Source: Acidisphaera sp.
GTDB lineage: Bacteria > Pseudomonadota > Alphaproteobacteria > Acetobacterales > Acetobacteraceae
DNA length: 48,947 bases
Direction: 5' to 3'
Assembly: GCA_019240395.1 (NCBI GenBank)
Contig: JAFAYM010000058.1
Coordinates: forward strand, 1-48,947
In this document: piece after piece, positions 1 to 48,947 of the stretch
Numbering within the stretch: position 1 is the stretch's first letter
Layout of the letters: each line of letters begins with the position of its first letter
Translations under genes and position numbers: made by a program
The notes under the pieces: model-generated
Databases searched by the model: none
Told to the model about the DNA's origin: nothing
What the model saw: only the letters and a program-made list of their open reading frames with translations

Positions 1-944
1 TGCGCACGCGCGGCGAGGAGACCGGCAGCCTGACCATCCTGCCCTATGGCGCGGTGACCCGCGGCTGCCGCGGCGAGGAGCTCGCCGAGCTCGCCCTGCT
101 GCACGAGGCCGGTGCCATCGCCTTCACCGACGGCACGAGGGCGATCGGCTCGCCGCGCATAATGCGCCTCGCCCTCTCCTATGCCCGCGGTTTCGGCGCC
201 CGCATCGTCCAGCACCCGGAAGATCCCGTGCTGGCCGCTGGAGGCAGCGCGACCGAAGGCGAACTCGCCACAAGGCTCGGTCTGCCCGGCATTCCCGCTG
301 CCGCCGAGGCGATCCTTGTCGCGCGCGACATCCGGCTCGCCCAGCTCACCGGGGGCGCCGTCCACTTCGCCCATGTCTCCACCGCCGAGGCGCTCGAGCT
401 GATCCGCCGCGCCCGCACCGCCGGCATCGCGGCGACCTGCGACACCGCCCCGCCCTATTTCGATCTGAACGAGACGGCGATCGGCGACTTCCGCACCTAC
501 GCCAAGCTTTCCCCGCCGTTGCGCCCGGAGACCGACCGACGGGCCGTGTGCGCCGCCCTGGCCGACGGCACGATCGACGCCATCGCCTCGGACCACCAGC
601 CGCGCGACGCCGACGACAAGCGCCTGCCCTTCGCCCAGGCGACACCCGGCGGCGCCGGCCTCGCCACGCTGCTCGGCGTCACGCTCGCCCAGGTGCATGG
701 CGGCGTGCTGAGCCTGGGTGCGGCGATCGAAAAACTCACCTCGCGCCCGGCCCGGCTGCTCGGCGTCGTCGCCCGGCTCGGCAAAGGCGACCCGGCCGAT
801 CTTTGCCTGTTCCACCCCGAGCGGATCTGGCAGGTCGAGGCGGGAAAGCTGCCCGGCAAGGCCCGCAACACGCCGTTCGACGGGCGGGCACTGGAAGGTC
901 GCGTGCTCGGCACCTGGAAGGCCGGCCGGCGGGTGTTCGGGTGA
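1..944 (+). CDS. pyrC: Dihydroorotase (PyrC-type amidohydrolase), 5' end outside the window
   Basis: The reading frame is open from base 3 and ends in TGA at 942-944, giving the last 313 residues; the N-terminal part with the expected HxH metal site is upstream of the window. The family hydrolyses dihydroorotate in pyrimidine synthesis. Visible class I landmarks are AFTDG, QHPED, HVSTAEA and ASDHQPRD, followed by the C-terminal strand motif GDPADLCLF and KNTPF-like ARNTPFDG. The usual TPHHL segment reads APPYF here, so both histidines are missing. Related genes beside pyrB can encode non-catalytic PyrX subunits, and without the N-terminus the active and inactive forms cannot be told apart. 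The stop overlaps the plsY start by 4 bp (GTGA), which suggests translational coupling. This is a dihydroorotase-family protein; its activity is unproven. Confidence 0.85.
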   Translation, partial: RTRGEETGSLTILPYGAVTRGCRGEELAELALLHEAGAIAFTDGTRAIGSPRIMRLALSYARGFGARIVQHPEDPVLAAGGSATEGELATRLGLPGIPAAAEAILVARDIRLAQLTGGAVHFAHVSTAEALELIRRARTAGIAATCDTAPPYFDLNETAIGDFRTYAKLSPPLRPETDRRAVCAALADGTIDAIASDHQPRDADDKRLPFAQATPGGAGLATLLGVTLAQVHGGVLSLGAAIEKLTSRPARLLGVVARLGKGDPADLCLFHPERIWQVEAGKLPGKARNTPFDGRALEGRVLGTWKAGRRVFG

Positions 945-1549
945 GCCTGACGGAAAAAATGCTCATCGTCGGCGCGATTGCCTGTTTCATCGGCTACGCC
1001 CTGGGATCCGTCCCCTTCGGGCTGCTGCTGACGCGTGCCGCCGGGCTGGGGGACATCCGCCGTGTCGGCTCGGGTAATATCGGCGCCACCAACGTCCTCC
1101 GCACCGGCCGCGGCGGCTTGGCCGCTGCCACCCTGCTGCTCGATGCGGCGAAGGGCATCGCCGCCGTGCTGCTGCTGCGCCCCGTCCTGGGTCCGGACTG
1201 GGCGGCGCTCGCCGGGCTCGCCGCCGTGCTCGGCCATTGTTTCCCGATCTGGCTGAAGGGGCGCGGCGGCAAGGGCGTGGCGACCGGCCTCGGTGTGATC
1301 CTCGCCATGGACTGGCGGATCGGTCTGGCCGCCCTGGCGGTCTGGCTGGTCGTGGCCAAGATCGCACGGATTTCCTCCCTCGCCGCGCTGTCCGCTCTGC
1401 TCGCCGCGACGGTGCTCGGGCCGCTGCTGCGGCCGGGCTGGATCGAGGCGGTGCTGGTGGCCATCGCACTTCTGGTCTTCGTTCGCCACGCCGGCAACAT
1501 CGGCCGCCTGCTGGCCGGCACCGAACCGCGCATCGGAGCCGGCGGGTGA
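941..1549 (+). CDS. plsY: Acyl-phosphate:glycerol-3-phosphate acyltransferase PlsY
   Basis: Inner-membrane enzyme that transfers an acyl group from acyl-phosphate to glycerol-3-phosphate, the first step of phospholipid synthesis. The 202-residue product has the family length, about five hydrophobic segments and the three conserved loops: GSVPFG near residue 21, GSGNIGATNVLRTGRG near 44-60, and FPIWLKGRGGKGVATGLG near 101-118. I chose GTG at 941 because it forms a GTGA overlap with the pyrC stop; an in-frame ATG at 959 is the alternative and would shorten the protein by six residues. The stop overlaps the dprA start in the same way (GTGA at 1546-1549). Confidence 0.95.
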   Translation: MSLTEKMLIVGAIACFIGYALGSVPFGLLLTRAAGLGDIRRVGSGNIGATNVLRTGRGGLAAATLLLDAAKGIAAVLLLRPVLGPDWAALAGLAAVLGHCFPIWLKGRGGKGVATGLGVILAMDWRIGLAALAVWLVVAKIARISSLAALSALLAATVLGPLLRPGWIEAVLVAIALLVFVRHAGNIGRLLAGTEPRIGAGG

Positions 1550-2691
1550 GCGGGGCGGAGGCGGTCGACCGGCTGCGTTTGGCGCGTGCCGAGGGAGTGG
1601 GTCCGGTCACCTACCGCCGCCTGCTGCGCCGCTACGGCAACCCGAATGCCGCAATATCTGCTTTGCCTGAACTGGCCCGTGCCGGCGGGCGGGCGGCATC
1701 GCCAAGCATTCCTTCACGCGCCGCTGCAAACCGTGAACTGGAACAGCTGGCCCGGCTCGGCGGCCGCATGCTGTTCCTTGGTGCGCCGGATTACCCGCCC
1801 CTCCTCGCCCTGCTGGAGGACGCACCCCCGGCACTCGCCGTGCTCGGCGATGTGACCGCCCTGAACGCCCGCGCTGTGGCGCTGGTCGGTGGCCGCAACG
1901 CTTCGGCGAACGGCCAGCGGATCGCCGAAGAACTCGCGGACGCGCTCGCCACCGCCGGGCTCCTGATCGTCTCCGGCCTCGCCCGCGGCGTCGATGCGGC
2001 AGCGCATCAGGGCGCGCTGCGCGGCGGCCGGACTGTCGCCGCGGTCGCCGGCGGCCTCGATGTACCGTACCCCCCAGAGCACGCGTTACTGCAACGCCAG
2101 ATCACTGAAATCGGCGCCGTAGTCGCCGAGGCGCCGCTCGGCACCGCCCCGCAGGCGCGCCACTTCCCACGCCGCAACCGCATCATCGCCGGACTCTCGC
2201 TCGGAGTAGTGATCGTCGAGGCGGCACCGCGTTCGGGCAGCCTGATTACCGCCCGGCTCGCCCAAGAGGCCGGCCGGGAGATCTTCGCCGTGCCCGGGTC
2301 GCCCCTTGATCCGCGTTGCCGCGGCTCCAATGACCTGATCCGCCAGGGAGCCTACCTCACTGAAAGCGCCGCCGACGTGCTTGACAATCTGCCCGATCAC
2401 CCGTCGCGTGAGGGCATCCAGCGCTCCCCCCTATTCGCGAGGGGTCGCCCGCCTCCGGTCGTTGCCGAGCCACCCGCCCCCTTGGAGGGGCCGGAACTCT
2501 CTGATGCGGACCGCGCAACCCTGCGCCGCCAGGTTACTGCCTTGCTCGGTCCGTCCCCGACATCGGTTGACGATCTGGTGCGCCGCTGCCAGATGTCCGC
2601 GGCCGCCGTCCTCGCGGCATTGCTGGAGCTGGAGCTTGCCGGGCGGGTGGAGACGCTACCCGGCAACCGCGTCGCTCTCATTGCCGAATAG
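1546..2691 (+). CDS. dprA: DNA-processing protein DprA (Smf)
   Basis: Cytoplasmic single-strand DNA-binding protein that loads RecA on incoming DNA in natural transformation; it is also widely conserved in species not known to be competent. The product is 381 residues. The Rossmann-like core has VGGRNAS near 107, SGLARGVDAAAHQGAL near 143 and FPRRNRIIAGLS near 206, followed by PRSGSLITA and GSNDLIRQGA. An N-terminal helix-hairpin-helix/SAM-like part precedes the core, and a C-terminal winged helix (DML1-like, about 315-375) follows a proline-rich linker. The GTG start overlaps the plsY stop by 4 bp. The open frame extends upstream, but that part lies inside plsY and is not used. Confidence 0.95.
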   Translation: MSGAEAVDRLRLARAEGVGPVTYRRLLRRYGNPNAAISALPELARAGGRAASPSIPSRAAANRELEQLARLGGRMLFLGAPDYPPLLALLEDAPPALAVLGDVTALNARAVALVGGRNASANGQRIAEELADALATAGLLIVSGLARGVDAAAHQGALRGGRTVAAVAGGLDVPYPPEHALLQRQITEIGAVVAEAPLGTAPQARHFPRRNRIIAGLSLGVVIVEAAPRSGSLITARLAQEAGREIFAVPGSPLDPRCRGSNDLIRQGAYLTESAADVLDNLPDHPSREGIQRSPLFARGRPPPVVAEPPAPLEGPELSDADRATLRRQVTALLGPSPTSVDDLVRRCQMSAAAVLAALLELELAGRVETLPGNRVALIAE

Positions 2692-2716
2692 CAATCCCGT
2701 CTCGCGTTAGGACCTC

Positions 2717-5464
2717 ATGACCGACGTCGTCGTCGTCGAATCACCGGCCAAGGCCAAGACCATAAACAAATACCTGGGCGGCAACTTTACGGTGCTTGCC
2801 AGCTTCGGCCATGTCCGCGACCTGCCGCCGAAAGACGGCAGCGTCCGGCCGGAGCAGGATTTCGCCATGGACTGGGCGGCGGATGACCGGGGCAGCAAGC
2901 AGGTCGCCGCCATCGCCAAGGCGCTCAAGGGTGCCGGCACCCTCTATCTCGCCACCGACCCCGATCGCGAGGGCGAGGCGATCTCCTGGCACGTGCGGGC
3001 GATGCTGGAGGAGAAGCGAGCGCTGAAGGGCGTCAAGGTGCGCCGCATCACCTTCAACGAGATCACCCGCAGCGCTGTCCGGCACGCTATCGAGCACCCC
3101 CGGGACCTCGACCAGCCGCTGATCGAGGCCTATCTGGCGCGCCGCGCCCTCGATTACCTCGTGGGCTTCACCCTGTCGCCCGTACTGTGGCGCAAGCTGC
3201 CGGGCAGCCGCAGCGCCGGACGGGTGCAGTCGGTCGCCCTGCGGCTGATCTGCGAACGCGAAGCCGAGATCGAGGCGTTCCGCGCCCGCGAGTACTGGAC
3301 CGTCGAGGCGCAGTTCACCACCCCGGCCGGGGCGCCGTTCACCGCCCGCCTCAGCTATCTCGACGGCCGCCGGCTCGACCAGTTCGACCTGAACGAAGAG
3401 GCGGCGGCGCTGCGTGCCAAGGCCGCCGTGGAAGGTGGGCAGTTCAGCGTCACCTCGGTCGAGCGCAAGCGGGTCAAGCGCAACCCGCCGCCGCCCTTCA
3501 CCACCTCGACCCTGCAGCAGGAGAGCTCGCGCAAGCTCGGTTTCGGCGCCCAGCAGACCATGCGCCTGGCCCAGCAGCTCTATGAGGGAGCGGAGATCGA
3601 CGGCGATATGGTCGGCTTGATCACCTACATGCGCACCGACGGCCTGCAGATGGCGCGTGAGGCAATCGCCGGCATCCGCGACCACGTCCACGAGGCCTAC
3701 GGGCCCGACTACCTCCCGGCGGCTCCCCGCGAATATGCGACGAAAGCCAAAAATGCCCAGGAGGCGCACGAGGCAATCCGCCCGACCGATGTCAGCCGCA
3801 CGCCAGAGAGTGTGGCCCGCCATCTCAATCCCGAGCAGCGCCGCCTCTACGACCTCGTCTGGAAACGCGCCGTCGCCTCGCAGATGCAGTCGGCCGAGCT
3901 CGATCAGGTCACCGTCGAGGTGGCGTCCGGCGGAGTACGGCTGCGCGCCACCGGCTCGATCGTCGCCTTCGACGGCTTCCTGAAGCTCTATCGCGAGGAC
4001 CAGGACGACAGCGAGGCCGAGGAAGAGGGCCGCATGCTGCCGCCGATGGCCGAGCGCGACCCGCTGGACCGCGGCGACGTCGCCGCCATCCAGCATTTCA
4101 CCCAGCCGCCGCCGCGCTACTCCGAGGCCTCGCTGGTGAAGAAGATGGAAGAGCTCGGCATCGGCCGGCCCTCCACCTATGCCTCGATCCTCTCGGTGCT
4201 GCAGGACCGCAACTACGTCCGCCTCGACCGTCGCCGCTTCCTTCCCGAGGATCGCGGCCGGCTGGTCACCGCCTTCCTCTCCAGCTTCTTCACCCGCTAC
4301 GTCGATACCGGCTTCACCGCCTCGCTCGAGGAGCAGCTCGACGACATCTCCGATGGCCGGATCGACTGGCGCGAGGTCATGCGCGCCTTCTGGCAGGAAT
4401 TCTCCCGCGCCGTCGACCAGACCAAGGACCTGAAGATTTCCGACGTCATCGAGGCGCTGGACCAGGATCTCGGGCCGCATTTCTTTCCGCCGAAAGCCGA
4501 CGGCAGCGACCCGCGCGCCTGCCCGGCATGCGCCAATGGCCGGCTCGGCCTCAAGCTTGGCCGCTACGGCAGCTTCATCGGCTGCTCGAACTATCCCGCC
4601 TGCCAGTACACCCGCCGGTTGGCGATCGAAAACGGCGAGGACAGCGGCGAGACCCTGCGTGAGGGCGTGCGCGCCCTCGGCCATCATCCCGAGACCGGCG
4701 AGGAGATCACCGTCCGCCGCGGTCCCTACGGCCTCTATGTCCAGCAGGGCGAGCCGCCGGCCGATCCCAAGCAGAAGCAGCGGCCGCGGCGCACCTCCCT
4801 GCCGCGCGGCCTCACCGGCGAGGCGATCACCCTGGAGCAGGCGCTCGGCCTACTCTCCCTGCCGCGCCTGGTTGGCATGCATCCCGAGACGAAGGAGCCG
4901 ATCGAAGCGGGGCTCGGCCGGTTCGGCCCCTATGTCCGCATGGGCAGCGTCTTCGGCTCGCTGGACCGCGATGACGATGTGCTGGCGGTCGGGCTGAATC
5001 GCGCCGTCGATGTGCTGGCGCGCAAGCTGGCGAGCGTGCGCGCCCTCGGGCCGCACCCGAAGGACCAGCAGCCGATCACCGTCAGGAAGGGACGGTTCGG
5101 CCCGTACGTGCAGCACGGTCAGCTCGTCGCCAATCTGCCCCGCGACGTGGCCATGGACGACATCACCGCCGAACAGGCCGTGGCGCTGCTCTCCGAGAAG
5201 GGCAAGCTGCTCAAGCCGAAGGGCGGCCGGGGCCGCAAGGCGGAGAAGCCGGCGGCCACGCTGCCAGCAGGCGAGCGTCGCCGCAGGGCGGCCACCGGGG
5301 CAGCCGAACCGGCGAAGGCAACGTTGGAACCCAAATTGCCGGCAAAGCCCAAGCCCCGTGCCAAGCCGAAGAAACGCGCCAAAGCCAAGAAGCGTGTGAT
5401 CGCTAAGCTCAGTGCCAAGCCGGTCTTGGACATGAAGCCGCCACGGCGCAAAGCCGCGGGCTGA
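2717..5464 (+). CDS. topA: DNA topoisomerase I (type IA)
   Basis: Relaxes negatively supercoiled DNA by a single-strand cut through a tyrosine. The product is 915 residues. The Toprim domain starts VVVESPAKAKTINKYLG, with the acidic DPDREGE at 81-87. The active-site tyrosine is Tyr304 in ITYMRTDG. A four-cysteine zinc finger (CPAC...GCSNYPAC) lies at about 601-626. After it come repeated C-terminal units of the form GRFGPYVxxG, at about 735 and 795, and then a tail of about 80 residues very rich in Lys, Ala and Pro. Such tails are common in alphaproteobacterial TopA and probably bind DNA. dprA ends 25 bp upstream, and the next gene, rnr, begins directly after the stop codon. Confidence 0.97.
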   Translation: MTDVVVVESPAKAKTINKYLGGNFTVLASFGHVRDLPPKDGSVRPEQDFAMDWAADDRGSKQVAAIAKALKGAGTLYLATDPDREGEAISWHVRAMLEEKRALKGVKVRRITFNEITRSAVRHAIEHPRDLDQPLIEAYLARRALDYLVGFTLSPVLWRKLPGSRSAGRVQSVALRLICEREAEIEAFRAREYWTVEAQFTTPAGAPFTARLSYLDGRRLDQFDLNEEAAALRAKAAVEGGQFSVTSVERKRVKRNPPPPFTTSTLQQESSRKLGFGAQQTMRLAQQLYEGAEIDGDMVGLITYMRTDGLQMAREAIAGIRDHVHEAYGPDYLPAAPREYATKAKNAQEAHEAIRPTDVSRTPESVARHLNPEQRRLYDLVWKRAVASQMQSAELDQVTVEVASGGVRLRATGSIVAFDGFLKLYREDQDDSEAEEEGRMLPPMAERDPLDRGDVAAIQHFTQPPPRYSEASLVKKMEELGIGRPSTYASILSVLQDRNYVRLDRRRFLPEDRGRLVTAFLSSFFTRYVDTGFTASLEEQLDDISDGRIDWREVMRAFWQEFSRAVDQTKDLKISDVIEALDQDLGPHFFPPKADGSDPRACPACANGRLGLKLGRYGSFIGCSNYPACQYTRRLAIENGEDSGETLREGVRALGHHPETGEEITVRRGPYGLYVQQGEPPADPKQKQRPRRTSLPRGLTGEAITLEQALGLLSLPRLVGMHPETKEPIEAGLGRFGPYVRMGSVFGSLDRDDDVLAVGLNRAVDVLARKLASVRALGPHPKDQQPITVRKGRFGPYVQHGQLVANLPRDVAMDDITAEQAVALLSEKGKLLKPKGGRGRKAEKPAATLPAGERRRRAATGAAEPAKATLEPKLPAKPKPRAKPKKRAKAKKRVIAKLSAKPVLDMKPPRRKAAG

Positions 5465-7750
5465 ATGGCCCGGCGCCGCTCCTACAGAAGCAAGACGACG
5501 CCGAGCCGCGAAGAGCTGCGCCGCTTCATCCAGGACTCGCCGGGACAGGTCGGCAAGCGGGAGATCGCCCGCGCCTTCGGCCTTGGCTCGGCCGAGAAGA
5601 CGGAATTGCGTTCCGTGTTGAACGAGATCGCGGCCCAGGGCGAGGTCGCCCCCCCCAGCCATCGCCGCTTTGCTGCACCTGGACGCTCCCCCAACTCCAT
5701 GATCGTGGAGGTAACCGGCACCGACCGACAGGGCGATGCGACCGCCAAGCCGGTGAGCTGGTCCGGCGAGGGTCCGCCGCCGCAAATCGTGATGGCGCCC
5801 GAGCCGAAAGGCCGCCCGGCCCTCGCCCCCGGCGAGCGGGTGCTGGCGCGGCTACGCCCGATCGGTCCCGGCCGCTACGAGGGACGCACCCTCAAGCGGA
5901 TCACCGATGCGCCGGGGCGCGTGCTCGGCGTGTTCCGCCCCGCCATGCCCGATCGCTTCCGACCCGCCGCCGGACGCATCGTGCCCACCAATCGCCGCTC
6001 GCACGCGGAGTGGCTGGTGCCCCTGGGCGAGGATTGCGGCGCCCAGGCCGACGAGATCGTGCTCGCCCAGCCGCTGCCGCATGGCGGCTTGGGCGCCAAG
6101 CCGGCGCGGGTGATCCAGCGCCTCGGCAAGATGGGCGATGCCCGCTCGGTCAGCCTGATCTGCATCCTCACCCACGCCATTCCCCAGGAATTTTCCGCCG
6201 ACGCCCTGCGGGAGGCAGAGGCCGCCAAGGGGGTGCCGCTCGGCATGCGCGAGGACCTGCGCTCGGTGCCGCTGGTCACCATCGACGGCGAGGACGCGCG
6301 CGACTTCGATGATGCCGTCTATGCCGAGCCGGCCGGGGATGGCGGCTTCCGCCTGATCGTCGCCATCGCCGATGTCGCCCATTACGTGCGGCCGGGCTCG
6401 GCGCTGGACCGCGACGCGCGGACGCGCGGCAACAGCGTCTACTTCCCCGACCGCGTCGTGCCGATGCTGCCGGAGGCACTGTCAAATGGCTGGTGCAGCC
6501 TGCGCCCGGACGAGGAGCGCGGCTGCCTGTTCGCCGAGCTGCGCATCGACGCCGCAGGCCACAAGACCGCCCATCGCTTCGGCCGCGGGCTGATGCGGAG
6601 CGCCGCCCGGCTCACCTACGAGCAGATGCAGACCGCCTTTGAGGCGGGCGACGAGACTGGAGGTGACAACAGCGCGGGTGACAACAAGGGGGGTGCCGCG
6701 GGCCTGCCGCCCGGGCTGCTCCTCGCGCTGTACGCCGCCTTTCGCTCGCTGCTCCGGGCGCGCGAGGCTCGCGGCACGCTTGATCTCGACTTGCCGGAGC
6801 GCCGCGTCATCCTCGATGACCAGGGACGGGTGCTGCAGGTGGCGCCTCGCCCGCGGCTCGACAGTCATCGGCTGATCGAAGAGTTCATGGTGCTCGCCAA
6901 TGTCGCCGCGGCGGAAGAGCTCGAGCGCCGGCATTTCCCGACAATCTACCGGGTACATGCCCCGCCCTCCGACGAAAAACTCGCCTCCCTGCGTGACTTC
7001 CTGCACGGCCTCGGCCTGTCATTGCCGCCGGGTGACCGCGTGCATCCGCGCGATCTCGACCGCGTGCTCCGGCAGGTCGCCGGCAGCCCGTCGGCCCTGC
7101 TGGTCAACGAAGTGATGCTGCGCAGCCAGAGCCAGGCGGAGTACAGCCCCGAAAATATTGGCCATTTCGGCCTCGCTCTGCCGCGCTACGCCCATTTCAC
7201 TAGCCCGATACGCCGCTACGCCGATCTGCTGGTGCACCGCGCGCTGGTGCGCGGCCTGGCGCTCGGCGAAGGCGGGCTCGCCGCCGACGAAGCCGCGCGT
7301 TTTCCCGATATCGCCGAGCACATCACGGCAACCGAGCGTCGCGCCGCGACGGCCGAGCGGGAAGCCATCGACCGTTACCTCGCTGCACACATGGCGGACA
7401 AAATCGGCGCCGTGTTTGCCGCACGCATTTCCGGGGTGACGCGCTTCGCGCTTTTCGTCACTGTGCTTGAGAACGGTGCGAGCGGAATAGTTCCGATCTC
7501 GAGTCTGCCAGACGATTTCTGGAAGCATGACGAGAGAGCCCAGACGCTCTCCGGCCGGCGTACGCGACTGACTTTTCGCCTCGCGCAGCCGGTCGAGGTG
7601 CGACTGGCGGAGGCGACCTCGATCACCGGCGGGCTGACGTTCCACATCATGCATGGCAATCCCGCCGCTGCCGGAGCAAAAACACGCAAACCGTCGATGC
7701 GCTCATCCGGGCAGCGTCCTGCCGGGGGCCGGCGGTCCCGCCTCCCCTGA
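5465..7750 (+). CDS. rnr: Ribonuclease R (3'-5' exoribonuclease, RNB family)
   Basis: Degrades structured RNA processively from the 3' end, including defective mRNA and rRNA. The product is 761 residues. An N-terminal winged helix (about 10-75) and cold-shock-like domains come first. The RNB catalytic domain carries the acidic cluster DGEDARDFDDAV at 274-285 and the HFTSPIRRYADLLVHR block near 577-592. A C-terminal S1 domain starts near GAVFAARISG and is followed by a short basic tail. Within RNB, around residue 400, a Gly/Asp/Asn-rich insert is encoded by two copies of GGTGACAACA 15 bp apart. The ATG follows the topA stop with no gap, and the TGA stop overlaps the putative CTG start of the next gene. 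Confidence 0.96.
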   Translation: MARRRSYRSKTTPSREELRRFIQDSPGQVGKREIARAFGLGSAEKTELRSVLNEIAAQGEVAPPSHRRFAAPGRSPNSMIVEVTGTDRQGDATAKPVSWSGEGPPPQIVMAPEPKGRPALAPGERVLARLRPIGPGRYEGRTLKRITDAPGRVLGVFRPAMPDRFRPAAGRIVPTNRRSHAEWLVPLGEDCGAQADEIVLAQPLPHGGLGAKPARVIQRLGKMGDARSVSLICILTHAIPQEFSADALREAEAAKGVPLGMREDLRSVPLVTIDGEDARDFDDAVYAEPAGDGGFRLIVAIADVAHYVRPGSALDRDARTRGNSVYFPDRVVPMLPEALSNGWCSLRPDEERGCLFAELRIDAAGHKTAHRFGRGLMRSAARLTYEQMQTAFEAGDETGGDNSAGDNKGGAAGLPPGLLLALYAAFRSLLRAREARGTLDLDLPERRVILDDQGRVLQVAPRPRLDSHRLIEEFMVLANVAAAEELERRHFPTIYRVHAPPSDEKLASLRDFLHGLGLSLPPGDRVHPRDLDRVLRQVAGSPSALLVNEVMLRSQSQAEYSPENIGHFGLALPRYAHFTSPIRRYADLLVHRALVRGLALGEGGLAADEAARFPDIAEHITATERRAATAEREAIDRYLAAHMADKIGAVFAARISGVTRFALFVTVLENGASGIVPISSLPDDFWKHDERAQTLSGRRTRLTFRLAQPVEVRLAEATSITGGLTFHIMHGNPAAAGAKTRKPSMRSSGQRPAGGRRSRLP

Positions 7751-9288
7751 CCCGGGTCGCGATCCTCCTGGTCCTGCTCCTCGTCACCGGGGCGCAGGCC
7801 GAGCCGATCGCCACTCCCGAGACCGGCTTTTCCCAGGCCCTAGCTGCCGACGTTTTCGCCACTGCGCTCGCCTTCATGGCTCCGCGCACGCTCGAACCGA
7901 TCCCAATCCCGCAACTGACGCTTTGGGGACTGCGCGGCCTTACTGCCATCGACCCGCAGCTCGTCCCCGAGATGCGCGGGGGCGGCGTGATCCTCCTGCG
8001 GGGAGACCGCCCCGTGGCGAACGCGGCAGCGCCGCCGGCCGAAGATGCGCAGGCGTGGGGAGCCGCCGCAGCCGCGCTCGCTGCCGCGGCGTGGGACGGC
8101 TCGGGCCCGGTGCAGCGGGCCGGCACCCACGGCGTGGTCCGCAGCTTCTTCGACGAGCTGTTCAACCATCTCGACCCCTATTCTCGCTACGAGCCGCCTG
8201 AGGACGCCGCCGCCGATCACGACCGCCGCTCCGGGGAGGGCGGCATCGGTATCAGCCTGGCGACGCGCGGCCCCGCCATCCTGGTGCAGTCGGTGATTGC
8301 GGAGGGGCCAGCGGCCTCCGCCGGCATCCGACCCGGCGAGCGCCTGCTCGCAATAAATGGCAGACCGGTACCCGGCCGCGACTCGGCCAACGCTGCGGCG
8401 CTGCTTGCCGGGCCTGAGGAAACTCCGGTTACGATCACACTGCGCAGCCGAGACGGCCGAGTGCGGCGGATCGAGATGCGGCGCGCGCTGGTCCCGCCCG
8501 AGACGGTGTTTGCCGAGCACGACGCGGACATGCTGGTCTTGCGCATCACCGGTTTTTCCCGCAGCACCGACCGGCGGGTCGCGCACGAGCTGACTGAGGC
8601 GGTCGCCGGGCCGCAGCACCCGCGCGGCATCGTGTTCGATCTTCGCGCCAATCGCGGTGGCCTGCTGCGCCAAGCGGTGGCGGTCACCGGCACCGTGCTC
8701 GGCACGGGCCCGGTGGCGACCACGGCGGGGCGCGATCCGGAGGCCGATCATGCGTGGGAGGCGAACGGCACCGACTTCTCCGGAGGACTGCCAGTGGTGG
8801 TGCTGGTGGACGGGCGCTCGGCGAGTGCCGCCGAAATCGTCGCCGCCGCGCTGAGCGACAATGGCCGCGCCGTGGTGGTCGGCAGCACCACGCTGGGCAA
8901 GGGCCTAGTGCAGACCATCGCACCGCTGCCAGACGGCGGGGAACTCTTCGTCACCTGGAGCCGGGTGCTGGCGCCGCTCGGCTGGCCTATCCAGGGGCTC
9001 GGCGTGCTGCCGCAGGTCTGCACCAGCCTGGGGCAGGATGCGCTAGCCCGTCAGCTGGCGAGCCTCGAGCAGGGGCGACAGCCGATGCAAAGGGCTCTAG
9101 CCCTGCACGCGGCTGCCCGTGCGCCGATGCCAGTGGCGCAGATGCTCGACCTCCGCAACGCCTGCCCGGCGGCGGTCGGCAGCGATCGGGACCTGCAGGC
9201 CGCTCACGTGCTAATCGACGCCCCGGCAAGCTACGCTACCGCCCTCGCTCCCCCGCCGCCGCTCCGTCGTTCCGCCGGGCGGGAGTAG
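7747..9288 (+). CDS. Secreted S41-family (C-terminal processing) peptidase, apparent CTG start
   Basis: Serine protease of the CtpA/Prc family acting outside the cytoplasmic membrane. A PDZ domain lies at about 164-215 ([10 protein letters not shown] to AINGRPVPG). The protease core has GRSASAAEI, with Ser360 as expected nucleophile, and LGKGLVQ, with Lys385 as general base, 25 residues apart as in E. coli Prc. The frame upstream of the first ATG (7876) encodes a clear signal peptide, [17 protein letters not shown] followed by EPIA. No ATG, GTG or TTG exists between the in-frame stop at 7528 and 7876. A CTG at 7747 sits exactly before the signal peptide and overlaps the rnr stop as CTGA, so I use it. 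In this position alphaproteobacteria often carry a peptidase between rnr and rpmG. The function is firm; the start is inferred. Confidence 0.85.
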
Positions 9289-9346
9289 GCCGGTTGACCT
9301 TCCGGTCGATGATGCGCATTTTGCCGCTCAGACAAGGAACCCAGCG

Positions 9347-9514
9347 ATGGCCAAGACCAACACCGTTCAGATCAAGCTCGTCTCCTCGGCCGATACGGGA
9401 TATTTCTACGTCACCAAGAAGAACGCCCGAGCGCAGACCGGCAAGCTTGAGCTGAAGAAATACGACCCGGTGGCCCGCAAGCACGTCTCTTTCCGTGAAG
9501 CCAAGATCAAGTAG
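9347..9514 (+). CDS. rpmG: 50S ribosomal protein L33
   Basis: Small basic 55-residue ribosomal protein ([20 protein letters not shown]... ending in FREAKIK) of the large subunit. Length and sequence match the cysteine-free L33 form without a CxxC zinc ribbon, which is usual in alphaproteobacteria. A Shine-Dalgarno-like AAGGAA lies about 8 bp before the ATG. It is 58 bp downstream of the S41 peptidase and closes the housekeeping run that begins with pyrC. Confidence 0.95.
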
Positions 9515-9783
9515 AATAGGCTGGGCCATCGAAAGCAGGCCCCGCTGCCCACGCCCGGCCGAGCGCCAGCGAGCTGCCCCACAGCCTGCGAACGAGCTGG
9601 GCCGCTATCTCCTATATCCGCGACGACGACCTGCAAGTCCGATTGCTTAACCAGAGCCGGGACGTCATCAACGGACAGCTGGACGACCGATATGTCCGGG
9701 TGACCTGGGGCCCGTCGTCCTGCCGATGCTGTCGCCCGGCGACCCGCGATCCAGCATCGCGAATCCATGTCGCGGCATAAAGG
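9515..9783. other. Convergent intergenic region with a possible decayed reading frame
   Basis: This 269-bp gap separates rpmG from the convergent glutathione S-transferase gene. No intact gene is visible. On the plus strand, roughly 9600-9780 reads as protein-like sequence (SWAAISYIRDDDLQVRLLN, then DVINGQLDDRYVRVTWG) in one frame ending at a TAA near 9780, but it lacks a convincing start. It may be the remnant of an unrecognised gene. GGGCC/GGCCC arms just after rpmG could form a weak hairpin. Confidence 0.35.
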
Positions 9784-10482
9784 CTAGCGCGGCGAGAACT
9801 GCGTTTTGCCGAACATGATGTCACGCTGCTCGTCGGAGAGCGGACCCCGACGCTGGCGGTCCGCCAGCACCGCCAGCCCGCGCTGCACCGCCGGGCGGCC
9901 GGCGATCGCGTCGTGCCATCGCTGGATCCCGGGAAACTCATGTAAGGCGATGCCGCGCCGGTCCGGATTGCGAACCCAGGGGAATGTCGCGATGTCGGCG
10001 ATCGAGTATTCCTCGCCCGCTAGGTATTCGTTCTCTGCGAGCCGCTTTTCCAGCACCCGGTGCAGGCGCCTGACCTCGTTCGAGTAGCGCTCGATGGCAT
10101 AGGGCAGCTTCTCCGGCGCATAGCTGGCGAAGTGGTTCCATTGGCCGAACATCGGGCCGATGCCGCCCATCTGGAACATCAGCCATTGCAGGCAGGCGTA
10201 GCGAGCGGTTTGCCCGGCCGGCATCAGCTGCCCGCCGGTTTTTTCGGAGAGGTAGATCAGGATGGCACCGGACTCGAACAGGCGGAGCGGCTTGCCGCCC
10301 GGACCGTCGGGATCGACGATGGCGGGAATACGGTGGTTTGGGGTGATCGCCAGGAACTCGGGCTTGAACTGGTCGCCGGCACCGATGTCCACTGGGATCA
10401 CCGTGTACGGCAGCTCCAGTTCCTCCAGCGCAATGTGCACCTTGTGGCCGTTCGGCGTCGGCCAGCTCCAGACCTCGATCAT
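9784..10482 (-). CDS. Glutathione S-transferase family protein (Nu-class-like, YfcG/YghU type)
   Basis: The 232-residue protein has an N-terminal thioredoxin-like domain (about 1-85) and an all-helical C-terminal domain. It opens MIEVWSWPTPNGHKVHIALEE and carries the cis-proline motif NHRIPAIVD and the SGAILIYL glutathione-binding segment (consensus ESGAI). The TPNGxKV start, with Asn rather than Tyr/Ser near the thiol, is typical of the YfcG/YghU (Nu-class) group, which acts as disulfide-bond reductases using glutathione. The C-terminal part has the FAMILY-like helix IADIATFPWV. It lies 3 bp downstream of the aminotransferase gene on the same strand and is probably co-transcribed with it. 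The physiological substrate is unknown. Confidence 0.88.
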   Translation of the reverse strand: MIEVWSWPTPNGHKVHIALEELELPYTVIPVDIGAGDQFKPEFLAITPNHRIPAIVDPDGPGGKPLRLFESGAILIYLSEKTGGQLMPAGQTARYACLQWLMFQMGGIGPMFGQWNHFASYAPEKLPYAIERYSNEVRRLHRVLEKRLAENEYLAGEEYSIADIATFPWVRNPDRRGIALHEFPGIQRWHDAIAGRPAVQRGLAVLADRQRRGPLSDEQRDIMFGKTQFSPR

Positions 10483-10485
10483 GGC

Positions 10486-11658
10486 TCAGGCATTCCCCGA
10501 TAGGTAGTCGATCGCTGCCTGTGCCCCGCCGGGCTGGTGCGGCACGCCCGCGGCGCGCAGGCCCATTTCCACCCCCCCGAGTGTGCCGACCAGCTGCAGG
10601 TCGTTGAGGTCCCCGAGGTGGCCGATGCGGAACACCCGGTCCTTAAGGATTCCAAGCCCGCTACCGAGGCTCATGTTGTAGCGCTCGAGGATCGCGGCAC
10701 GCAGGGCGTCGGCGCTGTGTCCCTCCGGCAGCCGGACGCCGGTCAGGCTAGAGGAGTAGTGCCGGGGGTCGAGGCACTGGATTTCCAGGCCCCAGGCGCG
10801 CACTGCCCGGCGCGTGGCTTCGGCAAAACGGTCGTGACGGGCAAAAACATTGTCCAACCCTTCCTCGTGCAGCATCTTCACCGCTTCATGCAACCCATAG
10901 AGAAGGTTGGTCCCGGGCGTATAAGGGAAGTAGCCGGTCTGGTTCGAGGCCAGCATCGGCTTCCAGTCCCAGTAGCTGCGCGGCAGGCGAGCGCTTTTGG
11001 CCGCCTCGAGCGCCTTCTGACTGATGGCGTTGAAACTCAATCCGGGCGGCAGCATCAGGCCTTTCTGCGAGCCGGCGACGGTGACGTCCACCGCCCACTC
11101 GTCGTGCCGGTAATCGATACTGGCCAGCGAAGAAATGGTGTCGACCAGCAGCAGCGCCGGGTGCTTGGCCGCGTTCATGGCTTGGCGCACCTCGTCGATG
11201 CGGCTGGTGCAGCCGGTGGAGGTCTCGTTGTGCACCACGCAGACTGCCTTGATGCGGTGCTGACCGTCCTCGGCCAGGGCGGCGGCGATTCCCTCGACGT
11301 CGGCCCCGCGGCGCCAGTCGGTCTCGATGAAGATCGGCTTGAGTTGCAGCCGCTCGGCCATTTCATGCCACAGCGTGGCGAACCACCCGGTGCGGCACAT
11401 CAGCACGGTATCTCCGGGGGAGAGCGTGTTAGTAAGCGCGGCTTCCCAAGCGCCGGTGCCAGAGGCCGGGTAGATCACCACCGGGCCCTTCGTCTTGAAG
11501 ATGCTTCGGACGTTCGCCAGGATTTCCATGCCGAGCTGGCCGAATTCGGGCCCGCGATGATCCATGGTCGGGTTGTCGATGGCGCGCAGCACCCGGTCGG
11601 GGACGTTAGTGGGACCGGGAATCTGCAGGAAGTGCCGGCCGGCGTGGTATTTTTCCAT
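10486..11658 (-). CDS. Serine/alanine--glyoxylate aminotransferase (class V, PLP-dependent)
   Basis: PLP enzyme of aminotransferase class V that transfers an amino group to glyoxylate, giving glycine; serine is the likely donor (SgaA-type), alanine or aspartate are possible. The 390-residue protein starts IPGPTNVPDRVL, a hallmark of the family, followed by MDHRGPEF, GTGAWEAAL, VHNETSTG and VDTISSLAS. The PLP lysine is in AGSQKGLMLPPG (about residue 199). The C-terminal part has GLGILKDRVFRIGHLGDLN. In methylotrophs this enzyme belongs to the serine cycle and elsewhere to photorespiratory-type glyoxylate removal. Here it diverges from a flavin/Fe-S 2-hydroxyacid dehydrogenase, which hints at glycolate or glyoxylate metabolism (inference). 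The start ATG has CACCAGGAGGCACC upstream, a strong ribosome-binding site. Confidence 0.9.
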   Translation of the reverse strand: MEKYHAGRHFLQIPGPTNVPDRVLRAIDNPTMDHRGPEFGQLGMEILANVRSIFKTKGPVVIYPASGTGAWEAALTNTLSPGDTVLMCRTGWFATLWHEMAERLQLKPIFIETDWRRGADVEGIAAALAEDGQHRIKAVCVVHNETSTGCTSRIDEVRQAMNAAKHPALLLVDTISSLASIDYRHDEWAVDVTVAGSQKGLMLPPGLSFNAISQKALEAAKSARLPRSYWDWKPMLASNQTGYFPYTPGTNLLYGLHEAVKMLHEEGLDNVFARHDRFAEATRRAVRAWGLEIQCLDPRHYSSSLTGVRLPEGHSADALRAAILERYNMSLGSGLGILKDRVFRIGHLGDLNDLQLVGTLGGVEMGLRAAGVPHQPGGAQAAIDYLSGNA

Positions 11659-11699
11659 ATCGGGTGCCTCCTGGTGGGCGGGAGAGTGGCATGCGAGGG

Positions 11700-11822
11700 C
11701 AAGTTAGGCGAGGGCTCTGCCCTCGATCCGCTGAGGTCTGGGGATCCCAGACCCCTTCTTGGTGAGGCTTGGAGCTGACGGCTTCCATCGGCCGAAGTGG
11801 AAAGCCCCTCGCCTTTTTCTTT
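11700..11822. repeat. GC-rich double-hairpin intergenic element (REP-like)
   Basis: Two perfect inverted repeats lie side by side: GAGGGC-TCT-GCCCTC at 11710-11724 and GGTCTGGG-GAT-CCCAGACC at 11735-11753. A third imperfect pair follows (GGCTTCCA near 11780 with TGGAAAGCC near 11798), then a T-rich stretch, CCTTTTTCTTT. The first two have the look of the short dispersed palindromes frequent between genes in Acetobacteraceae; this is from memory and was not searched. The element sits between divergent genes, so it is more likely a repeat or attenuator than a simple terminator. Confidence 0.5.
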
Positions 11823-11842
11823 AGCCCGCCTAAAAAGATCCT

Positions 11843-14707
11843 ATGGAGCCCCTAGCCGCACGCCTGCGCGCCGAGATCGCCGGGGAGGTACTGTTCGATG
11901 CGGCGAGCCGAGGCCGCTACGCCACTGACGCCTCGATTTACCAGGTCCAACCCGTAGGGGTGGTGGTACCATGCACGGACGAGGACGTCTGCGCCACCCT
12001 GGCAATCGCGCGCGAGCAGGGAGTTCCCGTTCTAGCGCGTGGCGGCGGGACCAGCCAGTGCGGTCAGACCGTGAATGCCGCGCTCGTCATCGACTGCAGC
12101 AAGCATCTCCGCCGCATCCTGCATGTCGATCCCGACAGCAGGACGGCGCTGGTCGAACCCGGTCTGGTATTGGGCCACCTCAACGCGGCGCTGCAGCCGC
12201 ACGGCCTGTTCTTTCCGGTCGATCCGTCGACGCATTCGCGCTGCACGATCGGCGGCATGGCCGGCAACAATTCATGCGGCAGCAAATCCATCCGCTACGG
12301 CCTGATGGCCGACAACGTCACCGCGATCGACGCCATCCTGGCCGACGGCACGCGTCACCGCTTCGGCCAGGTGCCCGACAATATCGGCGGCGAGATGCCT
12401 TCCGGGATCGCCGAGTTGATCCAGCGCCTTCGTGCCCTCGGTGCCGCCGAGGCCGAGGAGATCGCCCAGCGCTTTCCGCGCCAGCTGCGGCGGGTGGGTG
12501 GCTACAACATCGATGTCCTCACGCCAGAGGCGCGCCGCGCCGGCCAGGAGAACCTAGCGCGCCTGCTGGTCGGCTCGGAGGGCACGCTGGCGTTTTCCGC
12601 GGCGATCGAGCTCACGCTCGCGCCGATCAAGCCGCGCAGAGTGCTCGGCATCTGCCAGTTCCCGACCTTCCGGGCGGCGATGGCGGCGACCCGCCACCTG
12701 GTCACGCTCGATCCGGAGGCGGTGGAGCTGGTCGATCGCACGATGATCGATCTCGGCCGCTCCATCCCGATCTACCGCGCAACCATCGACAAGATGCTGA
12801 TCGGCGAGCCGGACAGCCTGCTGCTGGTGGAGTTCCATGGCGAGGCCGATGCGCCCTTGCAGGCGAAGCTCACCGAGCTCGAGGCGATGATGGCCGATCT
12901 CGGCTATCCCGGCGCCGTGGTGCGCGCGACCGACGCCAGCTTCATGGCGGCGATCGCGGAGGTGCGCGAGGCCGGACTGAACATCATGATGTCGATGAAG
13001 GGCGACGGCAAGCCGGTGTCCTTCATCGAGGACACCGCCGTCGATCTGGACGACCTCGCCGACTACACCGAGCGGCTGAACGCGGTGTTCGAGAAGCACG
13101 GCACCAAGGGCACGTGGTACGCGCATGCCTCGGTCGGTTGCCTGCACGTGCGCCCCGTGCTGAACATGAAGGATCCCGCCGATGTCGCGGCGATGCGCGC
13201 AGTGGCGGAGGAATGCTTCGCCCTGGTACGCGAGTACAAGGGCTCGCATAGCGGCGAGCACGGCGACGGCATCGTGCGCAGCGAATTCCACGAGACGATG
13301 TTCGGCGGCCGCATCGTGCGCGCCTTCGAGGTGGTGAAGGATGCCTTCGATCCGAAGGGCATGCTCAATCCTGGTCGCATCGTCCGCGCCCCGCAGATGG
13401 ATGATCGCCGCCTGTTCCGCTACCCGCCGGGCTACGCCGCCGATCCCGGCTTCGTCCCGGTGCTCGACTGGTCCGACCATCCCGGCCGCATGCTCGGCGC
13501 GGTCGAGATGTGCAACAACAATGGCACCTGCAGGAAGTTCGACGCCGGGGTGATGTGCCCGAGCTATCGGGTGACGCGCGATGAGGTGCATCTGACGCGC
13601 GGCCGCGCCAACACGCTGCGCCTCGCGCTGAGCGGCCAGCTCGGGCCGGACGCGATGGCATCCGATGCGCTCGCGGAGGCGATGAAGCTCTGCGTCTCCT
13701 GCAAGGGCTGCAAGCGCGAATGCCCGACCGGCGTCGACATGGCGAAGATGAAGATCGAGGTGCTGGCGGCGCGGGTGGCCCGACATGGCCTCTCCCTGCG
13801 CGACCGGCTGATAGCCGAGCTGCCGTGCTACGCGCCACGGGCTGCAGTCGCAGCGCCGCTGCTGAATTTGCGCAACCGCTCAGCGGCGCTGCGCCGGCTC
13901 TCCGAGCGGGCGGGGTTTTCGGCATCGCGGCCCCTGCCGGCGTGGCGGCGCGATGCCTTTCGCGACCGCGAGGCGGATGGCGCGGCACCGGGAGCCCGGG
14001 GCGACGTTCTGCTGTTTGCCGACACCTTCAATCGCGCCTTCGAGCCGGAGAATCTCCGGGCAGCTCTGCGCGTGCTCGGCGGCGCCGGCTACCGGCCGGT
14101 GCTGCCGCGGTCCGACGGCCGGCCGCTATGCTGTGGCCGCACCTATCTCGCCGCCGGCCTAGTCGACCGCGCCCGCGCCGAGGCGCGCCGCACGCTGGCC
14201 GCCCTTGCCGGTAATCTCCCGGTCGTCGGGCTCGAGCCCTCCTGCGTCCTGACCTTGCGCGATGAGTTCTTGTCGCTGCTGCCTGGGCCCGAGGCGCGAG
14301 CCCTTGCCGAACGGGCGCTGCTACTAAGCGAGTTTCTCGCTCGCGAGCCGGCCCTGCGTTGGGCCGCATTGCGCGGCACGGCGCATGTCCACGGGCACTG
14401 TCATCAGAAGGCGCATGGCGCGTTTCCCGCCGCCCTGGCTACCTTGAAGCAGGTGCCCGGACTCACCGTACGACCGATCGTCGCTTCCTGCTGCGGCATG
14501 GCGGGGGCCTTCGGCTATCGACCGGAAACCCAAGACGTCTCGCGGTCTATGGCTGAGGCCGGGCTGCTGCCGGCCGTGCGCGAGGCCACCGCAGCGGACC
14601 TGATCGTCGCAGACGGCACGTCCTGCCGCCATCAGATCCGCGATCTTGCCGGCCGCGACGCGATGCATTCCGTGCGGGTGCTGGAGCGTGCCCTCATCGG
14701 AGGGTGA
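11843..14707 (+). CDS. Fused FAD-linked oxidase / Fe-S 2-hydroxyacid dehydrogenase (GlcD-GlcF or YdiJ type)
   Basis: The 954-residue protein joins two functions. Residues about 35-500 form a FAD_binding_4 plus FAD-oxidase C-terminal unit, with ARGGGTSQCGQ, GGMAGNNSCG and later FDPKGMLNPGRIV. A ferredoxin-like segment follows: CNNNGTC near 557 and CVSCKGCKRECPTG near 617-630. The C-terminal third has two cysteine-rich CCG segments (LCCGRTYLAAG and SCCGMAGAFGY). This architecture is shared by membrane-associated D-lactate, glycolate and D-2-hydroxyglutarate dehydrogenases that pass electrons to the respiratory chain; E. coli YdiJ is an example. The substrate cannot be read from the sequence. 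Divergence from a glyoxylate aminotransferase favours glycolate or a related acid (inference). The upstream ribosome-binding site is weak (AAAAAGATCCT). Confidence 0.85.
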   Translation: MEPLAARLRAEIAGEVLFDAASRGRYATDASIYQVQPVGVVVPCTDEDVCATLAIAREQGVPVLARGGGTSQCGQTVNAALVIDCSKHLRRILHVDPDSRTALVEPGLVLGHLNAALQPHGLFFPVDPSTHSRCTIGGMAGNNSCGSKSIRYGLMADNVTAIDAILADGTRHRFGQVPDNIGGEMPSGIAELIQRLRALGAAEAEEIAQRFPRQLRRVGGYNIDVLTPEARRAGQENLARLLVGSEGTLAFSAAIELTLAPIKPRRVLGICQFPTFRAAMAATRHLVTLDPEAVELVDRTMIDLGRSIPIYRATIDKMLIGEPDSLLLVEFHGEADAPLQAKLTELEAMMADLGYPGAVVRATDASFMAAIAEVREAGLNIMMSMKGDGKPVSFIEDTAVDLDDLADYTERLNAVFEKHGTKGTWYAHASVGCLHVRPVLNMKDPADVAAMRAVAEECFALVREYKGSHSGEHGDGIVRSEFHETMFGGRIVRAFEVVKDAFDPKGMLNPGRIVRAPQMDDRRLFRYPPGYAADPGFVPVLDWSDHPGRMLGAVEMCNNNGTCRKFDAGVMCPSYRVTRDEVHLTRGRANTLRLALSGQLGPDAMASDALAEAMKLCVSCKGCKRECPTGVDMAKMKIEVLAARVARHGLSLRDRLIAELPCYAPRAAVAAPLLNLRNRSAALRRLSERAGFSASRPLPAWRRDAFRDREADGAAPGARGDVLLFADTFNRAFEPENLRAALRVLGGAGYRPVLPRSDGRPLCCGRTYLAAGLVDRARAEARRTLAALAGNLPVVGLEPSCVLTLRDEFLSLLPGPEARALAERALLLSEFLAREPALRWAALRGTAHVHGHCHQKAHGAFPAALATLKQVPGLTVRPIVASCCGMAGAFGYRPETQDVSRSMAEAGLLPAVREATAADLIVADGTSCRHQIRDLAGRDAMHSVRVLERALIGG

Positions 14708-15693
14708 GCATCCAGGCGTGTCCCGTGCAGCGCGACGGATGTTTACGGGATTGTCATGCAATTCCCGCAATTCTGGACGCGAACCATGTGAGTCCACTCG
14801 CGATGCTCGTCGTGCCCGGCGACCCTGTGTTCGCGCCCACTGAGTCCGAAGGCGGGCAGGCGGTGCTCGTGAGGGGAAATGCAGGCAGCCGGTTCCGCCT
14901 CACCCCGGACGCCCGCGCTGAAGCCGCCGACCGGCGCCGGCTCGAGCAGGACCTCCGCCATTCCCTCGGGCAGAACCAGCTCGTGCTGCACTACCAGCCA
15001 GTCGTGTCGCTGACCACTGGCCGGAATGTCGGCGCGGAGGCGCTACTCCGCTGGCCGCACCGCAAGCGCGGCATGGTCTCCCCTGCGACCTTCGTTCCGG
15101 TGGCCGAGCGCACCGGCCTGATCACCAGCATCGGGGCCTGGGCGCTCGACAGCGCTTGTGCCGAAGCCATGTCCTGGCCCGAGGCGACCTCGGTCTCTGT
15201 CAACGTCTCAGCCCGCCAGCTCGTCGACGGGGCGCTGCTCGACCAAGTGGCCGGAGCGCTGGAGAGCACCGGCCTGGCGGCGGAACGCCTGGAGATCGAG
15301 TTGGCGGAGGCGATCCTGGTCGAAGCCACACTGGAGATGCTGCTGACGCTCTCCATCGTTCGGGACCTTGGGGTCGGGGTGGCGCTCGACGATTTCGGCA
15401 TTGGCTATGCGAGCCTCGCCACACTGAAGCGGCTGCCGCTCACCGCCATGAAGCTGGACCGATCGCTGATCCGCGAGTTGCCGGAGGATCGCGAGGATGC
15501 GGCCATTGTGCGTGCGGTGATTGAGGCCGGGCACGCTCTCGGGCTGACGGTCGTCGCCGAGGGCATCGAGACGGAGGCGCAGCAGGAGTTCCTTTCGGCG
15601 ATCGGCTGCGACCACGCCCAGGGTTACCTGTTCAGCCACCCGCTCCCCTCGGAGCGGCTGCGCGGCCGCTTGCTCCAGAGGCTGGCGACCTGA
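14704..15693 (+). CDS. EAL-domain cyclic-di-GMP phosphodiesterase
   Basis: Single EAL domain (about 80-325) predicted to hydrolyse cyclic-di-GMP. Catalytic and metal positions look intact: GAEALLRW (the EAL motif at 112-114), SVNVSARQL, ELAEAIL in place of ELTESxL, DDFGIGYASL, KLDRSLI, VVAEGIET and QGYLFSHP. No GGDEF, PAS or membrane segment is visible. The GTG at 14704 overlaps the upstream stop (GTGA). The first 30 residues contain three cysteines and look unlike a protein start, so GTG 14788 or ATG 14803 are real alternatives. It may be co-expressed with the dehydrogenase. A hairpin (CGCTGC-CGG-GCAGCG, 15731-15745) follows the gene. Confidence 0.85.
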   Translation: MSIQACPVQRDGCLRDCHAIPAILDANHVSPLAMLVVPGDPVFAPTESEGGQAVLVRGNAGSRFRLTPDARAEAADRRRLEQDLRHSLGQNQLVLHYQPVVSLTTGRNVGAEALLRWPHRKRGMVSPATFVPVAERTGLITSIGAWALDSACAEAMSWPEATSVSVNVSARQLVDGALLDQVAGALESTGLAAERLEIELAEAILVEATLEMLLTLSIVRDLGVGVALDDFGIGYASLATLKRLPLTAMKLDRSLIRELPEDREDAAIVRAVIEAGHALGLTVVAEGIETEAQQEFLSAIGCDHAQGYLFSHPLPSERLRGRLLQRLAT

Positions 15694-15730
15694 GCCCACA
15701 TCTTGAACATGGGTAACTTGCCCTGCGCAG

Positions 15731-15745
15731 CGCTGCCGGGCAGCG
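15731..15745. terminator. Short GC hairpin downstream of the EAL gene
   Basis: Perfect 6-bp arms CGCTGC and GCAGCG around a CGG loop, 38 bp after the EAL stop. No T-run follows, so intrinsic termination is uncertain; it could equally be a local structure in a read-through transcript. Confidence 0.3.
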
Positions 15746-15789
15746 TCGGAGCATGAGAACCGGCCCGCGCCCTTGATCGCCATGCTGCC

Positions 15790-16272
15790 ATGAGGCTGTT
15801 CCCGGCCCTGCTCGGGCTAGTGCTGGCCGGTTGCGGCAGCGAGGGCGCGGAAGGCCTGCGGGTACCGCCACCGACAGATTTCGCACAGTTCACTCGCTCG
15901 GCGGCACCGCACACCGCACTTGCGGCCCCGGCCGGCACCACCTCGACGCCGGATTTCGTAGCCCCGGTCTATCCGGTTCCCGCCTCCCGCCTCTATCGCG
16001 CCATTCGCGCCGCAGCGGCGGCGCAACCACGCACCTATGAGCAGATCGCCTACCACGACCGGATGCAGGCGCATTGGGTGGTGCGGAGCGCGGTGCTGAA
16101 CTTTCCCGACTTGGTCGCTGCGCAGGTCACGCCGAGAGGCCGGCAAGCGAGCACGCTTACCCTGTTCAGTACCAGCCTCTACGGATACTACGATTTCGGA
16201 GTGAACCGGCGGCGGTTGCGGGCTTGGCTGGCGGCGCTGGATGCCGCGCTGGCCCAAGAACCCGGGAGTTGA
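15790..16272 (+). CDS. DUF1499-like lipoprotein
   Basis: The 160-residue product starts with a lipoprotein signal peptide (MRLFPALLGLVLAGC), with a lipobox LAGC at residues 12-15, so Cys15 should be lipidated. The mature part carries the order typical of DUF1499 proteins: a conserved start (DFVAPVYPVPASRLYRAIR), a central segment with WVVRSAVLNFPD, and the closing motif TSLYGYYDFGVNRRRLRAWL (consensus SRxGYxDFGVNxxRV). The function of the family is unknown. The stop is 6 bp before the start of the ABC transporter gene, so the two are probably co-transcribed, and the lipoprotein may support the transporter (inference). Confidence 0.75.
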   Translation: MRLFPALLGLVLAGCGSEGAEGLRVPPPTDFAQFTRSAAPHTALAAPAGTTSTPDFVAPVYPVPASRLYRAIRAAAAAQPRTYEQIAYHDRMQAHWVVRSAVLNFPDLVAAQVTPRGRQASTLTLFSTSLYGYYDFGVNRRRLRAWLAALDAALAQEPGS

Positions 16273-16278
16273 AGGCAG

Positions 16279-18048
16279 ATGCGCGGCTTTGGCTCAATCC
16301 TCAGGGATGCCTGGCGGCTGACCTGGCCGTATTTCCGCTCGAGCGAGAGATGGTCCGCCTTCGGGCTGCTCGGCTCCATCATCGCCCTGAACCTGTCGCT
16401 TAACGGGTTCAATCTGGTGCTGAACTTCTGGAATCGTGATTTCTACAACGCTCTGCAGGAGAAGGACTGGCGCGCCTTCCTGGAACTGCTGTTCACCTGG
16501 CGGCGCGTTTCCGGCGGCGGCTTCATGCCGGGGTTCGTCTCCATCGTCGTCGTCTACATCCTTATTGCGGTGTACAGCCGCTATCTCCGGCAATGGCTGC
16601 AAATCCGCTGGCGGCGCTGGCTGACCAGCCACTTCCTCACGGAGTGGCTGGCCGACCGCGCCTACTACCGCATCAGTCTTACCGGCGGCGTTTCCGGGGC
16701 CGACAGCCACGGCGTTGGCACGGACAATCCTGATCAGCGAATCTCGGACGATATCAGCAGCTTCGCTGCCGACACTCTGGTGCTCTCACTCGACCTGCTC
16801 TCCAATGTGGTCACGCTGTTCAGCTTCCTCGGCATTCTGTGGACGCTCTCCGGGCCGATTACCCTGCTCGGCATCACCATCCCCGGCTACATGCTGTGGG
16901 CGGCGCTGGGCTATTCGCTGGTCGGCACGGTACTGACGCATCTGATCGGCCGGCCGCTGATCCGGCTGAATTTCCTGCAGCAGCGTTATGAGGCGAATTT
17001 CCGTTTCGCTCTGGTGCGGCTTCGGGAGAACGTCGAGGGTATTGCGCTCTACGGCGGCGAGGACGAAGAGCGGGCTGGGGCGGTCGGGCGGTTCGGTGAC
17101 GTGGTGCAGAACTGGTGGCAGATCATGCGGCGCACGAAGCTGCTGAACAGCCTGGTGTTCGGCTACACCCAGGTGGCCAACATCTTCCCGCTTGCCGTCG
17201 CCTCGCCGCGCTTCTTCGCGGGCAATCTGACCCTCGGCGGCCTGACCCAGCTGGCCGACGCCTTCGGGCAGGTGCAGGGAGCGATGTCCTGGTTCGTCGG
17301 GGCCTATGCGTCGCTGGCGACCTGGAGCGCCACCGTCGAGCGACTGGCGACTTTCGATCGCACCGTCGCCGCGGCGCGCGCGGCGTCCGGCGAGGGTGTG
17401 CATCTCACCCCGGGCAAGGCCGACGCGATCGCACTGCGCGATGTCACGCTTGCGATACCTGGCGGTCGGGAGCTGATGTCGCACCAGGATCTGAGTTTTC
17501 CGGCGGGGCAGTCGGTCGCAATTACCGGCCGCTCCGGCTCCGGCAAATCGACGCTGTTTCGCGCCATCGCCGGCATCTGGCCGTTCGGCTCGGGCGTCGT
17601 GGAGCGGCCGGGGGGCACCGTGCTGTTCCTGCCTCAGCGCCCGTACATTCCGCTCGGCAGCCTGCGCCGTGCGGTCTGCTACCCGGCGGCGCCGATGGCC
17701 GACGACCAGGCGGTGTGCGCCGCCTTGGAAGCGGTCGGCCTGGGGCGCTTGGCGGAGCGGCTGGACGAGGAGGACAACTGGACCTTGCGGCTCTCCGGGG
17801 GCGAGCAGCAGCGGCTCGCCATTGCCCGGGCGCTGGTGCTGCGCCCGGACTGGCTGTTCCTGGATGAAGCGACCGCCAACCTGGATCCGGAAGCGGAAGC
17901 CGAGCTATACCGGCTGCTCAAGGCATGGCTTCCTGCTACGACCCTAGTCTCGATTGCACATCGACCGAGCGTCGGCCAGCTTCATGACCGGCGGCTCACT
18001 TTTGCGCGCGAGCCCGATACACCTGGCATGCTGGTGGCTGCGGAGTGA
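16279..18048 (+). CDS. ABC transporter, fused permease/ATPase of the SbmA/BacA/YddA (ABC_membrane_2) family
   Basis: A 589-residue half-transporter. The N-terminal membrane domain (about 1-340) has at least four long hydrophobic segments and the family markers [20 protein letters not shown] near 47 and PDQRISDDI near 151. The nucleotide-binding domain follows with Walker [10 protein letters not shown] (about 417), signature [15 protein letters not shown] and Walker [14 protein letters not shown]. The family includes peptide and vitamin B12 importers (SbmA/BacA, Rv1819c) and the ABCD transporters of peroxisomes; the substrate cannot be predicted here. It follows a DUF1499-like lipoprotein gene by 6 bp. 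The start has a plausible AAGGCAG ribosome-binding site. Confidence 0.88.
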
Positions 18049-18123
18049 TGCGCGTTATAGAGGCTGCGGAACTGGGGGGATCGCCGCCGGGAGCGGGTGA
18101 AAGGATTGTTTTCTCGACGCCGA

Positions 18124-18133
18124 CGTTTAAACG
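18124..18133. promoter_or_regulatory. 10-bp perfect palindrome CGTTTAAACG
   Basis: A self-complementary, AT-centred 10-bp sequence in the 151-bp convergent gap between the ABC transporter and the small basic protein gene. About 80 bp further on, GCGTTT-GCTT-AAACGC overlaps the end of the minus-strand gene and could be a small hairpin. The role of either is unknown; the region otherwise shows nothing gene-like. Confidence 0.25.
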
Positions 18134-18199
18134 CCCGCTCGCGGAGTTCGGGAGAGGTTCAGGAACGCTCAGTGCACCCTGACACTCGAGTTGAGAAGC

Positions 18200-18508
18200 T
18201 TAGCGTTTGCTTAAACGCCGCTTGTTGGCGGCGACGCGCTTGCGGTACAACGAGATCACGCTCTTGGCGCCGTTACCGGCCCGGCCGCGCGTTGCTGCGC
18301 CGAGCATCAGCCGCTGCGCGGCGCCCAGCGCCGTCACTTTCTCGCTCACCATGCGGCTTGCCTCGCGTCGCCCCTTCCGCCCGCCAATGGCGAGCTTGGA
18401 AAGGCGCAGGAGAATGACTTGCTGCGCGTCTGCGGCGAGCTGTGCGCCCTGACTGGCCAGGCTGAACCACGGCCAGGCCGGCATGCCGAGTTTTCGTCGT
18501 CTGCGCAA
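18200..18508 (-). CDS. Small basic protein, possibly of the family often labelled 'antifreeze' or phasin-like in alphaproteobacteria
   Basis: A 102-residue, Arg/Lys- and Ala-rich, mostly helical protein. The core pattern is MPAWPWFSLASQGAQLAAD, then VILLRLSKLAIGG, RMVSEKVTALG and a basic C-terminus YRKRVAANKRRLSKR. This pattern recalls short uncharacterised alphaproteobacterial proteins with a conserved YRxxVRANxRRL ending, but no function is known and the link is from memory. I chose TTG at 18508 because GGGAGGAG lies about 6 bp upstream on the minus strand. TTG at 18532, overlapping the recQ stop, and ATG at 18484 are alternatives. It lies directly downstream of recQ and is probably read from the same transcript. 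Confidence 0.6.
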   Translation of the reverse strand: MRRRRKLGMPAWPWFSLASQGAQLAADAQQVILLRLSKLAIGGRKGRREASRMVSEKVTALGAAQRLMLGAATRGRAGNGAKSVISLYRKRVAANKRRLSKR

Positions 18509-18528
18509 GGCGATCTCCTCCCGCGGCT

Positions 18529-20379
18529 TCAAGCAGCGGCGAGCAGCGCTAGCACTTGGCTCGCATAGCGCTCCAGCTTGGAGGCGCCGACGCCCCTGAT
18601 CTGGCTAAGCTCCTCGCGATTGGCCGGCCGTATCGCGGCGATGTCACGCAACACGCTGTCATGGAAGATGACATAGGGAGGCACCCCTTGCGTCCTCGCC
18701 ACGGCAGTCCGCCATTGGCGCAGCGCCTCGAAGGGACCGAGCTTGCCGCCGATGGTGGCCGGCGCCGGCGCCGCTGGGGGCCGCTCCCGGCGCTCCGCCG
18801 TGCGATCGCGAATCACGTCTTCCTCACGCAGCAGCACGGCGACCTCGCCGCGCAGGATCGGCCGTGCCTTCTCGGGCACCAGCCTTAGACCGGCATAATC
18901 GCCGCTGCCGGTCGCCAGCGCGCCGCGGGCGACGAGCTGGCGGATGACGCCGCGCCAGAAACCGCGAGACCGATCGGCGCCGCTTCCGAACAGGGCGAGC
19001 CGGTCGTGCCGGTACCGCTTGACCAGCTCGGTCTGCCGGCCGCGCAGCACCGCGGCGATATGCAGGGCGCCGAACATCTGGCCTGTGCGATAAACAGCTG
19101 AGAGTACCCGCTGTGCCTCGATCGTGCCGTCGAAGCTTCGCGGCGCGTCCGCGCAATTGTCGCAGTGGCCGCACGGTTCGGAGAGCGTCTCGCCGAAGCA
19201 GGCGAGCAATGCCTGCGTGCGGCAGGCGACTGTCTCCGTGAACGCGATCATCGCCTCGAGCCGCTCGCGCATGACCCGCCGCTGCTGTTCGGGTGCGGTG
19301 GACTGGGCGAGCCAGTACCGGGCGCGGCTGATATCCTCGGCTCCGTAGAGCAGCAGCGTGTCGGCGGCGTCGCCGTCCCGGCCGGCGCGGCCGATCTGCT
19401 GGTAGTAGCTCTCCGGACTCTCGGGCATGTCGAGATGCACGACAAAGCGCACGTCCGGCCGGTCGATGCCCATGCCAAAGGCAATCGTCGCGGCCATCAC
19501 CATCGCCTCGCCCGCGCGAAACCGGGTCAGCGCGGCCCGCTTGTCGGCGGCTTCCAGGCCAGCGTGGAAGGCAATGGCGTCCCTGCCTTGCTCGCGCAGC
19601 TTCACCGCGATGCGCTCGGTCCTGGCGCGGCTGCCGCAATAGATAATGCCGGCCTGGCCCCGATGCAGCCTGAGAAAATCCAGCAGCTGCGCGGTTTCGC
19701 TGACCTTCGGTACCGCTCCGATGCGCAGATTGGCTCTGTGGAAACTCGCGGCGAACACCTGTGCGCTCTCCATCCCAAGTGAGCTCAGGATGTCGGCGCG
19801 CGTGCGCGGATCAGCGGTCGCGGTCAGCGCCAGGCGCGGCACGCTCGGAAAGCGCTGCGGCAGGCAGGCAAGGGCGCGGTATTCCGGACGGAACTCGTGG
19901 CCCCATTGCGACACGCAATGCGCCTCGTCGATGGCCAGCAGCGCCACTTCCTGATGCGACAGCCGGTCCATCATGTTCCCGCCGAGCAGGCGCTCGGGCG
20001 AGACGTAGAGCAGGTCGAGCAGGCCCTCGCTGAGCGCCCGTGCGGTTTCGCGAGCCTGCGCCGGGTCGAGCCCGGAATGCAGCGCGCCCGCGGCGATGCC
20101 GAACTGGCGCAGCGCCGCAACCTGGTCGTCCATCAGGGCGATCAGCGGCGATATCACAACCGCCACCCCGGGCCGGCAGAGGGCGGGAATCTGATAGCAG
20201 AGGCTCTTCCCGCCGCCGGTCGGCATTAGCACCAGCGCGTCACCGCCGGCCACCACATGACGCACGGCGGCTTCCTGCAGGCCACGAAATTCCGGGAAAC
20301 CAAAGACCCGCCGCAGGATGGCGCGTGGGGCGTTGGCCTCCTCGGGAGGGTCAGGAGTTGCCGATGCTGATATCGACAC
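18529..20379 (-). CDS. recQ: ATP-dependent DNA helicase RecQ
   Basis: 3'-5' DNA helicase for recombination and replication-fork repair. The product is 616 residues from GTG at 20379. Superfamily 2 motifs are in order: FRGLQEAAVRHV (motif 0), TGGGKSLCYQ (Walker A, 54-59), IDEAHCVSQWGHEFRPEY (DEAH plus aromatic loop), TATAD, and the RQC zinc site CRTQALLACFGE...CGHCDNC. A C-terminal HRDC domain follows (about 545-616). The frame is open upstream to 20436, but that part overlaps the preceding lipoprotein gene; GTG 20379 is preceded by GGGGAG and still overlaps the lipoprotein stop by 29 bp. The gene probably follows the OmpA-like gene in one transcript. Confidence 0.96.
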   Translation of the reverse strand: MSISASATPDPPEEANAPRAILRRVFGFPEFRGLQEAAVRHVVAGGDALVLMPTGGGKSLCYQIPALCRPGVAVVISPLIALMDDQVAALRQFGIAAGALHSGLDPAQARETARALSEGLLDLLYVSPERLLGGNMMDRLSHQEVALLAIDEAHCVSQWGHEFRPEYRALACLPQRFPSVPRLALTATADPRTRADILSSLGMESAQVFAASFHRANLRIGAVPKVSETAQLLDFLRLHRGQAGIIYCGSRARTERIAVKLREQGRDAIAFHAGLEAADKRAALTRFRAGEAMVMAATIAFGMGIDRPDVRFVVHLDMPESPESYYQQIGRAGRDGDAADTLLLYGAEDISRARYWLAQSTAPEQQRRVMRERLEAMIAFTETVACRTQALLACFGETLSEPCGHCDNCADAPRSFDGTIEAQRVLSAVYRTGQMFGALHIAAVLRGRQTELVKRYRHDRLALFGSGADRSRGFWRGVIRQLVARGALATGSGDYAGLRLVPEKARPILRGEVAVLLREEDVIRDRTAERRERPPAAPAPATIGGKLGPFEALRQWRTAVARTQGVPPYVIFHDSVLRDIAAIRPANREELSQIRGVGASKLERYASQVLALLAAA

Positions 20380-20737
20380 GCCGGCTCCCCATTGCCGCGA
20401 GTGGCAGGATGGAGGCGTCGCCGGCACTAATAGCAATGCGGTCGGAGGCGACGCCGTCGCTGACCAGTTGCTGCTTCACTGCCTGGGCACGCCGTTGCGA
20501 CAGCTCCTGGGTGGTCTGCCCGCCGGCGCGAGGATCGGCGTAGCCGATCACCGAGACCGGCTGGTTCGGATACCGCCTGGCCCAGGTAGCAGCGGCAGAC
20601 ACTGCGGCCACTGCGTTGTCGTCGAGAGCCGAGGATAGATTGGTGAAGAAGACCGGGAATTTCTGTCCGGTGCCGACCGGCGGCGGGGCACAGGCGAACA
20701 CCGCGAGGAGCATGAGCAGCACGGCCGAACGGCGCAT
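20351..20737 (-). CDS. Small OmpA-like lipoprotein
   Basis: The 128-residue protein begins with MRRSAVLLMLLAVFACAPPP, a lipoprotein signal peptide with lipobox VFAC. The rest is a compact OmpA C-terminal-like domain: VSVIGYADPRAGGQTTQELSQ matches the peptidoglycan-binding NGHTD...LSxxRAxAV pattern with divergent residues, followed by RRAQAVKQQLV and a final RRVDISI (consensus RRVEI). It probably anchors the outer membrane to peptidoglycan or acts as an envelope lipoprotein. ATG 20737 is preceded by GGAGGGAG; the longer frame to 20800 would place the signal peptide internally and is rejected. The gene ends inside the recQ start region. Confidence 0.75.
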   Translation of the reverse strand: MRRSAVLLMLLAVFACAPPPVGTGQKFPVFFTNLSSALDDNAVAAVSAAATWARRYPNQPVSVIGYADPRAGGQTTQELSQRRAQAVKQQLVSDGVASDRIAISAGDASILPLAAMGSRRVDISIGNS

Positions 20738-20806
20738 CGCCGAGTCTCCCTCCGGTGGGTCGCCCGATAGGTGCCCCGAGCCACTCGGCAGGTCAACCAT
20801 GAGGGC

Positions 20807-22435
20807 TTACGCCGCCGCCGCGACCGCCCGCCCGCCGGAGAGCCGCCAGATACGGTCGAGCCGCTCCACGCCGGTTAGCCGATGGGCGATTAGCAGGATC
20901 GTGCGGCCCTCGGCGGCGTCGTTCAGGGTGGCGAAGAACGCCCGCTCGGTCAGAGCGTCCAGGCCGGCGCAAGGCTCGTCTAGGATCAGGACCGGCGCCG
21001 GGGAGAGCAGCGTGCGGGCCAGCGCCAGCCGGCGTCCCTGGCCTCCCGAAAATCGCGCGCCCGCCTCACCAACCCAGGTATCGAGGCCGTCCGGCAGGGT
21101 GCCGACGAACTCGGCGAGTTGCGCGGCCTGCAACGCCGCCCACAGCGCGGCGTCGTCGGCGTCCGGCCGGGCAAGCCGCAGATTGGCGCGGATGGTGTCG
21201 TCGAACAGGTGCGTCGCCTGGCTCAGCCAGGCGATCCGCGACCGCACATCGGCGGCAGCGAGCGTCGCCAGATCGGCGCCACCCAGCAGCACCCGGCCGG
21301 ATTGCGGCAATGCGACCTTCAGCGCAAGTGCCGCCAGGGTGGACTTGCCTGCGCCGGACGGTCCGAGAATGGCGACGCGCGCCCCCTGCGGCACTTCGAG
21401 CGTCAGGCCGTCGAACACCGCCGGCCGGTCCGGCTGCCAGGTGAAGCGGACCGCCTCGAAGCGCAAGCCGGTCGCTTGCGGCAGCGGCACCGGACGGGGC
21501 GGATCGGCTTCGGGGTGGGCGCCGGCGGCAGCCTCGAGCACGCGGCGCGCCGCCGCAGCCGCATGAGAGGCGAGAACGCCGGCGCGGGGCAGGCCTGCTA
21601 CTGCCTCGAACGCTGCAATGGTGAGAAAGAGCGCGATCACCCCCCGGGACGGCTCGGCCGAAGCGGCGATCAGTACGGCCAGGATCGCCGCCTGGGCGCA
21701 CAGAAAGGAACCGGCGCTGGCCCAGGCGGACCGCCGTGCCACCTCGTGCTGGGCCGCGAGAAGCGCAGCCTGACGCGCCTGTACCGTGGCCAGCATGCGG
21801 CCTTCGGCGCCGAACGCTCGGACCTCCCGCAAACCGGTCAGCGCATCCAGCGCCGCCACCCGCAACTTCGCGGCCGCGGCCGTCAGCCGGGCGCCGTCGC
21901 CAGTGGCCGCGCGAAAGGCTATCCCTGGCAGCAGCAGCGACGACGCGGCGAACAGGACGCCCTCTAGGACAGCCAGCGCGGGATCCCGCCAGCCGATCAG
22001 CACGACTAACGTCGTGAGTAGCAGCAGAGCCGCCGCCAGCGGCACCATCATGCGCAGATAGAGCCCGTCCAGCGCCTCGACGTCGTTGACCAGCCGCGAC
22101 AGCATGTCGCCGGCCCGCCGGAAGCCGAGGCCGCCGGCGGCGCGGCCGGCCAGCCCCCGAAAGAACCAGACCCGCAGATCCGCCAATGCCCGAAACGTCG
22201 CCGCGTGGGTAGCCAGCCGTTCGAAATAGCGCAGCACCACACGCCCGACACCGAGCAGCCGAAGCAGCCATGACGCTGCCATCGTCCCGGAGAGCAGGGC
22301 GCCGGCGATGAGTGCACCGGATTGCGTCAGCAGCGCCACGCCGCAGCCGACCGCGGCCAGGGACACGATAACTCCAAGCGCGAGAGAGAAGGCCCGCTGC
22401 CGCCATAGGAAGAGAATGCGGAGAAGAGGTTTCAT
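20807..22435 (-). CDS. cydC: Thiol reductant ABC exporter subunit CydC
   Basis: One half of the heterodimeric CydDC exporter, which moves glutathione and cysteine, or haem in more recent models, to the periplasm and is needed to assemble cytochrome bd. The 542-residue protein has an N-terminal six-helix membrane domain (about 1-310) and a nucleotide-binding domain with Walker A GPSGAGKST, signature FSGGQGRRLALART and Walker B PVLILDEPCAGLD. The start codon overlaps the cydD stop by 4 bp. No cydA or cydB is present in the window, so its oxidase partner must lie elsewhere. Confidence 0.9.
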   Translation of the reverse strand: MKPLLRILFLWRQRAFSLALGVIVSLAAVGCGVALLTQSGALIAGALLSGTMAASWLLRLLGVGRVVLRYFERLATHAATFRALADLRVWFFRGLAGRAAGGLGFRRAGDMLSRLVNDVEALDGLYLRMMVPLAAALLLLTTLVVLIGWRDPALAVLEGVLFAASSLLLPGIAFRAATGDGARLTAAAAKLRVAALDALTGLREVRAFGAEGRMLATVQARQAALLAAQHEVARRSAWASAGSFLCAQAAILAVLIAASAEPSRGVIALFLTIAAFEAVAGLPRAGVLASHAAAAARRVLEAAAGAHPEADPPRPVPLPQATGLRFEAVRFTWQPDRPAVFDGLTLEVPQGARVAILGPSGAGKSTLAALALKVALPQSGRVLLGGADLATLAAADVRSRIAWLSQATHLFDDTIRANLRLARPDADDAALWAALQAAQLAEFVGTLPDGLDTWVGEAGARFSGGQGRRLALARTLLSPAPVLILDEPCAGLDALTERAFFATLNDAAEGRTILLIAHRLTGVERLDRIWRLSGGRAVAAAA

Positions 22436-24114
22436 GCCGCCCGGTCCGCGGCGGCCAGGCGGCCGGCCCGCAGGTCGATCCGGCGACCGCCAAAATCGTG
22501 CGCTGCCGCGGAGTGGCTGGCGAGGATCACCGTCCGGCCGAGGGCGAGCCGGCGCAGGCTGTCCAGCACTTCGGCCTCGGTTGCCGGGTCAAGATGCGCG
22601 GTCGGCTCATCGAGCAGCAGCAGGGGTGCGTTCTTGAGGAAGGCGCGGGCGATCGCCACCCGCTGCGCTTGGCCCCCGGAAAGGCCGTACCCGCCCTCGC
22701 CCACCATGGTGTCCAGTCCGTTCGGCAGGGCGGCGGCGAAGCCGTCGAGGCGAGCGGCGCGGGTGGCCTGCTCGATGTCTTCATCCGTCGCTTCGGGGCA
22801 AGCGAAGCGGATGTTCTCCCGAAGAGTGCCCGCGAACAGCACCGGACGCTGGCCGATCCAGGCAGTCATGCGCATAAGGGCCTGCGGCACGATGGTCACG
22901 ATGTCGGCGCCGTTCAGCGTGACACGCCCCTCGTCCGGGCGAACGAAGCCGAGCAGAATTTCCAGGACGGTCGATTTGCCGGCACCAGATGGTCCGGCGA
23001 TAACCAGGGTCTCACCGGCCGGGGCTCGGAAGCTCAGGCCGTCCAGCGCGGGGCCGCGCGCAGCATCCCAAGTTAGGCGGACGTTCTCGAAGCCGACCGT
23101 TACGCCGCGCGCCTCGACCGTGCGGACCGGCAGAGCCGGGAGGGCCTCGGCAATCGCCCCAGCCGGGAGACCGACCAGCGCCTCGGCCGCACCCTCGGCG
23201 TGCAGCCGATCCTGGTAGGCAGCGGCAAAGCTGCGCAGAGGCGCGAAGAACTCCGGCACGAGCAACAGCACGAACAGCGCCCGCCCGGGTCGCGTCATGC
23301 GTCCGTCGAGCAGCGCGTGGCCGTAATGCAGCGCGAGGCCAACCAGGGCAACCGCCATAGCGCAGTCGAGGGCGGTCGAGGAGAGGAAAGCGATGCGCAG
23401 CACGCGCATTGTGCGCACGCGCAGCTCGGCGCTGGCGGCGGCCAGCGCGCGGGCTTCGTCCTCGGCACGGCCGGCGAGCACGATTGTGGAAATGCCGCGC
23501 ACCCGGTCGAGGAAGCGTGCTTGCAGGCGGGTCAACGCGGCGAACTGTCGCCTCGAAGCGAGGCCGGCACCGACGCCAGCCAAGGCCATTGCCATGGGCA
23601 CCAGCAGGCCGCTGGCAACTAGCGCGAGGGACGCCAGGGGGTCCGCAACCAGTACTGCTACGGCTATCAAAGCGGGGCCCGATACCGCGAGCAGGGAGGC
23701 GGGAACCCAGCGCGCGAAGAAACCGTCCAGCGCTTCCACACGATCGATGCAAATCGATGCAAGCTCGGCGGAATGGCGCCGGTGCAGCAGCGACGGACCG
23801 GCAGCGAGCAGCGCTCTCATCACCTCGTCTCGCAAACGCCGACGGGATGCCGAGCCGGCAGTGACCGCGGCGCGATCGGCTAAGATAGCCAGCCCCGCCC
23901 GTAGGCAGGCGAGCGCTGAGAAGGTCAGCAGCACGTCCAACCGAGCGGCACGGCGGACCAGCGCCGATTCCAGGGCCGCAGCCGCGCAGGCGGTCTGACC
24001 GATGGCAAGGGTGATGCCGAGCAGGCCCATGAAGGCGACCGGGGCCGCGGAACGGCGGGCAAGCGCCGTCTGCCGGCGCAGCCAAGTCTTGGTCGCCTGC
24101 TTCGCCTCGTTCAT
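22432..24114 (-). CDS. cydD: Thiol reductant ABC exporter subunit CydD
   Basis: Partner of CydC. From ATG 24114 the product is 560 residues; the frame allows GTG at 24144, ten codons earlier, but neither start has a clear ribosome-binding site. The membrane domain is followed by an ATPase domain with Walker A GPSGAGKST, signature LSGGQAQRVAIARAF and Walker B PLLLLDEPTAHLD. The presence of both halves, in the order cydD-cydC with a 4-bp overlap, supports the assignment over a generic multidrug ABC transporter. Confidence 0.88.
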   Translation of the reverse strand: MNEAKQATKTWLRRQTALARRSAAPVAFMGLLGITLAIGQTACAAAALESALVRRAARLDVLLTFSALACLRAGLAILADRAAVTAGSASRRRLRDEVMRALLAAGPSLLHRRHSAELASICIDRVEALDGFFARWVPASLLAVSGPALIAVAVLVADPLASLALVASGLLVPMAMALAGVGAGLASRRQFAALTRLQARFLDRVRGISTIVLAGRAEDEARALAAASAELRVRTMRVLRIAFLSSTALDCAMAVALVGLALHYGHALLDGRMTRPGRALFVLLLVPEFFAPLRSFAAAYQDRLHAEGAAEALVGLPAGAIAEALPALPVRTVEARGVTVGFENVRLTWDAARGPALDGLSFRAPAGETLVIAGPSGAGKSTVLEILLGFVRPDEGRVTLNGADIVTIVPQALMRMTAWIGQRPVLFAGTLRENIRFACPEATDEDIEQATRAARLDGFAAALPNGLDTMVGEGGYGLSGGQAQRVAIARAFLKNAPLLLLDEPTAHLDPATEAEVLDSLRRLALGRTVILASHSAAAHDFGGRRIDLRAGRLAAADRAA

Positions 24115-24461
24115 ATCCACTGCAGATAGCGCAGGCGACGGCACGTGGACAGAAGCAGGGTTAGAAGGTTGTTCACCGGGAAAGCCGTTTAGCTCGACGG
24201 TGCCCGGTTGCGGAAAATCTCATAACTGAATGCGATCGGCGGAATGACATTGGGGCACTCGGGCAACATTGCGAGAACATTACTGGATTCTCACCCAATC
24301 ATTTGTGGGGGAAGAAACGGACCAGCAACCCGGCAAGAGTGACTCGGGTCATTGATCGAACCCGCCGGAATTTTCCCCTGTTTCAACCAGGAGTTGAAAC
24401 TCTCAATTTTTGAAAGTGTCGCTTCTTGCCGGTGGCTCCGCAGTCGGCAAACCTAGGGTCC
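24115..24461. other. Divergent intergenic region between cydD and panC
   Basis: About 350 bp of noticeably less GC-rich sequence that must hold the cydDC promoter (minus) and the panC promoter (plus). It contains the 8-bp inverted repeat described separately at 24380-24400 and a weaker GAGAA/TTCTC pair around 24271-24290. I saw no tRNA, no small protein with a convincing start and no clean FNR-type TTGAT-N4-ATCAA box. Confidence 0.5.
24380..24400. promoter_or_regulatory. Perfect 8-bp inverted repeat GTTTCAAC-N5-GTTGAAAC upstream of panC
   Basis: Arms GTTTCAAC (24380-24387) and GTTGAAAC (24393-24400) flank CAGGA. It lies about 60 bp before the panC start. The AT-rich symmetric arms look like a binding site for a dimeric regulator; an RNA hairpin in the panC leader is the alternative. 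The regulator is unknown. Confidence 0.45.
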
Positions 24462-25277
24462 GTGAAGATTGCCCGCACCATTCGGGAATTGCGCGCGCTC
24501 TGCTCGGAACTGCGCGAGTCGGCGCCACTGGCCCTAGTACCAACTTTGGGAGCGCTGCACGCCGGGCACGGGGCGTTGCTGGCGGCGGCGGCCAGCAGCG
24601 CGGCGGTGGTCGCCTCGGTGTTCGTCAATCCGCTGCAGTTCGGCTCCCCGGAGGATATTGCCCGATACCCCCGCGATGAGGCGGGTGATCTGGCGTTCCT
24701 GGAGCGGGCGGGCTGCCGACTGGCGTGGCTCCCGGACATGGATGCGATGTATCCGGCGGACGCGGCGACGATCGTGGATGTTGCCGGCCTAGCCCAGCGT
24801 TGGGAAGGGGCTCACCGGCCCGGCCATTTCCGCGGGGTCGCGACGGTCGTGGCCAAGTTGTTCGGCCAGGTCCGTCCGGAGCTGGCGTTCTTCGGCGAAA
24901 AGGACTGGCAGCAGCTGCAGGTGGTGCGGCGAATGGTTGCCGACCTATCATTCCCGGTCCGGGTGGTCGGGGTGCCTATCGTGCGCGAGCCGGATGGCTT
25001 GGCGCTGGCGTCGCGCAACCGTTTTCTGACCCCGCCAGAGCGGGCCGCGGCGCCGCGCCTCTATGCGGCGATGCGCGAGGCGGTCGCCGCCGGTACGGGA
25101 CCGCGGGCGCTGGAGCGCTCACGCTGGGCGCTGCAAGCGGCCGGATTTCAGGTGGATTACTTCGCTCTGGTGGATCCGGAAAGTCTGGCCCCGATTGCGG
25201 AACCACCCGGCCGCCTGATTGCCGCCGCCCAGCTCGGATCGGTACGGTTGATAGACAACATTGCGGCGCAGCTTTGA
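24462..25277 (+). CDS. panC: Pantothenate synthetase (pantoate--beta-alanine ligase)
   Basis: ATP-dependent ligation of pantoate to beta-alanine, the last step of vitamin B5 synthesis. The 271-residue protein has the family motifs PTLGALHAGH (usual PTMGALHxGH, about 26-35), VFVNPLQF, FGEKDWQQLQ (usual FGEKDYQQL) and REPDGLALASRN. GTG 24462 gives the normal N-terminus MKIARTIRELR; an in-frame TTG at 24426 would add twelve poorly conserved residues. panB and panD are not in the window. It runs convergently into the amidohydrolase gene, with a hairpin between them. Confidence 0.94.
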   Translation: MKIARTIRELRALCSELRESAPLALVPTLGALHAGHGALLAAAASSAAVVASVFVNPLQFGSPEDIARYPRDEAGDLAFLERAGCRLAWLPDMDAMYPADAATIVDVAGLAQRWEGAHRPGHFRGVATVVAKLFGQVRPELAFFGEKDWQQLQVVRRMVADLSFPVRVVGVPIVREPDGLALASRNRFLTPPERAAAPRLYAAMREAVAAGTGPRALERSRWALQAAGFQVDYFALVDPESLAPIAEPPGRLIAAAQLGSVRLIDNIAAQL

Positions 25278-25309
25278 ACGAGGTCCGGGAGGCAGCTGTC
25301 CGTGGTGGG

Positions 25310-25330
25310 GTTCGAGGCAAAGCTTCGAAC
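25310..25330. terminator. Bidirectional hairpin between panC and the amidohydrolase
   Basis: GTTCGAGGC (25310-25318), loop AAA, GCTTCGAAC (25322-25330): a 9-bp stem with one G-T pair between two convergent stop codons. No strong T-run follows, so it would work only as a moderate or Rho-assisted terminator. Confidence 0.5.
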
Positions 25331-25342
25331 TTGCGTGCTGGC

Positions 25343-26509
25343 TTATCCGCTCGCCAGCGCCAGCTTGGCCGCACCCGCCATGAAAGCGGCAGCACACGGC
25401 AGGATCTCGTCGTTGAAATCGTAGCTGGGGTTATGCAGCTCGCGGCCTGGCGTGACCGGCCCGTTGCCGATCCAGATGAACGCGCCCGGCCTTTCATGCA
25501 AGTACCAGCCGAAATCCTCGCCAGCCATGCTGGGCGGCAGGTCGCGCCGCACCGGCAAGCCGGCAGCTGCCGCAGCGGCAGCGGCGAGGTCGGCTTCCGG
25601 CTTGCTGTTGACGGTGGCGGCGGCGCCGTGGCGGATTATCACGTCCGCGCTCATGCCGAAGCTTGCGGCGATGCCGGCAGCAATCCGGCGGATGCCCGTC
25701 TCGACGGTGTCGCGCACGGCGGGCCGGTGGCTACGGAAAGTGCCACGCAGGACGGCGCGTTCGGGAATCTGGTTGGCCGCGACGCCGCCTTCGATCATGC
25801 AAACAGAGACCACCGCGCTGTCCAGCGGATCGACGTTGCGCGATACCACGGATTGCAGCGCCACCAGCAGGTGCGCGGCGGCCAGCATCGGGTCGCGGGT
25901 CAGCTGCGGCAGGGCGGCGTGGCCGGCGTGGCCATTGAGGGTGATTTCCAGCCGTGCGGCGGCGGCCATCACCGCGGCGTCGTGCACCGCGACCGTGCCG
26001 GCGGGCAGGCCGGGCCAGTTGTGATAGGCGAAGATGCGCTCCATCGGGAAGCGCTCGAGCAAACCGTCAGAGAGCATGTTTCGGGCGCCGCCCCCGCCCT
26101 CCTCGGCCGGCTGGAAGACGAACTGCACAGTGCCGGACCAGGACGGGTCGCCGGCCAGCAGGGCCGCGGCGCCGAGCAGCGAGGCAGTGTGGCCGTCATG
26201 CCCGCAGGCGTGCATCACGCCCGAGCGGCTGGAGGCGTACGGCAGGCCACTGGTCTCGGCAATCGGCAACGCGTCCATGTCGGCCCGCAGCCCGACGCTG
26301 CGATTGCTCTGGCCGCGCGAAAGGGTGGCGACCAAGCCGGTGCCTCCGACGCCGGGGGTGCAGGGCACACCCAGTTCTTCGAGGCGGGCGCGGACGAAAG
26401 CGGCGGTCTCGTGCTCCTGGTTAGACAGCTCGGGGTGTGCGTGCAGATGCCGGCGCCACGCGGTCAGCTGCTCAGCCAAGGCGCACCTGTCGGCTTGGGC
26501 CTGATCCAT
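25343..26509 (-). CDS. M20-family amidohydrolase (hippurate / N-acyl-amino-acid hydrolase type)
   Basis: Cytoplasmic metallo-amidohydrolase of 388 residues that removes acyl groups from amino acids or related amides. Metal-site motifs are ADMDALPIAE, MHACGHDGH and FQPAEEGGGGA (catalytic Glu-Glu pair), with a dimerisation domain in the middle (GHAGHAALPQ, DPMLAAAHLLVALQ) and a C-terminal MAGEDFGWYL metal residue. Substrate specificity cannot be read; hippurate, N-acetyl amino acids, indole-acetyl amino acids and others are processed by relatives. It lies 50 bp downstream of the sensor kinase on the same strand with a good AAGGAG site, so it may share that transcript. A functional tie to the stress response is not evident. 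Confidence 0.88.
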   Translation of the reverse strand: MDQAQADRCALAEQLTAWRRHLHAHPELSNQEHETAAFVRARLEELGVPCTPGVGGTGLVATLSRGQSNRSVGLRADMDALPIAETSGLPYASSRSGVMHACGHDGHTASLLGAAALLAGDPSWSGTVQFVFQPAEEGGGGARNMLSDGLLERFPMERIFAYHNWPGLPAGTVAVHDAAVMAAAARLEITLNGHAGHAALPQLTRDPMLAAAHLLVALQSVVSRNVDPLDSAVVSVCMIEGGVAANQIPERAVLRGTFRSHRPAVRDTVETGIRRIAAGIAASFGMSADVIIRHGAAATVNSKPEADLAAAAAAAAGLPVRRDLPPSMAGEDFGWYLHERPGAFIWIGNGPVTPGRELHNPSYDFNDEILPCAAAFMAGAAKLALASG

Positions 26510-26559
26510 CCTGCTCCTTCTGTCCTCCTGTCCCGACCGTTGGCACGGGCCTTTGCCGC

Positions 26560-28317
26560 TCAGGCGTCGGCCCTGGAGGGCACCGGCGCGGCCGGGGAGA
26601 CCTCCCCAGAGGGTCGCTGTGGCCGCAGCTTCATCTCGATTTCATAGCGCGTACCGGCCCCCTCGGTCACCGTCAAGGAGGCGCCAAGCTGGCGGGCGAA
26701 ACCACGGACCAGCTGGATCCCGATGCCGTCGCGCGCGCCGGGTTCCATCTCCGAGCGGCCCGACGGAATGCCGACCCCATCGTCGCGGATCACCAGCCGA
26801 GCCTCCTCGCCTTCGACGGTCAGGCGAACCGATATGGCGCCGCCCCGTCCCGCAGGGAAGGCGTATTTGACCGCATTGCTCACTGTCTCTGTGACGATAA
26901 GGGCCAGTGGCACCGCTTGGTCGCTGGAAAGCTGCAGCTCCGGAGCCTCGATATCGAGGCGGATGCGGGCACCCGGCGTTTCACCGAGCGCCTGGAACAG
27001 TTGATCACAGAGTTCCTTCATGAAGCTGCGCATGTTTAGAGTGTGCAATTCCCCGTGCGCATACAGATGGCGATGCAGGGTGCCGAGCGCCCGAATGCGA
27101 TCGCGGGCCGACTGGAACTCGGCGCGGGCTTCCGGTTGGCGAATACGGGCGGCCTGCAGGTTCAGCAGCGACGCGATGATCTGCAGGTTGTTCTTCACGC
27201 GGTGATGGATTTCCTGCATTAGGAGGTCCTGCTCGGCGAGCGATCCGCGCAGCTGCATCTCGCGCTCGGTCAGAGCTTCGGTCGCTTGTGCGAAGGAGAG
27301 CGACAGTTCGCGGACCTCTTGGGGGACGCCGGCGAGATCGCCGGGATCGAAGCGGCCGCCGCCCCGCCACCGCCCGACGGCGTGGTTCAGACGCTTGATC
27401 GGCTCGACCACAGCCAGATTGGCGCCGAAAGCAATCGCCGCGAGGCCAGATAGCAGCAACACGCCGAGCTCGGCGATGCGCCGCAGCAGCAGCCCGCGTG
27501 CGCGGGCGCGCTCGCGGGCCGAACCGTAGCCTACCAGCAGATGCAGCCCGTGGCCGAGATCGGCGATTGCATAGGAAAAGGGCTGGCCGTCCCGGGAAAC
27601 GGTTTCCAGGACCCCTCCCTGGGCGAGCAGCCGGCGCAGGATCGGAGAGGGCGGCAGCGCACCCGCCGGCGCCCCGGAGAGATCGACCGGCCGGGCGACT
27701 TCGCGGTCGAGCAGCCAAAGGTCCCCCGAAGGGCCGCCCCGTCGGGGCTCGGCAATGAGCCAGTTCGGGCGCAAGCCGGCCACCATGGCCCCGGACAGGC
27801 GGTTGCCGTCGAGCAGAGGATAGGCTGCCTGCAGGAGCGTGCCGGAGCCGGCGCTCCCCGCCCGCACGACGAAGTCGCGGCTCCGCGCAACCTCTGCAAA
27901 CCAGGAGGCGCCGGAAAGGTCTGCACCGCGCGCCGGACCGCCGCTAACGGTTGAGGCGCTGCAACGCACCTGGCCATCCGCATCCACTACGAACAAACCG
28001 GTATAATAGGCGGCATTCAACGACAGCACCTCGCCGAGCACATTTTCGCAGGAGGCCGGCGAGCGGAGGCTGGGCACCTTGGAAAGCGCGCCGAGCATCT
28101 GGACCACAGCCTCTAGCGCGGCATCATGGCGGGCCTGCACGGACTGGCGGATCAGAGTGACGTTCTCGACCGCCCCGGCCGCGGCGATGCGGTAGTTCTG
28201 CCAGGAGATCAGGACCGCCATCGCTACCACCGGGACAGCGGCGAAAAGCATCAGGGCGACCAACCGTGCCCGCACCGAGGAGGCGGAGCGTCGGCGGGCA
28301 GGGCCCAAATGTATCAT
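26560..28317 (-). CDS. Membrane sensor histidine kinase, HWE/HisKA_2 class (PhyK-like, likely acting on PhyR)
   Basis: The 585-residue kinase has a transmembrane helix at about 19-39, a periplasmic sensor region of about 240 residues (Cache-like by layout), a second helix at about 283-304, a HAMP-like linker and the kinase core. The phosphorylation site is in LLMQEIHHRVKNNLQ; the His before Arg-Val-Lys-Asn (about 372) is the probable acceptor. The ATPase part has ETVSNAVKYAF and RDDGVGIP. In alphaproteobacteria HWE/HisKA_2 kinases phosphorylate PhyR, and their genes often sit beside nepR. The start overlaps the nepR stop by 4 bp (ATGA), so expression is coupled. The signal sensed is unknown. 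Confidence 0.88.
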   Translation of the reverse strand: MIHLGPARRRSASSVRARLVALMLFAAVPVVAMAVLISWQNYRIAAAGAVENVTLIRQSVQARHDAALEAVVQMLGALSKVPSLRSPASCENVLGEVLSLNAAYYTGLFVVDADGQVRCSASTVSGGPARGADLSGASWFAEVARSRDFVVRAGSAGSGTLLQAAYPLLDGNRLSGAMVAGLRPNWLIAEPRRGGPSGDLWLLDREVARPVDLSGAPAGALPPSPILRRLLAQGGVLETVSRDGQPFSYAIADLGHGLHLLVGYGSARERARARGLLLRRIAELGVLLLSGLAAIAFGANLAVVEPIKRLNHAVGRWRGGGRFDPGDLAGVPQEVRELSLSFAQATEALTEREMQLRGSLAEQDLLMQEIHHRVKNNLQIIASLLNLQAARIRQPEARAEFQSARDRIRALGTLHRHLYAHGELHTLNMRSFMKELCDQLFQALGETPGARIRLDIEAPELQLSSDQAVPLALIVTETVSNAVKYAFPAGRGGAISVRLTVEGEEARLVIRDDGVGIPSGRSEMEPGARDGIGIQLVRGFARQLGASLTVTEGAGTRYEIEMKLRPQRPSGEVSPAAPVPSRADA

Positions 28318-28553
28318 TCCCCGGTGCCGGTGTCCTCCGTTGGCTGCTTACCAGAGCCTTCCAGTTTCTTGCGGTCATCCTCGATCAACCGGAGTAGCTC
28401 CTCGGGGATCGGCTCGCTAGCGACATCGTCGAACATCTTGTGCAGACCCCGTTGCAGCCAAACGTCGAACGCTGCATCGGGCTTGGGCGTTTTCCGCAGG
28501 AGCACTTTCTGCGGCGAATCGGGAAAACTAGGTCCTTCCTTTCGCTGCTTCAT
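28314..28553 (-). CDS. nepR: Anti-sigma factor NepR of the general stress response
   Basis: A 79-residue protein with the two-helix NepR signature FDVWLQRGLHKMFDD followed by EPIPEELLRLIEDD; the flanks are charged and probably disordered. NepR holds EcfG inactive until phosphorylated PhyR, which mimics a sigma factor, takes NepR away. ATG 28553 is preferred over TTG 28580, although neither has a strong ribosome-binding site. It lies between the second EcfG-type gene and the sensor kinase, an arrangement typical of the alphaproteobacterial GSR locus. Confidence 0.92.
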   Translation of the reverse strand: MKQRKEGPSFPDSPQKVLLRKTPKPDAAFDVWLQRGLHKMFDDVASEPIPEELLRLIEDDRKKLEGSGKQPTEDTGTGE

Positions 28554-28642
28554 CGCCGCGCGTCCCAACTCCGGCCGCAAACACCCGCGGAAAGCGACGA
28601 CACCCCTTGCGCCGCCGTGACCGCTTGAACTTAGGTGAGGGA

Positions 28643-29242
28643 CTACATCCGATTTGCGGCCGTGCGGGCTGTTGTCGCCATCACACCTCGGAGCACCGCC
28701 TCCGCCCGCAGCCCAGCACCAGCGCCATGCGTGCGCTGTACGAAGCGGTCGGGTTTCTCGCCGAACAGCCAGGCCTCAAGCTGGCGCCGGGCGCGGAACA
28801 CTCGGCTCTTGGCGGTGCCAACGGCGCAGCCGGTAGACTCGGCGAGCGCCTCGTAGCTCATGCCATGCACCACGACCATGACCAGGGCCTCCCGCTGGTC
28901 GGAGGGCAGCCGGTTCATCGCCTTCGCCAGCTCCTTTAGCGCCAGCCGGTCTTCGTGCGGCGCATCCGTGGCGAAAGCTGAGGATGGCACGTCGTCGATG
29001 TCGGTGGTATCGCGGCGCTTGCGGAGGTTGGAGATGAACCGATTGCGGAGAATGCGGTGCATCCAAGCGGCGAAATTGGTGCCGGGTATGAAGCTCTCCT
29101 GGGCGGAGAGTGCATTACAGACGGCGTCCTGCACAAGATCCTCGGCACCGGCGCGGTTGCGGGTGAGGGCCAACGCTTGGACCCGCAATTTCGGTAATAT
29201 GGCGATAATTTGGTCGTGGAAGCGGGCGGTCGTCGTGGTCAT
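28643..29242 (-). CDS. ecfG: EcfG-type sigma factor (paralogue 2, with C-terminal extension)
   Basis: ECF sigma factor of the EcfG (ECF15) group, 199 residues. The region-2 part has GAEDLVQDAVCNAL and FAAWMHRILRNRFISNLRK; region 4 has LPSDQREALVMVVVHGMSY, then GCAVGTAKSRVFRARRQLEAW. About 30 residues rich in Ala, Arg and Thr follow region 4 and are absent from the usual family length. It lies nearest to nepR, with the other paralogue immediately upstream on the same strand. Region-4 residues that contact the -35 element differ between the two, so they could recognise different promoters (inference). The start has GGGGGAG about 11 bp upstream. Confidence 0.88.
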   Translation of the reverse strand: MTTTTARFHDQIIAILPKLRVQALALTRNRAGAEDLVQDAVCNALSAQESFIPGTNFAAWMHRILRNRFISNLRKRRDTTDIDDVPSSAFATDAPHEDRLALKELAKAMNRLPSDQREALVMVVVHGMSYEALAESTGCAVGTAKSRVFRARRQLEAWLFGEKPDRFVQRTHGAGAGLRAEAVLRGVMATTARTAANRM

Positions 29243-29309
29243 CGGTTGCAGGCTCCCCCAGTTCTAAACGACCAATGAACGGGCTTGCCCCGGGGTTGCG
29301 TAGCTAACC

Positions 29310-29810
29310 TCACGAGTTCGAGAGTTCATCGGCAAGGTCGGCTTCCGGCTCGACTTGCGGCTCCATCACCCGCACCAGCTGCGCACGAGCCCGGGATACC
29401 CGCGCCTTCATAGTGCCCACCGGGACGTTGCAGATCGCCGCCGCTTCCTCGTAGCCGAGCCCCTGGGCCCCGACCAGCACCAGGGCCTCTCGCAGCAGTG
29501 GCGGCAGGCTCCAGATCAAACGATGCAGATCGTCCAGCTCCGCCCGGCTGTACTGGGCGGGAGCATGGGCGTCCTCGCGGGGCAGCGTGGTCTCAAGGGC
29601 CCGGCGCTCCGTGCGAAGCCGCCGGCCCTGCTCGTAGTAGGTGTTCCGCAGAATTGTGAACATCCAGGCGCGCAGGTTGCTGCCGGGCTGGAACTGCGCC
29701 AGCGCGCCCAGCGCGCGCACCAGTGCCTCCTGCACGAGATCGTCGGCTTCCGCCCGGTCGCGCAACAGGAATCTGGCGAAGCCCCGAAGATCGGGAAGCA
29801 GGGCCGCCAT
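29310..29810 (-). CDS. ecfG: EcfG-type sigma factor (paralogue 1)
   Basis: The 166-residue protein matches the canonical EcfG layout: LLPDLRGFARFLLRDRAEADDLVQEALVRA (shown in parts: LPDLRGFARFL and ADDLVQEALVRA), FQPGSNLRAWMFTILRNTYY in region 2, and LPPLLREALVLVGAQGLGYEEAA plus VGTMKARVSRAR in region 4. In the GSR model it directs RNA polymerase to promoters with GGAAC-N16/17-GTT. It is the first gene of the minus-strand GSR run, with about 67 bp to the second paralogue and a 258-bp divergent gap to phyR. ATG 29810 is the only in-frame standard start after a nearby upstream stop. Confidence 0.9.
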   Translation of the reverse strand: MAALLPDLRGFARFLLRDRAEADDLVQEALVRALGALAQFQPGSNLRAWMFTILRNTYYEQGRRLRTERRALETTLPREDAHAPAQYSRAELDDLHRLIWSLPPLLREALVLVGAQGLGYEEAAAICNVPVGTMKARVSRARAQLVRVMEPQVEPEADLADELSNS

Positions 29811-30068
29811 CAGCTGGCGCGGATCCTTGGGGGAGATCGGGGGCTTCCCTGTTCATGCCGTCTCGCGCAGTCTAGAGCATGTAGCTGAGGCCTGCTCGGG
29901 CCCGAGAGAGGAGGTTTTGCATGCCCGCCCTGCCTTGCGCGAGAATGCGTCTTGCCTGAACAATGCCGACCAGCGGGCACCGGCTCGATGATCACCGCGC
30001 GATGAACAGTTCGTATGCGTCGGGTAATGCACCGGCTGGACCGAGGCCATAACTAGGCGGGTGATCTC
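29811..30068. promoter_or_regulatory. Divergent control region between ecfG paralogue 1 and phyR
   Basis: The 258-bp gap must hold promoters for both arms of the GSR locus. It contains a perfect 12-bp palindrome CTCGGGCCCGAG (29895-29906) followed by GAGAGGAGG. A TGAAC-N16-GTA at 30003-30026 resembles the EcfG consensus but differs at two key positions, so I do not call it a promoter. No small gene is visible. Confidence 0.45.
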
Positions 30069-30800
30069 TTGAGCCGCGAAGATATTTTGCGCGCCCTGCC
30101 CTATGCCCGTCGCTACGCTCGGGCGCTGACCGGCAGTCAGCCGGGCGGCGACGCCCTGGTAGCCGAGGGACTGCGCGAGATGCTGGGGGACGTGCCGGCG
30201 GTTGATCCCCGCCGGGCGCTCTATGAACGGGTGACCCGAGGCTTCGACGCACTGGCAACCTCCCGGCCGGTGCCGAGCGGCAGCCTAAGCCACAAGCAGC
30301 GGCAGATGCTGCTGCTGACGGCACTCGAGGAGGTTCCGGTGGCGGATGCCGGGCCGATCGTTGGCCTTGAGAGGGAGGCGGCGGCGGCTCAGCTCGGCGA
30401 CGCGCGCGAGCGGCTGCGCACGGCCGCGGCCACCGACGTGCTCATCATTGAGGACGAGCTGATCATCGCCATGGACATCGAGGAGTTGGTCCGGGGTTGC
30501 GGTCATCGCGTTGTCGGAGTTGCGGGCAACGAGGAGGATGCCGTGGCAATCGCGAGACGGACCCGGCCCGGGCTGATCCTGGCAGACATCAATCTCGGCC
30601 GGGGTGGCGACGGCAGCAGTGCGGTCGCGCGCATCATGCTGCACCACCGGGCCCCGGTGATCTTCGTCACCGCTTATCCCGAAAGGCTGCTGACCGGCGA
30701 GGCGTTGGAGCCGGCCTTCGTCATCACAAAGCCGTTCGAGCCGATGGCGCTCGCCATCGCCACCTACCAAGCGGTCACCGGCGGGGTCCGCCTGGACTGA
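30069..30800 (+). CDS. phyR: General stress response regulator PhyR (sigma-mimic plus receiver)
   Basis: The 243-residue protein has an N-terminal EcfG-like domain (about 1-118) and a receiver domain (about 122-238). Receiver residues are E128-D129, the phosphoacceptor Asp173 in LILADINLG, Thr201 and Lys221. The block VIFVTAYPERLLTGE followed by FVITKPF is a PhyR hallmark. Phosphorylation, probably by the neighbouring kinase, exposes the sigma-like domain so that it binds NepR and frees EcfG. The start is TTG at 30069, which suggests modest translation; no better start is visible. The gene points toward the trehalose/glucan genes, about 105 bp upstream of glgE with no clear terminator between them. 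Confidence 0.93.
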   Translation: MSREDILRALPYARRYARALTGSQPGGDALVAEGLREMLGDVPAVDPRRALYERVTRGFDALATSRPVPSGSLSHKQRQMLLLTALEEVPVADAGPIVGLEREAAAAQLGDARERLRTAAATDVLIIEDELIIAMDIEELVRGCGHRVVGVAGNEEDAVAIARRTRPGLILADINLGRGGDGSSAVARIMLHHRAPVIFVTAYPERLLTGEALEPAFVITKPFEPMALAIATYQAVTGGVRLD

Positions 30801-30905
30801 GTTCCCCAATGGGCTGACTTCCCGGTAGCAGACCGGCGGGCCGGGAACCCGGCGGTGCGGGAGGCGCTCAACCAGGGCGGCTCAGGCCACAGATGCGAGA
30901 CGGAG

Positions 30906-33900
30906 ATGATGGCCACGACGGGAGGACAGGTGGACAGGGGCGTCGCGCGCCATGGACCGGAGGCGATGCACTCAGCGGCCGTCGGCCCCGCCCAGCGATC
31001 ACCACGCGTCTACTACCTACATCCACTTCTGGCCGGCCCGATCGGCGGCTGGCCGGCGCATCTCGACCGCGTTGCCCGGCTCGGCTTCGACCATTTGCTA
31101 ATTGCACCGCCCTTCCTTTGCGGCGGGGCCGCGCTGCAGAACCAGCGCGACGCCGTATCGTGGCGCGAGGCGCCCAGCACGATCTTCCTGGCGGCCGACC
31201 ACGACCGGCTGCATCCCGCACTGGCCGGGCCGAGTGAGGCGCTCGCCGCCTTGAGCCAGGTCGCTGACGAAGCCCGGGGATGCGGCCTCGTGCCCCTGCT
31301 CGACGTAGTGCTCGACCGGGTGGCCGCCGGCTCGAAGCTGGCGCGGCAGAACCCCGAGCTATTTGGCGCGCCAGATGCCTCCGACCGGCTCGACCCACGT
31401 CGTTACACCGGCGACGATGAGGCGGCGCAGGCGGGGCTGGCCGACCCCGATCAGACCGAGGCTCTGGCGGAATGGTGGAGCCGCCGGCTCAACGCCTGGT
31501 CGGAAGCCGGGATCGGCGGTTTCCGCTTTGTCCCGCTGCAGGGCATTCCGCCACGCCTGGTGCGCACGCTCATCGGAAAGGTGCGGCGCAATGCCACGGA
31601 GTGCCTGTTCCTCGGGTGGATGCCGGGTGTCCCCCAGAGCGATTTTTCCGGCTTTGCGGGTTGCGGGCTCGACTACGTCTTCTCCTCGCTTCCATGGTGG
31701 GATTTTTCCAGCGACTGGCTGTGGCAGGAGGCGTCGCGGCTGCGCGCGGTCGCGCCGATCCTCGCCTGCCCCGAGGCGCCGTTCGGTCGGCGCATCGCCG
31801 CCACTTGCCATGACCGCGCACGGCTGCGTGCCGCCTACCGGCGCGGACTGGGCTTCGCCGCCGGAATCGAATCCGGATGGATGATGCCGATGGGCTGCGA
31901 GTACGCTGCGACACGGCCGATGGACCCGAGGCGCGACACGGCGGAGGATTTCGCCACCCTTGTGGCCGAAGCGCCCTTCGACCTCGCCGAGACCATCAGC
32001 GCCGTCAATCGGGCGCGCGCTGAGGAGCCGGCACTCGCCGGATCGGCCGAACCGCGGCTGCTGACCGGGGCCGGTGGTCCGATCATTGCCGTGCTGCGCC
32101 CGGACGGCGCCGACGCGCGCGCCGCCGAGCGCGCCGTCCTGGTCCTAGCCAATGCCGGGCTGGAGCAGCGGGTGGAGGTGCCGACCGCCTCGTTGCTGGC
32201 CAATGCGGGGGGCAGCTTCGTGCCAATCGCCCCCGGGGCGGAGCTGGCGGTCGAGCCAGGCGACGTGCTGACGGTGCGCGCCACCGCAGCGCCGCCGATC
32301 CTGCGGCCACGCGACGATCTCGCCGCCTCGGCTCGCGAGGCGGCGAAAGCGCCGCGCTTGGCGATCGAGGCGGTGTCGCCGAGCGTCGATGGCGGTCAAT
32401 TCCCAGCCCGGCGCTGCGTGGGCGAGCTGGTCGAGGTTTCCACCGACGTGATCTGCGAAGGTCACGATCAGCTCGGCGTCGTACTGATGTGGCGCACCGC
32501 CGAGGCGGATTGCGAAGCCTCGGACGGCAAAGCGGGGGAGTGGCATGAAGTACGCATGCTGCCGCTCGGCAATGATCGCTGGACGGCAAGCTTTCCGCTG
32601 CTGCGGCTCGGAATGCATGAATTCACCATTGAGGCATGGCGCGACGCGTTCGCCAGCTTTCGCGATGAACTCTCAAAGAAACATGCCGCCGGAGTGAACA
32701 TCAAGCTGGAGCTGGTCGAGGGGCGCGAGCTGATCGCCGACATCGCCCGGCATGCCGCGCCGAAGCTCAAGCCAGGGTTGGACACGCTGCTGGAGGCGCT
32801 TTCGGAGGAAAGCGAAGAGGCGCGCCGCACGACGCTGCTGGCCCCCGAAACCGCCGCTCTGCTGGCCGAGGCCGACCCGCGCCCCTTTGCTCTGCGCGTC
32901 GAACCTCCTTTCCCGCTGGAAGCCGAGCGCACCGCGGCGCGCTTTGCCAGTTGGTATGAGATTTTTCCGCGCTCGATGAGCGACGATCCGCATCGCCACG
33001 GCACTTTCGAGGATGTGATCCGCCATCTGCCACGGATCCGCGACATGGGCTTCGACGTGCTCTACTTCCCCCCGATCCATCCGATCGGGCGGACCAACCG
33101 AAAGGGCCGCAACAATTCGCTGACCCCCGCGCCGGACGACCCGGGCAGCCCGTACGCGATCGGCAACGCAGAAGGCGGGCACGACGCGCTCCATCCCGAG
33201 CTCGGCACGATCGAGGATTTTCGCCGGCTACGCCAGACGGCGTCGCGACACGGGTTGGAGCTGGCGCTCGACTTCGCAATCCAGTGCTCGCCGGACCATC
33301 CCTGGCTTCGCCAGCACAAGGAATGGTTCGACTGGCGACCCGACGGCTCGCTTCGCTACGCCGAGAATCCGCCGAAGAAGTACGAGGACATCGTAAACGT
33401 CGATTTCTATGCCCCGGGCGCCATTCCGGGCTTGTGGCAGGCACTCTGTGAAGTCGTGCTGTTCTGGGCCGGCGAGGGCGTGCGCATTTTCCGGGTCGAC
33501 AACCCGCACACCAAGCCACTGCCGTTCTGGCACTGGATGATCGCCGAGGTTAAGGCGCGGTACCCCGACACGATCTTCTTCGCCGAGGCGTTTACGAAGC
33601 CGAAGATGATGTACCGGCTGGCGAAAGTAGGCTTCTCCGAGAGTTACACCTATTTCACTTGGCGCAACACCAAGCAAGAGCTGACCGAGTATCTCGAGGA
33701 GCTGGCCAACACGGCGCCACGCGAGTTCTTCCGACCGAATTTCTTCGTCAACACGCCGGACATCAACCCGGTGTTCCTGCAGACCTCCGGTCGTCCGGGA
33801 TTTCTCATCCGCGCGGCGTTGGCGACGACACTTTCGGGACTGTGGGGCCTCTACAACGGCTTCGAGCTGTGCGAAGGTCGTCCGCTGCCTGGCCGGGAGG

Positions 33901-34313
33901 AATACATCGACTCCGAGAAATATCAGCTCCGCGCCTGGGACTGGGATCGTCCCGGCAATATCGTCGCGGAAATAACTTCACTGAACTGGATACGGCGTAC
34001 CAACCCGGCATTGCAGACGCATCTCGGGGTCACCTTTCTGCCTTCAGGCAATGACCACATCCTGTTCTACGAGAAGTCGACGCCCGACCGGGGCAACGTC
34101 GTTCTCGTTGCCGTCGGCCTCGACCCGCGCGCGATCCAGGAGACGGAGATCGAGCTGCCGCTCTGGCGCTGGCGCCTGCCCGATGACGGAGCGCTGCAAG
34201 CCGACGACCTGGTCGGCGGAACGCGGTTCGTCTGGCACGGCAAGCGCCAGCGCCTGCGCCTCGATCCCTTCGTTTCGCCCTACGCGATCTGGCGGGTCCG
34301 CCCCGCCGCATGA
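30906..34313 (+). CDS. glgE: Alpha-1,4-glucan:maltose-1-phosphate maltosyltransferase GlgE with degenerate GH13-like N-terminal domain
   Basis: GlgE adds maltosyl units from maltose-1-phosphate to a growing alpha-glucan. The C-terminal half (from about residue 485 of 1135) has the GlgE domain order: an N-domain (DUF3416-like, about 485-612) and a GH13_3 barrel with DFAIQCSPDHPW, nucleophile Asp in FRVDNPHTKP (about 865), acid Glu in FFAEAFTKPKMM (about 894) and NTPDINP. The N-terminal half (about 20-420) resembles a GH13 barrel (RVYYLHPLLAG) but its motifs are eroded: DVVLDR for DVVxNH, GFRFVP for GxRxDA, FLGWMP for the Glu strand. Large two-barrel GlgE proteins are known in proteobacteria. 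The start is uncertain: GTG 30855, ATG 30906 and ATG 30966 are all possible. Confidence 0.92.
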   Translation: MMATTGGQVDRGVARHGPEAMHSAAVGPAQRSPRVYYLHPLLAGPIGGWPAHLDRVARLGFDHLLIAPPFLCGGAALQNQRDAVSWREAPSTIFLAADHDRLHPALAGPSEALAALSQVADEARGCGLVPLLDVVLDRVAAGSKLARQNPELFGAPDASDRLDPRRYTGDDEAAQAGLADPDQTEALAEWWSRRLNAWSEAGIGGFRFVPLQGIPPRLVRTLIGKVRRNATECLFLGWMPGVPQSDFSGFAGCGLDYVFSSLPWWDFSSDWLWQEASRLRAVAPILACPEAPFGRRIAATCHDRARLRAAYRRGLGFAAGIESGWMMPMGCEYAATRPMDPRRDTAEDFATLVAEAPFDLAETISAVNRARAEEPALAGSAEPRLLTGAGGPIIAVLRPDGADARAAERAVLVLANAGLEQRVEVPTASLLANAGGSFVPIAPGAELAVEPGDVLTVRATAAPPILRPRDDLAASAREAAKAPRLAIEAVSPSVDGGQFPARRCVGELVEVSTDVICEGHDQLGVVLMWRTAEADCEASDGKAGEWHEVRMLPLGNDRWTASFPLLRLGMHEFTIEAWRDAFASFRDELSKKHAAGVNIKLELVEGRELIADIARHAAPKLKPGLDTLLEALSEESEEARRTTLLAPETAALLAEADPRPFALRVEPPFPLEAERTAARFASWYEIFPRSMSDDPHRHGTFEDVIRHLPRIRDMGFDVLYFPPIHPIGRTNRKGRNNSLTPAPDDPGSPYAIGNAEGGHDALHPELGTIEDFRRLRQTASRHGLELALDFAIQCSPDHPWLRQHKEWFDWRPDGSLRYAENPPKKYEDIVNVDFYAPGAIPGLWQALCEVVLFWAGEGVRIFRVDNPHTKPLPFWHWMIAEVKARYPDTIFFAEAFTKPKMMYRLAKVGFSESYTYFTWRNTKQELTEYLEELANTAPREFFRPNFFVNTPDINPVFLQTSGRPGFLIRAALATTLSGLWGLYNGFELCEGRPLPGREEYIDSEKYQLRAWDWDRPGNIVAEITSLNWIRRTNPALQTHLGVTFLPSGNDHILFYEKSTPDRGNVVLVAVGLDPRAIQETEIELPLWRWRLPDDGALQADDLVGGTRFVWHGKRQRLRLDPFVSPYAIWRVRPAA

Positions 34314-34337
34314 GGCACCCGCTTGACGAGAGCTAAC

Positions 34338-37300
34338 ATGAAAAAAACCGACCGACTGCGGCCGATCGCGGATCCGCTGTGGTACAAGGACGCCGTTATC
34401 TATCAGCTGCATCTGAAATCGTTCTTCGATGCCGACAACGACGGGGTCGGCGACTTCAAGGGGCTGCTGCAAAAACTCGACTACATCGCGGAACTCGGGG
34501 TCAACACCATTTGGCTGCTGCCATTCTATCCCTCGCCGCGGCGCGACGATGGATACGACATCTCCGATTATCGCGGCGTGCATCCCGAATACGGCACGCT
34601 GGCCGATGTGCGGCGCTTCATCGCCGCCGCCCATGAGCGGGGTCTGCGCGTCATTACCGAGCTGGTGGTCAACCACACCTCCGACCAGCATCCCTGGTTT
34701 CAGCGGGCGCGCGAGGCGAAGCCCGGCTCAGCGGCGCGCAACTTCTATGTCTGGTCGGATGACGACCGGAAATATGCCGGCACCAGGATCATCTTCCTGG
34801 ATACCGAAAAATCCAACTGGACCTGGGACGCGGTGGCCGGCGCGTATTTCTGGCACCGCTTCTATTCGCACCAGCCCGACCTGAATTTCGACAATCCGCG
34901 CGTGCTGCAGGAAGTGCTCTCGGTGATGCGCTTCTGGCTCGATCTCGGCGTGGACGGGCTGCGGCTGGACGCGGTGCCCTATCTCGTCGAGCGCGAGGGC
35001 ACCAACAACGAGAACCTGGCGGAAACCCACATCATACTGAAGCGCATCCGCGCCGAGCTGGAGGCGCATGCGCCGGGGCGCATGCTGCTCGCGGAGGCCA
35101 ACCAGTGGCCGGAAGACGCCCAGCAATATTTCGGCGAGGGCGACGAATGCCACATGTGCTTCCACTTCCCGCTGATGCCGCGGATGTATATGGCGATCGC
35201 CCGGGAGGACCGCTTCCCGATCACCGACATCATGCGCCAGACGCCGGAGATCCCGCCGAATTGCCAATGGGCGGTGTTCCTACGCAACCATGACGAGCTG
35301 ACGCTCGAAATGGTCACCGACAGCGAGCGCGACTATCTCTGGAACGCCTATGCGGCCGACCGCCGCGCGCGGCTCAATCTCGGCATTCGCCGGCGCCTCG
35401 CACCGCTGCTGGAACGCGACCGGCGGCGGATCGAGCTGATGAACGGGCTGCTGCTCTCGATGCCCGGCACGCCGGTGATCTATTACGGCGACGAGATCGG
35501 CATGGGCGACAATATCCACCTCGGCGATCGCGACGGCGTGCGCACGCCCATGCAGTGGTCGTCGGATCGTAATGCCGGCTTCTCGCGCGCTGATCCGGCG
35601 AGCCTCGTGCTGCCGCCGATCATGGACCCGCTCTACGGCTTCCAGGCGGTGAATGTGGAGGCGCAGTCCAACGATCCGCACTCCCTGCTCAACTGGACGC
35701 GGCGGATGCTCGCCGTGCGCAAACAGTTCTGCGCTTTCGGTCGCGGCGGCCTGCGATTCCTCTACCCCGGCAACCGCAAGGTGCTGGCGTTTTTGCGCGA
35801 AATGCCGGGCGGCGAAAATCGCGCTGAGGAAACCGTGCTCTGCGTCTCCAACCTGTCGCGCTCAGCGCAGGCGGTGGAGCTCGATCTGTCCGGCTTCGCC
35901 GGGCGGGTGCCGGTTGACATGGTAGGCGGCTCGATCTTTCCGCCGGTCGGCCAGCTCACCTATCTGCTGACCCTGCCGCCTTACGGCTTCTTCTGGTTCC
36001 TGCTGGCCGCGGAGGCGCAGCTGCCATCGTGGCACGCGCCGGCACCGGAGCCGCTGCCGGAATTCGCGACGGTGGTGGTGCGCCACGACATCACCGAGGT
36101 GCTGGGCACCAACGGCCGCGCGCTGCTGGAGCGCGAGGCGCTGCCGGCCTACCTGCCGAAACGCCGCTGGTTCGCCTCCAAAAGCGAACGGCTCGACCGG
36201 GTAAGCATCAGCTACGCTGCGCCGCTGCCGGAAAGCGGCCAGCCGCCGGTGCTGCTCACCGAGATCGAAGCGCAGCTCGGCGACCGCCGGGAGAGCTATG
36301 TGCTGCCGATCGGCATCCTCTGGGAAGACGAGATGAGCAGCACGCTCGGCCAGCAGCTGGCGCTGGCGCGCCTGCGCCAGGGACGGCGCGTCGGCTACCT
36401 CACCGACGCGTTCGCGCTCGACGGGCTGACCCGTGGGCTGCTGGGCGGGCTGCGCCGCCAGACACGCATCAAGCTTGACCCATCTTCCCAAACCAAGGGC
36501 GAGATCGTCTTCCACCCGACGTCCCTGATGGACAGACTGGAGCTGCCGGAGGACGCGGCGATCCGTCGGCTCTCCGCTGAGCAGTCCAACAGCTCGCTGG
36601 TGCTCGGCGATGCGCTGGTGCTGAAGATCGTCCGACGCGTCGCCGCCGGCATCCACCCCGAAGGCGAGATGACGCGCTTCCTCACCGAGCGCGGCTTCGC
36701 CAACACCGCCCCGCTGTTCGGTGAGGTGCTGCGCCTGGCGCCGGACGGCACGCCCCACACACTCGCGCTGGCGCAGGGGTTCGTGCGCAACCAGGGTGAC
36801 GGTTGGGGCTGGACGCTCGACTTCCTGGCCCGCACCGTCGAGGAGCTGGCTGTAACCGGCCATGACGACGAGGAGCGCTCGGATGCCTTCGCCCCCTACG
36901 TCGTGTTCGCGCAGGCGATCGGCCGCCGCCTGGCCGAGCTGCACGCCGTCCTGTCCGAGCCCAGCGACGAGCCGGATTTCGCGCCCGAGGAGGCCGACGC
37001 GGCGACGCTCGAGGGCTGGGCGGAGGCGGCGATCGAGCAGCTCGACATGGCCTTCGCTCTGCTGCGCCAGGAGCGGGAGTGGCCGGACCAGGACACCGCC
37101 GATCTCGCGCACACGCTGCTGAAGCAAGGGCCGGAGCTGAAGCGGCTGGCGCACGATCTTGCCCGCCGGGGACGGCACGCGCTGCGCACCCGCCTGCACG
37201 GCGATTTCCACCTCGGCCAGGTGCTGGTGGTGCAAGCGGACGCCTTCATCATCGACTTCGAGGGCGAGCCGGCGCGACCAATGGTGCAGCGGCGGAGCAA

Positions 37301-37685
37301 AGGCTGCGCGCTGCGCGACGTCGCCGGCCTGCTGCGTTCCTTCGACTATGCGGCTTCTGCTGCCGCCCCTGGCCGGGTCGCCGCCTCGGCGCCGGCGGCG
37401 GAGCGTCGCGCCCTGCTGCTCGAGCGCTTCCGCAAGATTGCCAATGCGGCCTTTCTAGAGGCCTATCGCAACGTGCTCGGCCAGGCCGAGCGGCGCTGGG
37501 TCCCGGAGCTCGCCGAGGCGCCGCTGCTCGACCTGTTCCTGATGGAAAAGGCGGCCTACGAAATCCGCTATGAGGCGGCGAACCGGCCGACCTGGCTGGC
37601 GATTCCGCTGCGCGGCCTGCACGAAATGGCGGCTCGCCTACTGGCCCCGAATGCCGAGTTGCGGGCCGAAAGCGTGCCGGCGTGA
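34338..37685 (+). CDS. treS: Trehalose synthase fused to maltokinase (TreS-Pep2)
   Basis: Bifunctional protein of 1115 residues. The N-terminal GH13_16 domain (about 10-550) interconverts trehalose and maltose: nucleophile Asp211 in [10 protein letters not shown], acid Glu253 in [11 protein letters not shown], and [10 protein letters not shown]. The C-terminal part (about 580-1110) is maltokinase (Pep2/Mak), which phosphorylates maltose with ATP to maltose-1-phosphate: [10 protein letters not shown], then [10 protein letters not shown] (Asp956) and IIDFEGEP (Asp973). Together they feed GlgE, encoded just upstream. I chose ATG 34338; a TTG at 34323 is closer to the glgE stop but less likely. 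The stop overlaps the glgB start by 4 bp. Confidence 0.96.
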
Positions 37686-39865
37686 GCAGCTTGCATCTCG
37701 ACCCCGCCGCCGTCGACGCCCTAGTGCACGGCCGGCACGGCGACCCGTTTGCTCTGCTCGGTCCGCACGACACGCCGAACGGCTGCGCCATCCGCACCTT
37801 TCAACCCGATGCTGAGGGCGTCGAGGTGCTCGACGCAAAGGGCGAGACAGTCCTGGCGAAGCTGGCGCGCGTGCATACCGACGGGCTGTTTGCCGGGGTC
37901 ATGCCGACGCGGGTGCCCTATGTGCTGCGCATCGAGGTCGGGCGCACCGAACGGCAGACCGAGGACCCCTATGCCTTCCCACCGCTGCTCGGTCCGCTCG
38001 ATCTGCATCTCATCGCCGAAGGGCGGCACCGGGAGCTCGGCCGCTGCCTCGGCTCGCATCTCATGACCGTCCAGGGTGTGCGCGGCGTGCGCTTCGCGGT
38101 CTGGGCTCCGAATGCGCAACGCGTCTCGGTAGTGGGCGACTTCAATCGTTGGGACGGGCGCCGTCATCCCATGCGCCGGCGCATCGAGGCTGGAGTATGG
38201 GAGCTGTTCATCCCCCGCGTGCTGCCCGGGACACTCTACAAATACGAAATCATTGCCGCTTGGGGTGAGACCCTGCCGCTGAAGGCCGACCCGGTGGCCT
38301 GGTACGACGAGCGGCCACCGGGCACGGCCTCTGTCGTCGTCGAGGACACGCTGCCGCGCTGGACCGACGAGGCGTGGCGGGCGCAACGCGCCGGTCGGCA
38401 AGCGCCGGACGCACCGATTTCGATTTACGAGGTGCACGCGGCGTCGTGGATGCCCGCGATCACCGGGGGTGAAGAGGGCTGGTCGCATCTCACCGAGCGT
38501 TTGGTTCCCTACGTGCAGCGCATGGGTTTCACCCATGTCGAGCTGCTGCCGATCATGGAGCATCCGTTCGGCGGTTCCTGGGGCTACCAGCCGCTCGGCC
38601 AATTCGCGCCGAGCGCCCGGCTCGGGCCACCGGCCGATTTCGCCCGGCTGGTGGACCGCTTCCACGAGGCAGGCGTGGGCGTGATCCTGGACTGGGTGCC
38701 GGCGCACTTCCCGACCGACGCGCATGGGCTCGCCCGCTTCGACGGCACCGCGCTCTATGAACACGCCGATCCGCGCGAGGGCTTCCACCGCGACTGGAAC
38801 ACTTACATCTTCAATCTCGGGCGTAACGAGGTGCGCGGCTTCCTGATCGCCAGCGCGCTCCACTGGCTTGAGCAGTATCATGTCGACGGGCTGCGCGTGG
38901 ACGCCGTCGCCTCGATGCTCTACCGCGACTACAGCCGTCCCGCCGGGGAGTGGGTGCCGAACCGTTATGGCGGGCGCGAAAATTTGGAGAGCATTTCGTT
39001 TCTCCAGGAGCTGAGCCGCATCGTTAACGAGCGATGCCCGGGGACGGTGCTGATCGCCGAGGAGAGCACGGCTTGGCCCGGCGTAACACGCTCGGCGGAG
39101 GAGGGCGGGCTCGGCTTTCACTACAAATGGAACAAGGGCTGGATGCACGACACCCTGCACTACATGCAGGAGGATCCGGTCAATCGCAGCTGGCATCACG
39201 ACGAAATCACCTTCGGCCTCGTCTATGCCTTCTCCGAGCGTTTTGTGCTGCCGCTGTCGCATGACGAGGTGGTGCATCTGAAGCGCTCGCTGCTCGGTCG
39301 CATGCCCGGTGATGACTGGCAGAAATGCGCCAACCTGCGCGCCTATTATGGATTCATGTGGGGACATCCTGGCAAGAAGCTGCTGTTCATGGGCGGCGAG
39401 TTCGGACAGTGGCACGAGTGGGACCACGATCTCGGCCTGGATTGGCACCTGCTCGATCATCCCATGCACAGCGGCGTGCAACGATTGGTGCGCGATGTCA
39501 ACCAGGCGTATTGCAGCAACCCTGCCCTGCACCGGCGCGATTGCCACCCCGAGGGCTTCCGCTGGGTGGTGCTGAACGATCGCGCGCAGAGCGTCTTCTC
39601 CTTCCTGCGCTTCGGCGCCGAGGTCGACGATCCGGTGCTCGTGATCTGCAACTTCACCCCGGTGCCGCGCCTCGGGTATCGGGTGGGCGTGCCGCGGGCC
39701 GGCCTATGGCAGGAGATCCTGAACAGCGATGCCGCGGTCTATGGCGGCTCGAACATGGGCAATGCCGGCCACTGCACCGCCGAGGCGGTGGAGAGCCACG
39801 GTCAGCCGGCTTCCCTGCTGCTGACCGTACCACCGCTGGCGACGCTCTATCTGCGCCCGGTTTGA
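37682..39865 (+). CDS. glgB: 1,4-alpha-glucan branching enzyme GlgB
   Basis: Forms alpha-1,6 branches in the glucan made by GlgE. The 727-residue product has an N-terminal region with [10 protein letters not shown], a CBM48 domain (about 135-230) and a GH13_9 catalytic barrel: [12 protein letters not shown], nucleophile Asp407 in GLRVDAVAS, acid Glu460 in [12 protein letters not shown], and [10 protein letters not shown]. The length is normal for bacterial GlgB. GTG 37682 overlaps the treS stop (GTGA). The order glgE-treS/pep2-glgB is the complete GlgE pathway of glucan synthesis from trehalose. Confidence 0.97.
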
Positions 39866-39892
39866 GCGACCATCCGTTTTGAGGAACCACCG

Positions 39893-41686
39893 ATGAGCGG
39901 ACATTCTCCCGCGAGCCTGGCCTATGGCCCCCAGCTGCAAGAGAACGCGCTAGGAGAGGACGGCACGGTGCGGTTCCGCCTCTGGGCGCCGAGCGTCGAC
40001 AGCGTCGCCCTCGAGATCGAAGGCCAGGAGCCGCAATCCATGAAATCTGAGGCAGGCGGCTGGTTCCTCGCAACCGCCCGCGCCAAGGCCGGCTCCCGCT
40101 ACCGCTTCCGGCTGCCTGATGGGCTGGCGGTCCCCGATCCTGCGTCGCGCCGCCAAGCAGGCGATGTGCATGATGCCAGCATTGTCGTCGATCCGAACGC
40201 GTATCGCTGGCAGCACCCGGAGTGGCGCGGGCGACCGTGGCATGAGGCGGTCGTTTACGAGCTGCACCCAGGCGCCTTCGGCGGCTTCGCCGGCATCGAG
40301 CGGCGGCTTCCCGAATTGGCGGCGCTGGGTGTCACCGCGATCGAGCTGATGCCGATCGCCGATTTCCCCGGCAAGCACAACTGGGGTTATGACGGGGTTC
40401 TGCCATATGCGCCGGACGCCGCCTACGGCACACCCGAGGAGCTCAAGTCCCTTGTCGATGCGGCGCACGGCCTCGGGCTGATGATCCTTCTCGACGTCGT
40501 CTACAACCATTTCGGTCCTGACGGAGCCTATCTCCACGTCTACGCGAAAGCGTTCTTCGATGAGGGCAAGCATACGCCCTGGGGAGCGGCGATCGACTTC
40601 AACCGCCCCGACGTAGGCAGCTTCTTCATCGAGAACGCCCTGATGTGGCTCAACGAGTATCGCTTCGACGGACTGCGCTTCGACGCCGTGCACGCCATCT
40701 CGCCGCCGGAATTTCTGGACGCCATGGCAGCGAGTATCCGCTGCAGCGTCGCTCCCGGACGCCATGTTCACCTCGTGCTGGAGCACGAGGGCAACGTCGC
40801 TAGCCATCTCGCCCGGGGAAAATTCGACGCGCAATGGACCGATGACGTGCACCACTGCCTACACGTGCTGCTGACTGGCGAAAGCGAGGGTTACTACGAG
40901 GATTTTCAGGACGCGGCGCGACTGCTGGCCCGCGCGCTGGCCGAGGGTTTTGCCTATCAGGGGGAGGTCTCGCCGCATTCCGGCAAGCCGCGCGGCACGC
41001 GGAGCGTTGATCTGCCGACCACGGCCTTCGTGATCTGCCTGCAGAACCACGACCAGATCGGCAATCGTGCGCTCGGGGAGCGGCTGACCACGCTCGCCGA
41101 TCCGCAGGCGCTGCGCGCGGCGACGTCGCTGCTGCTCCTGGTACCCTTCATTCCGATGCTGTTCATGGGCGAGGAGTTCGCCAGCCGCCGCCCCTTCCTG
41201 TTCTTCACCGATCACAACCCGGAGCTCGCGGAACTGGTGCGCCGCGGCCGCCGTGCCGAGTTCAAAAAGTTCGCCGCGTTCTCCGATCCCGCGAAGCGCG
41301 AGCGCATTCCCGATCCCAATGCGGCGCAGACATTCGCGGCATCGGTTCCGGAATTCGATCAGCCCCGCACTCCGGAGGGCGCGGCGGCGCTGACCCTCTA
41401 CCGCGCTCTGCTGGCGGTGCGCTTTCGGGCTGTCGTTCCACGCATTCCGGGCGCCCGCAGCGCCGGCGCCCAGGCGCTCAGCCGCACCGCCGTGCACGCG
41501 CGCTGGACCATGGGCGACGGCGCACTGCTGACCGTTGCCGCCAATTTTGGCCCCGAGGCTGTCAAAGGCGAGGAATGCCCCGGATCGCTGCTGTTCGAAA
41601 GCGAGGATGGCGCCGGCAAGGCCGCACGACACGGCCGCCTGCCGGCTCGCGCGACCGTCGCCTTCCTGCAGGAGTCGCCGCCATGA
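39893..41686 (+). CDS. treZ: Malto-oligosyltrehalose trehalohydrolase TreZ
   Basis: Releases free trehalose from the end of malto-oligosyltrehalose made by TreY. The 597-residue protein has an N-terminal CBM48-like domain (about 15-95) and a GH13_10 barrel: LLDVVYNHFGPDGAYL, Asp264 in GLRFDAVHAI, acid Glu297 in LVLEHEGN and CLQNHDQIGNR. It is preceded by a 27-bp gap after glgB with AGGAACC upstream of the ATG. The last codons overlap malQ by 4 bp. Confidence 0.95.
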   Translation: MSGHSPASLAYGPQLQENALGEDGTVRFRLWAPSVDSVALEIEGQEPQSMKSEAGGWFLATARAKAGSRYRFRLPDGLAVPDPASRRQAGDVHDASIVVDPNAYRWQHPEWRGRPWHEAVVYELHPGAFGGFAGIERRLPELAALGVTAIELMPIADFPGKHNWGYDGVLPYAPDAAYGTPEELKSLVDAAHGLGLMILLDVVYNHFGPDGAYLHVYAKAFFDEGKHTPWGAAIDFNRPDVGSFFIENALMWLNEYRFDGLRFDAVHAISPPEFLDAMAASIRCSVAPGRHVHLVLEHEGNVASHLARGKFDAQWTDDVHHCLHVLLTGESEGYYEDFQDAARLLARALAEGFAYQGEVSPHSGKPRGTRSVDLPTTAFVICLQNHDQIGNRALGERLTTLADPQALRAATSLLLLVPFIPMLFMGEEFASRRPFLFFTDHNPELAELVRRGRRAEFKKFAAFSDPAKRERIPDPNAAQTFAASVPEFDQPRTPEGAAALTLYRALLAVRFRAVVPRIPGARSAGAQALSRTAVHARWTMGDGALLTVAANFGPEAVKGEECPGSLLFESEDGAGKAARHGRLPARATVAFLQESPP

Positions 41687-43740
41687 GCGGCACGTCGCCG
41701 GGGGATCCCGAGCTGCTGTCGCTGGCCGAAGCCGCCGGTCTGGCGCCGCGCTGGCGCGATGCCTTTGGCAAGACTCACGACGTCGCGCCGGCAACGCTGC
41801 GCTCGGTCCTCGCCGCCCTCGACCTGCCCGCCTCCAGCAATGGCGACGTCCGCGACAGCTTGGCCCGTCTGCGCCGCCTCGGTGCCGAACTGCAGCCGTT
41901 GGTCACCGCTGAAACCAATGTGCCGATCACGCTTACCGCGCCGGCGGGCCGCTTCCGGGTGAAGCTGGAGGATGGCAGCACACGCGAGGGCACGGCCGAG
42001 GCACGCGACGGTCGGGTGACGATCCCGCCAATCGACGCGCCGGGCTACCACTCCCTCGAAATCAGTGATCGAGAAACCGTGCTGGCAGTGGCGCCACCGC
42101 GCTGCTTCAGCGTGCAGGACGCGCTCCCCGGCGGGCGGCCCTGGGGCCTAGCGGTACAGCTCTATGCACTCCGGCGCGATGGCGACGGCGGCCTCGGCGA
42201 TTTCACCGCCTTGCGCGACTTTGTGCAGAGTGCCGGGGCACACGGTGCCGCGGCGGTCGCCATCAGCCCGGTGCACGCGCAATTCTCGGCCGATCCCGAC
42301 CGCTTCAGCCCCTACGCGCCCTCCAGCCGGGTGATGCTTAACGTGCTGCACGCCGATGCCGGAGGGGTGCTCGCCGAGGTGCTCGCCCCCGGTGACGCGG
42401 AACGGCGGCTCGAGGCGCTCGATCAGGTGGACTGGCCGGCCGCCGGGCGGGCACGCCTGGCTCGCTTTCGCGAGGTCTTCGAGCGCTTCAGCGCCGAGGC
42501 ACCTGGAAGGCAGCACCAGGCCTTTGCCGCATTCCGCGCCGAGCAGGGCGAGGTACTGGAAAGCCACGCCCGGTTCGAGGCGCTGCACGCAACGCAATTC
42601 GCCAGCGATGCCGAGCGCTGGAATTGGCGAAGCTGGCCGGAGGCGCTGCGCAACCCACGCAGCCCCGAGGTCGCACGCTTTGCCGCCGAGCGTGCGCACG
42701 AGGTGGCGTTCCACGCTTTTTTGCAATTCCTGGCGGATCGCAGCCTGGCCGCGGCACAAGGCGCGGCGCGCGCCGCCGGTATGCCGATCGGGCTGATTTC
42801 CGATCTTGCAGTCGGCGTCGACGCCGGCGGCTCGCAGAGCTGGAGCGGACAGGACGAGACGCTGATCGGCCTGACCATCGGAGCGCCGCCGGATCTGCTG
42901 AATACTCAGGGCCAGTCCTGGGGCTTGGCGGCATTCTCGCCCCGCGGCTTGGCGCGTAACGGTTTCGGCGCCTTTCTGGCAATGCTGCGCACAGCGCTGC
43001 GCCATGCCGGCGGCGTTCGCATTGACCACGCGATGGGCCTCGGGCGGCTCTGGGTCCTCCCGGAAGGCGCCTCGGCGCTGGAGGGTGCCTATCTAACTTT
43101 CCCACTCGAGGACATGCTGCGGCTGGTCGCACTCGAGAGCTTTCGCCACCGCGCCATCGTGCTCGGGGAAGATCTCGGCACGGTGCCCGAGGGGTTCCAG
43201 GACAGGCTTGGGCGCGCCGGCGTTATGGGCATGCGCGTGCTGTGGTTCGAGCGCGACGAGGACCGGTTCCGGGCGCCGCAACGCTGGTCGCCGCACGCCG
43301 CGGCAATGACCAGCACGCACGATCTACCGACCGTCGCGGGCTGGTGGTCCGGACGCGACCTGGCTTGGCGCAAGCAGCTCCACCTGCTGGGCGACGAACG
43401 CGCGGAGTGGTTCGAGTTCGAGAACCGCGACCGCGACCGCACCCGCCTCTGGGAGGCGTTCCGCGGCAGCGGTGCCGCAACTGGCGAGGTGCCACCACCC
43501 GAGCAGCCGGACGCGGCCGTCGATGCGGCGGTACGGCATGTCGGTCGAGCTGCTTGCGAGCTGGCGCTGGTGCCGATCGAGGATGTGCTTGCCAGCTCGG
43601 AGCAGCCGAACTTGCCCGGGACGCTGCACGAGCATCCAAACTGGCGCCGTCGGCTGCCCGGGCCGGCGGCAAGCCTGCTCGAAACTCCCGGAGCGGCTTC
43701 GCGCTTGGCCTCGCTGGCGGATTCCAGGACCTCTGCATGA
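41683..43740 (+). CDS. malQ: 4-alpha-glucanotransferase (amylomaltase) MalQ
   Basis: Transfers glucan chains between maltodextrins. Placed between TreZ and TreY it can lengthen short maltodextrins so that TreY can use them (inference). The 685-residue product has an N-terminal extension of about 150 residues before the GH77 barrel. Catalytic landmarks are GVRIDHAMGLGRLW (Asp448), VLGEDLGTVPEGF (Glu496) and MTSTHDLPTVAGWW. The ATG start overlaps the treZ stop (ATGA), and the stop overlaps treY in the same way. Confidence 0.95.
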   Translation: MSGTSPGDPELLSLAEAAGLAPRWRDAFGKTHDVAPATLRSVLAALDLPASSNGDVRDSLARLRRLGAELQPLVTAETNVPITLTAPAGRFRVKLEDGSTREGTAEARDGRVTIPPIDAPGYHSLEISDRETVLAVAPPRCFSVQDALPGGRPWGLAVQLYALRRDGDGGLGDFTALRDFVQSAGAHGAAAVAISPVHAQFSADPDRFSPYAPSSRVMLNVLHADAGGVLAEVLAPGDAERRLEALDQVDWPAAGRARLARFREVFERFSAEAPGRQHQAFAAFRAEQGEVLESHARFEALHATQFASDAERWNWRSWPEALRNPRSPEVARFAAERAHEVAFHAFLQFLADRSLAAAQGAARAAGMPIGLISDLAVGVDAGGSQSWSGQDETLIGLTIGAPPDLLNTQGQSWGLAAFSPRGLARNGFGAFLAMLRTALRHAGGVRIDHAMGLGRLWVLPEGASALEGAYLTFPLEDMLRLVALESFRHRAIVLGEDLGTVPEGFQDRLGRAGVMGMRVLWFERDEDRFRAPQRWSPHAAAMTSTHDLPTVAGWWSGRDLAWRKQLHLLGDERAEWFEFENRDRDRTRLWEAFRGSGAATGEVPPPEQPDAAVDAAVRHVGRAACELALVPIEDVLASSEQPNLPGTLHEHPNWRRRLPGPAASLLETPGAASRLASLADSRTSA

Positions 43741-46520
43741 CCGTTCGTGCCACCGCGCGCCTGCAGTTCCATAAAGATTTCACCCTCGATCACGCGCTGC
43801 AGCTGGTGCCCTACCTGAAGGCGCTCGGCATTAGCCATCTGTACGCTTCGCCGCTGCTCACGTCCCGGCCGGGCTCGACGCACGGCTATGACATCGTGGA
43901 TCACCATGCCATCGACCCGGAGCTCGGCGGCGAGGCGGCGCTGCGGCGGCTGGTGGCCGCCCTGCGGCACCAGGATCTCGGTCTGATCCTCGACATCGTG
44001 CCAAACCACATGGGGGTCGGCGGCGCCGACAATGCGTGGTGGCTCGACGTGCTGGAATGGGGGCGGGCCAGCCCGTACGCCGAGTTCTTCGACATCGACT
44101 GGGAGCCGCCCGACCCGGCGCTGCGCAATCGGATGCTGGCGCCCTTCCTGGGGAGCGCCTATGGCGAATGCTTGGCCAATGGCGATCTGGTGCTGCGCTT
44201 CGACCCGGCGGACGGCCGGCTTTTTCTTGATTATTTTGGCAACCGCTTTCCGATCAATCCGCGCGACTACCCGCAGGTGCTGCGCGCCGGCGGCGAGCCG
44301 ATTGCCGAGCTGGCGCACAGCTTCGCCCTGCTGAGCAGCGCAGGCGGGCGCGACGCCCTGCGCCGGCAGGCGGCGGCGGCGCGCGCCGCCTTGCGCGACG
44401 CCGCACCGGAGCAGCGGCAGGTAATCGAGGCGGCGCTCGCCAGTTACAATTCCGACGGACCTGCAGGGCGTGACCGGCTGCACCGGCTGCTGGAGCGGCA
44501 GAGCTATCGGTTGGCTTGGTGGCGGGCGGCCGCAGACGAAATCAACTGGCGCCGCTTCTTCGACGTCAACAGCCTGGCCGGCATGCGCGCCGAGGTGCCG
44601 GAGGTTTTCGATGCCACCCATGAATTCGTCCTGGCGCTCTATGCCGAGGGCCTGATTGACGGCGTGCGCATCGACCATGTCGACGGCCTTGCGGAACCGC
44701 GCGCCTATTGCCGCAAACTGCGCCGCAAGCTGGAGACCGCCGCCGCTTTCCGACCGCGCGAGCTCGGGAGCGACCCCGCGATCATCTGGGTGGAGAAGAT
44801 CCTCGCCCCGCATGAGCGCCTGCCGACGGACTGGCTGACCGACGGCACCACCGGATACGACTACATGGCGGATGTCGCCGGCCTGCTGCACGATCCGGCC
44901 GGCGAGAAGCCGCTCACGGATCTCTGGGTCGGCCTTACCGGGCGTCCTGGCGATTTCGGCGAGGAGGCACGCGCGGCTCGGCGGCAGATCCTGCGCGAAT
45001 CGCTCTCCTCCGAGCTCTGGGCCACTGCGGGCGCGCTGCATCGGGTGGCCCGGCGGGACTTGGCGACGCGCGACTACACGCTCACCGCCATCCGCCGTGC
45101 CCTGGAGGAAGTGCTGGTGCATTTCCCGTCGTACCGCATCTATTCCGGCCTGGCCGGTATCTCCGAGGCGGACCGGCGGATACTGGACTGGGCACTGGCC
45201 GGGGCGCGCCGCACCGTGCGCAGCGCCGACCTGCCGCTGCTCGAGCTGATCGGCAAATGGCTCTCCGGCACCGAGCTGCGCAGCGTGCCGGCGGGCGCGC
45301 GCCGGCAGGAGCGGCTGCGGGCCATGGTGCGCTTTCAGCAGCTCTCTGCTCCCACGGCGGCGAAAGCGGTTGAGGACACGGCGTTCTACCGCTACGGGCG
45401 GCTGCTCTCCCGCAACGAGGTCGGCAGCGAGCCCGGCCATTTCTGCATCTCGCCGGCCGCCTTCCACGCCGCCAATCAGGACCGCCGGCGTCGCTACCCG
45501 CGCGCCCTTCTGGCGACCGCCACGCATGATCACAAGCGCGGTGAGGACACACGCGCCCGCCTGGCCGTCCTCAGCGAGCTGCCTGAGGCCTGGGAGGCCG
45601 CACTCAACCGCTGGATGCGGTTGAACGCCCCGCTTCGGCGTGAAGTCGACGGCTCGCCGGCGCCGGACGCCGCCGACGAGGTGATGCTCTACGAGACGCT
45701 GGTCGGCGCTTGGCCGCTTGATCTCGCGCCCGACGACGCAGCAGGACTGCAGGTGTTCGTCGAACGCGTGGCGAGCTGGCAGGAAAAGGCCTTGCGCGAG
45801 GCCAAGCGCCGTTCCGAATGGGCAGCCCCCAATCTCGATTACGAAGCCGCCTGCCGGGATTTCCTGATCCAAATGCTGGACCCTGGTCGCCCCGCCCGGG
45901 TGGTTGTGGAGATAGCCGAATTCGTGGGCCGTATTGCTCCCGCCGGCGCGCTGAATGGGCTGAGCCAGACCGTGCTGCGCCTCGCCAGTCCTGGGGTCCC
46001 CGATCTGTATCAGGGCACCGAGTTCTGGGATTTCAGCCTGGTCGATCCGGACAATCGCCGCCCGGTGGACTATGCCGCGCGGCAGCAGGCGCTGGACGCG
46101 GACCGAACGCCGGATGCGCTGCTGGCGTCTTGGTCGGACGGGCGCATCAAGCTCGCGATCATCGCCCGCGCCCTGGCGTACAGGGCGCGGGCCCCCGGAC
46201 TGTTCGCCGCCGGCTCCTACCACGCCCTGAAAGTGGAGGGCCGCCTCGCCGAACATGCCTTCGCATTCGCCCGCATTCACGAGGGTCGCGCGGCGGTGAT
46301 CGTGGTGACCCGACTGGCCGGGCGACTGCCCGGCATTGAAGCTCGCCCCCTGGTTGCTTATAATGCCTGGCAGGGAACTTCGATCGCTGTGCCGCGTAGC
46401 CTCGCCGGGCGCCAGTATCATGATGTTTTCGGCGGACCCGGTCGTACAGGAAGTGCCGGTCGCCTGCTGCTTGGCGAGGTCCTGTCGGCTCTTCCCGTGG
46501 CGATGCTGGAGTTGCGATGA
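43737..46520 (+). CDS. treY: Malto-oligosyltrehalose synthase TreY
   Basis: Intramolecular transglucosylase that converts the reducing end of an alpha-1,4-glucan chain into a trehalose unit. The 927-residue protein has ISHLYASPLLTSRPGSTHGY near the N-terminus, DIVPNHMGVGG, nucleophile Asp313 in VRIDHVDGLAEP, acid Glu353 in IWVEKILAPHE and ATHDHKRGEDTRAR, all typical of the GH13_26 TreY family. Much of the N-terminal frame recorded upstream of 43737 belongs to malQ and is not used. Four-bp overlaps join it to malQ and otsA. Confidence 0.96.
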   Translation: MTVRATARLQFHKDFTLDHALQLVPYLKALGISHLYASPLLTSRPGSTHGYDIVDHHAIDPELGGEAALRRLVAALRHQDLGLILDIVPNHMGVGGADNAWWLDVLEWGRASPYAEFFDIDWEPPDPALRNRMLAPFLGSAYGECLANGDLVLRFDPADGRLFLDYFGNRFPINPRDYPQVLRAGGEPIAELAHSFALLSSAGGRDALRRQAAAARAALRDAAPEQRQVIEAALASYNSDGPAGRDRLHRLLERQSYRLAWWRAAADEINWRRFFDVNSLAGMRAEVPEVFDATHEFVLALYAEGLIDGVRIDHVDGLAEPRAYCRKLRRKLETAAAFRPRELGSDPAIIWVEKILAPHERLPTDWLTDGTTGYDYMADVAGLLHDPAGEKPLTDLWVGLTGRPGDFGEEARAARRQILRESLSSELWATAGALHRVARRDLATRDYTLTAIRRALEEVLVHFPSYRIYSGLAGISEADRRILDWALAGARRTVRSADLPLLELIGKWLSGTELRSVPAGARRQERLRAMVRFQQLSAPTAAKAVEDTAFYRYGRLLSRNEVGSEPGHFCISPAAFHAANQDRRRRYPRALLATATHDHKRGEDTRARLAVLSELPEAWEAALNRWMRLNAPLRREVDGSPAPDAADEVMLYETLVGAWPLDLAPDDAAGLQVFVERVASWQEKALREAKRRSEWAAPNLDYEAACRDFLIQMLDPGRPARVVVEIAEFVGRIAPAGALNGLSQTVLRLASPGVPDLYQGTEFWDFSLVDPDNRRPVDYAARQQALDADRTPDALLASWSDGRIKLAIIARALAYRARAPGLFAAGSYHALKVEGRLAEHAFAFARIHEGRAAVIVVTRLAGRLPGIEARPLVAYNAWQGTSIAVPRSLAGRQYHDVFGGPGRTGSAGRLLLGEVLSALPVAMLELR

Positions 46521-48037
46521 ACCGTCTCGTCGTCGTGTCCAATCGGGTTCCCGTGCCGACTGCGGGGGCCCAGGCGGGTGGGCTGGCGGTAGCGCTCGAC
46601 GGCCTGATGGAGCACCGTGGTGGCCTCTGGTTCGGCTGGAGCGGCGACATTGCGGCGGATGCCGCGCAGGCGCCGGTCGCGCTTGAGCGGCACGGCAAGG
46701 TGGACTATGCCACTGTCGACCTGACCCAGGACGAGCACGACCGCTACTACAACAACTTCTCCAACGGCGTGCTCTGGCCCCTCCTGCACACCATGCCGGA
46801 GCTTATGGTCTATGATCGCCGGGACGCTCAATCCTACCGTGAGGTCAATGCCCGCCTGGCCGACTCGTTGGTGCCGCTGCTGCGGCCCACCGACCTGATC
46901 TGGATTCACGACTACCATCTCATGGCATTGCCGGCCATGTTGCGCTCGCACGGTGTGCGCAACCCGATCGGCTTTTTCCTGCACATTCCGTTTGCCACCG
47001 CCGATGTCATCGCCTCAGCGCCCGAGGTTGCCTCCCTGCTCAGGGATTTGCTGGCGGCCGACCTGATCGGCTTTCAGACCGAGAACGACCAGGAGAACTT
47101 CGCTGCCACTGCCCAGACACTGGTCGGCGCCGTGCACCTGCCGAACGGCTGGGTACACACTGCGGGTCGCCGGGCGCGGCTCGGCGTGTTCCCCGTCGAG
47201 ATCGAACCTCGGGGCTTTGCTGCCGCCGCGCTCGAGTCCTGGCGCAGCCCCGCAAGCGAGCGGCTTCGACGGAGCCTGTCCGGGCTGAAGTTGATCCTGG
47301 GGGTCGATCGGCTGGACCCCACGAAGGGCCTGCTGCAGCGCTTGGCAGGGCTGCGCCGCCTGCTCGAGAAGTACCCGGATTGGCGGCGCCGGATCACGCT
47401 GCTGCAGATCGCCGCGATATCGCGCAAGGAAGTCTCCAGCTATCGCGATCTTCGCCTGGCGCTCGACCGCGAAGCCGGCAGCGTCAACAGCGAGTGGGGC
47501 GACCCCGACTGGTCGCCGCTGCGCCTGGTTGCCAAGGCGGGTGCCCGCGAGGTGGTCGCCGGCTACATGCGCGAGGCCAAGGTGGGGCTAGTGACGCCGC
47601 TGCGGGACGGCATGAACCTGGTGGCGAAGGAATATGTCGCCGCGCAGGACCCGCAGGACCCCGGGGTGCTGGTCCTCTCGCAGTTCGCCGGCGCGGCACG
47701 CCAGCTCGAGGCGGCGTTGCTGGTCAACCCGTACGATTCTGACGGTATGGCCGACGCCATCGACCGCGCGCTCCGTATGCCGCTGGCCGAGCGCCAGTCC
47801 CGCTGGCAATCCATGTGGCGCACCATGGAACGCGCCTCGCCGGCGAGCTGGGGCCGTTCTTTTATGGCAGCGCTGCTGCGCGCCGCCGCCGCGGTACCGA
47901 TAAACCAGAGCTATGCGCCGCGCGCCGGATTGGCTGCAGCCGAAATCGCCAGCGCCGGTTCGCCGATTGCGCAACGGCTGAGAAGCGAGATCCAGGTCTC
48001 GGGTGGCAGCGTCGATCCACGTAGCCTGATCCAATAG
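46517..48037 (+). CDS. otsA: Alpha,alpha-trehalose-6-phosphate synthase OtsA
   Basis: GT20 enzyme that joins UDP-glucose and glucose-6-phosphate to trehalose-6-phosphate. The 506-residue protein has the N-terminal VVVSNRVPVP and glycine loop GGLAVALDGLM, then IWIHDYHLMALP, GFFLHIPFA, GVDRLDPTKGL (usually RLDYSKGL) and the C-terminal PLRDGMNLVAKEYVAAQ. The Tyr-to-Pro change beside the substrate loop is unusual but conserved lysine and arginine remain. A partner phosphatase OtsB is not in the window. The ATG overlaps the treY stop. Confidence 0.95.
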   Translation: MNRLVVVSNRVPVPTAGAQAGGLAVALDGLMEHRGGLWFGWSGDIAADAAQAPVALERHGKVDYATVDLTQDEHDRYYNNFSNGVLWPLLHTMPELMVYDRRDAQSYREVNARLADSLVPLLRPTDLIWIHDYHLMALPAMLRSHGVRNPIGFFLHIPFATADVIASAPEVASLLRDLLAADLIGFQTENDQENFAATAQTLVGAVHLPNGWVHTAGRRARLGVFPVEIEPRGFAAAALESWRSPASERLRRSLSGLKLILGVDRLDPTKGLLQRLAGLRRLLEKYPDWRRRITLLQIAAISRKEVSSYRDLRLALDREAGSVNSEWGDPDWSPLRLVAKAGAREVVAGYMREAKVGLVTPLRDGMNLVAKEYVAAQDPQDPGVLVLSQFAGAARQLEAALLVNPYDSDGMADAIDRALRMPLAERQSRWQSMWRTMERASPASWGRSFMAALLRAAAAVPINQSYAPRAGLAAAEIASAGSPIAQRLRSEIQVSGGSVDPRSLIQ

Positions 48038-48039
48038 CC

Positions 48040-48705
48040 ATGACCTCCGATGAGCAGCTGATACTGTTCCATGCGGTGAACACGCGATCCTCAGCCGTTC
48101 TTGCACTGCTTGAGGAGCTGGGCGTGTCTTATCAGCTGAAACTTCTCGACCTGAACGCGGGCGAGCAGCGTCAGTCGGCTTATCTCGCCGTCAATCCGAT
48201 GGGAAAAGTGCCGGCGATCCGGCACGGCGACGCACTCGTCACCGAACAGGTCGCCATCTTCATCTATCTGGCTGACCGGTTCCCCGAAGCGAAGCTTGCC
48301 CCGTTGCTCGCCGATCCCTTGCGCGGCCCGTATCTTCGATGGCTCGTGTATTACGCGGCCTGCTTCGAGCCGGCCGTCATCGATCGTGCGCTGAAGCGCG
48401 AGCCTGGGGCGCGGGCGATGTCGCCCTATGGCGACTTTGAGACCATGCTTGGAACGCTGACGGCACAGCTCGCGGCCGGGCCTTACATTCTCGGGGAAAA
48501 GTTTTCCGCTGCCGATATCCTATGGGGCTCGGCTCTCACCTGGACCACGTCCTTCAAGCTCGTGCCGGAACTGCCGGAAATTCGGAGCTATATCGGCCGC
48601 ATCAGCGCCCGGCCTTCCGTCGCCAGAGCCAGGGAGCGGGATGCGCAGTTAACGGCAGCGCCGGAAACAATAAAAGCCGAGGGCTCAGCTGGCGACCCTG
48701 TATAG
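48040..48705 (+). CDS. Glutathione S-transferase family protein
   Basis: A 221-residue two-domain GST. The N-terminal thioredoxin-like domain carries FHAVNTRSSAVLALLEELG, NPMGKVPAI and EQVAIFIYLADRF; the helical C-terminal domain carries YILGEKFSAADILWGSAL. The class is uncertain (beta/theta-like). It starts 2 bp after otsA and looks like the last gene of the trehalose operon, but no link to trehalose metabolism is known. The C-terminus (after about residue 200) is a low-complexity Ala/Glu tail. Confidence 0.85.
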   Translation: MTSDEQLILFHAVNTRSSAVLALLEELGVSYQLKLLDLNAGEQRQSAYLAVNPMGKVPAIRHGDALVTEQVAIFIYLADRFPEAKLAPLLADPLRGPYLRWLVYYAACFEPAVIDRALKREPGARAMSPYGDFETMLGTLTAQLAAGPYILGEKFSAADILWGSALTWTTSFKLVPELPEIRSYIGRISARPSVARARERDAQLTAAPETIKAEGSAGDPV

Positions 48706-48784
48706 AGGCGAGGAGCCGTGTTTGCGGAGCTCAGCACGTCGGCAGGACCGGCGCGCAGCGCACGGGCACACGGAAAGACTGCGT

Positions 48785-48808
48785 GCCGCTCCAGCGAGAT
48801 CGAGCGGC
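48785..48808. terminator. Hairpin between the second GST and the alcohol dehydrogenase
   Basis: GCCGCTC (48785-48791) and GAGCGGC (48802-48808) are perfect 7-bp arms around a 10-nt loop in the convergent gap. It could end transcription of the trehalose operon on one strand and of the dehydrogenase on the other, but lacks a T-run. Confidence 0.4.
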
Positions 48809-48816
48809 GTGTCGCA

Positions 48817-48947
48817 TCAGGCGGCTTCGGCGCGCAGCACCAGCCGCCCGGTGACCCGCCCCTCGCGCAGGCGCATCAGCGCGTCGTTGGCCTGCGATTG
48901 CGGCACCGTCGACACCGGCAGGGCCTTCACGTCGCCCTTCTGCGCGA
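48817..48947 (-). CDS. Zinc-type alcohol dehydrogenase, C-terminal fragment (gene runs off the window)
   Basis: Only the last 42 or so residues are visible on the minus strand, ending ANDALMRLREGRVTGRLVLRAE-AA with a TGA at 48817-48819. The pattern of an Ala/Asn-Asp-Ala helix followed by RLREGRVTGRLVL matches the C-terminus of medium-chain Zn-dependent alcohol dehydrogenases (consensus NEALERLRxGxVxGRxVL). The rest, including catalytic and zinc residues, lies beyond the window. Confidence 0.65.
   Translation of the reverse strand, partial: AQKGDVKALPVSTVPQSQANDALMRLREGRVTGRLVLRAEAA

Follow-up and report, generated by a model that had tools for sequence, protein, structure and literature searches.

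GlgE of Streptomyces and Mycobacterium (PDB 3zss, 4u2y and 4u33), a member of CAZy subfamily GH13_3, is the same enzyme as the second half of the protein considered here, and the GlgE structures named by the fold search reported below are actinobacterial and have one barrel. Active enzymes with a single barrel are likewise known from Lactobacillus plantarum (alpha-amylase 3dhu) and from Thermotoga (AmyB 4gkl, which bears the title noncanonic maltogenic alpha-amylase). In plants, ISA2 is described in the cited portion of its source as a noncatalytic GH13_11 isoamylase paralog that is kept across its lineage and works with ISA1 (PMC12510319). Among bacteria, a GlgA-GlgB fusion with an inactive branching domain is described for Criblamydiaceae and Waddliaceae in the cited portion of PMC11046441. 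For a GlgE with two barrels, searches of open-access papers gave no description; most subscription papers fall outside that scope, and such a description may exist beyond it.

The window, by which is meant the whole stretch of 48,947 nucleotides analysed from an Acidisphaera sp. contig (Acetobacteraceae), contains a glgE open reading frame that extends from an in-frame GTG (30855-34313, plus strand) and has an ATG at 30906 (Table 1). The whole protein possesses the three Pfam domains that define a GlgE, namely domain N/S, the catalytic barrel and GLGE_C, and the gene forms an operon-like row with treS-mak, glgB, treZ, malQ, treY and an otsA-like gene. The presence of treS-mak and glgB in this row agrees, as far as gene content can indicate, with maltosyl transfer from maltose-1-phosphate by the predicted GlgE. 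Annotation names the whole protein GlgE or maltotransferase domain-containing protein, so that the second domain is invisible in genome tables.

Directly upstream of glgE lies a general-stress-response set (26560-30800) made up of a kinase, two sigma factors and a PhyR-like protein, and this proximity suggests stress control of the GlgE and trehalose genes. A putative EcfG-type promoter upstream of glgE, sought with the EcfG consensus, was dropped: there is one match with one mismatch (30844-30868), and the 6 matches in the window are at chance level (7.19 expected).

Table 1. Features of the glgE locus, with positions in the window.
Feature	Position	Strand	Basis or remark
HisKA_2/HWE-type histidine kinase	26560-28317	-	
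ECF-type sigma factor	28643-29242	-	
ECF-type sigma factor	29310-29810	-	
PhyR-like protein, sigma2 and receiver domains	30069-30800	+	
glgE, two-barrel alpha-1,4-glucan:maltose-1-phosphate maltosyltransferase, 1135 aa	30906..34313	+	ORF; Pfam GlgE_dom_N_S, Alpha-amylase, GLGE_C
N-terminal degenerate GH13 barrel and C-terminal beta-sandwich, residues 31-462	30996..32291	+	AlphaFold, Foldseek, VIA, profile match
RVYYLH motif	31005-31022	+	aligns to YNLFP of intact relatives
Region I, DVVLDR	31302..31319	+	Asp133 kept; Asn-His of DLVVNH replaced by Asp-Arg
Region II, GFRFVP	31518..31535	+	Arg207 kept; nucleophile Asp replaced by Val209; aligns to GFRCDA
Region III, FLGWMP	31608..31625	+	acid/base Glu replaced by Trp238; aligns to F-x-AET
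Region IV, PEAPFG	31770..31787	+	His-Asp of PESHD replaced by Pro292-Phe293; loss missing from the original prediction
GlgE domain N/S, residues 483-675	32352..32930	+	Pfam PF11896, E 9.1e-53
Second barrel and GLGE_C, catalytic GlgE part	32961..34298	+	Pfam Alpha-amylase 686-813, GLGE_C 1045-1131, motifs
treS-mak fusion (maltose alpha-D-glucosyltransferase and maltokinase)	34323..37685	+	NCBIfam TIGR02456, TIGR02457 over cut-off
glgB, branching enzyme	37682..39865	+	NCBIfam
treZ	39893..41686	+	TIGR02402 over cut-off
malQ	41575..43740	+	TIGR00217 over cut-off, PF02446
treY	43242..46520	+	TIGR02401 over cut-off
otsA-like GT20	46517..48037	+	PF00982 E 5.6e-119; TIGR02400 slightly below its cut-off

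The residues of the window GlgE before about position 480 gave zero matches to Pfam, NCBIfam or, as a single sequence, the PDB. Because these single-sequence searches found nothing, Pfam alone would miss the first barrel, and a family alignment was needed. The N-terminal domains of the window and of 59 of the 73 references, 60 in all, were aligned as input to AlphaFold, which yielded a model with a mean pLDDT of 92.9 and a pTM of 0.92, for which the top Foldseek match was M. tuberculosis GlgE (E 2.2e-23). By VIA-align the best match was alpha-amylase 3dhu (Z 34.3, rmsd 2.7 A, 372 aligned), followed by and tied within 1 with GlgE 5vt4 (Z 33.6, rmsd 3.4 A, 394 aligned). Used as a profile, the 60-domain alignment matched GlgE chains at E 2e-29 over 404 positions. 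The combination of fold match and profile match excludes chance resemblance, and by its model the first barrel is a complete GH13 (beta/alpha)8 barrel with a C-terminal sandwich. The original prediction of a GH13-like domain in front of GlgE is thereby borne out, with the AlphaFold, Foldseek and VIA results ruling out an unrelated fold, and only its limits move slightly, the barrel and sandwich spanning residues ~31-462 and domain N/S beginning at 483. The full-length model is of lower confidence (pLDDT 84.3, pTM 0.78), and no Pfam match to CBM48 occurs in residues 1-498.

The three GH13 catalytic carboxylates are replaced in this barrel by V209, W238 and F293, with the Asp of region I (Asp133) and the Arg of region II (Arg207) retained. 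The degenerate motifs originally noted (RVYYLH, DVVLDR, GFRFVP and FLGWMP) were all recovered and fall on YNLFP, DLVVNH, GFRCDA and F-x-AET of intact relatives, and the nucleophile Asp that is Val209 in the window is present in all 25 intact rows of the family. The nucleophile and acid of GlgE's own barrel also align to first-barrel residues 209 and 238, and the loss of motifs is therefore not an alignment slip. From the known GH13 mechanism, the first barrel would not be expected to hydrolyse or transfer; very probably it descends from an active GH13 enzyme and is itself catalytically dead. The second barrel has the full GlgE catalytic set that had been predicted for it, retaining FRVDNP (33489-33506), AEAF (within 33576-33593) and NTPDIN (33750-33767), with nucleophile Asp865, acid Glu894 and Asp952 occupying columns that are invariant in 52 fused rows.

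What is new here is that the first barrel belongs to a proteobacterial family with intact, separate-gene and degenerate members. The original prediction was right about fold, catalytic loss, intact GlgE and proteobacterial occurrence, and missed the intact barrels of Azospirillaceae, Rhodospirillaceae and others and the separate genes beside glgE or treZ-treY. In the first family alignment, 18 of 104 rows (a copy of the window among them) carry the nucleophile Asp, the acid Glu and the transition-state Asp within the motifs DLVVNH, GFRCDA, F-x-AET and PESHD. The later alignment, extended to 110 rows by more searches, contains 25 rows with all three carboxylates, 12 partial rows, of which two (L121 and L122) look intact by eye, their alignment being shifted, and 73 rows without any. 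Every one of the 18 intact rows aligned has Pfam matches to hDGE_amylase (best 1.2e-22) and to Alpha-amylase. The intact-family profile matches 3dhu (1.4e-27) and 4gkl (1.6e-26) ahead of GlgE (2.9e-20), and hhalign relates it to the window's own GlgE barrel with a probability of 99.2 over 361 columns. As to subfamily, then, the full-set profile is closest to GlgE and the intact-set profile to 3dhu and 4gkl, the structural Z scores being tied within 1.

The intact domain is also found as a gene of its own. More specifically, in two Defluviicoccus records (L100, L101) this gene has a ribosome site of its own and ends in TAA, followed by AAGGAGG and then, 27 bases on, by the ATG of a one-barrel glgE; L104 and L134 show the same arrangement of a separate intact gene before a one-barrel glgE. 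In L124 the separate intact gene (L124:9030-15224 locus) stands directly upstream of treZ and treY, with glgE on another contig, and in L135-L138 treY lies upstream of the fused gene. Intact fused relatives, together with separate genes beside glgE and treZ-treY, indicate that the first barrel is by origin an enzyme joined to GlgE, and the gene contexts fit an ancestor that would have been an enzyme of the glucan-trehalose cycle.

The separate gene of L124 is a candidate for assaying the ancestral activity. Three Azospirillaceae loci (L074, L076 and L092) carry the fused intact gene with no recognisable treS, glgB, treZ, malQ or treY within ~8 kb on each side, unlike most loci. L121 and L122 come from small-genome members of the class (G319 and G195) whose genomes gave no GlgE match and which carry, as a separate gene, a distant relative in which the GH13 motifs seem intact; in G319 a glycosyltransferase 2 gene and a phage-type integrase are among its neighbours. 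Replacement of MalQ, GlgX or TreY by the intact barrel is unsupported, since these enzymes occur in 47, 47 and 45, respectively, of 47 genomes compared (12 intact, 1 partial and 34 degenerate), leaving no contrast. A candidate MalQ-TreY fusion was noted just upstream of the two-barrel GlgE in G583 (G583:C123:34642-39042) and also in G568, G684, G560 and G430, the MalQ and TreY matches being consecutive in one open frame of 1642-1960 aa, and a GlgX match in G220 (G220:C600:10545-12635) contains one in-frame TAG.

Two-barrel GlgE occurs in other Proteobacteria, as anticipated, both in sampled genomes and in the family alignment. GlgE domain N/S is present in 32 of 289 sampled genomes of the window's class, and of these 32, 14 have the N-terminal barrel joined to it in one open frame (E up to 1e-30) and 4 have an eroded one (64-103 bits, the weakest, at 64 bits, being doubtful); one has a separate gene, 11 are without the barrel, and two with fragments only were left out. 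Three genomes (G169, G195 and G319) possess a separate relative of the first barrel and no GlgE match. Within the window's order a first-barrel match at E up to 0.001 was obtained in 36 of 150 genomes, and in the plasmid collection 159 records have a match, 139 of them Rhizobium. GlgEs without the first barrel include seven in one group and others elsewhere, and some lineages have a strongly eroded barrel. Thus, the job of the first barrel is dispensable, in that some GlgEs do without it and some lineages keep only an eroded one.

A quick-method tree was built from the GlgE part of 121 rows, of which 75 are degenerate, 26 are intact, 16 lack the domain and 4 have it as a separate gene. On this tree the degenerate rows sit inside a grade of intact ones and the intact or degenerate state needs four changes; L098, a GlgE without the domain, is placed inside the degenerate group, and domain-less GlgEs appear in several places. 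A constraint grouping 73 degenerate against 29 intact or separate rows was not rejected (p-AU 0.58) and was 5.36 log units better. Because a single 73-row clade is not rejected, one main loss with two other partial losses (L091 and L118) is the simplest account. On a careful tree of 92 first barrels, from which the catalytic columns were excluded, the acid Glu (in 29 of 92 rows) and the transition-state Asp (31 of 92) need two changes each, and the nucleophile (36 of 92) and the region I His (33 of 92) seven each. This tree shows that the acid Glu and the transition-state Asp went early, once near the base in the window's lineage, and the nucleophile later and repeatedly. The trees were unrooted by the program, and it is the motif set shared across GH13 that gives the direction from intact to dead.

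Internal duplication of this GlgE as the source of the first barrel is not favoured. A tree with eight GlgE barrels sets the first barrels apart by a branch of ~1 change per column on each side, and GlgE is a poorer fit to the intact-family profile than 3dhu and 4gkl are. A much earlier duplication, in the common ancestor of both barrel families, may have occurred.

The explanation preferred here, to which a probability of about 50% is given, is that the first barrel is an accessory pseudoenzyme derived from an active alpha-glucan enzyme and now predicted to serve GlgE as a docking or scaffold module without catalysis. Comparison of the intact fused, intact separate and degenerate fused forms shows that its ancestor was an active GH13 alpha-glucan enzyme, whose gene lay beside the GlgE and trehalose genes and became fused in frame to the front of GlgE. 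Near the base of the window's lineage its acid Glu and transition-state Asp were lost once, with the nucleophile following on repeated occasions, and the dead barrel would have been kept as an accessory part of GlgE. Its remodelled cleft and the conserved Trp residues nearby may keep an alpha-glucan chain, growing or branched, close to the active site of GlgE, and the barrel may also serve as a scaffold packed on domain N/S. Glucan docking as the retained job, a proposal drawn from sequence patterns, is tentative and falls a little short of an even chance.

Evidence for remodelling of the cleft comes from 29 class-switched positions, at which one majority residue is found in intact rows (>60%) and another in degenerate rows (>50%). 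They include N37Y, F39H, N67A, H70F, Y94F, N137D, H138R, T139V, D209L, E238W, L240P, N260S, Q275E, H292P and D293F. Thirteen of the 29 lie within the 48 residues that follow the eight barrel strands, compared with 35 of 403 other positions (Fisher p 1.4e-6), and the clustering persists without the six catalytic-motif positions (p 9e-4). The class-specific signature thus clusters on the former active-site face. The window displays it as Y37, H39, A67, P69, F70, F94, D137, R138, V139, W238, P240, S260, E275, P292 and F293; at position 209 it has Val, where most degenerate rows have Leu, and it departs from the class consensus in having Phe208, Gly237, Met239, Ile297 and Glu322 instead of Cys, Ala, Thr, Leu and Gly. 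Trp238 is found in 88% (weighted) of degenerate rows, and Trp265 and Trp271 in 97%. Common to both classes are Asp133, Arg207, Glu290, Arg296, Glu332 and Trp264-Trp265-x5-Trp271, and since Trp264, Trp265 and Trp271 are conserved in intact rows too, they may be structural.

The main rival, itself rather unlikely, is that the dead barrel serves purely as a scaffold: it would stabilise the fold or the oligomer of GlgE, or else keep GlgB or TreS-Mak close by, without binding any sugar. Among degenerate rows, conservation of the active-site face does not exceed that of the loops opposite (JSD 0.524 vs 0.531, p 0.53), and the face has lost more of its conservation than they have (ratio 0.68 vs 0.82). 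A scaffold fits these two results better than a binding site does, and face-wide conservation as proof of ligand binding was abandoned because the overall test came out against it. The most conserved positions of the model are the core residues Gly31, Phe32, Gly173, Gly176 and Trp236, again in keeping with scaffolding. However, pure scaffolding needs no class-specific substitutions, and these are concentrated in the residues following the barrel strands, on the former active-site face.

The same class-specific identities at pocket positions could instead mark a regulatory sensor, in which the remodelled pocket binds a small sugar (maltose, trehalose or maltose-1-phosphate) and tunes GlgE, and the location of intact relatives beside glgE and treZ-treY makes a malto-oligosaccharide the probable ancestral ligand. 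This role is nevertheless improbable, as no conserved phosphate-binding set was recognised and the pocket signature is loose, most class-switched positions reaching 53-88% in degenerate rows.

The rate of evolution bears on whether the barrel has any function at all. The ratio of first-barrel dN to GlgE-part dN has a median of 2.60 in 36 degenerate pairs vs 1.42 in 10 intact ones (Mann-Whitney p 1.2e-5), the pairs being non-overlapping and unmatched for taxon, with dS near saturation in many, one pair including the doubtful row L108 and another (L001-L031) being the window itself. Such speed, together with the strongly eroded forms and the GlgEs without a barrel, is what a decaying leftover hitch-hiking on GlgE would show. 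Yet the closest degenerate pairs give the dead barrel a dN/dS of 0.10-0.18, the new residues are conserved, and reading frame and whole fold are kept in the window and in the 73-row group, which makes a functionless leftover very improbable. The first barrel, in short, evolves faster than GlgE yet under purifying selection. That it is still an enzyme with another catalytic set, built from the remaining Asp133, Arg207, Glu290 and Glu332, is scarcely credible, as Asp133 and Arg207 are kept in intact GH13 rows and are neither the GH13 nucleophile nor the acid, and Glu290 and Glu332 are conserved in both classes and so replace nothing.

The accessory pseudoenzyme reading can be carried further to a two-enzyme GlgE machine, a possible though more speculative arrangement. 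In Azospirillum, Skermanella and many Rhodospirillales the first barrel would still be active, as a so far undescribed alpha-glucan enzyme that trims the GlgE-extended chain or carries out 4-alpha-glucan transfer on it. In Acetobacteraceae, rhizobia, Microvirga and Burkholderiales it would be dead, and its cleft would have been turned into a site that holds glucan and determines chain length or processivity. The family offers a natural series in one phylum and with one catalytic partner, from a separate active-looking gene through fused active-looking and fused dead forms to no barrel, and swapping or deleting these natural forms could reveal what a glycogen polymerase gains from a dead GH13 domain. 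From the series one would also expect the front half of GlgE to have alpha-glucan activity in Azospirillum and its relatives, and the series captures the passage from enzyme to helper part, as the same domain is dead here and seemingly working in close relatives.

Comparison with the known systems sets the first barrel apart from each of them. Over its length it matches the barrel and C-terminal domain of Streptomyces and Mycobacterium GlgE (E 2e-29), but no domain N/S precedes it, and the Q and NTPD of GlgE correspond to NH and HD in its intact relatives. The best sequence matches of the intact family, 3dhu and 4gkl, are active enzymes, whereas the window domain is without the three carboxylates. 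In the chlamydial GlgA-GlgB fusion a bacterial glycogen-enzyme fusion likewise carries a dead GH13 domain, but the cited portion of the source describes a defective pathway (PMC11046441); in the present case the GlgE partner seems intact, and selection acts on the dead domain. Nearest among the published parallels found, as far as the cited portion of PMC12510319 describes it, is ISA2, a GH13 enzyme that has lost the nucleophile and other catalytic residues, is conserved in its lineage and is the partner of a catalytic glucan enzyme. The first barrel resembles it in having lost its catalytic residues and being kept across a lineage under selection. ISA2, however, is a separate debranching-enzyme subunit in plants and green algae (PMC12510319), whereas the dead barrel is fused to a bacterial polymerase-like maltosyltransferase and probably belongs to another GH13 branch. 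In profile searches its descent lies nearer GlgE and 3dhu, the isoamylases (GH13_11) standing outside that direct comparison. Thus, the first barrel is a pseudo-GH13 domain and not a catalytic GH13 member, and, on the portion of the ISA2 source cited, it would work like the ISA2 type, probably without being a member of it.
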